A stretch of 64,000 nt of DNA from Trichomonas vaginalis G3 (Eukaryota; Parabasalia; Trichomonadida; Trichomonadidae), in contig NC_067205.1 of NCBI RefSeq assembly GCF_026262505.1, positions 16,678,001 to 16,742,000 on the forward strand, read 5' to 3'. The notes under the pieces were generated by a model. It was not told where the DNA came from. It made no database searches and saw nothing but the letters and a program-made list of their open reading frames with translations. How positions within the stretch are numbered: position 1 is the stretch's first letter; every line of letters begins with the position of its first letter. Positions 1 to 64,000 of the stretch are shown piece by piece. A program made the position numbers and the translations under genes.

Positions 1-1644
1 TTTCTGCTGTAATTTTCTACAACATTGTAGTTATTGCACTTTGTCTATGGATTTGTATATATGTTATATATAAATTATATATCTAAACTGCCCATAAGTG
101 CAATTTTTATATAAATTGTTTATTTCTTTAACAATTTCATATGAATTATGCTTTTTTAAGCGTATCAAAGCTGTGTTCTTAATGTGCATGGATATATCAA
201 GAAAAATGTCGAAAAAAAATGTGAATTCACAAATTCACTGAATTTTCACCGTTTTTTTGAATTTTGCTACAGCACTAATATTAAATAATACTAAAATCTT
301 CTGTCTTTGTAAAAGAATAAATTCTGACAAAAAGTGCTCGTTTAAATTTAATGATCATCTGTATGACTAAGTGGTAAAAAGTGTTTATGACCAAAAAAGG
401 GTTACATGCTTAGTCTATTTTTCTGACAGGATACTCTAGATTTACATGATCTCTATTTCATATCTCCGTTTTTAGATTCTTCGACAGATTTTATGATAGA
501 AAACCAAGATTAACAAATTTCCGGCATGTTAATGAAGAAATCTGCAGCTACCCTCAATATTATTTCAATAATCAGTATCGTTTCTCTTACAATTTATTTT
601 TTTCTCAATAATTTAACAAGAAATAACAATACACACTTGGTTTTACGTATAAAGCTAAGTGTCGAACTTAATCAACTTTACTTACTTAGCAAATGAATAT
701 TTTTGTGGTTGCGAGTTCTGAATGCTGAAGTTTTAGATTTCTCTATAAATGATATCATTGCACTTACAATGTTGTTCCAGCCTATCGCATAAATCATAGA
801 AAATCCAAAAAAATAATATAAAGAAAATTCATGTCATGAAGTTCAAAAAATACCGTGTAACATTAAAATTTGTTATGCATAATACATTTTAGCTATTATT
901 ATTTTTTTTAATTTTCGAGAAATTGAATGGTGAGTCCGATAGAGAAATTTTTAAAAATCCTAGTGCCTCATAGAAGTAATTTCCCTCGTCTCCCATACTT
1001 CCAAATGTATGCATATTACATAAACTTTTATGCATTACACAAGTGGCCAATAATATCTATAGAGTAAAAAATTAGAAATTTAATTTTTTTATATGATAGT
1101 TATATTTCAGATTTGCGAGCGTAACTTTTTTCTCCATGGCATACTTGTTTTAAGAGCAAATGATCAAAATCGTCCTTCAATTATTGAAGGAGCTGATATC
1201 TTTTGAAAATTGAATTGAAAGGGTATTCAATTTTCAAATTTCCTCTCAATTTTGGAAACATATCAACTCTATGAATTAACAATTATGTGCCTTCACAGTT
1301 TATCAGTCATATAAGGTGCTTATAAAGAAAAAAGTTACGCTCGCAAAATATGTTTTTATATAGATTTCACATAAAATAATTATGTAATTTCTAAAAAGAA
1401 TATTTTTGTTCTTGAATATTAAAGTGTATTGTAGTTTAAAAAGTTTTAAATATGTTGCTAAAATTTCAGGTTTATAGCTCATGTCTAGCATGACTTCTTT
1501 GTATGCGCAAAAAATCTGACACGTAAGGGTATCCTTAATGTGATTAAGGGTTTCGTTTTGCTAAAATTGTCACTTTTATAGCATATTTGTTTTTGGATGT
1601 TTTGCGAAACCAAAAAAAAACTATGATATACAATGTGTGTGTAA
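1..1644. repeat. Dispersed 1.65-kb repeat, left copy
   Basis: The first 1644 bases recur in direct orientation at 53730-55375 with only scattered single-base differences and small indels in A-runs. The two copies stay aligned to the GTGTGTGTAA at 1635-1644 and then diverge abruptly (AGAAAATAC here, TTCAAAAATT in the other copy). The window begins inside or exactly at the start of the repeat, so its left limit is unknown. No open reading frame of useful length is conserved. The right part (about 1517-1560) carries CCCTTAATGTGA/TTAAGGGTTTCG-like sequence that recurs near 28024 and, inverted, near 52993. I infer a multicopy non-autonomous element or a piece of a larger transposon. Confidence 0.85.
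1112..1347. mobile_element. MITE-like 236-bp element with 22-bp perfect TIRs
   Basis: Positions 1112-1133 (TTTGCGAGCGTAACTTTTTT plus CT) are an exact inverted repeat of 1326-1347. The 236-bp interval has no ORF but has internal hairpins, for example GAAAATTGAATT with AATTC-type complements around 1203-1235 and CCTTCAATTATTGAAGG near 1174. The same interval with the same length is present in the second repeat copy (54843-55078), so it was in place before that repeat was duplicated. I could not define a target-site duplication. The family assignment is inference from length, lack of coding capacity and TIRs. Confidence 0.55.
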
Positions 1645-2189
1645 AGAAAATACTTTATTTACTAGTTAAAAAATCATTTGGTATTGATCAAAGGTAACTA
1701 AACTCCTTTCGCCGATCCGATTTGCTCCATATTTAAAATATAGCTTGCATATGTAGAAGAAAAGCTAATTTTGAAGTACGCCCGAAATCCACCAACAGGA
1801 TTTCGAGCTACTAAAAAGGTACTTTTAAATGTGATTTTTTTTATAAAAAATTAAATTTATTTTAAGATCAGACTAAAAACTAATTTCATGGAAAATCTAT
1901 ATCGACAAATTTATTACTTATTGGGTATATAGATTTTTTGATTATGGCGATTATGTCTGATATGCTTCCAATAAGCCAAAACAGTGTTTTGGGAGTGATT
2001 AAATACAAAAAAATCTGGCGATGCTTTACGTGGCAAATGGTCGAATGGTTATTACCCCTTACTATTTGGTACCGGGGACGCTAGTTCGAAACTGATGCAC
2101 TATAATTTTTTACAAAATGCGTTTATTAGAACAGGGTAAAGAAAGGTTGCCAATATAATATATTTAAATAAATACAACTAATCTAGCAT
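1645..2189. other. Gene-free left flank of the Maverick
   Basis: I see no coding region, RNA gene or clear repeat in this AT-rich stretch. It ends ATCTAGCAT just before the A-run that starts the Maverick terminal repeat. Confidence 0.6.
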
Positions 2190-2270
2190 AAAAAAAAAAA
2201 AAAAGGTAGTGGGGCCTCCAGGCACTTCGTGCCCTCTAGCCCTGAAGATGTTTAGTATAATGAAGTTTTT
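2190..2270. repeat. Left terminal inverted repeat of Maverick
   Basis: An A-run (2190-2204) is followed by GGTAGTGGGGC, a 13-base hairpin GGCACTTCGTGCC, CCTCTAGCCC, then GAAGATGTTTAGTATAA and GAAGTTTTT. The reverse complement of 25583-25670 matches this with very few substitutions (for example CCTCC versus CTTCC, CCTGA versus CCCGA) and a longer A-run. A translated ORF over this region is an artefact of the repeat. Confidence 0.95.
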
Positions 2271-2282
2271 TTTTTCTTGGGA

Positions 2283-2333
2283 TGGCCTTCCAGGCACTTC
2301 GTGCCCTCTAGCCCATAAAAAGTTTAGTATAAC
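2283..2333. repeat. Subterminal tandem copy of the TIR core
   Basis: Immediately inside the left TIR a second, diverged copy of its core appears: GGCCTTCCAGGCACTTCGTG, then CCCTCTAGCCC and later AAGTTTAGTATAA. The offset from the first copy is about 72 bp. The right end has only one copy, so the duplication is specific to this end. It repeats the GGCAC/GTGCC hairpin, giving two adjacent potential foldbacks. Confidence 0.85.
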
Positions 2334-2541
2334 TTTGTCCGGACAAGTAAGGGTCTATCGTCGCTACAGGAAAAGTTACTGGCGTTCCAAGGAAGTATAC
2401 TTTGAGAAGCCTTTTCCCCCTTATAGAATGAGATAGGACGGTTATTTTACAAAACTGACAACACTTTGACCGAGTAGTTTTGTGCTGAACAAAAAGTGTC
2501 ATATAAACATCTGTCAAAAACCGTTTTTTACTTCACTTAAA

Positions 2542-3517
2542 ATGCCACGTAAGCTACGTAAGAATATACGTAAGAGGAAGGGAGCATTGAAACATCCAAT
2601 AGTAAAACTGACACCACAACAACAGTTGCAACAACAAATGATGAATGACCCCACTATGTTGCAACAAATGTCAAGCAACCCTATGCTTTTAAACCGAGTT
2701 ATTGGTGCACAGAGTGGAGGTTTAAGAGCGGCACTTTTAGCGAAAATGGCAGGCTATGGTGGAGCTGCAGACGGAACAGCTTATAACCCTCAAAGTCAAA
2801 TGAATTTGAGTTCACTCAAAAATCAAATAACAGATGTCAAAAAGTCAAACATAGACATACAGAAACAAATAAGTGAAAACGAAAAGAAACTAGAATATGA
2901 CAGACACACAAAGAAACTCAATGAGTTAAACGTAGAGAAAAGAAGAAAGAAGAACAACTGAAAGAACTAAGTACAGAGGAATATGCGAAAAAAGTGTCAG
3001 AAAAAGCAGCAGAAGTAGCAAAAATGGAACAAGATGTTATAAATTGAAAAACCATACTACTCAATATAAAGTACTGAAAGATGAAGAAATAAAACAAAAA
3101 GCCCTGAAGACATATATGGATAGCGATGAGTATAAAAAAGAAGTTGAAGCAAATGTAAAGGCAGAAAAACTTTTACAGTTGCAAAACCAAACCGTACAGT
3201 ATGAAAACTTAGCACAAGAAAGTAAAAATAACGACGCAGCCATGCAAAAGGCAATGAAAAGCGCAGAATATATAAAAGCTAATAATGACTGGTTAGATGC
3301 CCAAGCCAACGCTAAAGCAGCCCAACTTATAGGGTCAATAAGGACAAAAATACAAGCGGATGAAGACAGTTCAAATGAAGCTTTAATGAATGCTGACTTT
3401 AAGAACGCCTTCGAAGCTCTTCATAGTAAGGTGAAACTAGTGAACGACTTCTCATCTGGAAAGAAACTGAAGTCTGAAGGTTTCGACAAAGAGTTAAGAG
3501 AAGTGCACAAAATATGA
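2542..3517 (+). pseudogene. Maverick late/structural protein, first part, broken by two frameshifts
   Basis: The ATG at 2542 follows TTCACTTAAA, an initiator-like TCACTT motif. The N-terminus is strongly basic (about 15 Lys/Arg in the first 20 residues), then Gln/Met-rich, then a charged coiled-coil segment. The first frame stops at 2959-2961. The second frame stays open from about 2949 to a TGA at 3045-3047, and a third frame continues from about 3044 to 3517, all with the same Lys/Glu/Ala coiled-coil composition. I read this as one gene with two frameshifts. The stop overlaps the ATG of the next segment (ATGA at 3514), which may be a real gene border or a third break. Position just before the capsid gene and the basic N-terminus suggest a virion or core protein; no family is recognised. 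Confidence 0.6.
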
Positions 3518-5026
3518 CGAAAATAACAGATGCAGCAACGAGACAGGCAGTTCAAAGTGCCTATGACGCCGTTAGAGCAACTGTTGTGGAAAGTCAAGAA
3601 AAAGAGTTACAACAGACCAAAACAGACCTAGTAAATGCTTTCTTAAAAACGAAAAGTCAGGTAGGACATTATGCTGCAGATGGAACATATGTGCCAGCTG
3701 GTGGAACTTATATACTAGCTAGTGGAACTTATATACCACCAAACCCTCCAAGAGAAGCACCTGCACCAGGACTACCTAAAACATTTACATCGTCACATGG
3801 ACACAGACACAGGCATGCACCAAAACCAACAGTTCAAAACACTGCACAGCAACCAACAGTTCAAAATCCAGCACCACAACCAACAGTTCAAAACACTGCA
3901 CAGCAACCAACAGTTCAAAACACTGCACAGCAACCAACAGTTCAAAACCCTGCACAACAACAACCACAAACAGAGCAAGGACATAAAAGAAGTAGAGAAC
4001 AAGGAAACCAAGAATTCTTAAAAATGCTTAAGGAAGACTATGGTTACCCAGATACTCTTGACTTTAGTGACAGATATAAAGAAGCTATTAGAAAGTTCAA
4101 GGAAGGAAATACTGACCCGAACCTATTTAGCTTTATGGTTCAGCACCAAATCGGATATAATTTCAAACCTGGAAAATACAAGCTCGCTAAGGGATATGAT
4201 TTAATAGCATATCATCCAAATGACATGACTGAATTTACTCCGAGATATTTGGTGTCAGAGCTAAATGATAATTCAACTCTCTTCATGAAACGCGTAAAAA
4301 ATAGAGACGGAACGAAAGAAGAAAGGTTTATGAGTCCGGATGACTTAGATAGGGAACTTTTTAAAAACGGTCTCGGAATATATGAAATGCCAGCAGATGA
4401 GGTACAAGAAACTCCACAGGAAGAAGTTCAGATACAACCAGACATGGAAGAAATAGTTCAGCAACAACAGCTAGAAGAGCCAGAAGGAAACGAACAAGTC
4501 CCTCCTTTGGAAACTACAGAAATAAATGACGCAAGACTGAAACATTGGGTAAAAGCTTTCCCATTCACAAAAGATATTGTTGGTAACATGGAAAGAAAAC
4601 CAGAATGGCTACAAAAACATATATTTGGAAACGAGCTTATTCCATATGGACAAGCTCTGTTTGAAGAACTTGAACCGGAAACTCAGGAAAGAGTCATGCA
4701 AACAATACGCGAAGACTCAAATACAAACTATGACAAAATCTTTCTAGGATATAGGTTACCTGAGATGGGCGACCAGAGCCCAAAGGCAAAAAGGACATGG
4801 GAAATTTACAACATACTAGGTGAACATGAGGCAAAGATGCAACAACTTGAAGCAGAGGGCAAGTTACCAAAAGCGACACCAAAGAAGAAGAGTAGAACAA
4901 AGTGAAAGTAGTGAAGAAGTTACTTCATCTAGTGAAAGTAGTGGCAATGAAGGAAAAAGAAGAGTTAAAAACTCAGTCAGGAAGAAAGTAAAGCTTGGTC
5001 CGAGTGGGTTCTTTTATGATATATAA
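3514..5026 (+). pseudogene. Maverick Pro/Gln-repeat protein, C-terminus frameshifted
   Basis: The 463-residue frame (3514-4905) starts at an ATG overlapping the previous stop. It has a coiled-coil N-terminus and short repeats of the form GTY(V/I)(P/L), followed by a His/Arg patch. Next come five 9-residue PTVQN(T/P)A(Q/P)Q units, and then a folded-looking acidic C-terminal half (residues about 160-460). After the stop at 4903-4905 another frame continues to 5026 with a Ser/Glu-rich and then Lys-rich tail ending in GFFYDI; codon use and continuity suggest this is the original C-terminus lost by one frameshift near 4885-4900. The motif AADGT occurs both here and in the upstream frame, which hints that both may be parts of one protein. 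Function unknown; probably structural. Confidence 0.55.
3826..3960 (+). repeat. Five 27-bp tandem repeats coding PTVQN-type 9-mers
   Basis: Units of 27 bp starting at 3826, 3853, 3880, 3907 and 3934 begin CCAACAGTTCAAAA and encode near-identical nonapeptides, so the repeat is in frame and expands the linker without breaking it. Confidence 0.93.
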
Positions 5027-5058
5027 ATCCAACTATTCTATATTTTTACCCATATGAA

Positions 5059-6663
5059 ATGTACGCCGCTCAGAATATAACGCCAACAGTTTTGGATGCC
5101 ATGAACGGAAATGTTTCCGAATGGTATAACGAATGCGACAATGCCATTAGAAGGTCAGAAATAGTTCCTGGAACTTACGAATATACAACTGCTGTTTCTT
5201 ATGGAAACGTAGGTGAGTTTGGAGAAGGTTCTTCAACAACAGTAGATATTGCTTGCGACAGGTTTCATATTATTTCTATTGACAACTCATTCTTATACGT
5301 GGAACAAGACATTGAAATAAAACCTTCTGCCAAGTTGTCTGACAAGAAAGGTTGCAATGGAATTTTCTATGTCGGATACCAATATGCTCCAGAAGTTTTC
5401 ATGGGATATAAGATATATTCTAACTCTGACTTAGTTCAAACAGTAACATGGGCAAACTATGAATGGTTCGCTTTGAGAAACTCAGTACAACCACAAGCTA
5501 GAGAACAAACAGACCAGTATGCAACTATTGAGAAAATAAGAAGACTTGACCCTAACGTTCCAGGAGTTTATGTTAACCTTTCTGAACAAACTGCAGCAGC
5601 AGTAACCAAAGTAAAACTGAAACTTAGAGTTCCTTTGTCATCTTTCCTCATCTTCAGGTTTTTAAGATACTTGCCAAACTGGGCAGGAAAAATTTCTATT
5701 GAACTTACTCCAAGCAAAAATAACTTAGTCATTGCACCAACACAAGACCCATTCAGCATTACTATAGCTAGAACTGGTGGAGCCAAGTTCTGTGACTTTT
5801 GCAAAGACAAAGTTGACTTAGACTTTGGTTTCTCAAACTTCAACAATGAAGTAAACTATTATTTCAATGCTGCTGGAACTGCTTGGGACCCAGTTAAGTT
5901 TACATGCGAAAAGTTTGAATGCAAGAGAATAGAAAGCAGACTTGCAGTCTATATGTTGGACCCAGATATTTCAAATGCTTTAGCTGCCAAATATATTGCA
6001 GTTCCACTTATGTTCCCTATACACCAAATATCTGTCAAAGACTTTGCAGGTGAAGTTGGAAACCAAAGTGCTGACCCAGGTGCAAGAACAGATATTGCTT
6101 TAACAACTGCAATGAAACATGCAGATACTATGTTTGTACTGTTCAGACGAACTATAAATGACTATTCTTGTTTCTACAACCCCGGTATTAAATATCATAT
6201 AAACATAGATGGCAAATATTATCCAAGAGAAGAATATTCTACAGTTGAGGATATGAGGTCATACAACTTGACATTAGATGCTATGAACTTTAACAACAAC
6301 TTCACAACAACCATTAACCCTGAAATGCAAAGTTCTATTATGCCATATGTGAAAGTATGGACTCATACAGGAGGTCAAAAAACTCAATATACAAATGGAG
6401 ACCGTTCAAACTTTTGGCTTGGCATTCCATTTGCTGACTCAGAAGACTTTATGGGTGGTATTTCAACTGTTGGTACTGTACAAATACAATATACTGGTGA
6501 CAGAGACGGTCCAGATGAACTGAGAGCAAAGAAGTTTACAAAACCAATAGCACTTTTCACGGAAGATGCTCTTTTGAAGATTCGTTCGATGAAACCTGCT
6601 GGGGCTCCTCAGATTGGCATAACGACAGCTTCCATCGAGCAGATTTTGGCAGCAGGTCAGTAA
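5059..6663 (+). CDS. Probable Maverick major capsid protein (double jelly roll)
   Basis: This is an intact 534-residue protein, within the usual 500-650-residue range for Polinton major capsid proteins. It is rich in beta-prone Phe/Tyr/Thr segments, has no signal peptide or membrane helix, and alternates about 10-residue strands with Asn/Gly/Pro loops across two similar-sized halves. No sequence motif is diagnostic; the call rests on length, composition, excellent reading-frame conservation and order (upstream of the minor capsid and ATPase genes), as established for Polintons/Mavericks. It would assemble as trimers into an icosahedral shell. The ATG at 5059 follows CATATGAA; an upstream in-frame alternative is not seen. 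The 3' end overlaps a convergent minus-strand gene by about 100 bp. Confidence 0.75.
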   Translation: MYAAQNITPTVLDAMNGNVSEWYNECDNAIRRSEIVPGTYEYTTAVSYGNVGEFGEGSSTTVDIACDRFHIISIDNSFLYVEQDIEIKPSAKLSDKKGCNGIFYVGYQYAPEVFMGYKIYSNSDLVQTVTWANYEWFALRNSVQPQAREQTDQYATIEKIRRLDPNVPGVYVNLSEQTAAAVTKVKLKLRVPLSSFLIFRFLRYLPNWAGKISIELTPSKNNLVIAPTQDPFSITIARTGGAKFCDFCKDKVDLDFGFSNFNNEVNYYFNAAGTAWDPVKFTCEKFECKRIESRLAVYMLDPDISNALAAKYIAVPLMFPIHQISVKDFAGEVGNQSADPGARTDIALTTAMKHADTMFVLFRRTINDYSCFYNPGIKYHINIDGKYYPREEYSTVEDMRSYNLTLDAMNFNNNFTTTINPEMQSSIMPYVKVWTHTGGQKTQYTNGDRSNFWLGIPFADSEDFMGGISTVGTVQIQYTGDRDGPDELRAKKFTKPIALFTEDALLKIRSMKPAGAPQIGITTASIEQILAAGQ

Positions 6664-6976
6664 GTTGTTCTTGAACTGACTTCTCTCCGTCAAATATTGA
6701 CAGTACGCCAGTTTTGACATAATATTGTAAGATAAACTTACCTTTAGAAATATCTGTAAGTTTTGTTGTTATATTTTTGTCAACGTCAAGAACTTTCACC
6801 ATTTCAGTTATACCAACTTTCTTTGCTTTATGGAAATATTTTGGTTCAGCAAATATTGCTATTCTATAACATTTACCATTGTTTGTATAAAGAACTATTC
6901 TGTCAATGTATTTGTATTGTTTGTGTGTGTAAACTTTGTTCTGCTTCAATTCGAAGAGATACTCGAATACGTCCAT
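6557..6976 (-). CDS. Unknown Maverick protein, convergent with the capsid gene
   Basis: This is a 139-residue ORF with start at 6976 and stop at 6557, inside the 3' end of the capsid gene. The N-terminal 100 residues (Tyr/Lys-rich, mixed alpha/beta) lie in otherwise unused space, and the ORF fills the gap between the capsid gene and the next plus-strand gene, with only 18 bp to that gene's ATG. This arrangement matches other divergent pairs in the element. The last 35 residues are antisense to capsid codons and may be non-homologous read-through. No family recognised. Confidence 0.55.
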   Translation of the reverse strand: MDVFEYLFELKQNKVYTHKQYKYIDRIVLYTNNGKCYRIAIFAEPKYFHKAKKVGITEMVKVLDVDKNITTKLTDISKGKFILQYYVKTGVLSIFDGEKSVQEQLTDLLPKSARWKLSLCQSEEPQQVSSNESSKEHLP

Positions 6977-6994
6977 CTTTTTATTCTAAGTAAA
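6977..6994. promoter_or_regulatory. 18-bp divergent start region
   Basis: Only TTTTTATTCTAAGTAAA lies between two divergent ATGs. The plus-strand side (TATTCTAAGTAAAATG) resembles the leader of the gene at 22956 (TATTCTAGATAAAATATG) and of 7583 (TTGCTAAGTAAAAATG), so it is likely a shared Maverick core promoter/leader motif. Confidence 0.5.
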
Positions 6995-7576
6995 ATGTCA
7001 TTTCCGAAAAATAGAAGCGTGAGTGTTTCAAAAGGTTTAATGGCGGTGGCAGATGTGAAGTTAAATTCACCAACTCAAACAAACAGTCAAAGTGTTGTTG
7101 TCAATGTCAAAGACAGAGATGTTGAAGTGGGGAAACCATACGAGGACGAAGATGGTATAACAATTGTTCCTGTAAAAGAACAACCAACATATCCTGAAGT
7201 TAGCAGAGACTTAAGTTCTGTTGCAGATATTCGAAACGACTACCAACAACTGAAAGACAAACTTCAAACTCAGGAGAAGATTTGTCAAGCTTTAGGTATA
7301 ATGTTAAACTTGGTCGAACACAACCCTGTAAAAGTGAACTCATATGTCATTGCACCTCATGAAGTTTTGAAAGAACTATTGAAACTTTTGACAGAGGCAG
7401 ACGATATAAACATCAAAGAAATAGAACCCGACATTAGTTGCTGTGGTGTTTCATATAATGTCATTGACAAGATATACGTTATGAAAGGAGGTGAAACGTT
7501 GAACTTAAAGTATAGTTTCCCAGACGTCATAAAAATATTTGACGACCACAACATTTCATTAAAATTTATTTGCTAA
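6995..7576 (+). CDS. Unknown Maverick protein, 193 aa
   Basis: The ATG at 6995 (TAAGTAAAATG) is chosen over longer upstream read-through because the upstream 55 codons overlap the divergent gene. The N-terminal 60 residues are Ser/Val/Asn-rich and probably disordered, a heptad-like helix follows (residues about 70-95), and then an alpha/beta C-terminal domain with a CC pair near residue 148. It lies 6 bp before the next gene and in the same direction as the minor capsid gene. No family recognised; a virion-associated role is only a positional inference. Confidence 0.75.
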   Translation: MSFPKNRSVSVSKGLMAVADVKLNSPTQTNSQSVVVNVKDRDVEVGKPYEDEDGITIVPVKEQPTYPEVSRDLSSVADIRNDYQQLKDKLQTQEKICQALGIMLNLVEHNPVKVNSYVIAPHEVLKELLKLLTEADDINIKEIEPDISCCGVSYNVIDKIYVMKGGETLNLKYSFPDVIKIFDDHNISLKFIC

Positions 7577-7582
7577 GTAAAA

Positions 7583-7813
7583 ATGTCAAAACTTCTTGAA
7601 AGATGTTTGAAGAAAAATAATATAGACTTTATTTCATGTAAAGGACTTTACACACTTTTGAACGATATGAAAGACCCTGTTTTGTTTGTTCGTGTAGACA
7701 AAGGAAAGTTCTATGTCTTTACAAAATATTTGAACTTCTTAGACAGAGAACTTCAAGAAACGCCATGTGAAAGTTTAGATGAAGTTCTTCTCCACTTTCA
7801 GAAAAACTTTTAA
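7583..7813 (+). CDS. Small unknown Maverick protein, 76 aa
   Basis: This is a short intact ORF with its ATG preceded by GCTAAGTAAAA, the same leader type as the previous gene, placed 6 bp after it and 9 bp before the next. The protein is predicted alpha/beta and soluble (alternating Phe/Val strands around residues 30-50). The tight spacing, shared leader and preserved frame support it being real. Function unknown. Confidence 0.7.
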   Translation: MSKLLERCLKKNNIDFISCKGLYTLLNDMKDPVLFVRVDKGKFYVFTKYLNFLDRELQETPCESLDEVLLHFQKNF

Positions 7814-7822
7814 AATATATAA

Positions 7823-8620
7823 ATGGCAGAAGATATAATGGTTTATACTATTACGACTAAAAACCCTGAGTCATATAATTCTATAACAACAAACTTACAA
7901 AGTCCTCAAGGACGATATTGTAAACTAACTTTAAACACAATGACGACTAAAGCCTGTTTTGCTCTTTTGACACCAGAAGACTTTATTGTTGTGAATGGTA
8001 AAAAATACTCCTTTGAAGATACTTACTCAGATATACCACCAACAGGTTTTGTTGACTTATTTAATACTTTAAGTACGGGTGTAACATGTGCTGCAACTAG
8101 AGCAGGTTTCATTATGTTTGGATGTCCGACTGAGTTTACTATAAACAATATGAGCTATAATACAAAACTTATTTCTGGTTTTTACTACCAACAGTTTCCT
8201 ATAACAGGAAAAGGTGTCATACAAGGAATGTCTATTCCATTGACATTAAGCACACCAATCTTATATATTGTTTCAAACTTAGGTTCAAAGTGTTATTCGA
8301 ATGTCGACAGAAACTATTATGACCAAAAGATACTTATGCGTATAAACAATACTTTCTCTGCTGGTTTGCCTATTGTTCATTCGAATGCAGAATTTTCAAC
8401 CTTAGTGAACTCAAACACTTTGGCAAGTATAACGTTGACATTAGTTGACGCAAACTTTGTTCCTGTAAAACTTTTATGTCCTATGTATTTGTCAATGACG
8501 GCAGAAAGTTTCGAATTGGAAGATGCAACTGGTGAAAGTATTGTATTACAAGAACAACTTCAACAACAAATAGCTCAAGAACAACAAATGCAACAAATGC
8601 AACAACAAAGTCAAGAATAA
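7823..8620 (+). CDS. Probable minor capsid / penton protein (single jelly roll)
   Basis: This is an intact 265-residue protein, the size expected of Polinton penton proteins (about 230-300 aa). It is almost entirely beta-prone (Thr/Ser/Val/Phe-rich segments), with about 220 residues of folded domain followed by an acidic and Gln/Met-rich tail made of QQ(I/M)-type repeats. It sits in the morphogenesis block between the capsid gene and the helicase. In Mavericks the minor capsid protein forms the pentons at the icosahedral vertices. The call is from length, composition and order, not from a diagnostic motif. Confidence 0.65.
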   Translation: MAEDIMVYTITTKNPESYNSITTNLQSPQGRYCKLTLNTMTTKACFALLTPEDFIVVNGKKYSFEDTYSDIPPTGFVDLFNTLSTGVTCAATRAGFIMFGCPTEFTINNMSYNTKLISGFYYQQFPITGKGVIQGMSIPLTLSTPILYIVSNLGSKCYSNVDRNYYDQKILMRINNTFSAGLPIVHSNAEFSTLVNSNTLASITLTLVDANFVPVKLLCPMYLSMTAESFELEDATGESIVLQEQLQQQIAQEQQMQQMQQQSQE

Positions 8621-8649
8621 AAAAAAATATTTTTTTTATTTTTATAAAA
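8621..8649. promoter_or_regulatory. A/T palindrome in intergenic spacer
   Basis: AAAAAAAATATTTTTTTTAT is a near-perfect palindrome right after the minor capsid stop and just before the helicase ATG. The same motif recurs at 9892-9908 and, in shorter form, at 12605, 13311 and 19375, always in a gene border. It may combine a terminator/polyadenylation role with a promoter role. Confidence 0.5.
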
Positions 8650-9884
8650 ATGTACAGAATAGATGTTTCAGATTTTTATGACTTCCAAGCATTCAGAAAT
8701 ATGTGTCCATTTAGAGACTATAACAAAGCAGTTGAGAATTTGAAACGTTTAGTCATTTATGTTGACTCTGCCCCAGAATGTTATGTCATGAAAGAATGGG
8801 ATGTTGTCTTTAACAAACCAAGAGCAACAATAGTGTCTGAACAAGAATGTAGACAGAAACTTAAGAAAATAAAAGTCGTACAAGTTGGCATGAAGATGTT
8901 AGATGCTTGGGATATCTTATTGTCAAAGTTAGAAGATTTTTCAGTTCGAGGTATAAAGTTTTATACACCTTCTCCAAACTTCTATTCTATCTTCACTGGA
9001 TATAAATACGAACAAGTAGAATGGAAAGAAAATATTATAGAAGCTTGGTTAGACCATGTCAAAGAAATTATATGCAATGGAAACGAAAAGGTTTATGAGT
9101 ATATCTTATGTTGGTTTGCAAACATCTTACAACATCCAAGTGCTAAAAATGAAACTGCTCTCATTATAATTGGAAAACAAGGAACTGGTAAGAACACATT
9201 CTTTACAGATATTTTGTGCAAACTGTTAGAAGGTTATTCGAATCCGAATATGACAAACTTAGAAAACATCTGTGGCAAGTTTAACTCCTCAATAGAGAAT
9301 ATGAAACTTATAGTTTGCAATGAACTTCAAAGTATAGATACAACAAAAGTTTTGAACTCAGATGCTTTGAAGAGTCTTATAACAGACAAAGTTGGAGTTG
9401 TTGAAAGAAAGTATAAAGACCAAAGAGTTTGTGAAAATGTTGCAAACTTCATTATGGTTTCAAACAATGTTGTTCCGATGAAGTTAGAAAGTTTGACAGA
9501 AGATATGTAGTTGTCAGAACGTCAGAAGCTCATATGCAAGATACAGAATATTTTGACGACTTAGCAGAAACTTTGACATCTGACTTTTACAACCACTTGT
9601 TCTCATATTTTATGACATTAGATATTTCTAAGTTCAATCCAAGACAAATTCCACATACCGAAGAGAGACAAACATTGTTAGAAGCAAACAAGAGTGTATA
9701 TGAACTGTTCATAGATGAAACTGACTTTGAGTGTTTAGATGAAAGGTCATTGTACGATTCGTATAAACAATATTGTCAAGAATATGGTTATATGGCAGCT
9801 TCTAAACGTACATTCTTGGCAAATGTCAAAAGTCTTTTAGATGTTCAGAATGGTGTATATACAAAGAAAAATTTTTCTGAGTAA
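8650..9884 (+). pseudogene. SF3 (D5-like) helicase, one frameshift
   Basis: The first frame (8650-9510, 286 aa) contains a Walker A motif IIGKQGTGKNTFF (about residues 172-184), a Walker B-type LIVCNEL and an SF3 motif C FIMVSNN. Together these identify a superfamily 3 helicase of the D5/primase-C-terminal type, which unwinds DNA at replication origins. The reading frame stops at 9508-9510. The second frame is open upstream of its ATG at 9534, carries the expected Arg-rich segment after motif C from about 9495, and continues to 9884 with a helical winged-helix-like C-terminus. A net shift near 9490-9500 therefore breaks one gene of about 411 residues. No archaeo-eukaryotic primase domain is fused at the N-terminus. 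Confidence 0.9.
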
Positions 9885-9885
9885 A

Positions 9886-9922
9886 TTTTAAAAAAAATAT
9901 TTTTTTTATCCGATAGAAAAAG
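9886..9922. promoter_or_regulatory. A/T palindrome before next gene
   Basis: AAAAAAAATATTTTTTTTAT is repeated here almost exactly as in 8621-8649, followed by CCGATAGAAAAAGATG. The exact reuse at two gene borders supports a functional role. Confidence 0.5.
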
Positions 9923-10342
9923 ATGGCAAAATTCATCTCAGTAAATAAGTACATGTCAGGACTTAAAGAAGAACTAGACCCATTCACATATTTGAATGTT
10001 TACTTCTACCATTTTGAAAAGTCTTCATTCAGCAAAGTTTGGAACATCGAACCAGTTAAGTTTGCTATTGTGACTAAAAATGGTGCGAAATTTGAAGACT
10101 TAGACATAGAAGGTTTGTTAGCAGTCAAAGAAAGTTTTGACAGAAGGTTTTCAAACCTTAAAGAAGGCAAAGCATACAAACTTGTTATACCTTATGAACC
10201 AAAGAAAGCAGACGACTATGAATATTATGAGTCTAAGATAGTTGAAGTTCAAGGTAAATTGGGTAAAAAGATTTTAGAGTCTAAGCCAGTGTTTACTCCT
10301 AAAGAGGAAGAGAACATTGACATTGACCCAGAAATGTTCTAA
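9923..10342 (+). CDS. Unknown Maverick protein, 139 aa
   Basis: This is an intact soluble protein with a beta-rich first 100 residues and an acidic C-terminus ending EENIDIDPEMF. An acidic tail after a small beta-rich domain is typical of single-stranded-DNA-binding proteins, and the neighbour is a helicase, so a replication role is possible; this is inference and no OB-fold motif is diagnostic. It converges with the minus-strand gene ending at 10359, 16 bp apart. Confidence 0.75.
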   Translation: MAKFISVNKYMSGLKEELDPFTYLNVYFYHFEKSSFSKVWNIEPVKFAIVTKNGAKFEDLDIEGLLAVKESFDRRFSNLKEGKAYKLVIPYEPKKADDYEYYESKIVEVQGKLGKKILESKPVFTPKEEENIDIDPEMF

Positions 10343-10358
10343 AAATAAAATTTTATTT

Positions 10359-10811
10359 TTACATGTCAAATTTCTTTTTCTCTGGAACTGGTTCAGGTTC
10401 TTTCTTCTCTTCTTCTACTTTCTTTTCTTTCTTTTCTTTCTTCTTCTTTTCTGGTGGAGTTATGTCAAATTTCTCCGAACCATATTTATGTAAAAGTTCT
10501 TTGTCCTTTAATAGCTCTTCTATTCTGTTTTCTATTTCATCTTCAAGAACAGCGCATGTGTCTTCTTTGCATTCTAAGAACTTTTGTTGGACTTCATCTT
10601 TCCAATCGGTGTCATCTCTGTCAACAAGTCTGTCATTGACAAATTTTAAGACTGCTCTGCTTAATGTTTTATGGTTCTTGTCATATTCCCAGAAACAGAA
10701 CTTTAGAACAAATTCACCTTTCTTGTTTACACTATGTAAGATTTTATGGTCGACAGAAGTTTTGCTGTCGAAAAGCTTGTCTCGAATATAGATAGCGAAA
10801 TCGCTAGACAT
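10359..10811 (-). CDS. Unknown Maverick protein with Lys/Glu tail, 150 aa
   Basis: Starts at 10811, divergent from the packaging ATPase. Residues 1-105 look folded (alpha/beta with several Trp/Phe/Cys), then a Pro/Lys/Glu low-complexity tail of about 40 residues (KKKKEKKEKK type) ends KKKFDM. The plus-strand read-through of this region is a poly-Ser/Phe shadow. No family recognised. Confidence 0.75.
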   Translation of the reverse strand: MSSDFAIYIRDKLFDSKTSVDHKILHSVNKKGEFVLKFCFWEYDKNHKTLSRAVLKFVNDRLVDRDDTDWKDEVQQKFLECKEDTCAVLEDEIENRIEELLKDKELLHKYGSEKFDITPPEKKKKEKKEKKVEEEKKEPEPVPEKKKFDM

Positions 10812-10847
10812 TTTCTAAAAGATAAAAATTTTAATTTTTCTAAAAAT
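10812..10847. promoter_or_regulatory. 36-bp divergent promoter region
   Basis: The two ATGs at 10811 (minus) and 10848 (plus) are separated only by A/T-rich sequence with TTTTCTAAAAGATAAAAATT and TTTTTCTAAAAAT. The (T)TCTAAAA motif occurs once on each side, like the TCTAGATAAAA/TCTAAGTAAAA leaders elsewhere in the element. Confidence 0.45.
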
Positions 10848-11723
10848 ATGTTAGAAAAAAAGTTTGCTGACATTGACAAGAAATTTGAGAATGTTTTAAA
10901 CAAGAACAAGAGGAAGTTAGAAAATGCTCAGATAAAACCTATACATGACAAGTTCTTATTTGCTCAGAATGGTATAACAGGTCTAATTGCACCACCTGGG
11001 TCGGGTAAGACTTTCACTTATCTTAAAATGGCTGCACAACAACAAGAACTAGATGAGAAGAACCCATTCTATGAGTTAGTAGTCATTTGTAGTACTTCTG
11101 GTCAATTTGACCAAACCGTCAATTCGTTCAAAGATATTATAAAGAAGTCTAAGTTAGTATGTATAAAAGACTCTGAGTTGTTAGATTGGATAAAGAAGTA
11201 CCAAAGAAGAGTTTTGAAGTATAATGCTATAAATGAGTATATAAATTCTAAGTTTAAAGACCCAAATGAGGAAATGCAGAGAATATTAGACAAACACCAC
11301 TTCAGAAACAAACAGAAAGAGATAGAATACATTTCGAAGAAATTGCAATCTTACGATTGGAAGACTTACCCTCATAGGTGTCTTCTTATTTTAGATGATT
11401 TCGCCTCTCATCCTTTGTTAAAGAATAGAGAACAAGATATGTGTCGAATTCTTAAGAAGCTCAGACACTTTAACATCTCAGTTGTCATTTGTGTACAGAC
11501 AGCAAAGAGTTTAAGTAAGGATGTAAAGAGAATACTTACTGACATTGTACTTTTCCCCGGATTGTCCGAAGACGATTTCATGGAACTTATGAAAGAGTCC
11601 ATGGCAGGTAAGTTTGACAGATATGAACTATGGGAGAAGTACAAAGTCATACAAGACCCTCATACTTCTTTCAGAATTCATATCTACGCAAACAAAGTTC
11701 AAATTGTAAAAAGTCAAGCTTGA
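10848..11723 (+). CDS. A32/FtsK-HerA-type genome-packaging ATPase
   Basis: This is an intact 291-residue protein. The ATG at 10848 is chosen because codons upstream to 10746 run antisense into the divergent gene. Walker A is APPGSGKT (about residues 48-55), Walker B is CLLILDDFA (about 178-186), and a sensor-type VVICVQTAKS follows about 35 residues later. Length and motif spacing fit the Polinton/virophage/poxvirus A32 packaging ATPase, which pumps the genome into preformed capsids. It closes the plus-strand morphogenesis/replication block and converges with the KilA-N gene at 11740. Confidence 0.92.
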   Translation: MLEKKFADIDKKFENVLNKNKRKLENAQIKPIHDKFLFAQNGITGLIAPPGSGKTFTYLKMAAQQQELDEKNPFYELVVICSTSGQFDQTVNSFKDIIKKSKLVCIKDSELLDWIKKYQRRVLKYNAINEYINSKFKDPNEEMQRILDKHHFRNKQKEIEYISKKLQSYDWKTYPHRCLLILDDFASHPLLKNREQDMCRILKKLRHFNISVVICVQTAKSLSKDVKRILTDIVLFPGLSEDDFMELMKESMAGKFDRYELWEKYKVIQDPHTSFRIHIYANKVQIVKSQA

Positions 11724-11739
11724 AAAATAAATGGCTCAT

Positions 11740-12584
11740 CTACTCTACTTGTTTGAAGTTGTCAAAATACTCTGTTATTTTTTCCTTTAACAATGGCAAA
11801 TCTTCTTTGAAGGTAAGTATTGTACAACCTTTCATATCATAGTGTGTTTGAGGTAACGTATCTTGAACTATTTGTTTCACATCTTCATTCGGTGTCATTG
11901 AAATCGGTAAGTTTTCGCGATAGAACCAATTTCTGTCAGATTTGTAAATCTTAGCAAGGTCGTAAAAGCTTTTGTTGTTTCTTCTGACTAAATGCAACAT
12001 AACCATATCTCTGTCTTCTTCTTTCTCCATCTCTTCAGTATAAATCATATACTTATAGTTCTTTTCCTTTCCTTTTGGTACCGAACGTGGTATTCTTTCT
12101 TGAATGCTTTTGTCTTTTGCTTCAATGACTTCATCTTTTGCTTCAATGACTTCATCTTTTGCTTGAAGTTTCTTTTCCATCTCTTCACGTTCTTGTCTAT
12201 GAATTTCGTCAAGAAGTCTGTAAATATACCAAGCATAACGAGGCGAAGCCCACATTGCAACAGCATTTACAAGAAGTCTATGTACATACCAACCTCTCAA
12301 ACCATTTGGCAAATTTTTACGATTTTCATAGAGTTTTGGCGACCCGAAAAAAGTCGGTCTCGCTGTGCTTCGCTCAAAAGTTCTTGTGTGCTTTGGTTTT
12401 TGAACCAATCGTCTGTATGTTTAGTATCTGGAGCAAAACATGCTGTCAAAATACTTTGCATTTGGTACATATCGTCTTTGACCGAACGAATGAGACGTAA
12501 CTGTTTGTTAAACTGAACCCACTCATATTCTTCATTTATATCTTCATGGACTATAACTGTTGTTGTGTTCTCTGTTGTTGACAT
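11740..12584 (-). pseudogene. KilA-N domain protein, one frameshift
   Basis: The N-terminal frame starts at 12584 (after AAAGACAGAT) and includes WFKNQSTQELLSE, then stops at 12297. The second frame, open from about 12400, contains LRGWYVHRLLVNAVAMW, the hallmark C-terminal motif of KilA-N domains (DNA-binding, common in large DNA viruses and phages). A coiled coil with a triplicated KDEVIEA-like heptad follows, then a conserved-looking C-terminal domain of about 110 residues (possibly DUF3627-like). One frameshift around 12340-12390 breaks the KilA-N domain itself. Intact length would be about 280 residues. It converges with the ATPase gene, 16 bp apart. Confidence 0.85.
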
Positions 12585-12675
12585 ATCTGTCTTTATATTC
12601 CGGATAAAAAAAATATTTTATAAAAAATTAGCGTTATTTTCTGACTTTCACAAAAGACAAAAATAAATGCTATTT

Positions 12676-13287
12676 TTACATGTATTTTTCAGCAACTTCG
12701 TCAAATAATTTTATAGCTTTATCTATCTCATCTACTTCAAACGTTTCTTTACCTTTTATGGGAGCACCATACATTTTCTCAAACTTTTCGAGTAGTTCTG
12801 TTTCAGCAGCTCTCATATCGTTAACGAACACAACCTTGACTCTATTGACTGTACTGTCATATCTTTGAGTTATATTATATGTTCTTCCTATCTTATATCT
12901 CTTTGTATTGAAGTCCTTCGGTTTCTGAACGATGTAAAGTAAGCCTTCACTGCAACGTTCCGTATCGAATGAACCATATGTTATGAAGTTATATCCAACA
13001 ACTGGGTCTAACCATAACAAAACTATTGGTATAAGACTTTTGTCTATAAGATATGCTGTAGTTCCATAGAATCTTACCGATATCATAAGCTCAGGATTTC
13101 TTGTCAAAATTTTCTGAGTAGAAGCAATTCCAACCCAATGGTATGTTTTCTTTCCAGATGGAGATAAAATGTCTGACAAAGAATATTTGTTGTATTTCTT
13201 TGAGTATCTTACGTTTAAATCACCTATTCTAACCACTTTGGTGTCATTGTCTATCTTTTTAACTGTTTCAAACTCAGTGTTTGTCAT
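12676..13287 (-). CDS. KilA-N/BRO-like protein with T5orf172 (GIY-YIG-like) domain
   Basis: This is an intact protein of 203 residues from the ATG at 13287 (MTNTEF); an in-frame ATG 18 bases upstream is possible, but the leader ACATATATG aligns with that of the gene at 12584. The N-terminal half resembles a KilA-N-type DNA-binding domain. The C-terminal half has GLLYIVQ, RYKIGRTYNITQRY and an AAETELLEKFE helix, the pattern of T5orf172/MUG113 domains of the GIY-YIG nuclease superfamily. Fusions of these two modules are established in viruses. Likely nuclear or factory-located DNA-binding regulator or nuclease; the role is inference. Confidence 0.8.
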   Translation of the reverse strand: MTNTEFETVKKIDNDTKVVRIGDLNVRYSKKYNKYSLSDILSPSGKKTYHWVGIASTQKILTRNPELMISVRFYGTTAYLIDKSLIPIVLLWLDPVVGYNFITYGSFDTERCSEGLLYIVQKPKDFNTKRYKIGRTYNITQRYDSTVNRVKVVFVNDMRAAETELLEKFEKMYGAPIKGKETFEVDEIDKAIKLFDEVAEKYM

Positions 13288-13352
13288 ATATGTCTTTACA
13301 TACAAAATAAAAAAAATATTTTACAAAAAACTAACTTTATTTTTTCTATCTT
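13288..13352 (-). promoter_or_regulatory. Shared upstream leader of the KilA-N-family genes
   Basis: Upstream of 13287 (minus) the sequence reads AAATAAAGTTAGTTTTTTGT, AAAATATTTTTTTTATTTTG, then TATGTAAAGACATATATG. Related sequence lies upstream of 12584 (with AAGACAGATATG) and of 15129 (AAATAAAGTTAGTTTTATTT), and a copy without an intact gene is at about 16470-16515. The leader was therefore duplicated with the gene family. Confidence 0.6.
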
Positions 13353-13359
13353 GTATAAA

Positions 13360-13400
13360 AGATATGATTTCAGGGATTTTTTTGACGAAGTGTCAAAGTT
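13360..13400. repeat. Dispersed Maverick repeat with GACGAAGTGTCAA
   Basis: GATATGATTTCAGGGATTTT plus TTTGACGAAGTGTCAA is the reverse complement of blocks in 16326-16366 and 16430-16470, where it forms the arm of a hairpin. The copy here has lost the second arm. Confidence 0.75.
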
Positions 13401-13430
13401 CTCTTCGTAAAAAAATAACAGTTATATAAT

Positions 13431-13821
13431 GAAATTTGGTCATTTTTTTACGATTTTCGTACGGAATCTCTACCCTCGGTTTTCCTCGGGTAGCAAACAT
13501 ATGAGGAAATTCATGAAATTTGGTCATTTTTTTACGATTTTCATGAGTTTTATGCTAGACCGAAAAAAGTCGGTCTAGAGAAATTTCACTCAAAAGTTCT
13601 TGTGTGCTTTGGTTTTTGAACCAATGTCTGTATGTTTGGTTTCTGAACGATGTAAAGTAAGCCTTCACTGCAACTGCATTTACTAATAGTCTATGTACAT
13701 ACCAACCTCTTAAATTTATTGGCAATTTTTTACGATTTTCGTACGGAATCTCTACCCTCGGTTTTCCTCGGGTAGCAAACATATGAGGAAATTCATGAAA
13801 TTTGGTCATTTTTTTCAGCAA
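13431..13821 (-). pseudogene. Mosaic pseudogene built from KilA-N and T5orf172 gene pieces
   Basis: A block of about 95 bp (TGGTCATTTTTTTACGATTT onward) occurs twice, at 13437-13531 and 13725-13820. On the minus strand the second encodes the KilA-N region ending LRGWYVHRLLVNAVAV. Between them lie a stretch identical to 12924-12956 of the T5orf172 gene (GAACGATGTAAAGTAAGCCT) and a stretch matching 12384-12421 of the KilA-N gene (TTGTGTGCTTTGGTTTTTGA). The KilA-N motifs are in the wrong order (WFKNQ after YVHR), so this cannot be a functional gene. It records recombination among neighbouring family members. Confidence 0.8.
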
Positions 13822-13879
13822 AAATAATGTTTATGTTAGCATGTTAGATCTAACCTCTTTTCTAACCTCTTTTCTACCC

Positions 13880-14010
13880 TCTTGAATTTGTCATGATTTC
13901 ATCGTAAATGTTTTGTCAAGACTTCATCGAACTTAAATGTTTTGTCAAGACTTCTTCGTAAATGTTTTGTCAAGACTTCTTCGTAAATGTTTTGTCAAGA
14001 CTTCATTGTA
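13880..14010. repeat. 25-bp tandem repeat array (orientation 1)
   Basis: Units of the type AATGTTTTGTCAAGACTTCTTCGTA repeat with 25-bp periodicity, with some units saying TTCATCG. The same unit in the opposite orientation is at 15300-15465, 16130-16250 and 16620-16770. Period 25 is not a multiple of three, and I see no ORF, so it is non-coding. Confidence 0.85.
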
Positions 14011-14019
14011 AATGACCAA

Positions 14020-14190
14020 AAATATATTTTATGTTAGAATGTTAGATCTAACACGTTTTCTAACACGTTTTCTAACATGGTCTAAAACACACAAAACTCA
14101 TGAATTTTCATACGGAATTCAGCAAAAATAAAGTTTATGTTAGAATGTTAGATCTAACACGTTTTCTAACACGTTTTCTAACATAACTAT
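14020..14190. repeat. TTAGATCTAA-containing repeats (orientation 1)
   Basis: Two copies of ATGTTAGAATGTTAGATCTA followed by ACACGTTTTCTAACACGTTT and TCTAACAT lie here. They are reverse complements of the core of the 96-bp repeats at 15473-15910, so the gene at 14191-15129 lies between inverted copies of this repeat family. Confidence 0.8.
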
Positions 14191-15129
14191 TTACAAGCGT
14201 TTTACATGGTATATGTTGCGATGGTTCATGACTCTAAACAGTTTTGTAGCTTCTATTTCTTCGCTGAGGATATCGAATGTTTTAACTATGCCGAAAGTTT
14301 CTTTATACTTCTTTTTGACGTCAGACAGAAGGAAATCTTCTGCTGTTGGATAGTTTTTGTTCAGAAATGTCAACATGTCCATTTTATTTTCTGCTGGTTT
14401 TTCTGCTTCTTTCTTTAAGTCAGCATAGTCGTTTCTCATACGTTCTATCTCTTTGACGGAGTAGTTATATTTCCTCATTGCTGCTTTACATTTTGAACAT
14501 TGCGGGTTCATTTTTGCGTTATACATTGAAACCTTACCTGCTAAAACAACTAAAGCGTCAATGGTTTTCTTTAACTCAAAAGCTGCTGGTTTTATCTGTT
14601 TGTTCCATACTTTGCCTCTTTTATCTTTATCTCTTATCTGCCAAACACATTCAGCAACTAACGAAACAAAGTTGTCGTAGGTCTTAAATTCTTCAGATTT
14701 ATATATGTCAGAAACATTCTTATATACCATGTCGCAATCTTTGTCCATAACCTTATGGTTGCAATGAAATCCTAGAAACTCATAGTTTACCTTTCGTATG
14801 AACTTCTTTATTTCTACTGAGTCAGTTGCTTTGACTTCTATTTCATCGAATTCAGGAATAGTGAGCTTTTGCTGCTGAATTTCAGGCAATTTGGGTAAAT
14901 GGTCAATAATGTCCTGCATTTCATAAAGATACTGTTCATTTGTTTCATCTTTCGCACTACAGTCTAAATTACATGTTAAAAGTTCTTGCTTTATCTTCTG
15001 GATTTCTGTTTCGAAAGTATATGAAGAAGGAATGAAGCTTTTCATCTCTACTAACATAGATGTTGGATTCATGACTAACGAGTTTGGTGCTGTAGTTGTT
15101 TGAAGTGTTGTTGTGCCGATTGTTGACAT
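14191..15129 (-). CDS. Unknown Maverick protein between inverted repeats, 312 aa
   Basis: The ATG at 15129 (MSTIGTTT) is preferred; the 25 upstream codons are an A/T-rich leader. Residues 1-60 are Thr/Ser-rich, 60-130 helical, and residues about 125-230 look like a compact helical domain with Trp and Cys (FLGFHCNHKVMD). A CxxC pair (CSKCKAAMRKY) near residue 235 could bind zinc if paired with others, and a Glu/Lys helical region ends the protein. Its upstream sequence resembles the leader of the KilA-N genes, so it may share regulation. No family is recognised. The frame is intact although both sides are repeat-riddled. Confidence 0.75.
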   Translation of the reverse strand: MSTIGTTTLQTTTAPNSLVMNPTSMLVEMKSFIPSSYTFETEIQKIKQELLTCNLDCSAKDETNEQYLYEMQDIIDHLPKLPEIQQQKLTIPEFDEIEVKATDSVEIKKFIRKVNYEFLGFHCNHKVMDKDCDMVYKNVSDIYKSEEFKTYDNFVSLVAECVWQIRDKDKRGKVWNKQIKPAAFELKKTIDALVVLAGKVSMYNAKMNPQCSKCKAAMRKYNYSVKEIERMRNDYADLKKEAEKPAENKMDMLTFLNKNYPTAEDFLLSDVKKKYKETFGIVKTFDILSEEIEATKLFRVMNHRNIYHVKRL

Positions 15130-15299
15130 TTTTATTTTTTTATACAAAATAAAAAAAATAAAAAAAATAAAACTAACTTTATTTTTTATTTCGGGAAAAT
15201 TCATGAAAATTCAAGAGGTGAAAAAAGAGGTGAAAAAACAGGTGAGATCGCACTTCTTCACCTAAACTTTATTTTTGTCTGATTTACGCTCATTACGAT

Positions 15300-15465
15300 G
15301 AAGAAGTCTTGACAAAACATTTACGTTCATGTTTGACAAAACATTTACGAAGAAGTCTTGACAAATCATTTACGAAGAAGTCTTGACAAAACATTTACGA
15401 AGAAGTCTTGACAAATCATTTACGAAGAAGTCTTGACAAAACATTTACGAAGAAGTCTTGAAAAT
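15300..15465. repeat. 25-bp tandem repeat array (orientation 2)
   Basis: TCTTGACAAAACATTTACGA plus AGAAG recurs at 15356, 15381, 15406, 15431 and 15456 with an exact 25-bp period; alternate units have AAATCATTT in place of AAACATTT, which indicates a 50-bp higher-order unit. Reverse complement of 13880-14010. Confidence 0.9.
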
Positions 15466-15472
15466 TCAAGAG

Positions 15473-15910
15473 GTTAGAAAACGTGTTAGAAAACAGGTGA
15501 GATCTAACATTCTAACATAAACATTATTTTTGGTGTAAATTTCATGATTTTCGAGAGTTTTAGACCATGTTAGAAAACGTGTTAGAAAACAGGTGAGATC
15601 TAACATTCTAACATAAACATTATTTTTGGTGTAAATTTCATGATTTTCGAGAGTTTTAGACCATGTTAGAAAACGTGTTAGAAAACAGGTGAGATCTAAC
15701 ATTCTAACATAAACATTATTTTTGGTGTAAATTTCATGATTTTCGAGAGTTTTAGACCATGTTAGAAAACGTGTTAGAAAACAGGTGAGATCTACATTCT
15801 AACATAAACATTATTTTTGGTGTAAATTTCATGATTTTCGAGAGTTTTAGACCATGTTAGAAAACGTGTTAGAAAACGTGTTAGATCTAACATTCTAACA
15901 TAAACTTTAT
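15473..15910. repeat. Five 96-bp tandem repeats
   Basis: Units start at GTTAGAAAACGTGTTAGAAA at 15473, 15569, 15665, 15761 and 15856, period 96 (95 for the fourth). Each contains GAGATCTAACATTCTAACAT and ends in GAGTTTTAGACCAT. Because 96 is three times 32, the minus strand stays open across several units and yields a 32-residue repeat (MLDLTCFLTRFLTWSKTLEN and so on). This is probably an accidental ORF since the flanking units break it. The last unit runs into a KilA-N-like gene fragment. Confidence 0.9.
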
Positions 15911-15911
15911 T

Positions 15912-16110
15912 TTTGCTGAATTCAGCAACAAAATGAACGAGGTCAGGATGTATGTAAATACCTTTGAATTCATTCATAACACCCTTAGTAAGCTCATAAA
16001 ATGCTTGTTTTGAGGTCGAGCCACTTTTGGCTCCACCGTATTCTTTCAACCAAAACTCAAGAATTTCCTGCATGAATTTTGTATAAAAAGCAACCGTCGG
16101 AATTCAGACT
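15912..16110 (-). pseudogene. KilA-N-like gene fragment
   Basis: The minus strand from about 16110 to 15915 encodes a helical segment followed by FKGIYIHPDLVHFVAEFS, which resembles the KilA-N motif G-x-Y-(V/I)-H-P-x-L-(V). No upstream start or DNA-binding N-terminus remains, an in-frame TGA is upstream of the first Met (16073), and downstream it fuses directly to the 96-bp repeats. A truncated family member, diverged from the ones at 12.3 and 13.7 kb. Confidence 0.6.
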
Positions 16111-16124
16111 GTTGCTATATTCTT

Positions 16125-16255
16125 CACAAAACATTTACGCTCATTACGATGAAGAAGTCTTGACAAAACATGTACGATGAAGTCTTGACAAAACATTTAC
16201 GTTCATGTTTGACAAAACATTTACGAAGAAGTCATGACAAAACATTTACCCGACA
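16125..16255. repeat. 25-bp repeat units, irregular
   Basis: Copies of CATTACGATGAAGAAGTCTT and GACAAAACATTTACG occur with variable spacing, the same family as at 15300-15465. Confidence 0.75.
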
Positions 16256-16266
16256 TTCTCGTCAAA

Positions 16267-16470
16267 TACAAAAAAAATGACACTTTTTCATTAGATAACT
16301 GTTATTTTTTGACGAAGTGAACATTGACACTTCGTCAAAAAAATCCCTGAAATCATATCTTACATACAAAAAAATACAAAAAAATGACACTTTTTCATTA
16401 GATAACTGTTATTTTTTGACGAAGTGAACATTGACACTTCGTCAAAAAAATCCCTGAAATCATATCTAAC
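16267..16470. repeat. About 103-bp direct repeat with a 15-bp-stem hairpin, two copies
   Basis: TACAAAAAAATGACACTTTT, then TCATTAGATAACTGTTATTT and a hairpin TTTTGACGAAGTG-AACATTGA-CACTTCGTCAAAA followed by TCCCTGAAATCATATC occur twice in tandem (start about 16267 and 16370). Half of the hairpin unit occurs in reverse orientation at 13360-13400. Confidence 0.88.
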
Positions 16471-16619
16471 ATACAAAATAAAAAAATAAAACTAACTTTA
16501 TTTTTTCTATCTTAAGGAAATTCATGAAAATTCAAGAGGTGAAAAAAAGAGGTGAAAAAACAGGTGAGATCGCACCACTTCACCTAAACATTATTTTTGG
16601 GTCCTTTACACTCATTACG

Positions 16620-16770
16620 ATGAAATCATGACAAAGCATGTACGTTCATGTTTGACAAAACATTTACGAAGAAGTCATGACAAAACATTTACGAAGAAGT
16701 CATGACAAAACATTTACGAAGAAGTCATGACAAAACATTTACGAAGAAGTCATGACAAAACATTCATGAA
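16620..16770. repeat. 25-bp tandem repeat array with CATGAC variant
   Basis: AAGAAGTCATGACAAAACAT plus TTACG repeats with period 25 about five times; the CATGAC form replaces the CTTGAC of the other arrays, so each array has been homogenised separately. Confidence 0.88.
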
Positions 16771-16809
16771 AATTCATGAAAATTCAAGAGGGTAGAAAAG
16801 AGGTTAGAT

Positions 16810-17157
16810 CTAACCTTCTACCCTAAACTTTATTTTTTGGTCCGGGAACAACTTTCTCTCAATTGGAGCTGTAGCATACTCTTTGCGTAAGCGGTTCAGA
16901 CCTTCCTCGAACTCTTGGTCTCTCTTGGATTGAGATTGAGATTGGAATTGCTGGGGTGGAGCTTGCTGGAACATCCAAGGGTTGGGGAAGTAAGGCATAG
17001 GCTGAGGAGGGTAGTTCGGGAAGCCTTGTGGTGGGTAGTAACCTTGAGGTGGAAATTGGTAGTAAATCGGAGGTACTTGCTGGAACTGAGGTGCAGGGGC
17101 TGGTGCTTTAGGTTCCTCTGGTTTGGGAATGGACTGGGTTGGTGGTACGTCGGACAT
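16810..17157 (-). CDS. Pro/Gln-rich protein, GC-richer than its surroundings
   Basis: The start is at 17157 (MSDVPP). The protein has 115 residues: a Pro/Gln/Tyr/Phe-rich region (PPQGYYPPQGFPNYPPQPMP type) over residues 10-80, then a charged helix with RDQEFEEGLNRLRKEYA. The last codons run into Maverick repeat sequence (16810-16845), so the original C-terminus may be lost. G/C at third positions is clearly higher than in neighbouring Maverick genes. It is divergent from the gene at 17601, and both begin at the ends of the same 22-bp minisatellite. The Pro-rich type fits a virion or scaffold protein, but no family is recognised. Confidence 0.6.
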   Translation of the reverse strand: MSDVPPTQSIPKPEEPKAPAPAPQFQQVPPIYYQFPPQGYYPPQGFPNYPPQPMPYFPNPWMFQQAPPQQFQSQSQSKRDQEFEEGLNRLRKEYATAPIERKLFPDQKIKFRVEG

Positions 17158-17600
17158 TGTCTTGAAACAGTACAAATATTGTTCTGAAGCAGTGCAAGTC
17201 TTGTTCTGAAGCAGTGCAAGTATTGTTCTGAAGCAGTGCAAGTATTGTTCTGAAAAAGTACAAGTATTGTTCTGAAGCAGTGCAAGTCTTGTTCTGAAGC
17301 AGTGCAAGTATTGTTCTGAAAAAGTACAAGTATTGTTCTGAAAAAGTACAAGTATTGTTCTGAAACAGAAAATTTTTCTCACAAATTGAGAGCTTTTACG
17401 GGAAATTTGTTCTGAAAAAGTACAAGTATTGTTCTGAAAAAGTGCAAGTATTGTTCTGAAGCAGTGCAAGTATTGTTCTGAAAAAGTACAAGTATTGTTC
17501 TGAAGCAGTGCAAGTCTTGTTCTGAAAAAGTACAAGTATTGTTCTGAAGCAGTGCAAGTATTGTTCTGAAAAAGTACAAGTATTGTTCTGAAGCAGTGCA
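17158..17600. repeat. 22-bp minisatellite between divergent genes
   Basis: About 19 units of TGTTCTGAAGCAGTGCAAGT plus AT (variants AAAAAGTACAAG and CAAGTCT) with a strict 22-bp period, interrupted once at about 17360-17410 by AGAAAATTTTTCTCACAAAT and following sequence. The array runs to within a few bases of ATG on both sides (17157 minus, 17601 plus). Three units equal 66 bp, so long minus-strand ORFs through it are repeat artefacts. Confidence 0.93.
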
Positions 17601-17966
17601 ATGGACAACATCGAGCCATTAGATGAGGCAGTTTACCTAATTTAAATTAACGACTGCGTAAAAGACTACTTGCGCAAGGTCATGAAGCCCAAGGTCAAGT
17701 TCACCACTATTTCTGGAAGGGCTGCCTTGAATCTCGAGATTTCGACTGGAATTCCAATTGACGTACCAGACGGGACAGCCTACGACGACATAAAGGAGAT
17801 GAAGAAAGAAGCTCTTCTCAAGTTCTTTGCAAAGCGCCCATGGATACAACTTCCAAACAGAGAGAGTCCAATTCCACGAATTATACAAATTCTCAGAGCA
17901 CTGTTCCACTTCTCTGGTCAACCATTCTACATAACCTGTGAAGGCGACATCCAACCAGTTCAGTAA
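17601..17966 (+). pseudogene. Unknown GC-richer protein with one in-frame stop, about 121 codons
   Basis: ATG at 17601 directly abuts the last minisatellite unit. Fourteen codons later an in-frame TAA (17643-17645) interrupts the frame, which otherwise stays open to 17966. Downstream residues form an alpha/beta protein with KPKVKFTTISGRAALNLE near residue 35, an acidic helix and a C-terminal helix followed by a beta segment. Codons favour C or G at the third position (GAC, AAG, ATC, TTC), unlike neighbours and like highly expressed trichomonad genes. Without the stop the product would be about 121 residues. Function unknown. Confidence 0.6.
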
Positions 17967-18101
17967 ACCTTAACGTTTAACTTCACTTTTTTATGTTTTT
18001 TGTGAAAGTTTTAAAATAAATTGTTTTCATGAGTTTTAGACCATGTTAGAAATGAGGTTAGAAAACGTGTTAGATCTAACATGCTACCCTAAAAGTATTT
18101 T
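17967..18101. other. Spacer with one TTAGATCTAA repeat copy
   Basis: Contains TAGACCATGTTAGAAATGAG and GTTAGAAAACGTGTTAGATC, a diverged single unit of the 96-bp repeat family, which marks the right limit of the repeat-rich centre. Confidence 0.7.
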
Positions 18102-18960
18102 TCAATACTTTTTCAGCACTTTTCCGTAGTTATATATGAAAGACAATTCGAGATAAAAGTCATAGTACAATGGAATAATATGTTGCACACCATTTGTTGT
18201 GAACCAAACTTGAAAGTCAGAGAAACTGTTACTAGGTGGTTCGTAGAATTTAGAAGCAAAGTCATAAAAGTCCTTACCAATACATAGAAAACTATTGTTG
18301 CTTGAACTGAAACTTGCATGACACATAACATTTTGAGGGTCAAACACGTTTTTATAAACTGTCAAATCTGCTGGTGGAAGTATAAATTTAAATGGACCAT
18401 CTGGTGGTAATGGTTCGTTCTGGTTTAGTAACCGAAGAAATTGTGCCCAAGAACGTTTGTCTACTTTCCAATATAAAAACTCTGTATCTCTTGGAGGGTT
18501 AATTTCAATCTTTTGAAATGAAACGGTGGAGTTCATCTTGTCATATTCTAGTTTCAGATAGTATGTTCCATTTAGTAAAGAGTCGTATTTTTCTTGAAAT
18601 TCCCAATAATATTTGTTCATTTGAGTTTGAAAGTCATTTAGAGTTTTCTCAAGACTTTCGTCTGAACGAACTGTAAAGATTCTCATTTCGTCAAATTTGT
18701 CTATTAGACCATCAGAACCTTTATACTGCCCATGAAATATACTGCGAAATAAATGCGTTAGTTCTATTTGAAAACAAAACTCTTCTAAATCCTATTGCCT
18801 TTGCATCTGAAGGACTTTGAAGCCAACGAATTGGATAGTCAAACCTGTATGTTCGGGATGAAATTTCTTCATCTGAAATAGTCCTACCAGCATTTGTAAA
18901 GATATAGTCTAACGGTTTTGTATCTACTACTTTTGTTCTTTGTTTTTCAACCTGAAGCAT
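18102..18960 (-). pseudogene. Conserved Maverick protein, paralogue 1, one frameshift
   Basis: Two frames (18721-18960 and 18102-18686) together align end to end with the gene at 22956-23806. Shared landmarks are the N-terminal YRFDYP(I/L)RWL and AIGFRR, a central Phe-rich region, NVFD, HASFS followed by NSFLC, and a C-terminal SDFQVWFTT then LELSFIYNY. A frameshift lies about 18690-18750; the missing middle is readable in the third frame. Intact length would be about 285 residues. Beta-rich, no membrane helix or known motif. The two paralogues face each other across the integrase and fibre genes. A virion role is plausible but unproven. Confidence 0.8.
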
Positions 18961-19065
18961 TTAATATATGTAAAAATATATTGTTTTAAAATAGTATGCC
19001 ATTTCATATTTCTCATCTAACAAACAAGTTTCCCAACGGTCGTCTCCAACAAACTCAGCGTACAT
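18961..19065 (-). CDS. Small unknown ORF, 34 aa, abutting the next start
   Basis: The ATG at 19065 opens 34 codons (MYAEFVGDDRWETC, then a Tyr/Phe-rich end) and its TAA (18961-18963) directly touches the ATG of the gene at 18960 (TAAATG). It fills an otherwise empty spacer. The promoter of the downstream gene (TTTTTACATATATTAAATG) must lie inside it. Small size keeps confidence modest. Confidence 0.4.
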   Translation of the reverse strand: MYAEFVGDDRWETCLLDEKYEMAYYFKTIYFYIY

Positions 19066-19114
19066 TTCAAATAAAATAAAAAAATGTCACTTTTTTAAAA
19101 ATAAATTTTTTATT

Positions 19115-19360
19115 TCATGCAATGTTTAACACATCGAAAGGCATGTCCATAAGACGTTCTTCTTCTAACCTCTCTAGTCTGTTTGGATAATTGGCACGTG
19201 CTGTTTCCAAATCCATTTCGTAGCGAAGACCAGCCAGTTTGTCATAGACTTTTATGGGTCTTCCCTTCCTATATTTAAAATTCTTCGAAACTCTCCAACC
19301 ATATCTTTGTAACTCTGCTTTTATTCTAGCAGATTTTCTATCCATTCTATATGGGGGCAT
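19115..19360 (-). CDS. Small basic unknown protein, 81 aa
   Basis: Start at 19360 after TTTTATAAAAATG. The first 45 residues are strongly basic (MPPYRMDRKSARIKAELQRY), followed by an acidic helix with repeated LE/EE. Intact and tightly packed between genes. Could be a DNA-binding or virion core protein; no family recognised. Confidence 0.65.
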   Translation of the reverse strand: MPPYRMDRKSARIKAELQRYGWRVSKNFKYRKGRPIKVYDKLAGLRYEMDLETARANYPNRLERLEEERLMDMPFDVLNIA

Positions 19361-19390
19361 TTTTATAAAAATAAAAAAATATTTTTTTCT

Positions 19391-19974
19391 TTACTTTACA
19401 TAACCGCCTGCTGCCATAAGTCTTTGACGCCAACCCATACCAGCTAATGAAGGTTGACTTGGTTTAGTTTCCAAACTAAACTTTGGTTTTGGTTTATCTT
19501 CAGTTTTTGGTTTTTCTTCTTCTATCGGTTTTTCGTCACTTTTCAGTTCCTCTGACTTTACCTCACCTGCAGGAACAGTTGTGTCGTCAACATCTTCATA
19601 AATATCATATGCCATTTGTTTTTGTTTTCCTTTCAACTTTTTGTGTTTGTTGTAAAGTTTAGAATATTTCGACTCTAAGTCAATGAGATGTTCTATAATG
19701 AACTGTTGGTCAGTGAAGTAAACTTTTCCATCTGTTGTCTCGAAAGCTCCTTCAGACTTCAATATTTTATTTGTGAGAGTCTGTTTCTTTTTTGAGATAC
19801 TTGCCGTTCCATTTTTATGAAAAGTGACTTTGTAGTTAGGGTTTGTATTTCCAGACCTGGCACTTTCTATTATTGAATTTTCTCTTCATCTGTAAGTTCT
19901 TTGACAGGTTTTGACAATGGTTCTGAACTTTTTGTTTGTGGTGTCAAATCTACCGTTTCAACTTCTTCGGTCAT
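19391..19974 (-). pseudogene. Unknown Maverick protein with coiled coil and Lys/Pro tail, one frameshift
   Basis: An ATG at 19974 (MTEEVETVDLT) begins a frame ending in tandem stops near 19870. A second frame from about 19870 continues without interruption to 19391 and covers a beta-prone segment, a helix with KLYNKHKKLKGKQKQ, a Pro/Glu/Lys-rich linker and a C-terminal GMGWRQRLMAAGG. The shift is a net of one base. Full length would be about 193 residues. The upstream sequence TTTTTTACTGAGATGAAATG is also found before the gene at 20143. Confidence 0.65.
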
Positions 19975-19980
19975 TTCATC

Positions 19981-20143
19981 TCAGTAAAAAATTTTAGTTT
20001 GTTTGTTTTCAACTGGTTGTTTAGGTTTTTTAAGTCGGTCTAAAACTTCCTGAGGTATAGGAAGAACTTGACAAACACGTGTGTAACTGCTGGAAGCCGA
20101 CAAATCCATCTTGAACTTATTTGTCTCAATGCTGTATTGTTCA
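19981..20143 (-). CDS. Small Maverick ORF, about 42-54 aa
   Basis: A 42-residue frame runs from ATG 20109 (MDLSASSSYTRVCQVLPIPQ) to TGA at 19981-19983. The frame is open further upstream to near the ATG at 20141-20143, which is one base out of frame, so either the start is 20109 or a one-base loss occurred near 20140. The 3' end carries the block TTTTTTACTGAGATGAAATG, which both terminates this gene and leads into the gene at 19974. Confidence 0.45.
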
Positions 20144-20195
20144 TTTCATCTCAGTAAAAAACTTTACATTCCCCACGTTTGAGGGTTGAGGTTGG

Positions 20196-20561
20196 TTATT
20201 GTTTACCCACTTGTGCATGGTTATATCCTCTGTTAAAGAATCTTTCACCTTGGTCCATATAGTGTCCTGCTTGGTTATAGTAGTCATTTGCTTTGTTATA
20301 ATAGTTTCCTGCTTGTCTTCCTACATTGTCCATCCATCCTTGAACTTTTCCTCTTGTTTCAGGATTTGGAATAAGATTTGTTGCATCTCGTGCTACATCC
20401 CAACCTTTCTGTACAGTTTGTATAATAGGTTGTGCTTTCTCTTTCAGTATACCTAATGTACTCAAAATCTTCCTTCCAACTCCAAATACACCTCTGGCTA
20501 TTGTTCCCACTGCGGGCAAAAATCTGGATGCAACTCCTGCTAATGCGCCAAATAAACCCAT
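20196..20561 (-). CDS. Adenovirus pVI-like amphipathic virion protein, 121 aa
   Basis: Starts MGLFGALAGVASRFLPAVGT. Gly2 makes N-myristoylation possible, and residues 2-40 form a Gly/Ala-rich amphipathic helix typical of membrane-lytic minor virion proteins (adenovirus pVI, Polinton PX). A second helix, a Pro turn and a Tyr/Asn/Gly-rich tail with repeated YN/YY units follow. The protein likely sits under the capsid and disrupts membranes at entry (inference). A second frame continues from the C-terminus (20196) to the TGA that overlaps the next ATG at 20143 and encodes NNNQPQPSNVGN and a VKFFTEMK end, so a one-base frameshift near 20200 probably shortened it. Confidence 0.65.
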   Translation of the reverse strand: MGLFGALAGVASRFLPAVGTIARGVFGVGRKILSTLGILKEKAQPIIQTVQKGWDVARDATNLIPNPETRGKVQGWMDNVGRQAGNYYNKANDYYNQAGHYMDQGERFFNRGYNHAQVGKQ

Positions 20562-20579
20562 TTCTTATGGGTTAAAAAA
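20562..20579. promoter_or_regulatory. 18-bp divergent start region (pVI-like / integrase)
   Basis: TTCTTATGGGTTAAAAA lies between the minus ATG at 20561 and the plus ATG at 20580; two start sites share the shortest possible promoter. Confidence 0.4.
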
Positions 20580-21533
20580 TGACGAATCCAAACAAGGACC
20601 CCTATGTTTCTAAAGCGACAAAGAAAGCACTCATGATAAAAATCTTTAGTTCAACACCAAATGCTTGGTTTATGGATATCTTGGAAAACATTCGAGAGTT
20701 AGAACAGATGGACCACCATACTGGTTAATATTTGTTGGTCAAAACACAAGATACTGTGAAGCCATACCATTATGGTCCAAAAATATTTTAGATGTGAAAA
20801 CTGCTTTGACAATATTCGTTGACAAATACCATCCAACAAAACTGACATCTGACTGTGAAAGTTCTTTCAAATCAGATGATGTAAAAAACTATCTGCGTTC
20901 AAAAAATGTAAACCAATATTTCATTGTCGACCAAAACCATTCTGCTCTTGGTGTCATTGACGGTTGTATAAAATGTTAAGAGACTTAAACCAACCACAAG
21001 GTGGTGAAGCAAATGAAATGTCATATGACGACAAATATAGACACTTCTCCATGGCAAAGATGAGACAAGTTTTAAATATTTACAATAGCCGTAAACAAAA
21101 AGGTTTGGGAAACCACTCCCCGAAGAAATGAAAAACAACCCTGACTTAGAGAAAGACTATATATTTAATAATTTAGTCAAAAGAGACAAACAAGAAAGAA
21201 TGCCGGGCTTCAAACTTCAGAAAGGTGACAAAGTAAAAATAGAAATACCCAAACGCGACCCATATGAAAATACTATTGACTATGACAACAATGGGAACCC
21301 GACAGGTACTCACATTCGTGTTCGTAAAAATAGAAGAAAGTATACAAGAGAATATTATGAAGTTTTAGGCAACATGGCAAATGTACAGACTGCAAGCAGA
21401 AGATAAAACTACTATTGTCAGACCTCGTTTCAAACTTGTCAAAGTTCAAGGTGGTATACTTTCAAAGACAGTTCCTAACAAATATAAGACAACTCCTGAC
21501 GAATATGCTAAAGAAGTTGAAAATGACGACTAA
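20580..21533 (+). pseudogene. Maverick RVE/DDE integrase, multiple frameshifts
   Basis: ATG at 20580 opens a frame with NAWFMDIL (first catalytic Asp) that stops near 20730. The next frame, from about 20715 to 20979, has the core PPYWLIFVGQNTRYCEA, the second Asp in LTSDCESSF, and about 35 residues later HSALGVIDGCIK, where an Asp stands at the usual position of the catalytic Glu. A third frame covers LRDLNQP to the TGA near 21129. The next frame (21128-21406) begins inside that region and encodes a basic SH3-like tail (GDKVKIEIPK), and a fifth gives the C-terminus ending at 21533. Four frameshifts make it non-functional. It would have inserted the element. Its stop overlaps that of the fibre gene by two to three bases. 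Confidence 0.92.
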
Positions 21534-22937
21534 GCATTTCTATACCATGCGTAAACTGTCATGTAAGGTGGCATGTAGTCTTTACTTTGTCCCGTTGTTT
21601 GCGTATATCCTGAAACGCGTGTGTATGGTTTCCTCCTCCCTCAGTGTTACTCCAGAAACAATTTATAGCAAACTTAACGTTGTCTTTAATCATATCCTTT
21701 ACCTTTTGTCATTGCTGACCAATCCCAATATCTATGCTTATGCCAACCTGCTTGAGATGTACTTAAATCTATGTAGTGACTGTGTGCAGGTAAATTTTCA
21801 CCTGAAATCGTTTTACTTCCACCTGTTTCCTTTGAAGAGTTTGCACAATACAAAAACCTGTCGACTATTTGAGTCCAAGTTCCAAAACCCAGAACTGTTT
21901 CTGGTCTGGTAGAGTTCATTGACGTATAAATAGAGCCTATAGGATATAATGTTTGAAGTATTTCTGTCTTTAATGTTTGAAGCTCTGTTTTGTCTGCTTT
22001 CTTGTCATATAAATCTTGAGCAGTGAATTTAATATTATGTTCATCCTTCATGACATAAACATCTTTACATCTAATGTTTTTCATCGTCGTTATGTCGTCA
22101 TCCGATGTTAAACCTTGTGGAAAGTTAGGAGGTTTACAATATAATGCATCCCCACCAGTTTCTTCAACCGTTCCTTCAATACTTTCTATAGCAACAGTTG
22201 TAAAACTTGTATGTGTATGAGTCTTATTTGCTTTCTTCTCTAACTCATCGTTAACATAAGTTTTATCTGCTTTAAGGTCTAAACATCCTGAAACCCATCC
22301 TGTATCGGCTTTAGTTTTTAAAAATCTTCGATGTCCATTCATGGTACCAGTCAACCCTTTCTTTCATTTCGTTATCTTTTTCATCCACATATTCCTTATC
22401 TGCTTTCTTCTCTAACTTACTAGCCACATATCCCTTATCTGCTTTATTTTCAAGGCTAACGTTTAAGTCTGTTATTTCAGATATAGAATGTGTATGAGTC
22501 TTTTTAGAATATTCGTTTTCAGCTCTTGTCACTTCACTTGACATTTTATTGTCAACATATGTTTTGTCTGCTAGTTCAGGATGAGTATGTTCTTTTGTTG
22601 CATAAGCATTGTTAGCTCTTTCTTCTTCTTTTGCTATTGCATCGTCTACATATTCTTTGTCAGCTTTGTTGTCAACATCTGCTTTCAAAAGAAGTTCATT
22701 TATAGGTTTCTCGTTTAAAGTTCCTTTTGTTGGATTTATACAGACAGTATGGTTCTTATTGTCTTGAAACAGAAACTCATCTGTCATTGGGTTTAATGTC
22801 AGTTTTAAGTTTCCTTCTTTCAATGACTCAGATATCTTAGAATAGTTTGAAAAGTTTGTTGTGTTCTTATTTAGAGCTTGCATAATGAGTTGTCGGTTGT
22901 GTTGTATTTCTCTTATGGAAGCAATATCTTTCGACAT
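21530..22937 (-). pseudogene. Phage tail-fibre-like receptor-binding protein with collar domain, frameshifts
   Basis: ATG at 22937. The N-terminal frame (to 22311) has a short globular start and then repeated (N/E)KADKxYV units, the triple-helix/beta-helix stalk pattern of phage tail fibres. The second frame (22354-21686) continues the stalk and leads into YPIGSIYTSMNST, GFGTWTQIVDRFLY and LPAHSHYIDL, diagnostic of the phage tail-collar domain. Beyond the frame end at 21686, a third frame reads to the TAG at 21530-21532 with PPYMTVYAWYRNA, the standard collar C-terminus. The joints are single-base shifts (about 22320 in an A/T run and about 21600). Full length would be about 468 residues. A trimeric adhesin on the virion vertex is a likely role. 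Confidence 0.88.
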
Positions 22938-22955
22938 TTTTATTCTAGATAAAAT
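22938..22955. promoter_or_regulatory. 18-bp divergent start region with TTCTAGATAAAA
   Basis: TTTTTATTCTAGATAAAAT separates ATGs at 22937 (minus) and 22956 (plus). TCTAGA is palindromic, so the motif reads TCTAGATAAAA one way and TCTAGAATAAAAA the other, a symmetric bidirectional start. Confidence 0.55.
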
Positions 22956-23806
22956 ATGCTTTCAATAGAAAAAGAAAATTCAAGAGTTGCTACAACTAAA
23001 CCATTAGATGAACTTTTTACTAATGTCGGTCAAAAGTTTGAGACAGAGACCGTAAAGCATGAAGGCTATCGTTTTGACTACCCATTAAGATGGCTAAGAG
23101 ACCCATCTGTCACAAAAGCTATTGGCTTTCGTAGAATGAAGTTCATTTCAGAAGCCATACATGGTTTCCCATTTACGGTCGGTTTTGAAGTTCGATACTA
23201 TAACAAAGAAAAACGTATGTATGAGAAATTTGAACAGGGAAAACTTTTACAAGTTAGTTTGCTTGTAAACTTAGAAACAACTCTTCAAGCTTTTCAAGAA
23301 AAAATAAACGACATCTATATCGAATATGCAAAACAGTATAACATTGACGAGGGAGAGTACCATCTCGATATTATTTATGACAGGAAAAATGCAACTGTTA
23401 AAATCAATAGAATAGAAGACCTTGGAGAAAACGTTTATATTTCTACAAAATATAACAACTTGGCATGGTATAGATTTATGAGGATGTTAAATCAGCCTGC
23501 AGCATATCCAGTACACCCAGACTTTTATGAAGTCGAAAACCCTAATGGAACATATGAAAATGTTTTCGACCAAGATGCTATTATTGTTCATGCTTCATTT
23601 TCTGGCGCCCAAAACTCTTTCTTATGCTTGGCAAATGACTTTTACGAAAACCTACAAAGTTAATACGAACCACCAAGTGGAAGTATTTCAGACTTTCAAG
23701 TATGGTTTACTACAGATGGAAGAAAAAGAATAATTCCATTATACCATGCGTTTTACTTAGAACTTAGTTTCATATACAACTACTATCGAACGGTAAAAAA
23801 TAATTT
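22956..23806 (+). pseudogene. Conserved Maverick protein, paralogue 2, one premature stop
   Basis: A 235-codon frame ends at TAA 23661-23663; the same frame stays open after it and continues the homology with paralogue 1 (YEPPS, SDFQVWFTTDG, LELSFIYNYY) to about 23800. So a single nonsense change truncates the last 50 residues. The N-terminal half (TTKPLDELFTN, YRFDYPLRWL) is the better conserved. The 3' end converges directly on the minus-strand gene at 23808. Confidence 0.8.
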
Positions 23807-23807
23807 T

Positions 23808-24050
23808 TTAATACGGTTGAGGTGTTGGATTTGGTTGCCAACTAGACTGTGGTGCAGGTTCAGGCTGTTGTATAACAGGAGCTTGCTCTTCTGGTTCAGG
23901 GTCTTTAGGTATAATACCAACAAACTGACCTACCCTTTTACCAATATTTTTGACTCCGTTCCAAATTCCTCTTCCTACGGTTTTTATTCCATTCCATATA
24001 CCTCTTCCAACTCTTCTGAAGAAGTTTCCAATACTACTGAAGAAACCCAT
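23808..24050 (-). CDS. Second pVI-like amphipathic protein, 80 aa
   Basis: Starts MGFFSSIGNFFRRVGRGIWN. Gly2 with Ser5/Ser6 fits N-myristoylation, and residues 3-45 form a basic amphipathic helix with a duplicated GRGIWNG(I/V)K unit. A Pro/Gln/Glu tail follows. This resembles membrane-active minor virion proteins of adenoviruses and Polintons. It is smaller than, and not obviously a copy of, the one at 20196. Role in membrane penetration is inference. Confidence 0.65.
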   Translation of the reverse strand: MGFFSSIGNFFRRVGRGIWNGIKTVGRGIWNGVKNIGKRVGQFVGIIPKDPEPEEQAPVIQQPEPAPQSSWQPNPTPQPY

Positions 24051-24068
24051 TTTACTATATGTAAAAAT

Positions 24069-24431
24069 CTAATGTCCACCTAGTCTCTTACGTTTCCTGT
24101 TGAGTTCCATAGCATTCTTTAACTGGAGCTCATACATTCTGTTTCTCCTCTGGTAGAAAACATATTCTGGGTCAACTCCTGTGTTCGCGTCATCTGCATA
24201 AAGTTGTTTATATCCCACTTCAGGGTTTGTATAAAACTCTTTCCATCTCATATTTGCATACCATGGTGGCAAACCTAACGCAGCGTCATTTGACATGGCA
24301 GTTTGCATTTGTACATCTGTTGGCACTTGACCATAGTTTGCCATTGCAGTTTGTATTCTAACTTCATTTGGAATATTCTCTGGGTTTGGTTGTCCAGGTT
24401 GCTGTGCATTCGCTAAGTTCTGTGCGTCCAT
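24069..24431 (-). CDS. Unknown Maverick protein, 120 aa
   Basis: Start at 24431 (MDAQNLANAQ) after TCTAATATTAAATG. An internal 19-residue repeat is visible, with two copies of VxxQTAM(A/S)N near residues 24 and 42. A WY-rich core follows, and the C-terminus is basic (NRKRKRLGGH). Intact, and 18 bp upstream of the second pVI-like gene. Possibly a virion core protein. Confidence 0.65.
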   Translation of the reverse strand: MDAQNLANAQQPGQPNPENIPNEVRIQTAMANYGQVPTDVQMQTAMSNDAALGLPPWYANMRWKEFYTNPEVGYKQLYADDANTGVDPEYVFYQRRNRMYELQLKNAMELNRKRKRLGGH

Positions 24432-24454
24432 TTAATATTAGATAAAAATATCTC

Positions 24455-24586
24455 TTACGAGTACATATACTGAACATTTGCAGGTATTGGTTCATCTTCA
24501 TATTCTCTGTACTTTTCTGCCACGTCAAATAAATAAATGACACAATGGAAAAAACCTAAAACAAGTAGTCCTATTTCAAACCACAT
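24455..24586 (-). CDS. Small single-span membrane protein, 43 aa
   Basis: ATG at 24586 (after GTAAGTAA) overlaps the 3' end of the methyltransferase gene by 16 bp and opens 43 codons to TAA at 24455. The product begins MWFEIGLLVLGFFHCVIYLF, one hydrophobic helix near the N-terminus, followed by an acidic Tyr-rich tail (DVAEKYREYEDEPIP). It fills the only gap between two genes and has sensible codons. Small hydrophobic virion or membrane protein is likely. Confidence 0.6.
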   Translation of the reverse strand: MWFEIGLLVLGFFHCVIYLFDVAEKYREYEDEPIPANVQYMYS

Positions 24587-25389
24587 TTACTTACTAATAA
24601 AATTTCTTTGTTATGACACTTTCTCCGGTTTATAGGACCTCTCTCATATTCTATCTTGTCATATCTAAACTCATAGTCATGTATGTCCTCTAACCATCTC
24701 ATAACGGTTTCCAAACCACTTTTATCGGATGTAAAGTAAAAGCATGGATGGTTATGTATAACGTCTAAAGTTTCTAAAGAGTCTCTCAAAGTCCAGTCGA
24801 CTTGGTATTGAAAATCCCATGTGTTATAGAACGGCGGGTCCACTATAAAGAAAACATTTTCCTTGTCTTTATATTTTTCATACAACTCTGTCCAATGACA
24901 TCTCACAAACTCTATACCCTCAATATATTTTTCTATGTCCTCTTTGAAAACATTTGTATAGTTAAGATATAAAACTTTTGACATAAGTGTTTCAATGTCA
25001 TGAACTCTTATAGAACCACTATATAATAGTCTAGCAGATATACTATCCCAGTCTATATATTCTGCTTTTTTCAAAACCTCTCTCACAATATTTTTCTTAT
25101 CTAATGGTATACGTTCCATCTTACCTATAGGTATCTTTTCTTTTAACTCTTTCAATATATTGTTTGTGTCTGGAATATGTTTGAGACGGTCCATATAGTT
25201 GTCGAAGTCATTGCATATAATCTTTGAGTCTGGGAATATTGTATGGCACAAATGGGATATATAGAAACTTCCACCGAACAAATCTACAAATGTTAGACCA
25301 TTCGGTAGTTTCTTAAGTTCTCTCAATATAATATCTTTACATCTACTCTTATTTCCAAAGAACGGTAACGGAGGTTTTGTAAAATTCAT
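24571..25389 (-). CDS. D12-class DNA adenine N6-methyltransferase (Dam-like)
   Basis: This is an intact 272-residue protein. Near the N-terminus PPLPFFGNKSR matches the PxxKxGGK-type D12 motif, FVDLFGGSFYIS is the SAM-binding motif I, and FFIVDPPFYN is the catalytic DPP(Y/F) motif IV. The order and length match D12/Dam methyltransferases, which methylate adenine at N6. Mavericks of trichomonads are known to carry such enzymes. The product could mark element DNA or affect host chromatin. It is one of the few enzymes here without any frame break. Divergent from the small basic ORF at 25487. Confidence 0.92.
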   Translation of the reverse strand: MNFTKPPLPFFGNKSRCKDIILRELKKLPNGLTFVDLFGGSFYISHLCHTIFPDSKIICNDFDNYMDRLKHIPDTNNILKELKEKIPIGKMERIPLDKKNIVREVLKKAEYIDWDSISARLLYSGSIRVHDIETLMSKVLYLNYTNVFKEDIEKYIEGIEFVRCHWTELYEKYKDKENVFFIVDPPFYNTWDFQYQVDWTLRDSLETLDVIHNHPCFYFTSDKSGLETVMRWLEDIHDYEFRYDKIEYERGPINRRKCHNKEILLVSKCGLK

Positions 25390-25486
25390 TTATATATAAT
25401 AATAAAAATGTTTTTACCCGAAAAGTGACAGAAAAGTGACAAAACATGAAAACATATATAATTTGTGAAAAGCGACACATTATATA

Positions 25487-25618
25487 ATGTTTTCGACCCA
25501 GAAGAAGGCTTCTTCCCAGAAGCAATGGAGGAAGAAGAAGAGTCCTCCGAATTCACACCAGAAGACTAACAATTTTCCGAATAAAAACTTCATTTATACT
25601 AAACATCTTCGGGGCTAG
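25487..25618 (+). CDS. Small basic ORF running into the right TIR, 43 aa
   Basis: ATG at 25487 follows ACACATTATATA. The 43 codons encode a Lys/Arg/Gln/Ser-rich peptide (MFSTQKKASSQKQWRKKKSP) and end at the TAG formed by CTAGAGGG inside the terminal repeat. AAG-biased codons and the basic nature suggest a DNA-condensing or core peptide. An alternative overlapping frame (ending at 25568) is highly acidic and has no start, so it is less likely. Confidence 0.45.
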   Translation: MFSTQKKASSQKQWRKKKSPPNSHQKTNNFPNKNFIYTKHLRG

Positions 25619-25670
25619 AGGGCACGAAGTGCCTGGAAGCCCCACTACCTTTTTTTTTTTTTTTTTTTTT
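25583..25670. repeat. Right terminal inverted repeat of Maverick
   Basis: Reverse complement of the left TIR: AAAAACTTCATTTATACTAA, ACATCTTCGGGGCTAGAGGG, CACGAAGTGCCTGGAAGCCC and CACTACC, then a T-run of about 21. The T-run is longer than the left A-run by about seven bases. Confidence 0.95.
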
Positions 25671-28100
25671 AAAAACTATTGAATATTTGAATTCAATAAA
25701 AATTTATATAAAATACATGTAAAGCATAAATTACTATATAAATCAAGCTGTATTTTGTTTTAAACACCGATTGTTTCATATAATATATATTCAACTCAAG
25801 TTTCTAATTAAGAATTTCATATAAAATTTAGCATATGATCAGCAACAATTAAAATTAGTATTACAATTAATAAATTTAGTATAAAAACATATAGATTTAG
25901 TATAGATTTTATAGCTGTAATAAAAGATCTATTATAAAAGAGTAATTTACTGAAATGCACCTTATATTTATAAACAAAACTTATAACGTGTTAGTTACAT
26001 ATAGAGTTGAAATTCATAGATAGCATAGAGAAGTTGGGATCTTGGCTTAATGGTCATAATATAACCAAATTAATTCAAAATTTGAAATTTTAATATTACT
26101 GTAACTATAATATATGGATATGTTTTATGAGATCATAATAAATAACATGTTAATGTAAAATTTAGAATAAAAAATTATATTTTTTTTAAAAAAACATTGT
26201 TCATGAGTGTTAATTGGAGAAGTAGTAAATTAGTTCAGTTTGCAAGTGATGATGGTTAATCTAACTATAATTACAATCAATTTTTAAAATACTTCCCGTA
26301 GGGCATTTGTTTAATTATTTCACATTCTGATGACATAATTTTTAATATCATAGATAATGAAAGCGAAAAATATATAAAAATCGACAAACATGTTATAATG
26401 AATTGAGAGCTTTACGTGTCAAAAAACACATTTCATACTGATTTCTATAAAAGGTATCTTTATTATAGAAGTGTAAGCTATATCTGTTTGTTTTTTTATT
26501 ATAACAAATTCAAAATTTTCTTATAAGGATTAGATGAAATCTGTATTACTAAATCATTAGCTAAATGAAGGTTCAAATAGAAAGTAAATATCAATTTATA
26601 TGATACTGAAACCAAATAGTTCTTTTAATAAAAGATAACACGCTGAAAATTATTGAGTATTTGCAAATCTCAAAAATCTATTGGTGAATTTGGCTCAACT
26701 TTTAAAATTATAACATCCATATCAAATCATAAAAGCAGACAAAAATTAAAGCCAAACCTATCGGCCAATTTTTTTTTGATATTTTGATTTTTGAGGTATA
26801 CTTTTAAAAGTGGATTTAAAGCACTTATGAAAAAACATTAACTTCTGTCGTTATGATTATTGATTTAGACAATAATGATTTTAATCTTTGATTATCAAAA
26901 CACTAAAGTCATCTTTTTAACATTTGCTTGGTAGCATTAACTCAAGTCTAAAGTACTATTTTATGTGGCACTCTTAGAATTTTTGTATTCATTGTACACG
27001 CTGAAATAGTACCATTAAAGTTATGGCGGACTTTCAAAAAATAGTTTGGTCACCTTTATTTTATCATTTATTGTTTGTTTTTAATCTTAGTAAATAATAT
27101 TACTATCAAATACTTTTATTGATCAAGTTATTTTTTCTGGATAAGATATTATATGGATAATTGGATAGAAAATACAATTATATAATCTTGTACCTGGTTT
27201 AATTAAGCTAATTGTCATCAGAAACTTGTAATTTTTATGAATTTCAGATTTTCTTTTCATTACTGCTTTTCTTAATAGGTCAAGTTCTTATTTACGTTAT
27301 AAAGTATGATATTTACAAATATCAAGTTATCATGTTTTTTGAGAAATTATGAGAAACAAACAAAAATGAAAAAGATAGGAATAGCAATGAATAGTGATGT
27401 GGGTATAGAAAATGTAAGAGATATGAATGCAAAGCAATCAGTATTTAGGATATTGACCATAGATTTCGAAAAAAAATGCTGCATATTGAGCGAAAACTAT
27501 GATTATATTATAAGGCTGTCATTTAAAGCATAATGAAACTATTCCCTTTTCATTTTAATCGAATAAGATAGTAAAGATTTTTGAATTAGCTAGAAACTGA
27601 TGAGATGTTTTCAAAAATCAGATTTTTAATCTCTATAATGCATAATTCACTCAATATCTCAATTTTGATATTGCGAGATATTTTTGCTATCGGTTTCGCA
27701 ATTTTGACACAATAGCAAGAGGGTTCTATAAGCATTATTATCAACGTAGAATCTGAATATCATATCAGAAAATGTCGCAAATCTAACATTTACCCGACCA
27801 AATAGCAAAAATAATTGAATACTTTTCGCAAAAACTTTAAAAATCGATAAAAATATGAAATATAGATATTAAAGAGACTTTTTATATAATATTCATAAAG
27901 ATTTTCCAAAAATATGATACCGCAAAATTAAAAAAGTGACGTCTTGAGTGGAGTCAAAGGTCGAAATTGCTAGATAAATGTTTTTTAGCGAAATTGCGTA
28001 TTGTACGTTTTTTTCGCAAAACGAAACCCTTAATGTGATACAGACAAGAAGTCATAAACAATATATTTAAATACATAAATCAAATTTAATAAATTTCAGA
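25671..28100. other. Gene-free right flank of the Maverick
   Basis: Highly AT-rich with no convincing gene; the short ORF at 27306-27533 has no supporting features. At 27560-28040 there is palindrome-rich sequence (CTCAATATCTCAATTTTGAT, ATTGCGAGATA) that ends in CGCAAAACGAAACCCTTAAT followed by GTGAT, shared with the 1.65-kb repeat end, so it is probably an old element fragment. Confidence 0.6.
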
Positions 28101-28472
28101 ATGACTTCGGTCTCAATTCCTGGCGCCTTGCTCCAACAACAAATTCCAATGCTCTTAATGCCAAAACAGCAACAGCATACTGAGCAAACATCTGGACTTC
28201 CAACTGAAATCGAGAAAAAGACACAAGATTTAATTTTAATGACTGGAGATGCTGGCCCAAGAAGATGGAGAAAGACCAAAACTGACTATCTTAAGAAGTT
28301 AGAAACCGATAACGGTGATCTTAAGAGTTTAGTTGTAGAATTGCAACAACAAATTAGTGGTTTACAAGCTCAGAATGAAATTTTACGTGATCAGCTCAGA
28401 TACTTCCAAAGTTGCCTTTCTCAAGCTGCTCCTCTTGTATTTCAACCAAACGCAAATCAAGAGTCCAAATAA
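28101..28472 (+). CDS. bZIP-like protein with weak basic region, 123 aa
   Basis: The N-terminal 50 residues are Gln/Leu-rich. Residues about 53-70 are basic (GPRRWRKTKTDYLKKLE), followed by heptad leucines over residues about 68-105 (LETDNGDLKSLVVELQQQIS and on). This is the bZIP layout, but the usual Asn-xx-Ala-Ala-xx-(Cys/Ser)-Arg signature of the basic region is not present, so sequence-specific DNA binding is uncertain. It would dimerise through the zipper. The ATG follows AATTTCAGA, an initiator-like context. Confidence 0.65.
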   Translation: MTSVSIPGALLQQQIPMLLMPKQQQHTEQTSGLPTEIEKKTQDLILMTGDAGPRRWRKTKTDYLKKLETDNGDLKSLVVELQQQISGLQAQNEILRDQLRYFQSCLSQAAPLVFQPNANQESK

Positions 28473-28722
28473 CGAATTCATTGTTCTTATCAAAGCAGGA
28501 TTCAAATACTTACAATTTCTGATAAGTTTTACAATTACTATTTTGTTTGCTATATTTTATTAAATTATTACTTTATCATTATTAAATTTTTTGTTTTCAG
28601 AATTAAAATGAGCATCAGTTACTATTCAACAAAAGATATTAATGTTAAAATATCAAATTATCTCTATAAATTTATTAAATAACAAAAAAATTAAATATAT
28701 AAAAATAAAAATATTAAATCTA
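28473..28722. other. Convergent 3' intergenic region
   Basis: AT-rich 250 bp between the bZIP-like gene and the convergent WD40 gene; nothing recognised. Confidence 0.5.
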
Positions 28723-31700
28723 TTATCTATGTTTGAATAATTGCTTAATCTTCTGAAAGATGGCATTAACATCTTCGTTAAAGTGACCAGACTCTTCAGT
28801 TGACAGAGAATTGTTTGCAATATCAATTAAAGCACTTGTATCGCGTTTGAGCATATCTATAGTTAGATACCAGTTGTTAATTATCCTTTGGATTATGATT
28901 TTAGTAGACATTGGACCCATCTTTGTCTGTTTCTTGTAATTTGAAAGATTTGACAAAGATTGGTATTTTCCAGAGAGGTTTTTATAGTCAGTAAGCAGCG
29001 CTTGCATCTGTTTCTGCTGTTCTGTGACTTGATGCCTGACATTCATTACATCCCAAGGTGAAATTTTGTTGAATCTTCCTTCAACAACAACTCCGATAGA
29101 TTCGAACCTATCATTTTTACCAGAGTCATCTACTGATTCAACAATACCGGTCATTCTTTGACCATTTTTCCTAAAAATCAATGTTTGGCCGGTTTTGATT
29201 GTCACTTTTTGTGATGCTTTGAATGAATCCTCTGGAACTAAGTATCCGGGTGAATTTGGCATCGGAAGGGAGAGCATGCATCGGGTTCCGGCATCAAGAC
29301 TTACTCCAAAATGTAGTTCATTTGGCCGGAAAACGATATCCGTAATGATTCCTGCTTCTACATTTCCCAAAGTCTTTTTTAGAACGTAAGGAGGAGTAAA
29401 TTCTTGTTGATAGCTCTTTTTATACCTTTCGAATGGAAGTTTGAGTAAGACAAATCTCATGCCTTGCTGAGGGAAGATGAACGGATCATTGTTTCTCGTT
29501 GTAATCATCCAATTTGGAATGTTTTGGTGGGAATCTTCGCTATCTGAGGATAAAGATGAAGCTGATGACAAAGTAAAGTCAGAAGTATCATCACTCTTCC
29601 TTGGTATTTCGATTGTTGCTTTTTTGACCGGTGTTGCCTCTAATGATGATTCATGATTTAATTCTTCATCAGTTGCTTGAGTTAAACGCTTTCCTTTTGG
29701 CTTAGACTTGCTTTGTGTAGGTTCTTCTTCGCTCAAACTGAGATCAGAGCTTTCTTTTTTCGATTTTGATTTTGGTATTTTTTTATTTGTTTCTTCTTCA
29801 AGTTCATCATCTGTATCTTTTAGATCTTTATCTGATATGTTTTGCGTTAACTTACTTTTCTTGATCTCATCAGTTGGATTTTTAGAAGATTTTGGAGATG
29901 AACTGATACTAAGAGAAAAATCAATATCATCGTCAGCAGATTCATGCTTGTGATGCTTGCGGGATCGTTTTGGTGACTCAGCAACGCTTTGTTCAGGAGT
30001 TTCTTCATGATGATGGCGGCGATGAGACTTTGTTTGGCTTTGTTCAGCAGATTCAGGCGGGACAGATTCTTCAGTAGCTTCTTGTGTTGATTTATGTCTA
30101 TGTCTTCTTCTTTTTGGAGTCTCATTTGCTGTATCTTGAGGAGTTTCCTGAGTTTCTTGGGTTTCTGGCTCATTTTCATGGTGCGAACGATGTCTTCTCC
30201 TTCTTCTTGGTGATTCTTCAACTTCTGCTTTCTTTTCTTCGCTATTTTGGAAATCATCATTTTCCAAATCTTCGAAATCGGATAATTTATCATTTTTAGT
30301 AGGGTTATAATCATCTTCTTTCGATTTCTTTGTCTTCCTCTTTGATTTCTTCTTTGGTTCCTCTTCTTCATTAAAATCTGGATCTTCTATCTGAGATTTA
30401 TTAATTTCCTTTGGTTCATTGTTATCTTTCGACTTTTTCTCTGGTTTTTCGAAGTCAGAATCTTCTAAATCTGAGCTTTCTTGCTTTAATTTCTTTGATT
30501 TCTTCTTTGGTTCCTCAAAATCACTTTCAAGTTCAGATTCTTCGGCTTTAACCAACTTCTTAGCTTGTTTCTTATGTTTTGGCTTTTCTTCTTCTGAAAA
30601 TTCTAAATCTGATGAATCTTTCTTTGATTTCTTTGAAGATTTCTCATCCTCGCTTTCCAAATCGGACTCAGAATCATGCTTAGATAGTTTCTTCTTTTGT
30701 TTTGGTGGCTCTTCAACATCTTCGAAATCTGAATCTTCTAATTCAGAAGATTCCTTCTTTTTATTGGTTTTTGTGGCTTTCTTTGTCTTCTTCTTACTCT
30801 TTTGGTCAGTTTCATCTGATAATTCATCATTTTCATCAGAAATTTCAGGTAAATTCTTTTTAAGGACCTTCTTTTTAGCAGGTCTTTGATAACTATCAGA
30901 TATATCATCACTCTCGCTATTACTATCTGTTCTATCATCATGGTCTTCACTCATATCGTTGTCATCAACAATAAAATCGTCCATTTCGGAGTTATCATAG
31001 TCAACATCCTCACTATCGTATTCCTCTGATAAAAAGTCTTTTCTCTGGAAGTCATCCAAGTCTTCACTCGCTTCCATTTCATAAATCCTCTCAATTCTGT
31101 CACTTTTTGGTTCACTTTTATAATTTTTGTCAATTTTTTGAGGTGGTCTATTGATATAATCCATGTTTAATGTATAATCATCCAAATCCTCTTCTTCAGA
31201 GTCACTATTTGAGGAGTTTTCTACCTTAGCATTTGTCTGCCTCTTTGTTAATCCTTCTTTATTTTCCAAATCAAAGATTTGTCTGTCAGCAGATGAAGTG
31301 ATCTGAACATTATCATCTGACAAATTGTCTTCTTCCTCGTTTAGTTTATTATCAACTTTCATTCTGAGTTTAAGCTCCTTAAGTGGTAATATTCCATTCT
31401 TACGCCATATCTGCGTCAAGTTCTTTTCCAACAATTCAATAAATTCATCTGTTTTTTGTTCGGCCAATTTAATCTTTTTCAAATTTAATTTTAATGATGG
31501 TTGAGGATCCAAAGGAACATTATTCTGATCTACAATCAAATCACTTGGTTCTACACCTTCGAATATCTCTTCTGCAAAGAACATCTCAGTTGTCTTGAAA
31601 ACACCATCGTTTGCACAAGAAAATTTCGTAATTCCACCCATATCATCAACAGTATAAGCAGATAAACCATCATTCGACCAAACAACGCAATTTATTCTTC

Positions 31701-32988
31701 CTGCAATTTCCAAAGCATGTCCTGCAATTATTTTACCACTTTCTATATCCCAAAGAGAACAATTTCCTGTTGTTGTTCCCACAAAAACAATATTAGGAAA
31801 TACAGGATTCGCTGCCAAAAAATTATTATATTCAAGAAATGTTTCATGTTGACAAATCGAAATTGTTTTCATACTAGAACTATCCCAAGCATATAAATTA
31901 GAAGGAGATATAGCAACAACTCTTGTGTCATCAGCATTCCAACAACATCCAATAAGTTTGCGGCGATTTCCACCTGGCAATTTCGATGAAAGTGTTTTTG
32001 TTGAACCCCAAATGTCATTTTCAACTGTCCACAGCTTGACAGAACGTTCTTCTGATGCTAGAGAGATTATATTCATTGGTGAATTGCGACTGAAAGCTAT
32101 GTAAACAACGTTTTTGCTGTGTCCTTCTAATCTCGTAACTAATTTCATTGTAATGTGGATAACATAGATCAATCCGTTGTCTCCGGACACGGCAAGGAAT
32201 TGTCCACCTGGTGAGAATGATAACCAGTCTGGATCACTCTCCATTTTGTCAAAAACTAAATATTCAGAAAAATTATTTCCGTCAAATTTGAAAATTTTGA
32301 CTGATCGACCGAGACAAGCTGCTGCAAGATAGTTTCCGCATGGAGAAAACTTGATTTGTATAACACCTGTTCTGTTTTCGATTGTTTGAATTATTTTGCT
32401 TTCTGATAAAGAAATTATATTGATTAGGCCGTCATAGGATGAAGAAGCGAACATAGTATTGAGTGGATGAATGATGACTTCTGTGATTTCTTTCGTATGA
32501 AGTTTGACGTAAGATTTTAATAAAGTAATTTCTGGGAGTTTCCAGACTTTGAGCACAAAATCATCCGCTCCTGTAACAAGAATACTCGATGATCTATCAA
32601 TTGCAATGCAAAAACATGAGTCAAAATGGCCAGATATTCTATGTGATGGATTGAACTTGTATAATTGTTCTACTGGTGATCCAAGTTGATACATGAGTGA
32701 ATCTATTTGATTTATGGGTTTAATTTCTATTTTTTTGCTTGCTAGGATGGATGGAAAATTTGAATTTGGTATTGAGCGCTTAATTAATTGAAGAAGTTGA
32801 TCATTAGGCATTCCATAAAGGATGTCTTTATCAAGCTCCTCGAAAGTAGGATTTTTTGCAAAAATTCTTGATGGAAATTGTTTCTTTTCTTCGCATTTCT
32901 GAATAAAACTATCTGCAATTTCAGGAAATTTCAATTTAAGGAATTTCGCGATAAGGAATGTCAGCTCATTCTCAACCTCATCGCTCAT
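28723..32988 (-). CDS. BRWD/PHIP-like WD40 chromatin protein, 1421 aa
   Basis: ATG at 32988 (MSDEVENELTF) is used, with the initiator-like GACTCAAATTTT upstream. An N-terminal LisH-like helical region (1-60) is followed by seven to eight WD40 repeats (about 115-470; for example HFDSCFCIAID, LVTGADDFVLKVWKL, GHSKNVVYIAFS, SVKLWTV). A very long Ser/Asp/Glu/Lys low-complexity region (about 560-1130) precedes a conserved C-terminal region (about 1150-1420). This has PFIFPQQGMRFVLLKLPFER and an SPWDVM motif near residue 1310, as in the BRWD/PHIP CRAM-like module. A final helical bundle is a possible degenerate bromodomain; acetyl-lysine-binding residues are not clear. Expected to act in the nucleus on chromatin. 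Confidence 0.82.
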   Translation of the reverse strand: MSDEVENELTFLIAKFLKLKFPEIADSFIQKCEEKKQFPSRIFAKNPTFEELDKDILYGMPNDQLLQLIKRSIPNSNFPSILASKKIEIKPINQIDSLMYQLGSPVEQLYKFNPSHRISGHFDSCFCIAIDRSSSILVTGADDFVLKVWKLPEITLLKSYVKLHTKEITEVIIHPLNTMFASSSYDGLINIISLSESKIIQTIENRTGVIQIKFSPCGNYLAAACLGRSVKIFKFDGNNFSEYLVFDKMESDPDWLSFSPGGQFLAVSGDNGLIYVIHITMKLVTRLEGHSKNVVYIAFSRNSPMNIISLASEERSVKLWTVENDIWGSTKTLSSKLPGGNRRKLIGCCWNADDTRVVAISPSNLYAWDSSSMKTISICQHETFLEYNNFLAANPVFPNIVFVGTTTGNCSLWDIESGKIIAGHALEIAGRINCVVWSNDGLSAYTVDDMGGITKFSCANDGVFKTTEMFFAEEIFEGVEPSDLIVDQNNVPLDPQPSLKLNLKKIKLAEQKTDEFIELLEKNLTQIWRKNGILPLKELKLRMKVDNKLNEEEDNLSDDNVQITSSADRQIFDLENKEGLTKRQTNAKVENSSNSDSEEEDLDDYTLNMDYINRPPQKIDKNYKSEPKSDRIERIYEMEASEDLDDFQRKDFLSEEYDSEDVDYDNSEMDDFIVDDNDMSEDHDDRTDSNSESDDISDSYQRPAKKKVLKKNLPEISDENDELSDETDQKSKKKTKKATKTNKKKESSELEDSDFEDVEEPPKQKKKLSKHDSESDLESEDEKSSKKSKKDSSDLEFSEEEKPKHKKQAKKLVKAEESELESDFEEPKKKSKKLKQESSDLEDSDFEKPEKKSKDNNEPKEINKSQIEDPDFNEEEEPKKKSKRKTKKSKEDDYNPTKNDKLSDFEDLENDDFQNSEEKKAEVEESPRRRRRHRSHHENEPETQETQETPQDTANETPKRRRHRHKSTQEATEESVPPESAEQSQTKSHRRHHHEETPEQSVAESPKRSRKHHKHESADDDIDFSLSISSSPKSSKNPTDEIKKSKLTQNISDKDLKDTDDELEEETNKKIPKSKSKKESSDLSLSEEEPTQSKSKPKGKRLTQATDEELNHESSLEATPVKKATIEIPRKSDDTSDFTLSSASSLSSDSEDSHQNIPNWMITTRNNDPFIFPQQGMRFVLLKLPFERYKKSYQQEFTPPYVLKKTLGNVEAGIITDIVFRPNELHFGVSLDAGTRCMLSLPMPNSPGYLVPEDSFKASQKVTIKTGQTLIFRKNGQRMTGIVESVDDSGKNDRFESIGVVVEGRFNKISPWDVMNVRHQVTEQQKQMQALLTDYKNLSGKYQSLSNLSNYKKQTKMGPMSTKIIIQRIINNWYLTIDMLKRDTSALIDIANNSLSTEESGHFNEDVNAIFQKIKQLFKHR

Positions 32989-33260
32989 GAACAAAATTTG
33001 AGTCTTCTCTAAAAAAAAATTTTTCTTCGTCTCTCAAGAAGACCCAAACATCGTTTTATAATTGTTACTTGAAAACAATTAGAAGGACTGATGCTTTTGG
33101 ATCTATAGAAGAGGTTATTCAAAGAATTTATTCAAGTTCATAAGAAAATTCAAAATTATAAAATGAATCAATCAGTTGATCTTAGTGAAATGTTAGTGCA
33201 TCACAAGTCCTTTAGATTTCATGAAAGATGAAGGCTGTTATTAGGATTGGTGATCAACCC
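32925..33260. repeat. Segmental duplication, copy 1
   Basis: This covers the first about 20 codons of the WD40 gene, its promoter, and about 270 bp of divergent intergenic DNA. It is repeated, diverged but alignable throughout, at 36048-36385 in the same orientation. Confidence 0.85.
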
Positions 33261-33286
33261 CCAAAATAAAAAATTACTCCCCCTGA

Positions 33287-35962
33287 ATGGGGAATGGAAT
33301 TAAGCATGAGGAGGAGATTCTTAAGCAAATCCGCGAATTCATGCAAAATTCCAATGGTATTATTAGTCAGGATGATGTTATAAAGATAATTGCCAAATTT
33401 TATTCACAGAATTACAGTGAATTAGGAGGATTTTCTTCAATAACTCGAGTTCTGAATCAGAAAGGTATTGCTACAAAAGTGAAAGTGAAAATACCACAAA
33501 CTTTTATTGTCAAATCTTCAAGTTCTAAGCACGCCCCTCCACAGCAATTCATAACTGTTTTTGTTGATTCATCCATTCCACAAGATAAGAAGTCAAAACT
33601 CATTACAGAATACATTAAAGACGCAATACACACACTTGCTCCTACATTTCATCGATCAGTTTCTCGTGAAATTTTAGCAGAAAATCCAACAAATTTAGCT
33701 GCAAAAAATCAACCAGAAACAGAGTTCTTTTCAGTTAAAACACGTGCCTCACTCCTTCATTTATTCCTAATTCATAATTTTCACAATCGAAAATTAGATG
33801 TCAATTTAATATTGAATTCCATGCCTTTAGGCTTGATTGTTCAGATATTTAGATCCATAGATTCGAAGTATTTCTGTCTGCATCCATCAATTGTTGTTCC
33901 ATTACAACAAGACAAAGTAATGGAATTAAATATGATGATTGCGATGCTTAAACCACCATACAATCCACTTATTGTTGATGGCGTTATAAAATCAAGCGCT
34001 GAAGTTGAAATAACAAATTTAAATTTCTCAAAAATTTTTGATTTTGTTTTTGATCCCGCTGCTCATTACCAATATTGGACACTAATTAATTCTATTGCCA
34101 ATGTTCCACCTCAAAAGTTCCCTATTACTGTTATACAACGATTTGAACCTTATTTAAATTCAATTTACTCAGAAAGTGTCTTATTTTCTCTTCCATTCTT
34201 TCCACGCGAAGTCGAAGAAGCCTCAGCCGAACATTATATCCCTCCTCCAGCGCTTTCCTACTATTTGCAGAAATTATATAAAAAGAAATTGAGAGTTATC
34301 AACCATCCACGCCGATCTTTCCTTGAAACACACTTATTCCCTTCCAGTGGGATATATTCCATGATCGTTTCTGACAAATCTGCCCTTCCTTCCCTTGTTT
34401 TTTCACCTCCAAGTTATTTTTCAGAAGAATTCGAAGTCGACAAATCTCTTAAGTCCGTCGCAAAGCTATTTTTAGCATCAAGACTATCTAGTGATGGCTT
34501 CATTTTGTCGAAAAGATCAAACTACGAGCAACTTAAGGAAAAATGCAAAATTTGGATAAAAGAAAACACGAAAATATCCAATTTCAGGGCGAGTATGTTC
34601 GACGAAAAGTATTTTATTAACACTTACAATGAAGTTGTTGCCAATGTAATGGTTGTTTTCCATGGTTTGGCGAATCTTGATTCAGATGTTACGCAAACAG
34701 TTAATGCTACGTGCGAAGAGATCAATTCATTGTACACAGCAGCCAAAAACACTACGAATCTTGAAAGATCGACCTCAGTTGCTTTTGAATTTTTAAAATC
34801 TATTTTACAAACAGAATATTCTCTCAGAAACGAGACACTTTCAGTCAGACAATTATGCCACTTATCAACAGAATCCATCGGTAACGCTCTATGGATGCTT
34901 TCTGCCTTAGGATTACTATCAATGGAAGATTACAAAGGTTTAGTCACTCTTCCCAAGTGCGAATGGCTTTTCGATGACTACAAAGCACTTAAAGATTCTG
35001 ATCCACAAAGAATTAACGTGATTCCAAGGCCCGGTCATATATTTTCATTTTTTTCAGAAGATAGAAAATTTGAAATTGAATGGTCGGGGAAAAATCGGAT
35101 TGAAAAAACCGATATTTACTCGATTTTCACACCAGAGGTTGCTAATATCAGCAAATCAAAGATTTATGAGTTTAATTTCGTTCCAATCAAAGAAAAATTT
35201 CCAAAATTACAAATACCAAACACTCCAAAAGAAAATAACCAAGAAAAGATGAATGAAGAGATATTATCAACCGATCCTTTATCATTCTACTCGTTTGCAA
35301 GAATAGAAACCGAAGATTTCATTTTCCCAGATCTGATGGACAGATATCTTTTCGGACAAATATCAGGTGCTAGCGTAGATGGGATAGGAATACTAGAAAT
35401 AGCATCTGCATTTGATGCAAGTGTTACTTCAGAGCTTTTTATGCAGTTTTTCGAAAGAATCGAAGTATTCATTCGACTAAACTTAGTTTGTCGAGTTCCT
35501 ACATCATCATATGAACCAGTATATAGTAGATATCCATGCTGTCACATGATTGCCAAGAATTCCATGAATAAAATCGATTTAGTTCCAGTTCATTTGTGGA
35601 TTGATGAAAATGGCGACGTTTTAACCGAAAGGATTGATGAACTAAGAAAGAATCTTGTTGTATTCGTTCTTTCCCACGAATTATGTACATTTGAAGAGCT
35701 TTTAGAAGCATTTCCTTACATTTCACCAAATGATTTATGTTTTCTACTAGACGCACTAGAAAGTGATGAAGTATTAGCATCACAATACTCATTCGAAGGT
35801 GCAGGAGGCCTGTATGACAAAGATGTAAATCTTTGTTCGCAAGAATTTAAAAATGATATCTTTTTGTCGATAGTTGCCGAACACAATGCCCTTGGAACAG
35901 AATCAAAGCTTGTTAGACGAATAAGAACTACATCATCTTCTTTATATAATGTTTGTTTATAA
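33287..35962 (+). CDS. Large winged-helix-rich protein, TFIIIC-like candidate, 891 aa
   Basis: This is a single intact frame from ATG 33287, which is the first Met after the GGGG-flanked CCCCTGAATGGGG. No signal peptide, membrane span or enzyme motif. It is alpha/beta throughout with several segments suggestive of winged-helix units: residues about 10-60, about 510-570 (SVRQLCHLSTESIGNALWML), about 690-740 (DGIGILEIASAFDASVTSEL) and about 790-840 (HELCTFEELLEAFPYISPND). Repeated winged helices at this length recall the B-block-binding subunit of TFIIIC, but I see no diagnostic motif. Neighbouring chromatin and translation genes are consistent but weak evidence. Confidence 0.4.
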   Translation: MGNGIKHEEEILKQIREFMQNSNGIISQDDVIKIIAKFYSQNYSELGGFSSITRVLNQKGIATKVKVKIPQTFIVKSSSSKHAPPQQFITVFVDSSIPQDKKSKLITEYIKDAIHTLAPTFHRSVSREILAENPTNLAAKNQPETEFFSVKTRASLLHLFLIHNFHNRKLDVNLILNSMPLGLIVQIFRSIDSKYFCLHPSIVVPLQQDKVMELNMMIAMLKPPYNPLIVDGVIKSSAEVEITNLNFSKIFDFVFDPAAHYQYWTLINSIANVPPQKFPITVIQRFEPYLNSIYSESVLFSLPFFPREVEEASAEHYIPPPALSYYLQKLYKKKLRVINHPRRSFLETHLFPSSGIYSMIVSDKSALPSLVFSPPSYFSEEFEVDKSLKSVAKLFLASRLSSDGFILSKRSNYEQLKEKCKIWIKENTKISNFRASMFDEKYFINTYNEVVANVMVVFHGLANLDSDVTQTVNATCEEINSLYTAAKNTTNLERSTSVAFEFLKSILQTEYSLRNETLSVRQLCHLSTESIGNALWMLSALGLLSMEDYKGLVTLPKCEWLFDDYKALKDSDPQRINVIPRPGHIFSFFSEDRKFEIEWSGKNRIEKTDIYSIFTPEVANISKSKIYEFNFVPIKEKFPKLQIPNTPKENNQEKMNEEILSTDPLSFYSFARIETEDFIFPDLMDRYLFGQISGASVDGIGILEIASAFDASVTSELFMQFFERIEVFIRLNLVCRVPTSSYEPVYSRYPCCHMIAKNSMNKIDLVPVHLWIDENGDVLTERIDELRKNLVVFVLSHELCTFEELLEAFPYISPNDLCFLLDALESDEVLASQYSFEGAGGLYDKDVNLCSQEFKNDIFLSIVAEHNALGTESKLVRRIRTTSSSLYNVCL

Positions 35963-36454
35963 AATTATTTTTGTATAACATTTCCATTATTTCTACAATC
36001 ATTAGTATACACAAAGTTTATATTATAACTTCTTTTCTTGGCATTTCTGAATTATTCAGGGAATTTCGATTTAAGGAATTTCGCGATAAGGGAGATTAGC
36101 TCATTCTCAATCTTGTCACTCATGAACAAAATTTGAGTCTTCTCTAAAAAAAATTTTTTTTTTATCATCCTTTCATAATTGTTATCTCAGAACAATTAGA
36201 AGGACAGAGGTTACTGGAAATATAGAAGAGAGCATTCAAAGAATTTGGTCAAGTTCATAGAAAAATTTAAATTTCAATCAATTTCAAAAAGGGATCTTTT
36301 AGTTTATCTTAGTAAAATGTTGCTGAATCGCAAGCCCATTAGATTTTCATGGAAGATGAAGGCTTTTATTAGCTTAGAAGAAAATTTATCAGTATTTTTT
36401 GTTTAAAATTATTTGTAAAAATAATTTAAGTAAAAAATAAGTATTCTGAGCTCT
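35963..36454. other. Intergenic, includes segmental duplication copy 2
   Basis: No gene. Most of it (36048-36385) is the second copy of 32925-33260, including a 28-codon remnant of the WD40 gene start on the minus strand ending at CTCATGAACAAAATTTGAGT. Confidence 0.8.
36048..36385 (-). pseudogene. Truncated duplicate of the WD40 gene 5' end
   Basis: On the minus strand it opens MSDKIENELISLIAKFLK from the ATG near 36122, closely matching the true gene's MSDEVENELTFLIAKFLK, then loses homology. The upstream region (TTAGAGAAGACTCAAATTTT) is conserved, so it may still be a promoter. Confidence 0.75.
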
Positions 36455-36985
36455 TTAGAAGCCGCAAACTGTTGGGCGAACGCCAGAGAAGACCTTTCTA
36501 GCAGCAACTGTTGGAGCGCGGATGGACTGCTTAAGGATTGGGAACTTAATGTTCTCGTGTGTGAACTGAGAAATGTTCTTGTGGACGAGATCCTTATCAG
36601 CAACTTCAGCAACCTTGATGATTGAGATGTTGTCAGCTGTTGTGTCGTGTGTGCCGGCAAGTTCAGCTAACATCTTTGTAACAGCTCCCTCTGTTGTTGT
36701 ATCACGGTACTCTTTGTAGACGTTGTGGTGGTTGCGTGTTGAGCGGTATGAGAGCCAGATGCCGTAGTTCTTAACACGTGTTGGTTCTGGTTCGATAACG
36801 TGCTTGACAGCGAGAACTTCGCCGTGAGCCTTCTTCAAGCGGGCGATGCGCTGAGCAACTGTCCAGAATTTAGATTTGGCAATGACCTCGTCTGGGGCGA
36901 AAACCTGAACACGGACGGCTGGTGGGTTGGCAATTTCCTTTGTTGGGTATGGGCGGCCGATGACAAGATATTGCTTGAGAGACAT
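36455..36985 (-). CDS. RPL18A: Ribosomal protein eL20 (L18a)
   Basis: From the ATG at 36985 (MSLKQYLVIGRPYPT) the protein is 176 residues, exactly the family length; the longer frame from 37030 is not needed. Recognisable segments are RPYPTKE, VRVQVFAPDEVIAKSKFW, the NYGIWLSYRSTRNHHNVYKE motif and TKMLAELAGTH, ending in VRPTVCGF. It belongs to the large ribosomal subunit. Codon use is strongly biased to C/G third positions, in contrast to neighbours, as expected for a highly expressed gene. TTTTCTCACGATG places a TCAC initiator-like motif just before the start. Confidence 0.97.
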   Translation of the reverse strand: MSLKQYLVIGRPYPTKEIANPPAVRVQVFAPDEVIAKSKFWTVAQRIARLKKAHGEVLAVKHVIEPEPTRVKNYGIWLSYRSTRNHHNVYKEYRDTTTEGAVTKMLAELAGTHDTTADNISIIKVAEVADKDLVHKNISQFTHENIKFPILKQSIRAPTVAARKVFSGVRPTVCGF

Positions 36986-37284
36986 CGTGAGAAAAGGGTC
37001 GGCCATAACCGTGTCAAACCGTTTTACCAAAACCCTTGCTTAGATTTAATTATTTTTAGATTTTGAAACGCATAAATAAATGAGACAGATAATGCATTTG
37101 ATTCATCGTAATTAGAATTTCAAATTTCGATTTTTTGAAAATAAAAAAATAATTTAGATAGATTTTTGAAAAATAGTTATGCACTTCATAGGTAATCATA
37201 AAATTAATGAGATTACTCGATTCATATTGAGTTTTTATCAAAGTGTACGTTTTGAATTTTTAGAAATTTTGCTATTTCTCCATA
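36986..37284. other. Divergent promoter region
   Basis: About 300 bp between the divergent eL20 and coiled-coil genes; AT-rich. The right side ends TTTCTCCATAATGG immediately before the coiled-coil start. Confidence 0.5.
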
Positions 37285-40200
37285 ATGGAATCTTCATCTA
37301 ATTTAACATCACCATATATTGATACAACATCATTACCTTCAACACCCTTGTCATGCGTTTCCGATAATTATTCAACGAATCATGAAAATAAGAAATCATA
37401 TTCATTATCTTCAACGCAAACTCCAACAAAAAATCTTAGCTTTTCTGATTTTTCATGCTCTTCGCCAAGTTCAATAAATTATGATACTCCAGACGAAATA
37501 ACAAGCTTCCTTACTGCAATAAATACAAAATATAATGTAGAAGCGTACTCATTAAATGATGTGATCCAAGTTATTGATTTGTTACTTCAAAAAGAACGTA
37601 AATCTGCGGCAAAAGCACAAATTAACGAAATCAAACCTCAGTCAAATTCAATTGATTCTTCAATAAAAATTGAAATATCGGAGCTCAAAAGTCAGATTGT
37701 AAATATACAGCACTCAAATACTATCCTCACCAATACAAATAATACTTTATCTGATAAGATCAAGTCTTTGGAGACAGAAAACAAATCAATTCATGATGCA
37801 ATTTTGTCTCAACAGTCATTAATCGAAGAACAATCTACAACTATTCAAAAACTAAGTGAACAAAGAAATAATCTTATTAAAATTTTGCACAAACAAACCG
37901 ATTTGATTCAAAAATTCGAAGCACTACCTAGTGTTACCAAAGTGAGAGTACAACCACAAGTTAGAGAGTCAAATCCTCAACCAAAGCAAAATTCACCTTC
38001 AGATACTTCAAATGATATTATTTATTCCAACTTGATCTCAATTGTTAAAATGATTAGTGATAGCAAGTTCAATAATATTAATGAATTTCAAGCAATTCGC
38101 GATAATGCGGAAATCAAACCAAATGAGCGCACAATGCTAATTGTAAAGAAATTAATTGATCAATATTCACAACAAGTAGAAGTAAATAATAACAATCAGT
38201 CAACAATTGCAAAACTTAATAATGAAAAATTGCATTTGCATGATAAATGCATGGAAGTTCTTTCTTTGTTTGAAGAACAACTAAGATTCTTGCAAAACCT
38301 TTCACATTCTAATGATTTGCAAGCTGCTGTTTTTTATAATGAAAAGACAGGAACATCATTTTATCTCACTGATTGCAACAAGGTAGAATTAATAAGAAGA
38401 TGTGCAAACTTAGGATCTTTTATTGAAAACACTCTTGGTGATATTACAGAACAGAAGTTTAATGAATCATTGCAACTACCTTCTTCCATTAATCCAACTG
38501 GAATCTTCAATCTTCTACAGCCAACAAAGATGCAAGAATTCATATCAAACATGTTAAGTAAGATCACAACCCCATCTGATATTGATGCAAGACAAGTATT
38601 TGATATTCTTTGTGCTCAAATTTATATCAATGATTTATTGAAGAATTATGCAAGAGATATTTCGATAATTGCAGCGAAGAGGAAGAGAGAAATCGAAAGC
38701 TTGCAGCAAAATCAATCAAATAATTATTCACAGGAAATAGAATTGATGCGTAAAAGAGATAAAACAATGCGAAGATTCTTATTGAAGTATATTGAAGTTG
38801 ACAATCCAGAAGATATCCCAACTTTTGTTCTACTTAAGCAATTTGTAGCTGCAGCTCAAGAAGAAATTAGATCAAATCAGCAACACAATTATGTTGAGGA
38901 TAGTTCAACAACCTCATCACCAATTTCAATTGAATCTTCATCAACATTGTCAAGGAAGTCATCAAAATCATCATCTTCTTCGAAACGATCACAACAAACA
39001 GAAGCAGTCAAAATAGAAATAACACAGCTTCAGGATCAGAATAATAATTTGAATCAGCAGATTCAACAACTAAATGACGAAAAGTCAAGGATGCAAAAGT
39101 TGTTGGATGAAACAATCCACAATCTAGATTTAACGAAGCAAGAAACAGCAGATAAAGAAAAGAAACTAGAAGAAGAAATATCAAAAAAGGATCAAGAGAT
39201 TTCGGAAACACAAGAAAAACTCAAGAAATCAGAAGAAGTTTGTGAATCACTCACAAAAACATTAAGCGAAAATGAAGAAATAGTTAAAACAATTAAGAAA
39301 CAAAGGAAGATGATTAGAAAAACAATTGAAAGTTTACAACTAGAAAACAAAAATCTCAAACAAGATATTTGCAATTGCAAACAAGCTAATACAAACATGA
39401 CTAATCAGTACACTGAATCAACCGAAAAACTTCATAAAGAATTAGAAAACTCCATTCATGAAGCCGAAGCTTTAACAACACAAAATTCTCAGCTTTTAAC
39501 ACAGATTCAGCAACAAAAAGCTCAGCTATCTAAACTTTCAATTGAATGCAAGACTCTTGAAATGAAACTCAAATCAGCAGAGCAAAAACTTCAAATTCAG
39601 AATCCACCAAAGCCATTGATTGATTATCAAGATCTTACAACAAAAGTTACAAATCTTACAAACGAAAATAATTCTGCATTCAAGATTCTTTCTTCAGCTT
39701 TAGTTGGCATTTCAGCGCCTTCCAATTTAATTGAAGCGTCCAATTTCATTGTTGAATTCATTAATAAACTTAAGACATCTCAGTTAAACACAACAAATAT
39801 GATTACGCTCCTTAGTAATATCAGATCTGCTTTAGGAATTGATGAATCAATAGATATTTTGCAAACGATTCATGAGCTAATTCAAACTGATAGTAATAAT
39901 AGAAATAATTTAATTTCTGATGAAAAAGTTCTACGTGATGCCCAAATCGAAATTGAAACAATTAGGAAAGACTTATCTTTTGCACAAAATCAGCTTGTTA
40001 CACTTAAACAATGGGAGAACTGGGCGAGAAGAGTCTATGGAATCATCAACGAGAATTCCAAATATCAGATCGGAAGCAGTGAAATCCGATTGAATCTGGA
40101 AGAAGCTCTACTTGCATCAGTTTCTCACAGATCTATATTCACAAAACTAGACATTCTCAGATCAGAAAAGAAGTCATTCTTAAAGTTTGATCGTACAATT

Positions 40201-40440
40201 CTCCTTGCAAGGTCCAATAATTCACCACTTCAATCGATTAGACCATTGATAATCCTAGCTGTGACTTTACACAAGGTACAAAAAATGGCTGGATGCATAT
40301 CAATAGCCCCTACTTATCAAAGGCCAAGAACAATTGATAATGAATATACCGAATTTGAACATAATCGCCCAAAATTGAAGAAAATTAGATCACATTCAAG
40401 CAGAAAATCTTCGAACCAGCCTTTAATTCCTATCTGCTGA
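37285..40440 (+). CDS. Long coiled-coil protein, 1051 aa
   Basis: Ser/Thr-rich first 70 residues, then long heptad-rich helices at about 120-220, 280-350, 460-500 and most of 570-790, with a Ser-rich linker at about 540-570 (SSTTSSPISIESSSTLSRKS). A Leu/Ile-rich more globular region spans about 790-1000, and a basic Arg/Lys/Ser tail ends the protein. This is typical of the large trichomonad coiled-coil family often labelled viral A-type inclusion protein; the name implies no viral origin. Likely cytoskeletal or scaffold. No motor or enzyme motif. Confidence 0.75.
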   Translation: MESSSNLTSPYIDTTSLPSTPLSCVSDNYSTNHENKKSYSLSSTQTPTKNLSFSDFSCSSPSSINYDTPDEITSFLTAINTKYNVEAYSLNDVIQVIDLLLQKERKSAAKAQINEIKPQSNSIDSSIKIEISELKSQIVNIQHSNTILTNTNNTLSDKIKSLETENKSIHDAILSQQSLIEEQSTTIQKLSEQRNNLIKILHKQTDLIQKFEALPSVTKVRVQPQVRESNPQPKQNSPSDTSNDIIYSNLISIVKMISDSKFNNINEFQAIRDNAEIKPNERTMLIVKKLIDQYSQQVEVNNNNQSTIAKLNNEKLHLHDKCMEVLSLFEEQLRFLQNLSHSNDLQAAVFYNEKTGTSFYLTDCNKVELIRRCANLGSFIENTLGDITEQKFNESLQLPSSINPTGIFNLLQPTKMQEFISNMLSKITTPSDIDARQVFDILCAQIYINDLLKNYARDISIIAAKRKREIESLQQNQSNNYSQEIELMRKRDKTMRRFLLKYIEVDNPEDIPTFVLLKQFVAAAQEEIRSNQQHNYVEDSSTTSSPISIESSSTLSRKSSKSSSSSKRSQQTEAVKIEITQLQDQNNNLNQQIQQLNDEKSRMQKLLDETIHNLDLTKQETADKEKKLEEEISKKDQEISETQEKLKKSEEVCESLTKTLSENEEIVKTIKKQRKMIRKTIESLQLENKNLKQDICNCKQANTNMTNQYTESTEKLHKELENSIHEAEALTTQNSQLLTQIQQQKAQLSKLSIECKTLEMKLKSAEQKLQIQNPPKPLIDYQDLTTKVTNLTNENNSAFKILSSALVGISAPSNLIEASNFIVEFINKLKTSQLNTTNMITLLSNIRSALGIDESIDILQTIHELIQTDSNNRNNLISDEKVLRDAQIEIETIRKDLSFAQNQLVTLKQWENWARRVYGIINENSKYQIGSSEIRLNLEEALLASVSHRSIFTKLDILRSEKKSFLKFDRTILLARSNNSPLQSIRPLIILAVTLHKVQKMAGCISIAPTYQRPRTIDNEYTEFEHNRPKLKKIRSHSSRKSSNQPLIPIC

Positions 40441-41028
40441 TTGTTTTGTATATATAATTATTAATTATGTCTGTTATTTAAATAATTTACCATATGTTAA
40501 TATAATTTTCCTTTTGTATGCATTTTTAATCACGTCTACAAGTTTAATCTATAAAAATCGAATTTAAAATAAAAATATTAGATTTAAAGATTGAACATAT
40601 GAGATAATTATAATATTCTTTTATAATACAATCTATTCATAGATATGATATTGATCTAGATTCATTTTAAAATAAAAAATTGTATAAAATATAAAAAAAT
40701 TTTGAGATAATTTTTTAATAGTTAACTGATTAAAAAGTCTATACAAACAAAATTTCTGCTAATTTCATCTTTAAAAATTATTTAATGGCGAAATAATTGT
40801 TTTATTATCATTTATGTTGCAAATGTTTTAATTTTTGAAATAAAAATTCAATATTTCGGCACAATTAGTAGATGCCTATCATTGTATAGTGTTCTAATGC
40901 AGATTACAAAAATATCAAGCTTTCTACGATGAAAAGAATTCCAAAATTTCGTTTGTAAAGAAATTCAATATAGAGTCGTATGAAAATCTGTTATTTTTAT
41001 TTTTAAAAGAAACCATCTATTACCTTTG
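40441..41028. other. Gene-free intergenic region
   Basis: 588 bp of AT-rich sequence; nothing recognised. Confidence 0.5.
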
Positions 41029-42891
41029 ATGGCAGTTCTCTCGAAATATGATATTGAGCATACGCTACCGGCTGCTCGTGATAAAATATCAGATGAGACA
41101 TTTTACGATATTTATGATGAAGTTTATCAAGATCTTTTGGACAATATGGCTCTCAACGTCGATGAATGGCACATGCTTTGTAGGCAATGCAATGATGAAA
41201 AACAAAAATTTGGAACGTTTGAGCATGGAAAGGTAAATCTTGAAAAAAATGTTGACAAATTCTACGAATATATAAAGTATTCTTGCGAACTAAACGAAAT
41301 AAAACCGCTTTTAACTATTCGAAAAAATATTGCCGCCATATTAGAAAATTCTGGCGACAAGGCTATACAAGACCAAAAGAAAATACTTGAAACAGCAGTT
41401 CATGATATAGAAGTCCTTCAAGGTCAACATCAGGAGAAAAAAGGAGAATATGACAATTTAGATAATGAAGTCAAACAAAAGAACCAATTAATCAATACAA
41501 AGACAAAAGAATTAGACACATTAAAGGAAGAATGTGCCAAAAACAAGAAGAAATACAAAGAAAATAAAAAATTAATAATCCAAAAAAGAATTGAGCAAGC
41601 TAATCTTCAATATGATATAGCTACCCTTCAAGCTGAGCTTGAATTTGCAAAAGAACAAAAAGAAAAATATGATGATCGAATGGACGAACCGTTATGTTCA
41701 AATTTGACAGTTTTTCTTGATGGATATCATCATAATCGAATCACTACATTTAGGCTGATTCTTTGCAGTTTAATGATTTTCCTAGGAGCGGTTACAATTT
41801 CAAGTACTTTCACTTGTGTTCATCCATTTGGAAATGACATTGAATCTAAGCATCTTATATTGTTTTGGTTCTTACCTTTTATTAGTGCTTCCTTTTCATG
41901 TGCATATTTCGTATTTGCAAAAAGATTCTTTGATAATGATAGTTATGACACCATGTTCTTTTTAAATGACCGAAGGATACTAATTTCTATACTTAATTTT
42001 GCGTATATTGTAATGTCAATTATATATTATTTTTATTGTACAAAATTGATTGCATGCTTCCTTATTAGAACATTACAAGGAATTATTGTAGGGTTTTTAT
42101 CTATCATTTATCCAGTTTCTCTGTTCCAAATTGGAAAAACAAAACAGCCTTTGTATTTATTGTCATTTTTCTTAGTGTCTTTTGCTTTTGGCGTTTTGTT
42201 TTGTGTCCCAATCAAACAGAAATGGCCTCTATATGTTGTTATCTTCCCAGGTCTTCAAACTATCTTGATCTGGTTCATAAACAAGAGCTCTTTCAACTTT
42301 GTCAACTTGAAAGTCGATTTTGGATCAGACTTTAAGTTCCATTTAGAGTTTCTTGTCATTGTTTTGCATATCCTTCAGCCATTCCTTGGTCCTTTCACAT
42401 TATGGACAGTTATTTCTAGAATCTACAGCGATCCTTTAGAGAACGTCAAATTCATTCTACCATTTGTAGTTGGCAGTTTCGTTTTTTGCATATTTTTGAT
42501 CATTCTTCGCATGAAAAACGAGAATACATTTGCATTAGCATCTATTCTTCTTTCTATTCCTTCACTTGTTTTTGCTTTAATTGGTGTAATCTTAGTCATT
42601 ACACACAAAGACTACTATGGCCTTATGATTATGTCATTCTCTAATGGTATTGGACTATTGCAACTCCCATGGCTTCCTTATTACGAAACATTGTCCAAAA
42701 TTCGACCAAAAACATTTGGATTTTATTGGTGCTTGTATTGGCTTTCTACATCAATATCTTCAGTCATATTCACTAAGATGAACTTGTATAATTTATCTTT
42801 TGTTTGGCTAGCTTTCATATGTTTGATAATTATATTTTTCTCAGTTTATCTAACGCTCTTCAAATATAACACGTGTAATACAATTCTATAA
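41029..42891 (+). CDS. MFS-like membrane protein with N-terminal coiled coil (family A, member 1)
   Basis: ATG at 41029, 620 residues. Residues 1-110 form a conserved soluble head (EWHMLCRQCNDEKQKFGTFE), residues about 110-225 a coiled coil, and residues about 240-615 carry about 10-12 hydrophobic segments. The segment RTLQGIIVGFLSIIYPVSLF recalls the R-x-x-G-x(3)-G-x(6)-P-type motif between TM4 and TM5 of MFS sugar transporters, and FYWCLYWLSTSISSVIF lies near the end. The usual D-R-x-x-R-R loop motif is missing, so transport activity is uncertain. A soluble head of this length on an MFS fold is unusual. Paralogue at 57669 shares a near-identical central tract. Confidence 0.7.
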   Translation: MAVLSKYDIEHTLPAARDKISDETFYDIYDEVYQDLLDNMALNVDEWHMLCRQCNDEKQKFGTFEHGKVNLEKNVDKFYEYIKYSCELNEIKPLLTIRKNIAAILENSGDKAIQDQKKILETAVHDIEVLQGQHQEKKGEYDNLDNEVKQKNQLINTKTKELDTLKEECAKNKKKYKENKKLIIQKRIEQANLQYDIATLQAELEFAKEQKEKYDDRMDEPLCSNLTVFLDGYHHNRITTFRLILCSLMIFLGAVTISSTFTCVHPFGNDIESKHLILFWFLPFISASFSCAYFVFAKRFFDNDSYDTMFFLNDRRILISILNFAYIVMSIIYYFYCTKLIACFLIRTLQGIIVGFLSIIYPVSLFQIGKTKQPLYLLSFFLVSFAFGVLFCVPIKQKWPLYVVIFPGLQTILIWFINKSSFNFVNLKVDFGSDFKFHLEFLVIVLHILQPFLGPFTLWTVISRIYSDPLENVKFILPFVVGSFVFCIFLIILRMKNENTFALASILLSIPSLVFALIGVILVITHKDYYGLMIMSFSNGIGLLQLPWLPYYETLSKIRPKTFGFYWCLYWLSTSISSVIFTKMNLYNLSFVWLAFICLIIIFFSVYLTLFKYNTCNTIL

Positions 42892-43111
42892 TCATTATTA
42901 TTTACTTTATGTTTGTATTTTGAAATAAACCTAAAATTTTACACATAATTTTATCGAATATTTTTGCATTGATATTGTATTTTTTGAATTTTCATCAAAA
43001 CTTATCAGATTGACATCATTTTATCTTTACAGACAATTATGTCTATATGTATTTAATTATCATGATTTTTTCCCTATTTACAACATTTTCAATATTGAAT
43101 TTTCTGACGAC

Positions 43112-43126
43112 TCAATTTTTTTTTAA
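43112..43126 (+). promoter_or_regulatory. Initiator-like element of family B member 1
   Basis: GACTCAATTTTTTTTTAAATG places TCAATT 15 bp upstream of the ATG. A related GACTCAATTT lies about 35 bp before the member at 49472, and a TCATTTT precedes that at 47125. Trichomonad core promoters use a TCA(C/T)(A/T) initiator close to the ATG; this is a similar, imperfect motif. Confidence 0.45.
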
Positions 43127-45238
43127 ATGGCAGCAATGTCTGTAAGGGTGTTATCTTCTGAAAATTCGGATACAAAAGAAGTAAAAACTCATGTCCAATA
43201 TTTTCTTAGATTTGGAAATAAGAAATTGAAACTTATCATTTATTTATTATCTGCGATTTCAATTGGTTCTTCAATAGTTGGATATTGCCGATTTTCAAAT
43301 AACTCACATGTCATAGCTTATCATGCAATACCGTTTTTCGCAGCTGCTCTGTCTTCTATCATTACAATCATAATGAAGTTTGATTTAGAAGATGAATCGA
43401 TGTTATTTTTCAAAAATAGAGAGTTATTATTATTTGTAGTTAACATAGTTTTTATCATTTCAACATCGTTTGTTGGACATTCTAATAATATAATAGTCAT
43501 TCTAATATTTCGATTTATCCAAGGTATTTGCATCGGATTTTTATCATTTATCACATCTATTATGATTTCGGAAGTTCAGAAAGAATACTTCAAGTATTAT
43601 ATTCTTTCATTCGGTTTTGGTCTTTGCCTTGGTAACATATTTCTATCCAAATGGCCAATTCTTTCACTCTCATCATCTATTCTCCAAGCATCTCTTATTT
43701 TGATATGCAAACCAAATAAAAAATCAAATGTTAAAAATTCTAATCCAACTTATGAATTAAAAATGATTTTAGCTAGTATAAGCATGAATTTAGTCGAATC
43801 ATTTCCTGGAAATATAATAATAATTGTTTCAAACAAAATAGAATCTAATTTAAAAGCATTCTACTATAGTATAACATTTGGTATTTCATTTGCATTTGGT
43901 ATGTTTATATTCAACAAAATTCAGGGAACAAGAGATGAAGATGATTGTACTATATTATTTTATAATTATATTTCATATTTATGCCGTTTTATTGCATTTC
44001 TTTTAATTATACATAATGTTAGAGGTTCACTATATTTTATATATTTTTGTTATGGTATTGGAACATTCACTTTTCCATGGTTGCATTACTTTACCCAAAA
44101 ATATGATGGACCGGGCTATTTGTTAATATGGGGTTGCTTTTGGTTTTCAAATTTTATCAGTTCATTAATATATATGTGTACTAGCAATTACACATTGTCA
44201 ATCATTGGTATTTCAATAACAGGTTCTATTCTCATCTGTGGAATTGTTAAAGTATTAATTCACATTTCGAAAACAAGTATATGTAGTAAAATATCTTGTG
44301 ATAATACATTAATCTGGAGCATTTTATTAGGTTTCGGAGGAATTCTAATTGGAACTATTATCGCCCCAGGACATTATGAAAGCACAATTAATGATCCGTA
44401 TGGGTTATGGGGTAAGTTCAGTTCATATCCTTCATTCTTTGCTTTTATTGGAGCATTTATTGCATTTATAAATTTATGCATTGATTGTATTACCGATACT
44501 AGAGTTTTGGTGACGATTGGAAATGCAATGTATATTCTATCTACAGTTTTAATGAATTTACAAGGAGTTTCTATGATTGTCTTCAAATATTTTCAATCAG
44601 TTGCAATCGGATTTGTATCCATTTTATTCCCACTAATGATGGCAAAATTGCCGAAAAAGTATTTCTATTATTCAGTACATTTTTATTTACTAATGATACC
44701 TGCAGGAATGCTCGTTGTATCTTATACAAAGGAATTATATACACGCTTCATTCATATATTACCAATAACGTATATCATTTTAGTATGGCTATCAACTTTA
44801 TGGGAGTATAGGTGCCATAATATTGACATAGGTAATTGTTCACCTTATGATTTTCTTGTTTCACTTAGTGGTTCATTTATTAAGGGATTCCCATGCGATT
44901 CTTTATGTGTTTATCATTATAACGAGTATGGAAAATATAATGCAATGATTCGTTTAATTTTTGGGTTTTTATTCCAAATTCTGCATTGTATTATCTTTTT
45001 TGTGATAAGCCCCAATTTTGCTCGTTTTTATGATGCATTAACCGCCATGTATATTACTGGAATATTAATTTGGATGATTACAATTTTTGTGGCATACTCT
45101 TTGGAAGATAATGATTATGCGCATTTTATTTTAATTGCTTGCAATAGTTTTGGCGTTATGCAGGCTCCATGTTTAACTGCAGCCCTAACTAATGCGCCAG
45201 GCAATGTGATTAATCATTTTCTTTTTATTTGGTTTTGA
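43127..45238 (+). CDS. Double-length MFS-like membrane protein (family B, member 1), 703 aa
   Basis: This is an intact, almost wholly hydrophobic protein with about 20 or more candidate membrane segments and a short soluble N-terminus. Each half has the same landmarks. First half: FRFIQGICIGFLSFITS and WGCFWFSNFISSLIYMC. Second half: the GGILIGTIIAPGHYES opening, FKYFQSVAIGFVSILFPLMM, and FYLLMIPAG. The protein is therefore an internal tandem duplication of one MFS-like unit of about 340-350 residues. Conserved R/K-x-x-Q-x(3)-G-F-x-S matches the MFS TM4-5 motif. Family-B members are tandem from here to 51102. Likely plasma or vesicle membrane protein of unknown substrate. Confidence 0.72.
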   Translation: MAAMSVRVLSSENSDTKEVKTHVQYFLRFGNKKLKLIIYLLSAISIGSSIVGYCRFSNNSHVIAYHAIPFFAAALSSIITIIMKFDLEDESMLFFKNRELLLFVVNIVFIISTSFVGHSNNIIVILIFRFIQGICIGFLSFITSIMISEVQKEYFKYYILSFGFGLCLGNIFLSKWPILSLSSSILQASLILICKPNKKSNVKNSNPTYELKMILASISMNLVESFPGNIIIIVSNKIESNLKAFYYSITFGISFAFGMFIFNKIQGTRDEDDCTILFYNYISYLCRFIAFLLIIHNVRGSLYFIYFCYGIGTFTFPWLHYFTQKYDGPGYLLIWGCFWFSNFISSLIYMCTSNYTLSIIGISITGSILICGIVKVLIHISKTSICSKISCDNTLIWSILLGFGGILIGTIIAPGHYESTINDPYGLWGKFSSYPSFFAFIGAFIAFINLCIDCITDTRVLVTIGNAMYILSTVLMNLQGVSMIVFKYFQSVAIGFVSILFPLMMAKLPKKYFYYSVHFYLLMIPAGMLVVSYTKELYTRFIHILPITYIILVWLSTLWEYRCHNIDIGNCSPYDFLVSLSGSFIKGFPCDSLCVYHYNEYGKYNAMIRLIFGFLFQILHCIIFFVISPNFARFYDALTAMYITGILIWMITIFVAYSLEDNDYAHFILIACNSFGVMQAPCLTAALTNAPGNVINHFLFIWF

Positions 45239-45632
45239 AGTACTATTTCTTCTTTATTATACTATTATTTTCCTTCTATCTCCATCTTTTTGATTTTACC
45301 CGAAATAGTTGTTGTTTGCATTTTAGTTATTATTTTAGGATGTTGCATTTAAAGCAAAAAGAATTGTACAAAGTTTATACTTATTAATAACATTATAACA
45401 AGTTTTTATGCTAATTTTCCTATGATATGAATTTTTTAGAATAATTATATCATTAAATAGAAATAAATAATAACAACAAACTTTAAAATTGAAACTATAT
45501 GCAATTTAATTAAATATGTAACATATTAATCATTAGTTTTGAGTTAATCCAATTTAAATTTCTAATTACAACATTTTCAATTGAATTTTTTATTCTTATT
45601 TTTTGATTGCAAACTAGTGTTTAAATTAGGAA
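45239..45632. other. Gene-free intergenic region
   Basis: About 390 bp, AT-rich; nothing recognised except weak polyadenylation-like ATTAAAT/AAATAAATAA. Confidence 0.4.
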
Positions 45633-47122
45633 ATGACATCCAAACTAAGCGCTTTGGAACACACACAATCAAAGAAAAATGGTATCAACTCTAATAACAA
45701 TGATAAGAAAGAAAAAATACTAATCAATTTTCTAATTTTAACAAAACTCAAAATATAGAAAAATTTATAAATGGATGTGAAACAATAGAATCAAACAATG
45801 AATTATGCCAAGAAATAAAAAGCATCTCCATTGAAAGTTCAAGTTCCAAATTTGAATTTAATAAATTACATTCAAGCAAGCAAAATCGTTTAGAACTGAA
45901 TGAAAAATTTATAGAAAATGATGTAGGAATATCTAATATGGCTGATAAAAATATTAAAACCAGAAGAATATCGGACATTAGAAATTCAAAAGAGTTCAAA
46001 TTTTCTGATTTAGTTTATAAAGATTCATTCAACAATCAATATCATGATCAAGTAAATGCGACAGGTATTGGATTCCATTTACTGTGTTTATTGATAGTAA
46101 GTGGTGGAATGACACTCTCAGGAACAATGGTTCCAGTTTCGCCTTTCGATTTTAATTCAACAAATAATATTCTGTTTTACGTTTTGCCAATGATATTCGC
46201 ATCTCTTAGTTCATTTATTTCGATCTTTTTCAAAGAAATATTTAATAGCGAAAAGAGATTATTTATGACAATCATTAACATTATTTTTGTTATTCTTACA
46301 GTTTGTCTCCACTTATCAACGAAAATCATTCCGTTATACTTGACTATTCGAACATTTCAAGGAATTATGTTGGTTTAATGTCATTTATTTATCCAATCAC
46401 ACTTAAGCAAGTTTGCACGAAAAGCTTTATAAGACATATTTTGTTGCTTTCTTTCTTTTCTTTTGTATTGGTCTTTTTGTTTTTCGAAGTATTGGAGCAC
46501 ATTGGATTAAACTTATTTGTATTGTTCCTTTCATGCAAAGTTTATTGATCTGGATTTTAGAATACGAAAAATACATTCACATCAATTCTTCAAGCATCGA
46601 ATTCTTTTATAGTGAATTATTATTCAACCCTATTGATTCGTTTGGGGAATATTTTGCTCAATCTTTCATCGGATCTTTTGCATTTTGGAATTACATCAAT
46701 CGATATAATGAAAACATTTTACCCTCAGGAAAACTTGTGATCTTTCTTTTTTTATCAATTTTAATATATTCGTTTATTCTGTTTCTATTGAAAAATATAT
46801 CATATACCTACGCAAGACATATTTATTATTCTTGTTTATTTCTTTCTTTATTGGGTTATAAGTTTTGTTTATCATTCAATGAAACAATCGGCTTATATTA
46901 CCTAGTAGTTTTGAATAGTTCATTAATATTCATCTTTTTTTAGATAATTACATTATTATTAACCGTAATGATTCATTCCGATTATCAATTTCATGGTTCT
47001 TATTTTGGCTTTCAAATGCATTTTCAGCATTAATATATCTAAAAACAAAACAATTTACGTGGTATATTATCGGAGTAAGTATATTAGTGATTTATTTTTT
47101 ATTCAAAATTCATTTTGCATAA
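45633..47122 (+). pseudogene. Broken family-B MFS-like gene (member 3), single-length
   Basis: An ATG at 45633 (MTSKLSALEH) opens a frame that shifts near 45710 (in an A-run) into one that stays open through 45938 to 46378, with MADKNIKTRR, soluble head and first membrane segments. Near 46376 the frame shifts again (FQGIM then GLMSFIYP), then at about 46430-46560 into the frame 46413-46943. A further frame from about 46950 gives the end WFLFWLSNAFSALIY and a TAA at 47120-47122. The protein would contain one MFS-like unit of about 490 residues, not two. Three or four shifts and lack of a long homopolymer at some of them suggest a real pseudogene. Confidence 0.7.
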
Positions 47123-47124
47123 TA

Positions 47125-49221
47125 ATGTACGTAAAAGAAAAAATTAATGAAGGAAGAGTTGATTCAAACAATTTTTCTATAAGAAATAAGTCATTGAAAC
47201 TTATCATTTATTTATTATCTGCGATTTCAATTGGTTCTTCAATAGTTGGATATTGCCGATTTTCAAATAACTCACACGTCATAGCTTATCATGCAATACC
47301 GTTTTTCGCAGCTGCTCTGTCTTCTATCATTACAATCATAATGAAGTTTGATTTAGAAGATGAATCGATGTTATTTTTCAAAAATAGAGAGTTATTATTA
47401 TTTGTAGTTAACATAGTTTTTATCATTTCAACATCGTTTGTTGGACATTCTAATAATATAATAGTCATTCTAATATTTCGATTTATCCAAGGTATTTGCA
47501 TCGGATTTTTATCATTTATCACATCTATTATGATTTCGGAAGTTCAGAAAGAATACTTCAAGTATTATATTCTTTCATTCGGTTTTGGTCTTTGCCTTGG
47601 TAACATATTTCTATCCAAATGGCCAATTCTTTCACTCTCATCATCTATTCTCCAAGCATCTCTTATTTTGATATGCAAACCGAATGAAAAACTCTATGAA
47701 ATAAATTTGGAATTAGAGCCTTTTTCGGTGTCTTTGAATGCAATTGAAGCTTTCTACGGAGTTATTGGAATATTTAATGTTATATCTACCAAAACAAAAA
47801 CAAAATTTGAAGGATTACAGAATGGGATATTCTTTATATTAGCCGTCGTATTTGGATATTTAGTGATCAAACTGCTTTTCGATTTCCAAAATGAACTACC
47901 ATATGCATTTATCTTTACTTCGCTATTCATTATTTTTCTATATTTTTTAATTTCTATGCATTACATTAAAGGAGGCTACATTGAATTGGTGTTAACAGGT
48001 TTTGTGTTTTCATTTCCGTGGGTTCCCTATCTTATATATGATTATTGTGGAACATCCTTCATATTTACATGGGGATGTTTTTGGCTGGCAAATTTCTTTG
48101 CATCATTGATATTTACATGTCCAAATTTTGATGGACTGCTATTAATTCTACAAGCAATATGTTATATACTAATTTCTACATTAGTAATTGGATTGTTATC
48201 TTTGTGGGCTCATGAGTGCACCTCCGAGAAATGTTTTGATAGCGAATTTATTTGGGATGTTTTGCTCAGATTTGGTGGAATTCTTGTTGGGACAATTATT
48301 GCTCCTGGATATTATGACTGTCTTTCAATTGATCCTTATTCAGCATTAAGAGAGTATAGTTTATACATTCCCTTGTTTGGTCTTTTAGGTGCATTGATTG
48401 CAATCGGAATAGTCCTTTTATCTGAGTTAAACATAATATCAATAATTGAAGATGTAAGAATTTTATTTTTTATGACTATGCTTGAATATATTTTGTTCAC
48501 GGTTTTAATGAACACTGAAGGAGGAAATATAATTCTTTTCAAATATCTCCAATCACTAGTTATTGGAATTTTATCCATTTTAATTCCTCTAATGATGTCA
48601 GAAATTTCAGGTGATTATTTTACTCATGCCATGTGTTTTTATCTATTAATGATTTCTGTTGGGATTTTCATTGTATATTATTTTGAAAGGTTTTACATAT
48701 ATATCGTTTATACAATCTCGATATTATATTCAATTCTAATATGGTTCACAAACAATTGGGTGTATGGTTGCCAACTTAATATATTAGATTATAATTGTGA
48801 GGATTGTTTCAATATTGCTATGGCTCTTGTTGCTCCCATTTTCAATATAATGGGCTGTAATTTATTATGGAACTTTCATTACAATAAAATTGTATTCTAT
48901 ACTGCAAGGTCTGAGGCAACTACATGTCTTATATCACAAATCATTCGTATAATCACATTCACATATGATTGCGGTGCCAATTCGACTTTCGAAGCTACAA
49001 ATATTATATTTTTATTTTTTGCAATTACTGGATTTATTTCTTCAATAGCATTTATTCTTGGAGCAAATAAATCGCGGAAACAGCATTTTATTTCGGTGTA
49101 CAGTTTTGGATTTTGCCAAATACCATTTTTATCGAATGTTAATAATAATTATATTCTATTCATTGCTTTGTATATGATTATGAACTGGTTTTGGTGTTTT
49201 CTTTTTAATTTATTGAGATAA
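47125..49221 (+). CDS. Double-length MFS-like membrane protein (family B, member 2), 698 aa
   Basis: The ATG at 47125 is chosen because it follows CATTTTGCATAATA and the stop of the pseudogene by only two bases; upstream codons belong to that pseudogene. Residues about 25-185 are nucleotide-identical (one difference seen) to member 1; after KPN the two proteins diverge. Landmarks repeat in each half (IQGICIGFLSFITS, WGCFWLANFFASLIF; then LRFGGILVGTIIAPGYYD, LQSLVIGILSILIPLMMS). Intact and hydrophobic throughout. Function not assigned beyond MFS-like. Confidence 0.72.
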   Translation: MYVKEKINEGRVDSNNFSIRNKSLKLIIYLLSAISIGSSIVGYCRFSNNSHVIAYHAIPFFAAALSSIITIIMKFDLEDESMLFFKNRELLLFVVNIVFIISTSFVGHSNNIIVILIFRFIQGICIGFLSFITSIMISEVQKEYFKYYILSFGFGLCLGNIFLSKWPILSLSSSILQASLILICKPNEKLYEINLELEPFSVSLNAIEAFYGVIGIFNVISTKTKTKFEGLQNGIFFILAVVFGYLVIKLLFDFQNELPYAFIFTSLFIIFLYFLISMHYIKGGYIELVLTGFVFSFPWVPYLIYDYCGTSFIFTWGCFWLANFFASLIFTCPNFDGLLLILQAICYILISTLVIGLLSLWAHECTSEKCFDSEFIWDVLLRFGGILVGTIIAPGYYDCLSIDPYSALREYSLYIPLFGLLGALIAIGIVLLSELNIISIIEDVRILFFMTMLEYILFTVLMNTEGGNIILFKYLQSLVIGILSILIPLMMSEISGDYFTHAMCFYLLMISVGIFIVYYFERFYIYIVYTISILYSILIWFTNNWVYGCQLNILDYNCEDCFNIAMALVAPIFNIMGCNLLWNFHYNKIVFYTARSEATTCLISQIIRIITFTYDCGANSTFEATNIIFLFFAITGFISSIAFILGANKSRKQHFISVYSFGFCQIPFLSNVNNNYILFIALYMIMNWFWCFLFNLLR

Positions 49222-49471
49222 AATATTGAAATTTTAGCATTCAAATAATTTTTTGGTATTTTATATGAGTAATTGGGAAGTGAGGAGTGCTGACGCTTAA
49301 TCAGCGTCCTACAGTTTCTAATTCCTAGGAATAATTATATCAAAATTATAATATATGAGGTTCAAAGCCAATTTTTTTTTCATTAAAATATATGATAAGT
49401 CAGTAGTTTTCCTACTATATTTAATATTTTTCTTACGACTCAATTTATCCAGTGGAAAAAAAGTTCTTTAT
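49222..49471. other. Intergenic with GC-rich hairpin
   Basis: Contains GACGCTTAATCAGCGTC at about 49291-49307, a 5-bp stem with 7-base loop, between family-B genes. I considered tRNA and rejected it (no T-arm or D-arm consensus). Confidence 0.4.
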
Positions 49472-51102
49472 ATGGCTTCTCGAGTGAAGCCTTTGGAACA
49501 AGAATCATCCAGTGACAATGTGTTTGAACCGAGTGGCTTAGGTGAGTTAGAAAATCCGAATAAACCAAATTCCAAGCCCAATAATTATCCTAGTACAGAA
49601 ACACGAGCAGAAACATTCTTTTACGATCTTCCGTTTTTCTTATGTGCTGTTTTTAGTGTTATAGTCATTTATTGCATTACTAATAAGAATCATGAACCAC
49701 TTTTTTATAATTATGTTTCGATTATAGTTCTTTTTATTGGATTTGCATTATATTATTTTGAACATAAAGCCAGGAAGTATGTAATAAGTTCTGGATTAGG
49801 ACTTGGCGTATTTGTTCCATGGTTTCGTTATTTTACAGACAAATATAATCGAGCATCATTGGTTTTCACATGGGGTTGTTTTTGGTTGGCAAACGGATGC
49901 TTTTTTTCCTCTATCTGTACGTCACTCCTCATACATGGTCACTTGTTGGTTGGATAATAACTGCTATAATTATTTTTGTAACACTTGTTGTATTATACAT
50001 TCTCCTGGTAAAATTCATAGGCGATAGCTCTTGTACTATAGATAATGAAGTATTCTGGGATATTTGCTTAGGATTAGGCGGAATTCTCGTCCGAACAATT
50101 ATTGCTCCAGGCTATTATGAAAGCACTGATTCTGATCCATTTGGTATATGGGGTGTTTACAGTTCATATCCTCCTTTATTTGCTGCATTCGGATTAGTAA
50201 TAACATGTATTGGAGTTGGATGTGATATAATTAAGGACACAAGAATTTCATTTGCTTTGGTAAACTTTGCATATATTTTGTTCACAGGATTAATGAATAT
50301 CAAAGGAACAACAGTGATGATAGTTTTCAAGTATTTTCAATCTATAACAATTGGTGCTTATTCTGCTTTAATACCTATTATGTTAGCAAATGTTGCATCA
50401 TGGGATGATAATTACTTTCATGCAATGAGTTTTTATTTGTTAATGATACCTTTAGGTATGTTCCTTTCATCTTTTTCACAGAGAGACTATTTATATTACG
50501 TTTATGTATTACCAGTTTTATATATACTCATAATTGTATTCACATCAAATTGGACAGATGGTTGTGAAATTGAAAATCAGTATAAACACTTTACACACTT
50601 CCAAGCTGGATTAGCTATTCTTGGATCATTTTTTGGCGGATTTTGTCTTAATTCACAATGGGTATATAACCACCATGGATATGGATTTTTCATGGCATTG
50701 GTTCAATGTGTTATCAGTGCAGTTTTCCATATTATTTACAGTATCATGAAAGGATGCGACTGCATTGAGGATTGTGGTTACATTGTACTTAAAGTTTTTA
50801 TGATTATGTTAGAGCTTTCAGCTTGCATTATTGCCATCATTTATATGAATACAGATGCCACAGAACTCGCATTACTCCCTCTTTCTGCTTCATATGGTTT
50901 TGGAATCTTTCAAATACCATTTCTAAAATCAGCAGAAGATCTTGATACTCTTACAATTGTTGTGTTTCAATTTTTTGTATGGTTTTTCAGCACTATTTCT
51001 GGTGTTATGTGGTATTATATTCCACGTATAACTAGTATTCTTGTTATGACTGGATTTTTATTAGCTGTTATTGCAAATATAGTACGTCAATTCTGCTTTT
51101 AA
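49472..51102 (+). pseudogene. Family-B member 4, truncated and frameshifted
   Basis: ATG at 49472 (MASRVKPLEQESSSD) begins a 45-residue polar segment that joins directly to only the last three or four membrane segments of the first unit (to WGCFWLANG). The frame stops at 49957. The overlapping frame from about 49900 continues through a complete second unit (GGILVRTIIAPGYYES, FKYFQSITIGAYSALIPIML, FYLLMIPLGMF) to 51102. The shift is near a T7-8 run (GATGCTTTTTTTCC), so a sequencing indel is possible. The first unit lacks its first eight or so segments, so this is a recombinant or deletion derivative. Confidence 0.65.
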
Positions 51103-51621
51103 GTTTTAAGATAAACATGATATCTATATTTATTGTTCTTAAACTGTTCTTGAGATGAATAAAAACAAATTTAATTCATATATCTTAAAAGATATTTAAC
51201 CTTAAGAATGTATACTATATTTGTAAATTACATATTCTTTTCTAGCATGGCTATTCATGGATGCCATTTTTTAAGGGTGAACTTACCACTTTCTGACATG
51301 CTCTCATAATTCATCATTGCTGTATTTCAATAACAAAAAAGTATAACAGCCTCATGAGGTGCTAGGTAGTGAATTATAATAACTCTTTCCCTATCAAAAA
51401 TATTAACTTTTTATTATAGAAAATTTGGATATAAAGCATAAGTGTCAAAAAAATGAGAGATGTCAGAACGTGGTAATTGCACCCTTAAAAAAGTCAAAAA
51501 ATTCACAGGGCATCTAAAATCAATTTTATTTGATGAATATTAGAGAATAAGCTCCATAAAAAAGTATGGGGTTTGTAAATAGTCTATATCTGTAAATTAA
51601 ATCAGATTTATTCTCAATCTC
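51103..51621. other. Intergenic holding the 226-bp MITE
   Basis: Apart from the MITE at 51267-51492, nothing recognised. Confidence 0.5.
51267..51492. mobile_element. MITE, 226 bp, with about 40-bp imperfect TIRs
   Basis: Left end TTTTTTAAGGGTGAACTTAC and CACTTTCTGACATGCTCTCAT is mirrored at 51453-51492 by ATGAGAGATGTCAGAACGTG and GTAATTGCACCCTTAAAAAA. Three substitutions and one indel separate the arms. No coding potential inside. Ends AAGGGTG/CACCCTT resemble the AAGGGTWTCC-type sequence at the right edge of the 1.65-kb repeat. Confidence 0.75.
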
Positions 51622-52830
51622 CTATCTTGAGATAATACACCTTCTTTGGTAACCCTCTTGATTTGCTTGGGTTAAGCTGTTCAGATTTATTTTCTGGTTT
51701 TGGCGTCTAACAAATTCAAATCTTATATTCATATAAGGTTTAATCTTTTCTTCACAATATGGAGTAATGAAATGTATTTCTTCTTGACATTCTTCGTTTT
51801 TTAAAAAATGAAGCTGAAGATTTTTGCACTCAATAATAACATCTTCGATTTTGGGACGACAGGATGGTTCACGATGAGTCATTGACAATATCAATTGCCA
51901 AATACTATGAGGAATCAGCGGTGTTAATCTGCTATTAGGATAACAGTGGTTAAACATGTAATTAAGAACACATCCAAGTGAAAATATATCACTTTGCTGA
52001 TCACATCTCACGTATTTGTATTTTTCGTGTTTCACTTCAGGAGCAATGTAATATGACATTTGAAAGTCAGGTGATACAACGCCATGAAAAGATGCAACTT
52101 CAAAAAATATATAATGTGGGAAAAAATAATCATCAAGAAGAAAGAAATTTGGATTAATATATTCAAGTAAAATCCCATGTCGGTGTATAGCTTGGACATT
52201 TTGACAAACTTCAATAAATTTGCTTAATAATTCCCTATTACTTAATTCCTGGTTTTGCTTTAAATATTTGGTTAATGTTCCATTTTTATAGTATGGAATG
52301 TTAGTACAGAAACTATTTCGAATACTTAAATTTGGAGATATTAGTTGATAACCTAAAATTTTTTTGCTCTCAATTTCGAATGAAATATCTTGTTTTGTGT
52401 ATTTAAATAATTGTTCATTATAGAACTCGGAAGAATGTATTAATACAGAGTGATGGCCATAACCAACAGCTTCAAATCCATCTGGGATCAGAATTTTTTT
52501 ATATTTTTCAATGAGTTCTTTTTTTGAAAATTCATTAGGTGCGTTTTCATATTTTCGGCAGTGATCAATAAATTCCAAATCCACATTTGGAATGTGTTTG
52601 AGAAGGTCACAAAAACTTAACCTTTCGCATTTTCCTGTTGGATTTTCTGGATTGATTATGATTGTGTCAATACTAATGTCAATCATAATTTCATATGAAT
52701 TAAAGTTGAATAATTTCGGATTATTCAAAAATTGTAAGAATAATTGTCTGACTATTAAATGGCAATCAAGGATATTACTGTTTGTGTTTTGATATGTCCA
52801 TAAATAATCTCGTAAGCTAAGCATGCTCAT
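51622..52830 (-). CDS. Protein kinase-fold protein, predicted pseudokinase, 402 aa
   Basis: Residues 1-115 are a non-kinase head. A kinase fold runs from about 118 to 350: a Gly-loop-like GYGHHSVLI, a possible VAIK lysine (EQLFKYTK), YYKNGTLTKYLKQ in the hinge/alpha-D region, IHRHGILLEYINPNFFLL at the catalytic loop, FFEVASFHG where DFG should be, and SYYIAPEV (APE) followed by DIFSLGCVLNYMF. HRD is replaced (no Asp, and Lys becomes Asn) and DFG is lost. The fold is retained but the catalytic Asp residues are gone, so ATP transfer is unlikely. Scaffold or regulator is inferred. Single intact frame. Confidence 0.8.
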   Translation of the reverse strand: MSMLSLRDYLWTYQNTNSNILDCHLIVRQLFLQFLNNPKLFNFNSYEIMIDISIDTIIINPENPTGKCERLSFCDLLKHIPNVDLEFIDHCRKYENAPNEFSKKELIEKYKKILIPDGFEAVGYGHHSVLIHSSEFYNEQLFKYTKQDISFEIESKKILGYQLISPNLSIRNSFCTNIPYYKNGTLTKYLKQNQELSNRELLSKFIEVCQNVQAIHRHGILLEYINPNFFLLDDYFFPHYIFFEVASFHGVVSPDFQMSYYIAPEVKHEKYKYVRCDQQSDIFSLGCVLNYMFNHCYPNSRLTPLIPHSIWQLILSMTHREPSCRPKIEDVIIECKNLQLHFLKNEECQEEIHFITPYCEEKIKPYMNIRFEFVRRQNQKINLNSLTQANQEGYQRRCIISR

Positions 52831-53729
52831 CTTATGATTTTTAATTATTTTATATTAAAAAAAATTTCCAGAATAATTGCTGTCAATTTCTGAGCATTTT
52901 TTTTCCATAGTTCGATCATTGAATTATTTAATGTCCAAGCTCCAACCAGTATATTTGAAATATAAATGCATTTGAGTATTATTCATTTCTTAAGGATACC
53001 CTTACATTGCGTAGTTAGAAAGAGAATATGATATTGTCATGATTGCTAAAGTTTTAGGCTCCAGAAATGAATATACATCAAACTGAAACAATTGATAAAT
53101 TGAATGAACTTTTGAGAGGTTCTCAAATAAAAAAAATTATCTAATTTTTTACAATATTACTATTATTTTATCCACATATGTATATATAGTAATTTGAGAA
53201 AACTTTTAGGAAAAAATAAGTTTAATAAAAATCTGAATTTTACTTGTTGTGGGATTGTTATTAATTGACACTCCAGACGTATTACTAATAGTTATGCGTA
53301 TGCAATTAAAGTATTTCTGATGGACAAAATGTGAGATTTATATCAGATAATTCATTTCTACTATTAAGTTATTCATTTATGAGTTTGCACTTATTCGCAC
53401 TAAATAAATAACTATTAAAAATTGTTTTAATTAATTGACACCATATAATAGAGTGAATTTTGTTTGATCAAACAACAATAGATGATAGATATAAAGCCAA
53501 GAAACTTGCTATTAATATGCTCTACTTGCTATTTCAATGTAAGTATGATATTTTCTAAATGTTTCGTTCAGATAACTTAGATATATTAGTCAAAATTTGA
53601 AATTTTAATAGCACATATATTAAAAATAATTATTATTCATAAAAGATTAATGAAATAGTAAAAAAAATCAATCAAATTATAAAAATACAACATTTAGAAG
53701 AATTCTTATTATCCTTCAAAAAGTCAGTA
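52831..53729. other. Gene-free region left of second repeat
   Basis: AT-rich. At 52993 TTAAGGATACCCTTAC is the inverted counterpart of GTAAGGGTATCCTTAA at about 1522-1537 (and 55256). No gene recognised. Confidence 0.55.
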
Positions 53730-55375
53730 TTTCTGCTGTAATTTTCTACAACATTGTAGTTATTGCACTTTGTCTATGGATTTGTATATATGTTATATAT
53801 AAATTATATATCTAAACTGCCCATAAGTGCAATTTTTATATAAATTGTTTATTTCTTTAACAATTTCATATGAAATATGCTTTTTTAAGCGTATCAAAGC
53901 TGTGTTCTTAATGTGCATGGATATATCAAGAAAAATGTCGAAAAAATGTGAATTCACAAATTCACTGAATTTTCACCGTTTTTTGAATTTTGCTACAGCA
54001 CTAATATTAAATAATACTAAAATCTTCTGTCTTTGTAAAAGAATAAATTCTGACAAAAAGTGCTCGTTTAAATTTAATGATCATCTGTATGACTAAGTGG
54101 TAAAAAGTGTTTATGACCAAAAAAGGGTTACATGCTTAGTCTATTTTTCTGACAGGATACTCTAGATTTACATGATCTCTATTTCATATCTCAGTTTTTA
54201 GATTCTTCGACAGATTTTATGATAGAAAACCAAGATTAACAAATTTCCGGCATGTTAATGAAGAAATCTGCAGCTACCCTCAATATTATTTCAATAATCA
54301 GTATCGATTCTCTTACAATTTATTTTTTTCTCAATAATTTAACAAGAAATAACAATACACACTTGGTTTTACGTATAAAAGCTAAGTGTCGAACTTAATC
54401 AACTTTACTTACTTAGCAAATGAATATTTTTGTGGTTGCGAGTTCTGAATGCTGAAGTTTTAGATTTCTCTATAAATGATATCATTGCACTTACAATGTT
54501 GTTCCAGCCTATCGCATAAATCATAGAAAATCCAAAAAAAAAAATAATATAAAGAAAATTCATGTCATGAAGTTCAAAAAATACCGTGTAACATTAAAAT
54601 TTGTTATGCATAATACATTTTAGCTATTATTGATTTTTTTTAATTTTCGAGAAATTGAATGGTGAGTCCGATAGAGAAATTTTTAAAAATCCTAGTGCCT
54701 CATAGAAGTAATTTCCCTCGTCTCCCATACTTCCAAATGTATGCATATGACATAAACTTTTATGCATTACACAAGTGGCCAATAATATCTATAGAGTAAA
54801 AAATTAGAAATTTAATTTTTTATATGATAGTTATATTTCAGATTTGCGAGCGTAACTTTTTTCTCCATGGCATACTTGTTTTAAGAGCAAATGATCAAAA
54901 TCGTCCTTCAATTATTGAAGGAGCTGATATCTTTTGAAAATTGAATTGAAAGGGTATTCAATTTTCAAATTTCCTCTCAATTTTGGAAACATATCAACTC
55001 TATGAATTAACAATTATGTGCCTTCACAGTTTATCAGTCATATCAGGTGCTTATAAAGAAAAAAGTTACGCTCGCAAAATATGTTTTTATATAGATTTCA
55101 CATAAAATAATTATGTAATTTCTAAAAAGAATATTTTTGTTCTCGAATATTAAAGTGTATTGTAGTTTAAAAAGTTTTAAATATGTTGCTAAAATTTCAG
55201 GTTTATAGCTCATGTCTAGCATGACTTCTTTGTATGCGCAAAAAATCTGACACGTAAGGGTATCCTTAATGTGATTAAGGGTTTCGTTTTGCTAAAATTG
55301 TCACTTTTATAGCATATTTGTTTTTGGATGTTTTGCGAAACCAAAAAAAAACTATGATATACAATGTGTGTGTAA
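53730..55375. repeat. Dispersed 1.65-kb repeat, right copy
   Basis: Nearly identical to 1-1644 in direct orientation, beginning TTTCTGCTGTAATTTTCTAC here right after AAAGTCAGTA and ending GTGTGTGTAA. Differences are single bases and A-run lengths. It includes the same 236-bp MITE-like element at 54843-55078. ORFs here are not conserved between copies. Confidence 0.88.
54843..55078. mobile_element. MITE-like 236-bp element, second copy
   Basis: Same 22-bp TIRs (TTTGCGAGCGTAACTTTTTT plus CT) and the same internal sequence as 1112-1347. Confidence 0.55.
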
Positions 55376-57668
55376 TTCAAAAATTGAAAGTAAAATGAGA
55401 ATTATCGTTATCGTCTTTACCTTGAATCAATTTTTTGGAGCTGATTCGTTGACAAAATCCAAAAAATGATTCTACAAACAGAATATAAATATGATGTAGA
55501 TCTATAATCTATGATTGGATATGGGCCATGCCATATAAATTTTGGAATTAAAGCTAGCCTTAGTTTGGCCAGACCTTGGATCCTCAACCGACATCCTTAA
55601 ATTATCGATAATTAAAGAAAAATAATTTAAGGATGTCGGTTGAGGGACAATTTGAGACCCGACCATATCTGGGGGACATGTAAAATGACAAATATTTTTG
55701 TAAACTTTCATAATCGTTAGCCAAAGAATATAAGTATTTATTCTTAGATACCAAAATATTATTTATGACTGCTAATATGCATAAATAGAGGGACTTTATA
55801 TAAATGTTCTAATGGATAAAAAAAATATGAAAAATTATGGATAATTATAAGTTAAATACAGCTAAGCTTCTAATATTCGATGCATATATATGAGTATCCA
55901 AGAAATTTAGTTAAAATCGAGAAATGATTTTTGAAAATCATAGCCTCATCTCCATTTTAATGAGTTAAATTATATTTTTATCAAAACATAAATATGAATG
56001 TCTAATAATACGCATAAAGGTACATTCACTATTTTTGACAAAATTTTAAATTTTCATGGGGTTGTAAATCTTATAATAACTAGATGAATAAGGAATAAAT
56101 TCCAGTATGATGTGCATCATTATATTAAACACTATATGTAAGGCTGGTGATTCTATTAACACTTATGAAGATCTATAGTATTTGAGCAGATAAATTTGAT
56201 AATTTCCAAAACTTTTATATTTCAAAATTAAAGTGTGCGAATGCATTTAAATGAGAGCAAAAAGAGATTGATGTTGTTAAAACTAGGTGTTAATTTGCAA
56301 TTATTTCGCATCACAAGAACTACCCAGTAAATTCGGCTATCTTTCTTTGCAATTATTCTCCATTATACATATAATATAATGGTTAGGGTTTGAAGAAAAG
56401 TTACTAGAGAATTATTGACTTTTGAAATAATGCAGAATTTTACTTGAAGAAATCATTAATTTATGAGTTCCAAATTGCTAAGCATGACGAAGGATCATTA
56501 AATTTGCTACAATTAAATACACTTATTGCAGAATTAAGATTTTTGAAATTAAAAGTTTGAAATATTGCCTTTTTGAATAAAAATTTAAATTTTATTATAT
56601 AATCATGATAATATCTTATAGAAATTAAAAGAAAATATTTTAAACCATTCAAATATTTTGAATGTCTTATCAATTTAAAATATTAAAAGATAGCTTGATT
56701 TTATCATCATTAGTTGTTATCAAAGTTTTCTTCTTTTGATGAACAACAGTAAATGATTTGTTAATTACTTGTCTTCCTTTTTCGCAGCAAAATCGAAAGT
56801 TATGATGATAATCTTGCTCTCAATTTTGAAACTCTCTGATTTACAAGTAAGCATTCCTTTGGAAAAGCAGTCCTATTCTGTTTTCAAGATATTTTAAAGC
56901 CTCCATTTCATACAATGCGCAGATCTATTCGAAATTGCAAGAACTCTCAAGAAAAATGCAGCAGCAAAGAAGATTCCATAGTTTCTAGCATCAAAAATTT
57001 ACAACCTTAATACAACAGTTAAAGAGAAGCTCGAAAAGAAAATATTTAACCATAGAGCTGGAAACCATTCGATATCTACTATTGGATCTAATAAAAAGTT
57101 AATTATAACATATTTAACATGCTATTTGTTGACTTTGTTCCATTATATTACCATATATATCTTTTTGAAATCTAAAATATTTTTACGGTTTTAACCATGT
57201 GTTGTTGAAACCATATATCAATCTTAGCTAAAGTATAGTTTATGAGTCTGTCACCATCTAACGTATGAATTTTCAAAAATGTCAAATATGTTCATTTTTT
57301 CTGTAGATTCAGCCATAATTTCACGTTGTTGTACTATTCAACTATTATTTAATATTTTTATCGATTTAAATATGTGATGAGATGCTTAGTTCTCCTGGAA
57401 ATCGATTTTTAATCGCAATTTTAACTTTCCAAAAAAAATTCAAAAATAAAAATCCCTCTCAATTTTCTAAGTTTTATAACTCGCCAAATCTCTAGCCAAA
57501 TTTTTTTGGCCCGTATAAATATTGTTAGGCACTATATAGGGATGCTATTTATCCTATTTTCATCCCATTTTACTGTTATCGCCTAGTGAATGTACCTTTA
57601 ATACGCATATATCAAAAATTATTTACAATTTACGACTTTTATTTTTTTTTTTTAATATTGATTGTTTA
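55376..57668. other. Gene-free region with hairpin and inverted repeat
   Basis: No coding region. 55583-55604 (CTCAACCGACATCCTTAAAT plus TA) is an exact inverted repeat of 55623-55644, loop 18 bases. TAAAGGTACATTCACT at 56015 is inverted at 57585 (AGTGAATGTACCTTTA), bounding about 1.6 kb without ORFs, perhaps a decayed element. Confidence 0.55.
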
Positions 57669-59540
57669 ATGAGCTATGGTGGCCTCTATGATATAGTTAT
57701 TGAAAAAAAATTGATGAAGCTCATAGAATGATTGGAGAAGAATTATTCTATGATATTTTTCAAGATAATTATCAGCAATTTCTTGACAAAATGAAGCTTG
57801 ATATTAATGAATGGGAAGCCCTTTGCAAACAGTGCACCGAGAAAGATATGAAGTTCGGAACTTTTGAGCACGCTAATGTTGATCTCAGTAATAAAATCGA
57901 AAATTTTGAATCATTCCTAGAATCCTCATTTAAATTAGAACGAGTTGCTTCAATCCGTACAATTTATGATGATTTGTATGGAATGATAAAAAATTCTAAA
58001 ATTAATTCAGAGAGGATCATACAAAGCAATGAGTCAAAATTACAGGAACTTAATGCTGAAAGAAGTGACGTTGCTAGAAACTATGAAAAGGAAAAAAAAC
58101 AAAATGAAACAATTGCTCAAGAAGTGAATCGAAAGAAAATAGATTTGAAAGCAAAAAAAAATAGAATTCGATATAATTAAAGATGAATACGAAGCCTGGT
58201 TAGAATCTTCCCAACAAAAGAAGAAAAATTTAATTGAAAAAAGAATTGAGCTAGCAAATCTGAATAATGAATCAGATCTACTTCAGGCAGAGTTAGATTT
58301 TACAAATGAAGAAATTGCAAGAATTGGTGATGATGAACTGAAATGCTCACTTTTAGTTGTTTTGCTTGAAGGATTTCATCAAAAACATATTAGTACGTTT
58401 AAGCTTCTTCTTTACTCTTTAATAATATTACTTGGAGCGATTACAATTTCAAGTGTTTTCACTTGCGTCCATCCTTTTGCAAATGACATCGAATCTAAGC
58501 ATCTTTTACTATTATGGTTCTTACCTTACATCTTGGCTTTCTTGTCTTGTGGAATCTTCGTATTCACCAAAAAATTTTTGGATAACAAGCATTGCGACAC
58601 CATCTTCTTTTTAAGTGACCGAAGGATACTAATTACTATACTTAACTTAACATTTATTACATTATCAATTTTATATTATTTCTATTGGGCGAAGTTAGTA
58701 GTTTGTTTAGTTCTCAGAGCATTACAGGGGTTTATTGTAGGGTTTTTGTCTATCATTTATCCAGCTTCTCTGTTCCAGCTTGGAAAAACAAAACAACCTT
58801 TGTATTTATTGTCATTTTTCTTAGTGTCTTTTGCTTTTGGCGTTTTGTTTTGTGTCCCAATCCAACAGAAATGGCCTCTATATGTTGTTATCTTCCCAGG
58901 TCTTCAAACTATCTTGATCTGGTTCATAAACAAGAGCTCTTTCAACTTTGTCAACTTGAAAGTCGATTTTGGATCAGACTTTAAGTTCCATTTAGAGTTT
59001 CTTGTCATTGTTTTGCATATCCTTCAGCCATTCCTTGGTCCTTTCACATTATGGACAGTTATTTCTAGAATCTACAGCGATCCTTTAGAGAATGTCAAAT
59101 TCATTCTACCATTTGTAGTTGGCAGTTTCGTTTTTTGCATATTTTTGATCATTCTTCACAAGAAAAACGAGAATACGTTTGCATTAGCATCTATTCTTCT
59201 CTCTATTCCTTTAATAATTCTCACTTTTGTTGGCGCAATTCTGATCATTACACACAAAGACTACTATGGCCTTATGATTATGTCATTTTCTAATGGTGTT
59301 GGACTGTTGCAACTCCCATGGCTTCCTTATTACGAAAAATTGTCCAAAATTCGACCAAAAACATTTGGATTTTATTGGTGCTTGTATTGGCTTTCTACAT
59401 CAATATCTTCAGTCATATTCACTAAGGTGAGCTTATCTCATCTACCTTTTGTATGGCTTGCCATTTTATTTTTATTATTTATCTTTTTCTCACTTTATAT
59501 GGCATTCTTCAAAACTTTCACATGCAATTTAATTCTTTAA
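57669..59540 (+). pseudogene. Family A MFS-like protein with coiled-coil head (member 2), two frame breaks
   Basis: ATG at 57669 (MSYGGLYDIVIEKK) starts a frame that stops near 57730; the homologous head (ELFYDIFQDNYQQFL, KFGTFEHANVDLS) continues in the frame 57728-58180, and the rest from about 58160 to 59540 in a third frame. Both breaks are in A-runs (about 57702 and 58151), so one-base sequencing errors could explain them; if corrected the gene would be intact, with the same layout as member 1 (head, coiled coil, about 10-12 membrane segments, LRALQGFIVGFLSIIYPASL). Confidence 0.75.
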
Positions 59541-59595
59541 TCATAAATCTTTATGCATAAACTTTTATTTTCTATTTAAACTCCTTTTTTTATTT

Positions 59596-60854
59596 AGGTA
59601 CCCTATTCAATTTCTATCGTCACCATATGGAGAGGTCAGGCCCATATCATAAAACATTAAGTTTGGACTTACTAAGACATGTAAGAATTACCTTGCTTGT
59701 ATAGGGGCATTAAATACTTTTAGATGCTAAAATCTTCAAAATTAATTTAATTTGATATTCAAAATATGCACGAAAACGTAAATAAATACGGATCTAGCTC
59801 TCACATATCTCTATTTTAAGCATTGATAAGTATTTCTACATTCTATTTTAAAAAATATTCAAATTTCACAATATTCTTTTCATTGATAATCTACATATTA
59901 ACGAGAATGATATAACTTTTCATGTGTTTAGAAGTTCTTAGCTTTAGTACTGTATTGTTGAAAAAATTATTGAAGACTTTTTTCTTTTTGAGAAATTAAT
60001 GCAATAACCAAAGAGGAATTGCATATGCTGCGCACTAAAATTATAGAAATGTCTCTAATTAGACACAAATAGAGATATTCGGAAATAAAAATTTGAAATT
60101 TTGATCAAAAACGCTATTTTCTAATCATTTTTATTTTAACTATATATAAAGTATCTTTTTCTATAATTTATACTTGATGGTTTAAAAGACGTTTAGACTC
60201 AAAAATTTACTGCATTTCATGTGGTAACTATGCTTTATCACTAACTACCTCCTTGTTTCAACCCTGAACAATATATTATACCTCCCAATGCAGGTATTAC
60301 TCCAACAAAATTAGCAATTTGGCTATTGTCTAAAATTTTCTCAAAGAAAGAGGAGTAAAGTCCCATTTTTAGAATTCGAGCTATATTAGAATGCAACTTA
60401 GACAAAAGGTTACAGTTTCAATACACATATTCAAAAAATTTGCATTCGAAATTTAAGATAAAGTACAATTTCCAAAAAAGAGTATCGAATCAGTGCACAA
60501 ATATGCATTTACATGCTTACACTAGCTTGCACTAGTATTAATAATTTTGAAATTAATTTTCAAATTATTCCCATACCTTTTGCAAAATTATTATGCTTAT
60601 GATTCTAAGCATAGTTAAGCAATCTCGAATTTGAATTGCTAAGAAAAAATAATTAGTAAAAAATTTGTCTATGCATTCTGTATGATGCTACTAACTATAT
60701 TAGCAGCATACCTAAAATCTTTTCAATATTTTTGAGGGAATTTGAATGGTACCGGTTGAGAGCTTTTTTAATTAAGGTACTATTTCGATAGAATTTGAAT
60801 GGTACCCCTTCAATTTTGTGAGGGACCCCCTTTCATTTTTTGAATAGGGTACCT
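59596..60854. repeat. 15-bp inverted repeat pair bounding 1.26 kb
   Basis: AGGTACCCTATTCAA at 59596-59610 is an exact inverted repeat of TTGAATAGGGTACCT at 60840-60854. A diverged relative (GAATGGTACC) lies at about 60751 and 60797. No ORF between. Possibly ends of a decayed transposon. Confidence 0.45.
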
Positions 60855-61252
60855 TAAATGAAAAAAGGACCTTATGTCATATTTTTAAATGGGGAAGGTT
60901 GACATTTTTTGGCAAACCCAAATTTTAGCTAAAAGTGACAGGGAAAATTGCTCGGTTCTACATTCAAAATAAATTTCATTAATTTTTACGTACATATTAA
61001 GGTACTTATCTTCTACATATATAATCTTCATTAGATATATACATGATAAATAAAATTCATAAAACATTAAAAATCAAAAAATTAGATGAACCTTGGCAAT
61101 TAAACTTTATTAAATAATAGTTGTTTATAAATTATATTATATTATCATTTAATATTATTTTGATAATGAAGATTTTATTTTGCAATAATATAAACGAAAT
61201 TTTTTACCTTATGAACTTTTGATGGAAATATGCAAATTTAAAATAATAAAGA

Positions 61253-61380
61253 AAGCCGCGAGCGAAGCGATCGGCTTAGTTCGAAGATTTTGATTCAAAT
61301 CTTTGCTGATCTGTAATTCGCGGAAGCCGTGAGCGAATCGAGCGGCTTAGGTCTAAGATTTTGATTCAAATCTTTGCTTA
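61253..61380. repeat. Two diverged about 71-bp tandem units with GCCG...CGGC
   Basis: AAGCCGCGAGCGAAGCGATC followed by GGCTTAGTTCGAAGATTTTG and ATTCAAATCTTTGCT occurs at 61253 and again at 61324 with GTGAGCGAATCGAGCGG. The GC-rich start is striking in this AT-rich region. Confidence 0.75.
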
Positions 61381-62538
61381 TATTCCTTAAATTCTTTATA
61401 AAACTCGCAACAGTTCCATAAAAAATTTTAAATTCTAAACTGTCGAAATTACCGATCGGTAATCACACCCTTCACGGATGTGTCACTTTTTACAAGTGTG
61501 TCACTTTTAGCTAAAATTACCCCTACTCCTTTTCGTCGATTTTCAAAGAATTAAATCGCTTCTATCTCAATCACTAATATACATATAAGATTTTTGAAAG
61601 TATATATATAGTGTACTACATCTCAAGATATTATTGATATGTATTAGAAAGAATAATATATTGGATTTTGATATCACAAAAGGACTTTTCAATTTATTGT
61701 AGTTCCTCACAGAGTTGAGATTTAACAAAATTCTTTGCAGATAATTTATGAAGGGATGATTGACTAACTAACTATAGATACATGAATTGAAAATAAAAAA
61801 ATCGATTAAATATGAACCTTCATAAATCGTTTAAGAAACTAAAAAACTATTCTTTATTGGTTATTTTGGACGAAGTTTAATATGTGTGGTTTTATTGGAC
61901 AATAATCGAGTAACGGAAAAATATAACATTTATCTATAAAGTGAAAATTTAGAGGTATATTTCGTAAGATATTTCCTCTCTGATTACAAGAACTATTGTG
62001 AGCTATCAATCTAATGAAAGAGAGCAGATTTGGCCGTAATGAAAATGTAATACTTCGAAAATCAATAGAAAAAAGATTAATTTGTTAGAAACAATCGACT
62101 TTGACACTGAATTCTAAGAGCAAACGTTTACATTAGGACATTTTAATCATTTCCAAATATTGCAAAATTGCATTTAAACAAGTTAAGGAGAATACTATAG
62201 TAACGGTGTTGTAGAGAAATATAACAATTTTAAAGATTTTGGAACAGAATTTGAAAAATATGAAAATCAGATATATAAAAAATGAATAAAATAACATTAT
62301 GATGGAATATAGGTAGATGAGTTATTAATGGTGATATGATTTAAAATTCAGAATTAATGAAATAGAATTTCGATTAAAACAAAATTAATGTAATGGTATG
62401 AAAGCTTTGAGGCTAATTATTAATATTCGCATATATTTTAAGTTAATAATAAAATTATGATTACATTAAGATATAGTAAGAATGAGATTACAGAATGAAG
62501 GTTGATGGGGATGAAAATGTTTAAACTTTAGAGACATT

Positions 62539-62802
62539 AACAATAACAAGTGTTTGTTGTTCACTGAGCAACTTTGAGAAGAATCGTTTGTGATTCTTCT
62601 CAAAGTTGCATCAAAGACAGCCATTGATAGACAATGTTTGTCTTTGTGTACAACATTCACTTGTATACAAAACAATAACAAGTGTTTGTTGTTCACTGAG
62701 CAACTTTGAGAAGAATCGTTTGTGATTCTTCTCAAAGTTGCATCAAAGACAGCCATTGATAGACAATGTTTGTCTTTGTGTACAACATTCACTTGTATAC
62801 AA
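62539..62802. repeat. 132-bp tandem duplication of nested palindromes
   Basis: Two identical 132-bp units (62539-62670 and 62671-62802). Each starts AACAATAACAAGTGTTTGTT and ends CACTTGTATACAAA, and contains TTTGAGAAGAATC-GTTTGT-GATTCTTCTCAAA (13-bp stem). Because 132 is a multiple of three a minus-strand ORF spans both units. Confidence 0.88.
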
Positions 62803-63572
62803 AACAATAATCGAAATAATATCTACTCTATATAACAAGTCTGTTATGATGAAACTGAGTTTTGTTATTTTATTAAAAGTATATATCTATGAAATAAAAG
62901 ATTACAAATTGTAAGTAGAACTTAAGAAAATAAAGAGATTTTTAAAATTTATATAAGAATCTAACAAATAAATACATTTCAGTAATTCGCAATTAATCAG
63001 AAAAGGGTCAATTAATAGTACACCCATAAAGTAATCTTTGATATCGCTTATTTTTTGACTTTTTATCAAATTTTCTTATTATAAACCAATAATATAATGG
63101 ATAATTGGATCAATTGATTCGGCTGAGTGATTGTGTTAGTGTGTGGTCGCTAGGTCTTACAATTTCGAAAGTATGTATAATCAGATATCGAACGCAAAGT
63201 TCAATTGCAAAATTCGAACGATAAATATTTATGGCAAATGTACATGATTTTGGGTACTTCACTGTATCGAGATATCTGAAGTCTGGCTCAGAACTTCAGA
63301 GTGCTTCACCTAAAAATGTTTTGTTTTTCTCAATTTTAACATATTTGAGAGAAACCAAAAACCGTTTTAATAAAATTGAGAGATGCTATCTTAAAATCAT
63401 ATAATATTTAGATATAAATCAAAATTAAATTTTGAAAATTTTGAAAAAATAAAATTTCAAAATAATGTGCAATATAATATGTATCAATTATAACAATGAT
63501 ATTTATCATATCCAAAGTCATTTTTTCTGATATATGATTTTATTCGATAAGCATTTTCGACCTTTTATCGCC

Positions 63573-63599
63573 TTGGGAGGGCGCTTTGCGCCCTCCCAA
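63573..63599. repeat. GC-rich hairpin with 12-bp stem
   Basis: TTGGGAGGGCGC-TTT-GCGCCCTCCCAA is a perfect stem with a 3-base loop in DNA that is otherwise about 80 percent A/T. Confidence 0.85.
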
Positions 63600-63857
63600 A
63601 GCCAAAGAATCCAAAATAACCCGATTCTAAATTTTGAGTTCGAAATCTCGAATTTTTCCCATATAATAACAAACTTTTTCGTCATTAGGTATAATATTGC
63701 AGAAAATCCATTTATATAGTGATTGTCTGTTGCTGAAACATAAAATGATTAAGAATCAAAAACCATTTCTAAAAATGTATTTTTTAAGACTTATTTTTGA
63801 TAGTTTTCACTCAAAAATTTTCATCATATTTGAAATAATATCATATTATGAATCTGA

Positions 63858-63892
63858 GCTATTTGATTGGTGCAAAGCGCCAATCAAATAGC
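63858..63892. repeat. Hairpin with 16-bp stem
   Basis: GCTATTTGATTGGTGC-AAA-GCGCCAATCAAATAGC forms a 16-bp stem with one G-T pair and a 3-base loop, 260 bp from the previous hairpin. Confidence 0.85.
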
Positions 63893-64000
63893 GAAGAAAA
63901 TGACTTTTCAGTATATTTATTAATAATTTATTATCAAAAGTCAAAAATCACTGAGAGATTATTATGTTACAACAAATTATGAATCGTAATTCGTTAAAAT

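What the first reader, a model, noticed from the sequence alone, without database searches (positions are those of the whole stretch)
21530..22937. Maverick encodes a phage-type tail fibre with a collar domain
The minus-strand gene has a stalk of repeated KADKxYV units and ends in a phage collar domain: YPIGSIYTSMNST, LPAHSHY and the terminal PPYMTVYAWYRNA. The match to phage receptor-binding fibres is direct. Its presence in a eukaryotic capsid-encoding transposon suggests virions with vertex fibres and a gene acquired from a phage, possibly from bacteria living with or eaten by the host.
Basis: partly seen in the sequence, partly recalled or inferred. Interest (0 to 1): 0.85.

Follow-up and report, generated by a model that had tools for sequence, protein, structure and literature searches.

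The report
Phage-like tail fibre in Trichomonas Maverick
A virus-like element repeated through the genome of the parasite Trichomonas vaginalis carries a gene resembling the receptor-gripping tail fibre of bacterial viruses; its stalk and tip vary more between copies than the genes beside it, which hints that the element has behaved as an infectious virus and not only as a jumping gene.

Summary
On the minus strand at 22937-21533 lies a phage-type fibre gene: N-terminal part, stalk of KADK/HTH repeats (Pfam PTR, 8.6e-10) and C-terminal tip (Pfam Gp10_C, 6.9e-18 and 7.5e-5 on separate pieces). The tip family is Gp10_C (T4 gp10 type), not PF07484 "collar". This copy is broken into three frame pieces. 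The host is Trichomonas vaginalis. The 23.5-kb element has inverted terminal repeats, a double-jelly-roll capsid protein, A32-type ATPase, D5-type helicase and an integrase fragment; PolB was not found. At least 150 genomic Gp10_C copies pass the cut-off; 11 of 20 sampled fibre copies are open. T. vaginalis tips form one clade (100/100) among phage tips (at most 41% identical over the tip): one old capture is likely, no donor is found. Against the window copy the fibre start is kept in 20 of 20 copies, one stalk part in 10 and the tip in 17; the tip insert has 40 nonsynonymous to 5 synonymous informative sites, with caveats. Phage-like fibres in such viruses, including PTR fibres in T. vaginalis, are published; the Gp10_C tip, module swapping and tip variation were not found in eight paper searches.

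The parts
22311..22937 (-). fibre piece 1: N-terminal (attachment) part and first stalk repeats
   Evidence: ORF; PTR PF12789 8.6e-10; 22700-22937 is matched full length at median 98.5% in 20 of 20 other copies
21686..22354 (-). fibre piece 2 (another frame): stalk repeats, then first half of the Gp10_C tip
   Evidence: ORF; Gp10_C PF21939 6.9e-18, profile 1-85; T4 gp10 0.0017
21533..21640 (-). fibre piece 3 (after a second frame break): end of the tip, PPYMTVYAWYRNA
   Evidence: stop-to-stop frame; Gp10_C 7.5e-5, profile 107-138, under the cut-off alone
22956..23663 (+). DUF7777 gene, head-to-head with the fibre, constant neighbour
   Evidence: PF24992 3.7e-66; beside the fibre in 30 of 30 loci
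20650..20976 (+). integrase (rve) core fragment in a broken frame, downstream of the fibre
   Evidence: PF00665 4.3e-6, 27.4 bits, under the cut-off of 32.6
21095..21406 (+). frame between the rve core and the fibre end; perhaps the integrase C-terminal part (inference)
   Evidence: ORF 21128-21406; no family match; kept in 20 of 20 other copies
2190..2273 (+). left terminal inverted repeat
   Evidence: 40 scored full-length genomic matches of 1157 candidates for 2204-2290
25580..25664 (-). right terminal inverted repeat
   Evidence: 91% complementary to the left
5059..6663 (+). major capsid protein (double jelly roll)
7823..8620 (+). candidate minor capsid (penton) protein
   Evidence: inference from size and position only; no family over its cut-off
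8650..9884 (+). D5-like/SF3 helicase in two pieces (8650-9510, 9534-9884)
   Evidence: PF19263 4.9e-23 and Pox_D5 2.1e-5
10746..11723 (+). A32-type packaging ATPase
   Evidence: Pox_A32 9e-7, over its cut-off

Best explanation
The gene encodes, in its open copies, the receptor-binding fibre of the virion that this Maverick/PLV-type element makes. Shown: N-terminal part, PTR stalk of variable length, phage-type Gp10_C tip; fixed place in the element; capsid gene in the same element. Inferred: it trimerises like phage fibres, the conserved N-terminus holds the capsid (probably at the vertex), and the histidine-rich insert of the tip touches the receptor. The tip was captured once, long ago, from a tailed phage, directly or through another eukaryotic virus; the nearest sampled tips are on IMG/VR phage contigs of unknown host and on Bacilli and Tenericutes genome contigs. 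Since then the copies have swapped stalk and, less often, tip modules and varied the tip insert, as phages do when they change host range. The copy in this window is a frame-broken relic.
For: Profile hits on separate pieces and with database relatives. Synteny: 30 of 30 loci found by fibre have fibre plus DUF7777, and 29 of 30 also the genes on the other side; 30 of 30 loci found by DUF7777, one of them the window itself, have the fibre N-terminus. Scored TIR copies include pairs in inverted orientation 24-25 kb apart, one pair enclosing a DUF7777 copy. Capsid fold, ATPase. 11 of 20 copies with one open frame, 391-630 codons from stop to stop. Module swapping: fibre start full length in 20 of 20, stalk part A 12, stalk part B 10, tip 17, frame 21128-21406 20 of 20; at least three tip types; four gametes in 1154 of 2016 site pairs. 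More synonymous change than neutral in N-terminus, first tip block and neighbours, and 40:5 nonsynonymous:synonymous in the tip insert. T. vaginalis tips one clade at 100/100 within phage tips; among the listed phage relatives many are annotated antireceptor, receptor-binding protein or tail fibre.
Against: This copy is broken, as are 9 of 20 others. The monomer model is poor (pLDDT 46.6), so trimer and vertex placement are untested. Excess of nonsynonymous change over neutrality is weak: P 0.029 or 0.007 with bounds chosen after looking, 0.094 with bounds set by the phage alignment; the 14 neighbour-sampled tips show no contrast (P 0.39). Block variation is not confined to the fibre: 20600-21100 is full length in 15 of 20. 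Only 2 of 20 copies in that sample have a wholly different tip; a third is 89% identical. The tree is unrooted, the bootstrap had not settled, and no virophage or giant-virus tips were put in it. Some phage relatives are labelled minor head protein, capsid and scaffold protein or hypothetical. No PolB found here. No expression or particle data.
Confidence: 0.8

Rival explanations
1. The fibre still binds bacteria. Virions would stick to bacteria that trichomonads eat and enter by phagocytosis (hitchhiking), as proposed for Dishui Lake virophage 2.
For: Tips of phages and genome contigs of Bacillota are among the relatives (15 of 20 genome loci by title; Lactobacillus delbrueckii phages), and the small group next to the T. 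vaginalis clade holds a Bacilli and a Tenericutes contig with three IMG/VR contigs of unknown host. Published precedent with in vitro binding and a phage-like collar tail: PMC12724248 (abstract, section list and passages seen).
Against: No binding data; tips are at most 41% identical to sampled phage tips over the tip (up to 47% over 80 residues) and sit on a long stem, so specificity has probably changed.
Confidence: 0.15
2. The fibre is a capsid decoration or assembly part with no receptor role; tip variation is relaxed constraint.
For: The excess over neutral expectation is not significant with pre-set bounds (P 0.094).
Against: Insert and conserved blocks differ within one domain (Fisher 2.4e-5; 6.5e-4 with pre-set bounds); many copies keep open frames; many phage relatives in the listed rows are annotated as receptor-binding or tail proteins.
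Confidence: 0.15
3. The genes are host-domesticated adhesins of the parasite and not virion parts.
For: Very many copies in the genome of an adhering parasite.
Against: The 60 loci examined lie in the element's gene block, 9 of 20 with longer flanks are interrupted, and no family match pointed to a secreted or membrane protein.
Confidence: 0.04
4. Chance low-complexity similarity or contamination by phage DNA.
For: Repetitive stalk.
Against: Two Pfam families over their cut-offs, shuffle control, many copies in fixed context, most on contigs of 20-40 Mb.
Confidence: 0.01

Closest known systems
Phage-like fibre proteins of polinton-like viruses, incl. T. vaginalis PLVs with PTR and collagen (PMC12220804)
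   Same: same host and element class, same PTR stalk repeats, proposed cell-attachment role
   Different: that paper reports PTR fused to single collagen-like domains (n = 20 PLVs of T. vaginalis); the words gp10 and collar do not occur in its main text, and the passages seen do not speak of module swapping or tip variation
Virophage collar-domain tail proteins (DSLV2, PMC12724248; Organic Lake virophage OLV18/OLV19, PMC3671162)
   Same: small virus of the same broad capsid type with phage-derived collar-type tail protein; the 2013 table notes regions of OLV19 similar to a T. vaginalis phage protein
   Different: PF07484 collar and three consecutive genes in DSLV2; here one gene with Gp10_C tip and PTR stalk, and no PF07484 match
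T4 gp10 C-terminal domain and antireceptors of Lactobacillus delbrueckii phages (Ld3, c5, LL-Ku)
   Same: Gp10_C tip with YPxGSIY, GFGTW, TGG, PxHxH, HxH and PPYxxVYxWxR blocks (consensus and rows, which holds a T4-like gp10 and two L. delbrueckii phages)
   Different: T4 gp10 is a baseplate protein of a tailed phage; identity to listed phage tips is about 24-42%

Membership tests
Gp10_C tip (PF21939) | profile match over the curated cut-off | tested here: met
   66.4 bits against 27 for piece 2; piece 3 alone 24.1 bits; all scored genomic copies listed (150, of 4413 candidates) are over the cut-off
PTR phage tail repeat (PF12789) | profile match over the curated cut-off | tested here: met
   39 bits against 27
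Phage Tail Collar (PF07484) | profile match | tested here: not met
   no match in the whole genome, while 4 of 14 control genomes ring; not listed
Trimeric phage fibre | intertwined homotrimer | not testable with these tools
   only monomers can be folded; model at pLDDT 46.6, Foldseek's best match T4 gp10 E 1e-3 but rmsd 16
Maverick/Polinton | terminal inverted repeats | tested here: met
   84-85 bp at 2190-2273 and 25580-25664, repeated in the genome
Maverick/Polinton | double-jelly-roll major capsid protein | tested here: met
Maverick/Polinton | A32/FtsK-type packaging ATPase | tested here: met
   Pox_A32 9e-7
Maverick/Polinton | retroviral-type (rve) integrase | tested here: inconclusive
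   core fragment PF00665 at 4.3e-6, 27.4 bits under the cut-off 32.6, broken frame
Maverick/Polinton | protein-primed DNA polymerase B | tested here: not met
   no PolB match among 39 distinct ORFs and frames of the element scanned besides the three fibre pieces; other short or antisense frames were not scanned, and the genome-wide PF03175 search did not complete. So this is filed as a Maverick-like/PLV-type element, not as a complete Maverick
Maverick/Polinton | cysteine protease | tested here: inconclusive
   no match among the same 39 frames, many of which match no family

The most novel reading that the evidence does not exclude
T. vaginalis Maverick-type elements are, or were until recently, infectious viruses whose fibre tip came from a tailed phage, possibly of Bacillota; copies inside one genome act as a library of stalk and tip modules that recombine and whose tip inserts are selected for change, and the virions may ride on bacteria that trichomonads engulf.
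Probability: 0.2. Interest if true: 0.85.

Novelty: new variant of a known kind. Interest (0 to 1): 0.6.

Why it matters
About a third of the T. vaginalis genome is such elements (PMC10120064, passages seen), and whether they are transposons or viruses was long argued; that paper reported their capsid gene in 2023. An attachment fibre whose stalk and tip vary while the flanking genes hardly do is what one expects of something that leaves cells and meets receptors, and it gives a concrete target (particles, receptor, bound cell) to test. It also adds to the virophages another case of a tailed-phage receptor-binding module in a eukaryotic virus.

Tried and rejected
Rejected: chance repeat similarity; PF07484 membership; overlap with an antisense or alternative coding frame as a cause of the tip pattern (no other frame open across the tip in any of 41 tips); contamination.

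Led nowhere: viral-contig scans with the fibre alignment A1 and the capsid alignment A2 confirmed no relative; alignment A3 was too diverse to scan with; the third protein search listed only T. vaginalis in its best 120 of 4469; none of the 14 non-fibre window proteins used as queries, nor fibre piece 1, had a match at E <= 0.01 in L095-L194, where fibre piece 2 matched 99 of 100 loci. The first tree (14 T. vaginalis and 12 phage rows) lost two phage rows to a slicing slip of mine. The second holds 12 hand-picked T. vaginalis tips; left out before it were five named phage tips of the first (L084, L086, L088, L092, L093), six of the 20 genome loci (L186, L188, L191-L194) and every IMG/VR or genome locus whose tip did not end in W.R or was outside 105-190 residues; 111 rows were then thinned to 84 at 70% identity. 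NCBIfam scans of six frames gave one match, under its cut-off; PDB sequence searches of the methylase-like and rve frames gave none. The Foldseek search of the fibre monomer is weak because the model is poor.

The comparison is cut by 1.5-kb flanks and includes the window itself; one search repeats it with longer stretches on 20 of the other 29 loci. In one search (36 open fibres, pairwise) the nonsynonymous to synonymous ratio was 0.33 for the N-terminus, 0.54 for the stalk, 0.22 for the first 60 tip columns and 1.61 for the rest.

Full report
WHERE IT IS. The fibre region is on the minus strand, 22937 down to 21533. It is not one frame but three pieces: 22311-22937, 21686-22354 and 21533-21640.

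WHAT IT IS. Each piece was searched alone. Piece 1 matches the phage tail repeat PTR (PF12789, 8.6e-10, over its cut-off). Piece 2 matches Gp10_C, the C-terminal domain of T4 baseplate protein gp10 (PF21939, 6.9e-18, profile 1-85 of 139); piece 3 matches the end of the same profile (7.5e-5, 107-138, under the cut-off alone). PHROGs names tail proteins for piece 2. The best solved structure is T4 gp10 (0.0017; 1e-5 with a profile of database relatives); that profile also touches the tip of T4 gp37, not significantly (0.081). PF07484, the collar model proper, has no match in the genome. KA[DN][KTV] occurs eight times in pieces 1 and 2 against a mean of 0.11 in shuffles.

COPIES AND CONTEXT. Searching the genome with a database relative gave 267 matches, some of them two parts of one gene, from 7837 first-look candidates of which 107 were scored; with the Gp10_C profile the 150 scored copies passed the cut-off, from 4413 candidates. 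In 30 of 30 loci picked by fibre the head-to-head DUF7777 gene is present, and in 29 of 30 the genes on the other side, the thirtieth (L007) having a capsid gene there. In 30 of 30 loci picked by DUF7777, the window among them, the fibre N-terminus is present. In 20 of these taken with longer flanks, 11 have one open frame to the end, 391-630 codons from stop to stop; 9 are interrupted. The 20 are those whose DUF7777 is most like the window's, so the share of open copies need not hold for the genome. There are two N-terminal types among the database proteins and at least three tip types (167, 10 and 5 of 214 proteins, 28 cut short, 4 without the tip start).

HOW IT VARIES. Against the window copy, the fibre start is matched full length in 20 of 20 copies (median 98.5% identity), stalk part A in 12, stalk part B in 10, the tip in 17, and the frame at 21128-21406 in 20. 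Of the three tips that miss the mark two are of another type and one is 89% identical. The stretch 20600-21100 is full length in 15 of 20, so the fibre is not the only variable stretch. DUF7777 is at a median of 99.3% over 30 loci. So stalks, and sometimes tips, are exchanged as blocks behind a constant start. Among 41 distinct open tips of the commonest type, informative sites split 12 synonymous to 6 nonsynonymous in codons 1-58, and 5 to 40 in codons 59-118 (Fisher 2.4e-5). Controls in the same loci: DUF7777 29 to 37, fibre N-terminus 14 to 18, two small neighbours 12 to 7 and 6 to 0, with a neutral synonymous share near 0.24. The bounds 59-118 were chosen after looking at 12-codon windows (pN/pS 2.0, codon bootstrap 0.97-7.3). 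With bounds set by the phage alignment the contrast stands (P 6.5e-4) but the excess over neutrality does not reach significance (P 0.094), and the 14 tips sampled by neighbour alone show no contrast (P 0.39). In 124 distinct database tips mean column entropy is 0.09 in the first block and 0.45 in the insert. Four-gamete pairs, 1154 of 2016, show that the variants have been reshuffled or have arisen repeatedly. I take this as strong evidence for a variable insert in a conserved frame, and as suggestive evidence for diversifying selection.

ORIGIN. tblastn with T. vaginalis fibres finds 135 and 278 phage records, all under 60% identity; among the 40 and 50 rows shown, names include antireceptor, receptor-binding protein, tail fibre and baseplate protein, but also minor head protein, capsid and scaffold protein, structural and hypothetical protein. 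In an 84-row tree (12 T. vaginalis, 72 others) the T. vaginalis tips are one clade at 100/100 on a stem of 1.91; next to it is IMG/VR locus L096 (89/66), then two IMG/VR loci and a Bacilli and a Tenericutes contig (81/92). PHROGs identifies L096 and L099 as tailed phages by tail genes. The tree is unrooted, its bootstrap had not settled, and no virophage or giant-virus tips were put in it, so capture through another eukaryotic virus is open.

LIKELY MECHANISM. In phages such proteins are trimers with the N-terminus in the particle and the C-terminal domain, with its histidine-rich insert, at the receptor (knowledge of T4 fibres, recalled). The same order here, the conserved N-terminus, the variable-length stalk and the variable insert fit a virion attachment fibre. 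Trimerisation, vertex position and receptor are inferred; the monomer model is too poor to judge (pLDDT 46.6).

WHAT IS KNOWN. PMC12220804 (passages seen) has a section on phage-like fibres of PLVs and reports PTR with collagen-like domains in 20 T. vaginalis PLVs. PMC3671162 (passages) lists collar-domain proteins OLV18 and OLV19 in Organic Lake virophage and a T. vaginalis similarity for OLV19. PMC12724248 (abstract, section list and passages) reports collar tail proteins in virophages that bind Synechococcus and proposes entry by bacterivory. Database names already call T. vaginalis proteins of this family tail fibre or Baseplate structural protein. I found no paper that describes the Gp10_C tip, module exchange or tip variation in these elements in searches of open-licence papers; subscription papers, including the original Maverick and Polinton reports, were not seen.

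VERDICT.

Noticed in passing
3044-4905 and 5059-6663: Pfam DUF4106 (PF13388) matches the repeat-rich gene before the capsid gene, while the double-jelly-roll fold belongs to the next gene, which has no Pfam match though NCBI calls partial relatives P0122 and P0123 'DUF4106 family'. The published statement that DUF4106 is the capsid protein may rest on this naming.
   Followed up: partly
20199-20561 (-) and 23811-24068 (-): Two small proteins begin with glycine-rich, amphipathic-looking stretches (MGLFGALAGVASRF..., MGFFSSIGNFFRRVGRGIWNGI...), reminiscent of membrane-active internal capsid proteins (recalled); no confident family match.
   Followed up: no
24571-25389 (-): ORF with a DPPFYN motif (recalled as typical of adenine DNA methylases) but no Pfam, NCBIfam or PDB sequence match.
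   Followed up: partly
13300-18100: Dense block of 22-, 25- and 96-bp direct repeats and large inverted repeats in the middle of the element, with several KilA-N fragments around it.
   Followed up: no
1-1366 and 53730-55097: Direct repeats 53.7 kb apart, outside the element; matched stretches are 96-100% identical.
   Followed up: no
18105-18960 (-): Second, broken DUF7777 gene inside the element (PF24992 6.8e-20 on 18105-18686), besides the intact one at 22956-23663.
   Followed up: no
L007: In this copy the fibre lies next to a capsid gene (51% identical to the window's) and not the genes found there in the other 29 loci, so related elements differ in gene order.
   Followed up: no
P0008, P0104, P0112: A second type of fibre N-terminus (MIKQQQPQQLKAQ...) carries similar stalks and tips, so different capsid anchors seem to share one pool of tips.
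   Followed up: partly
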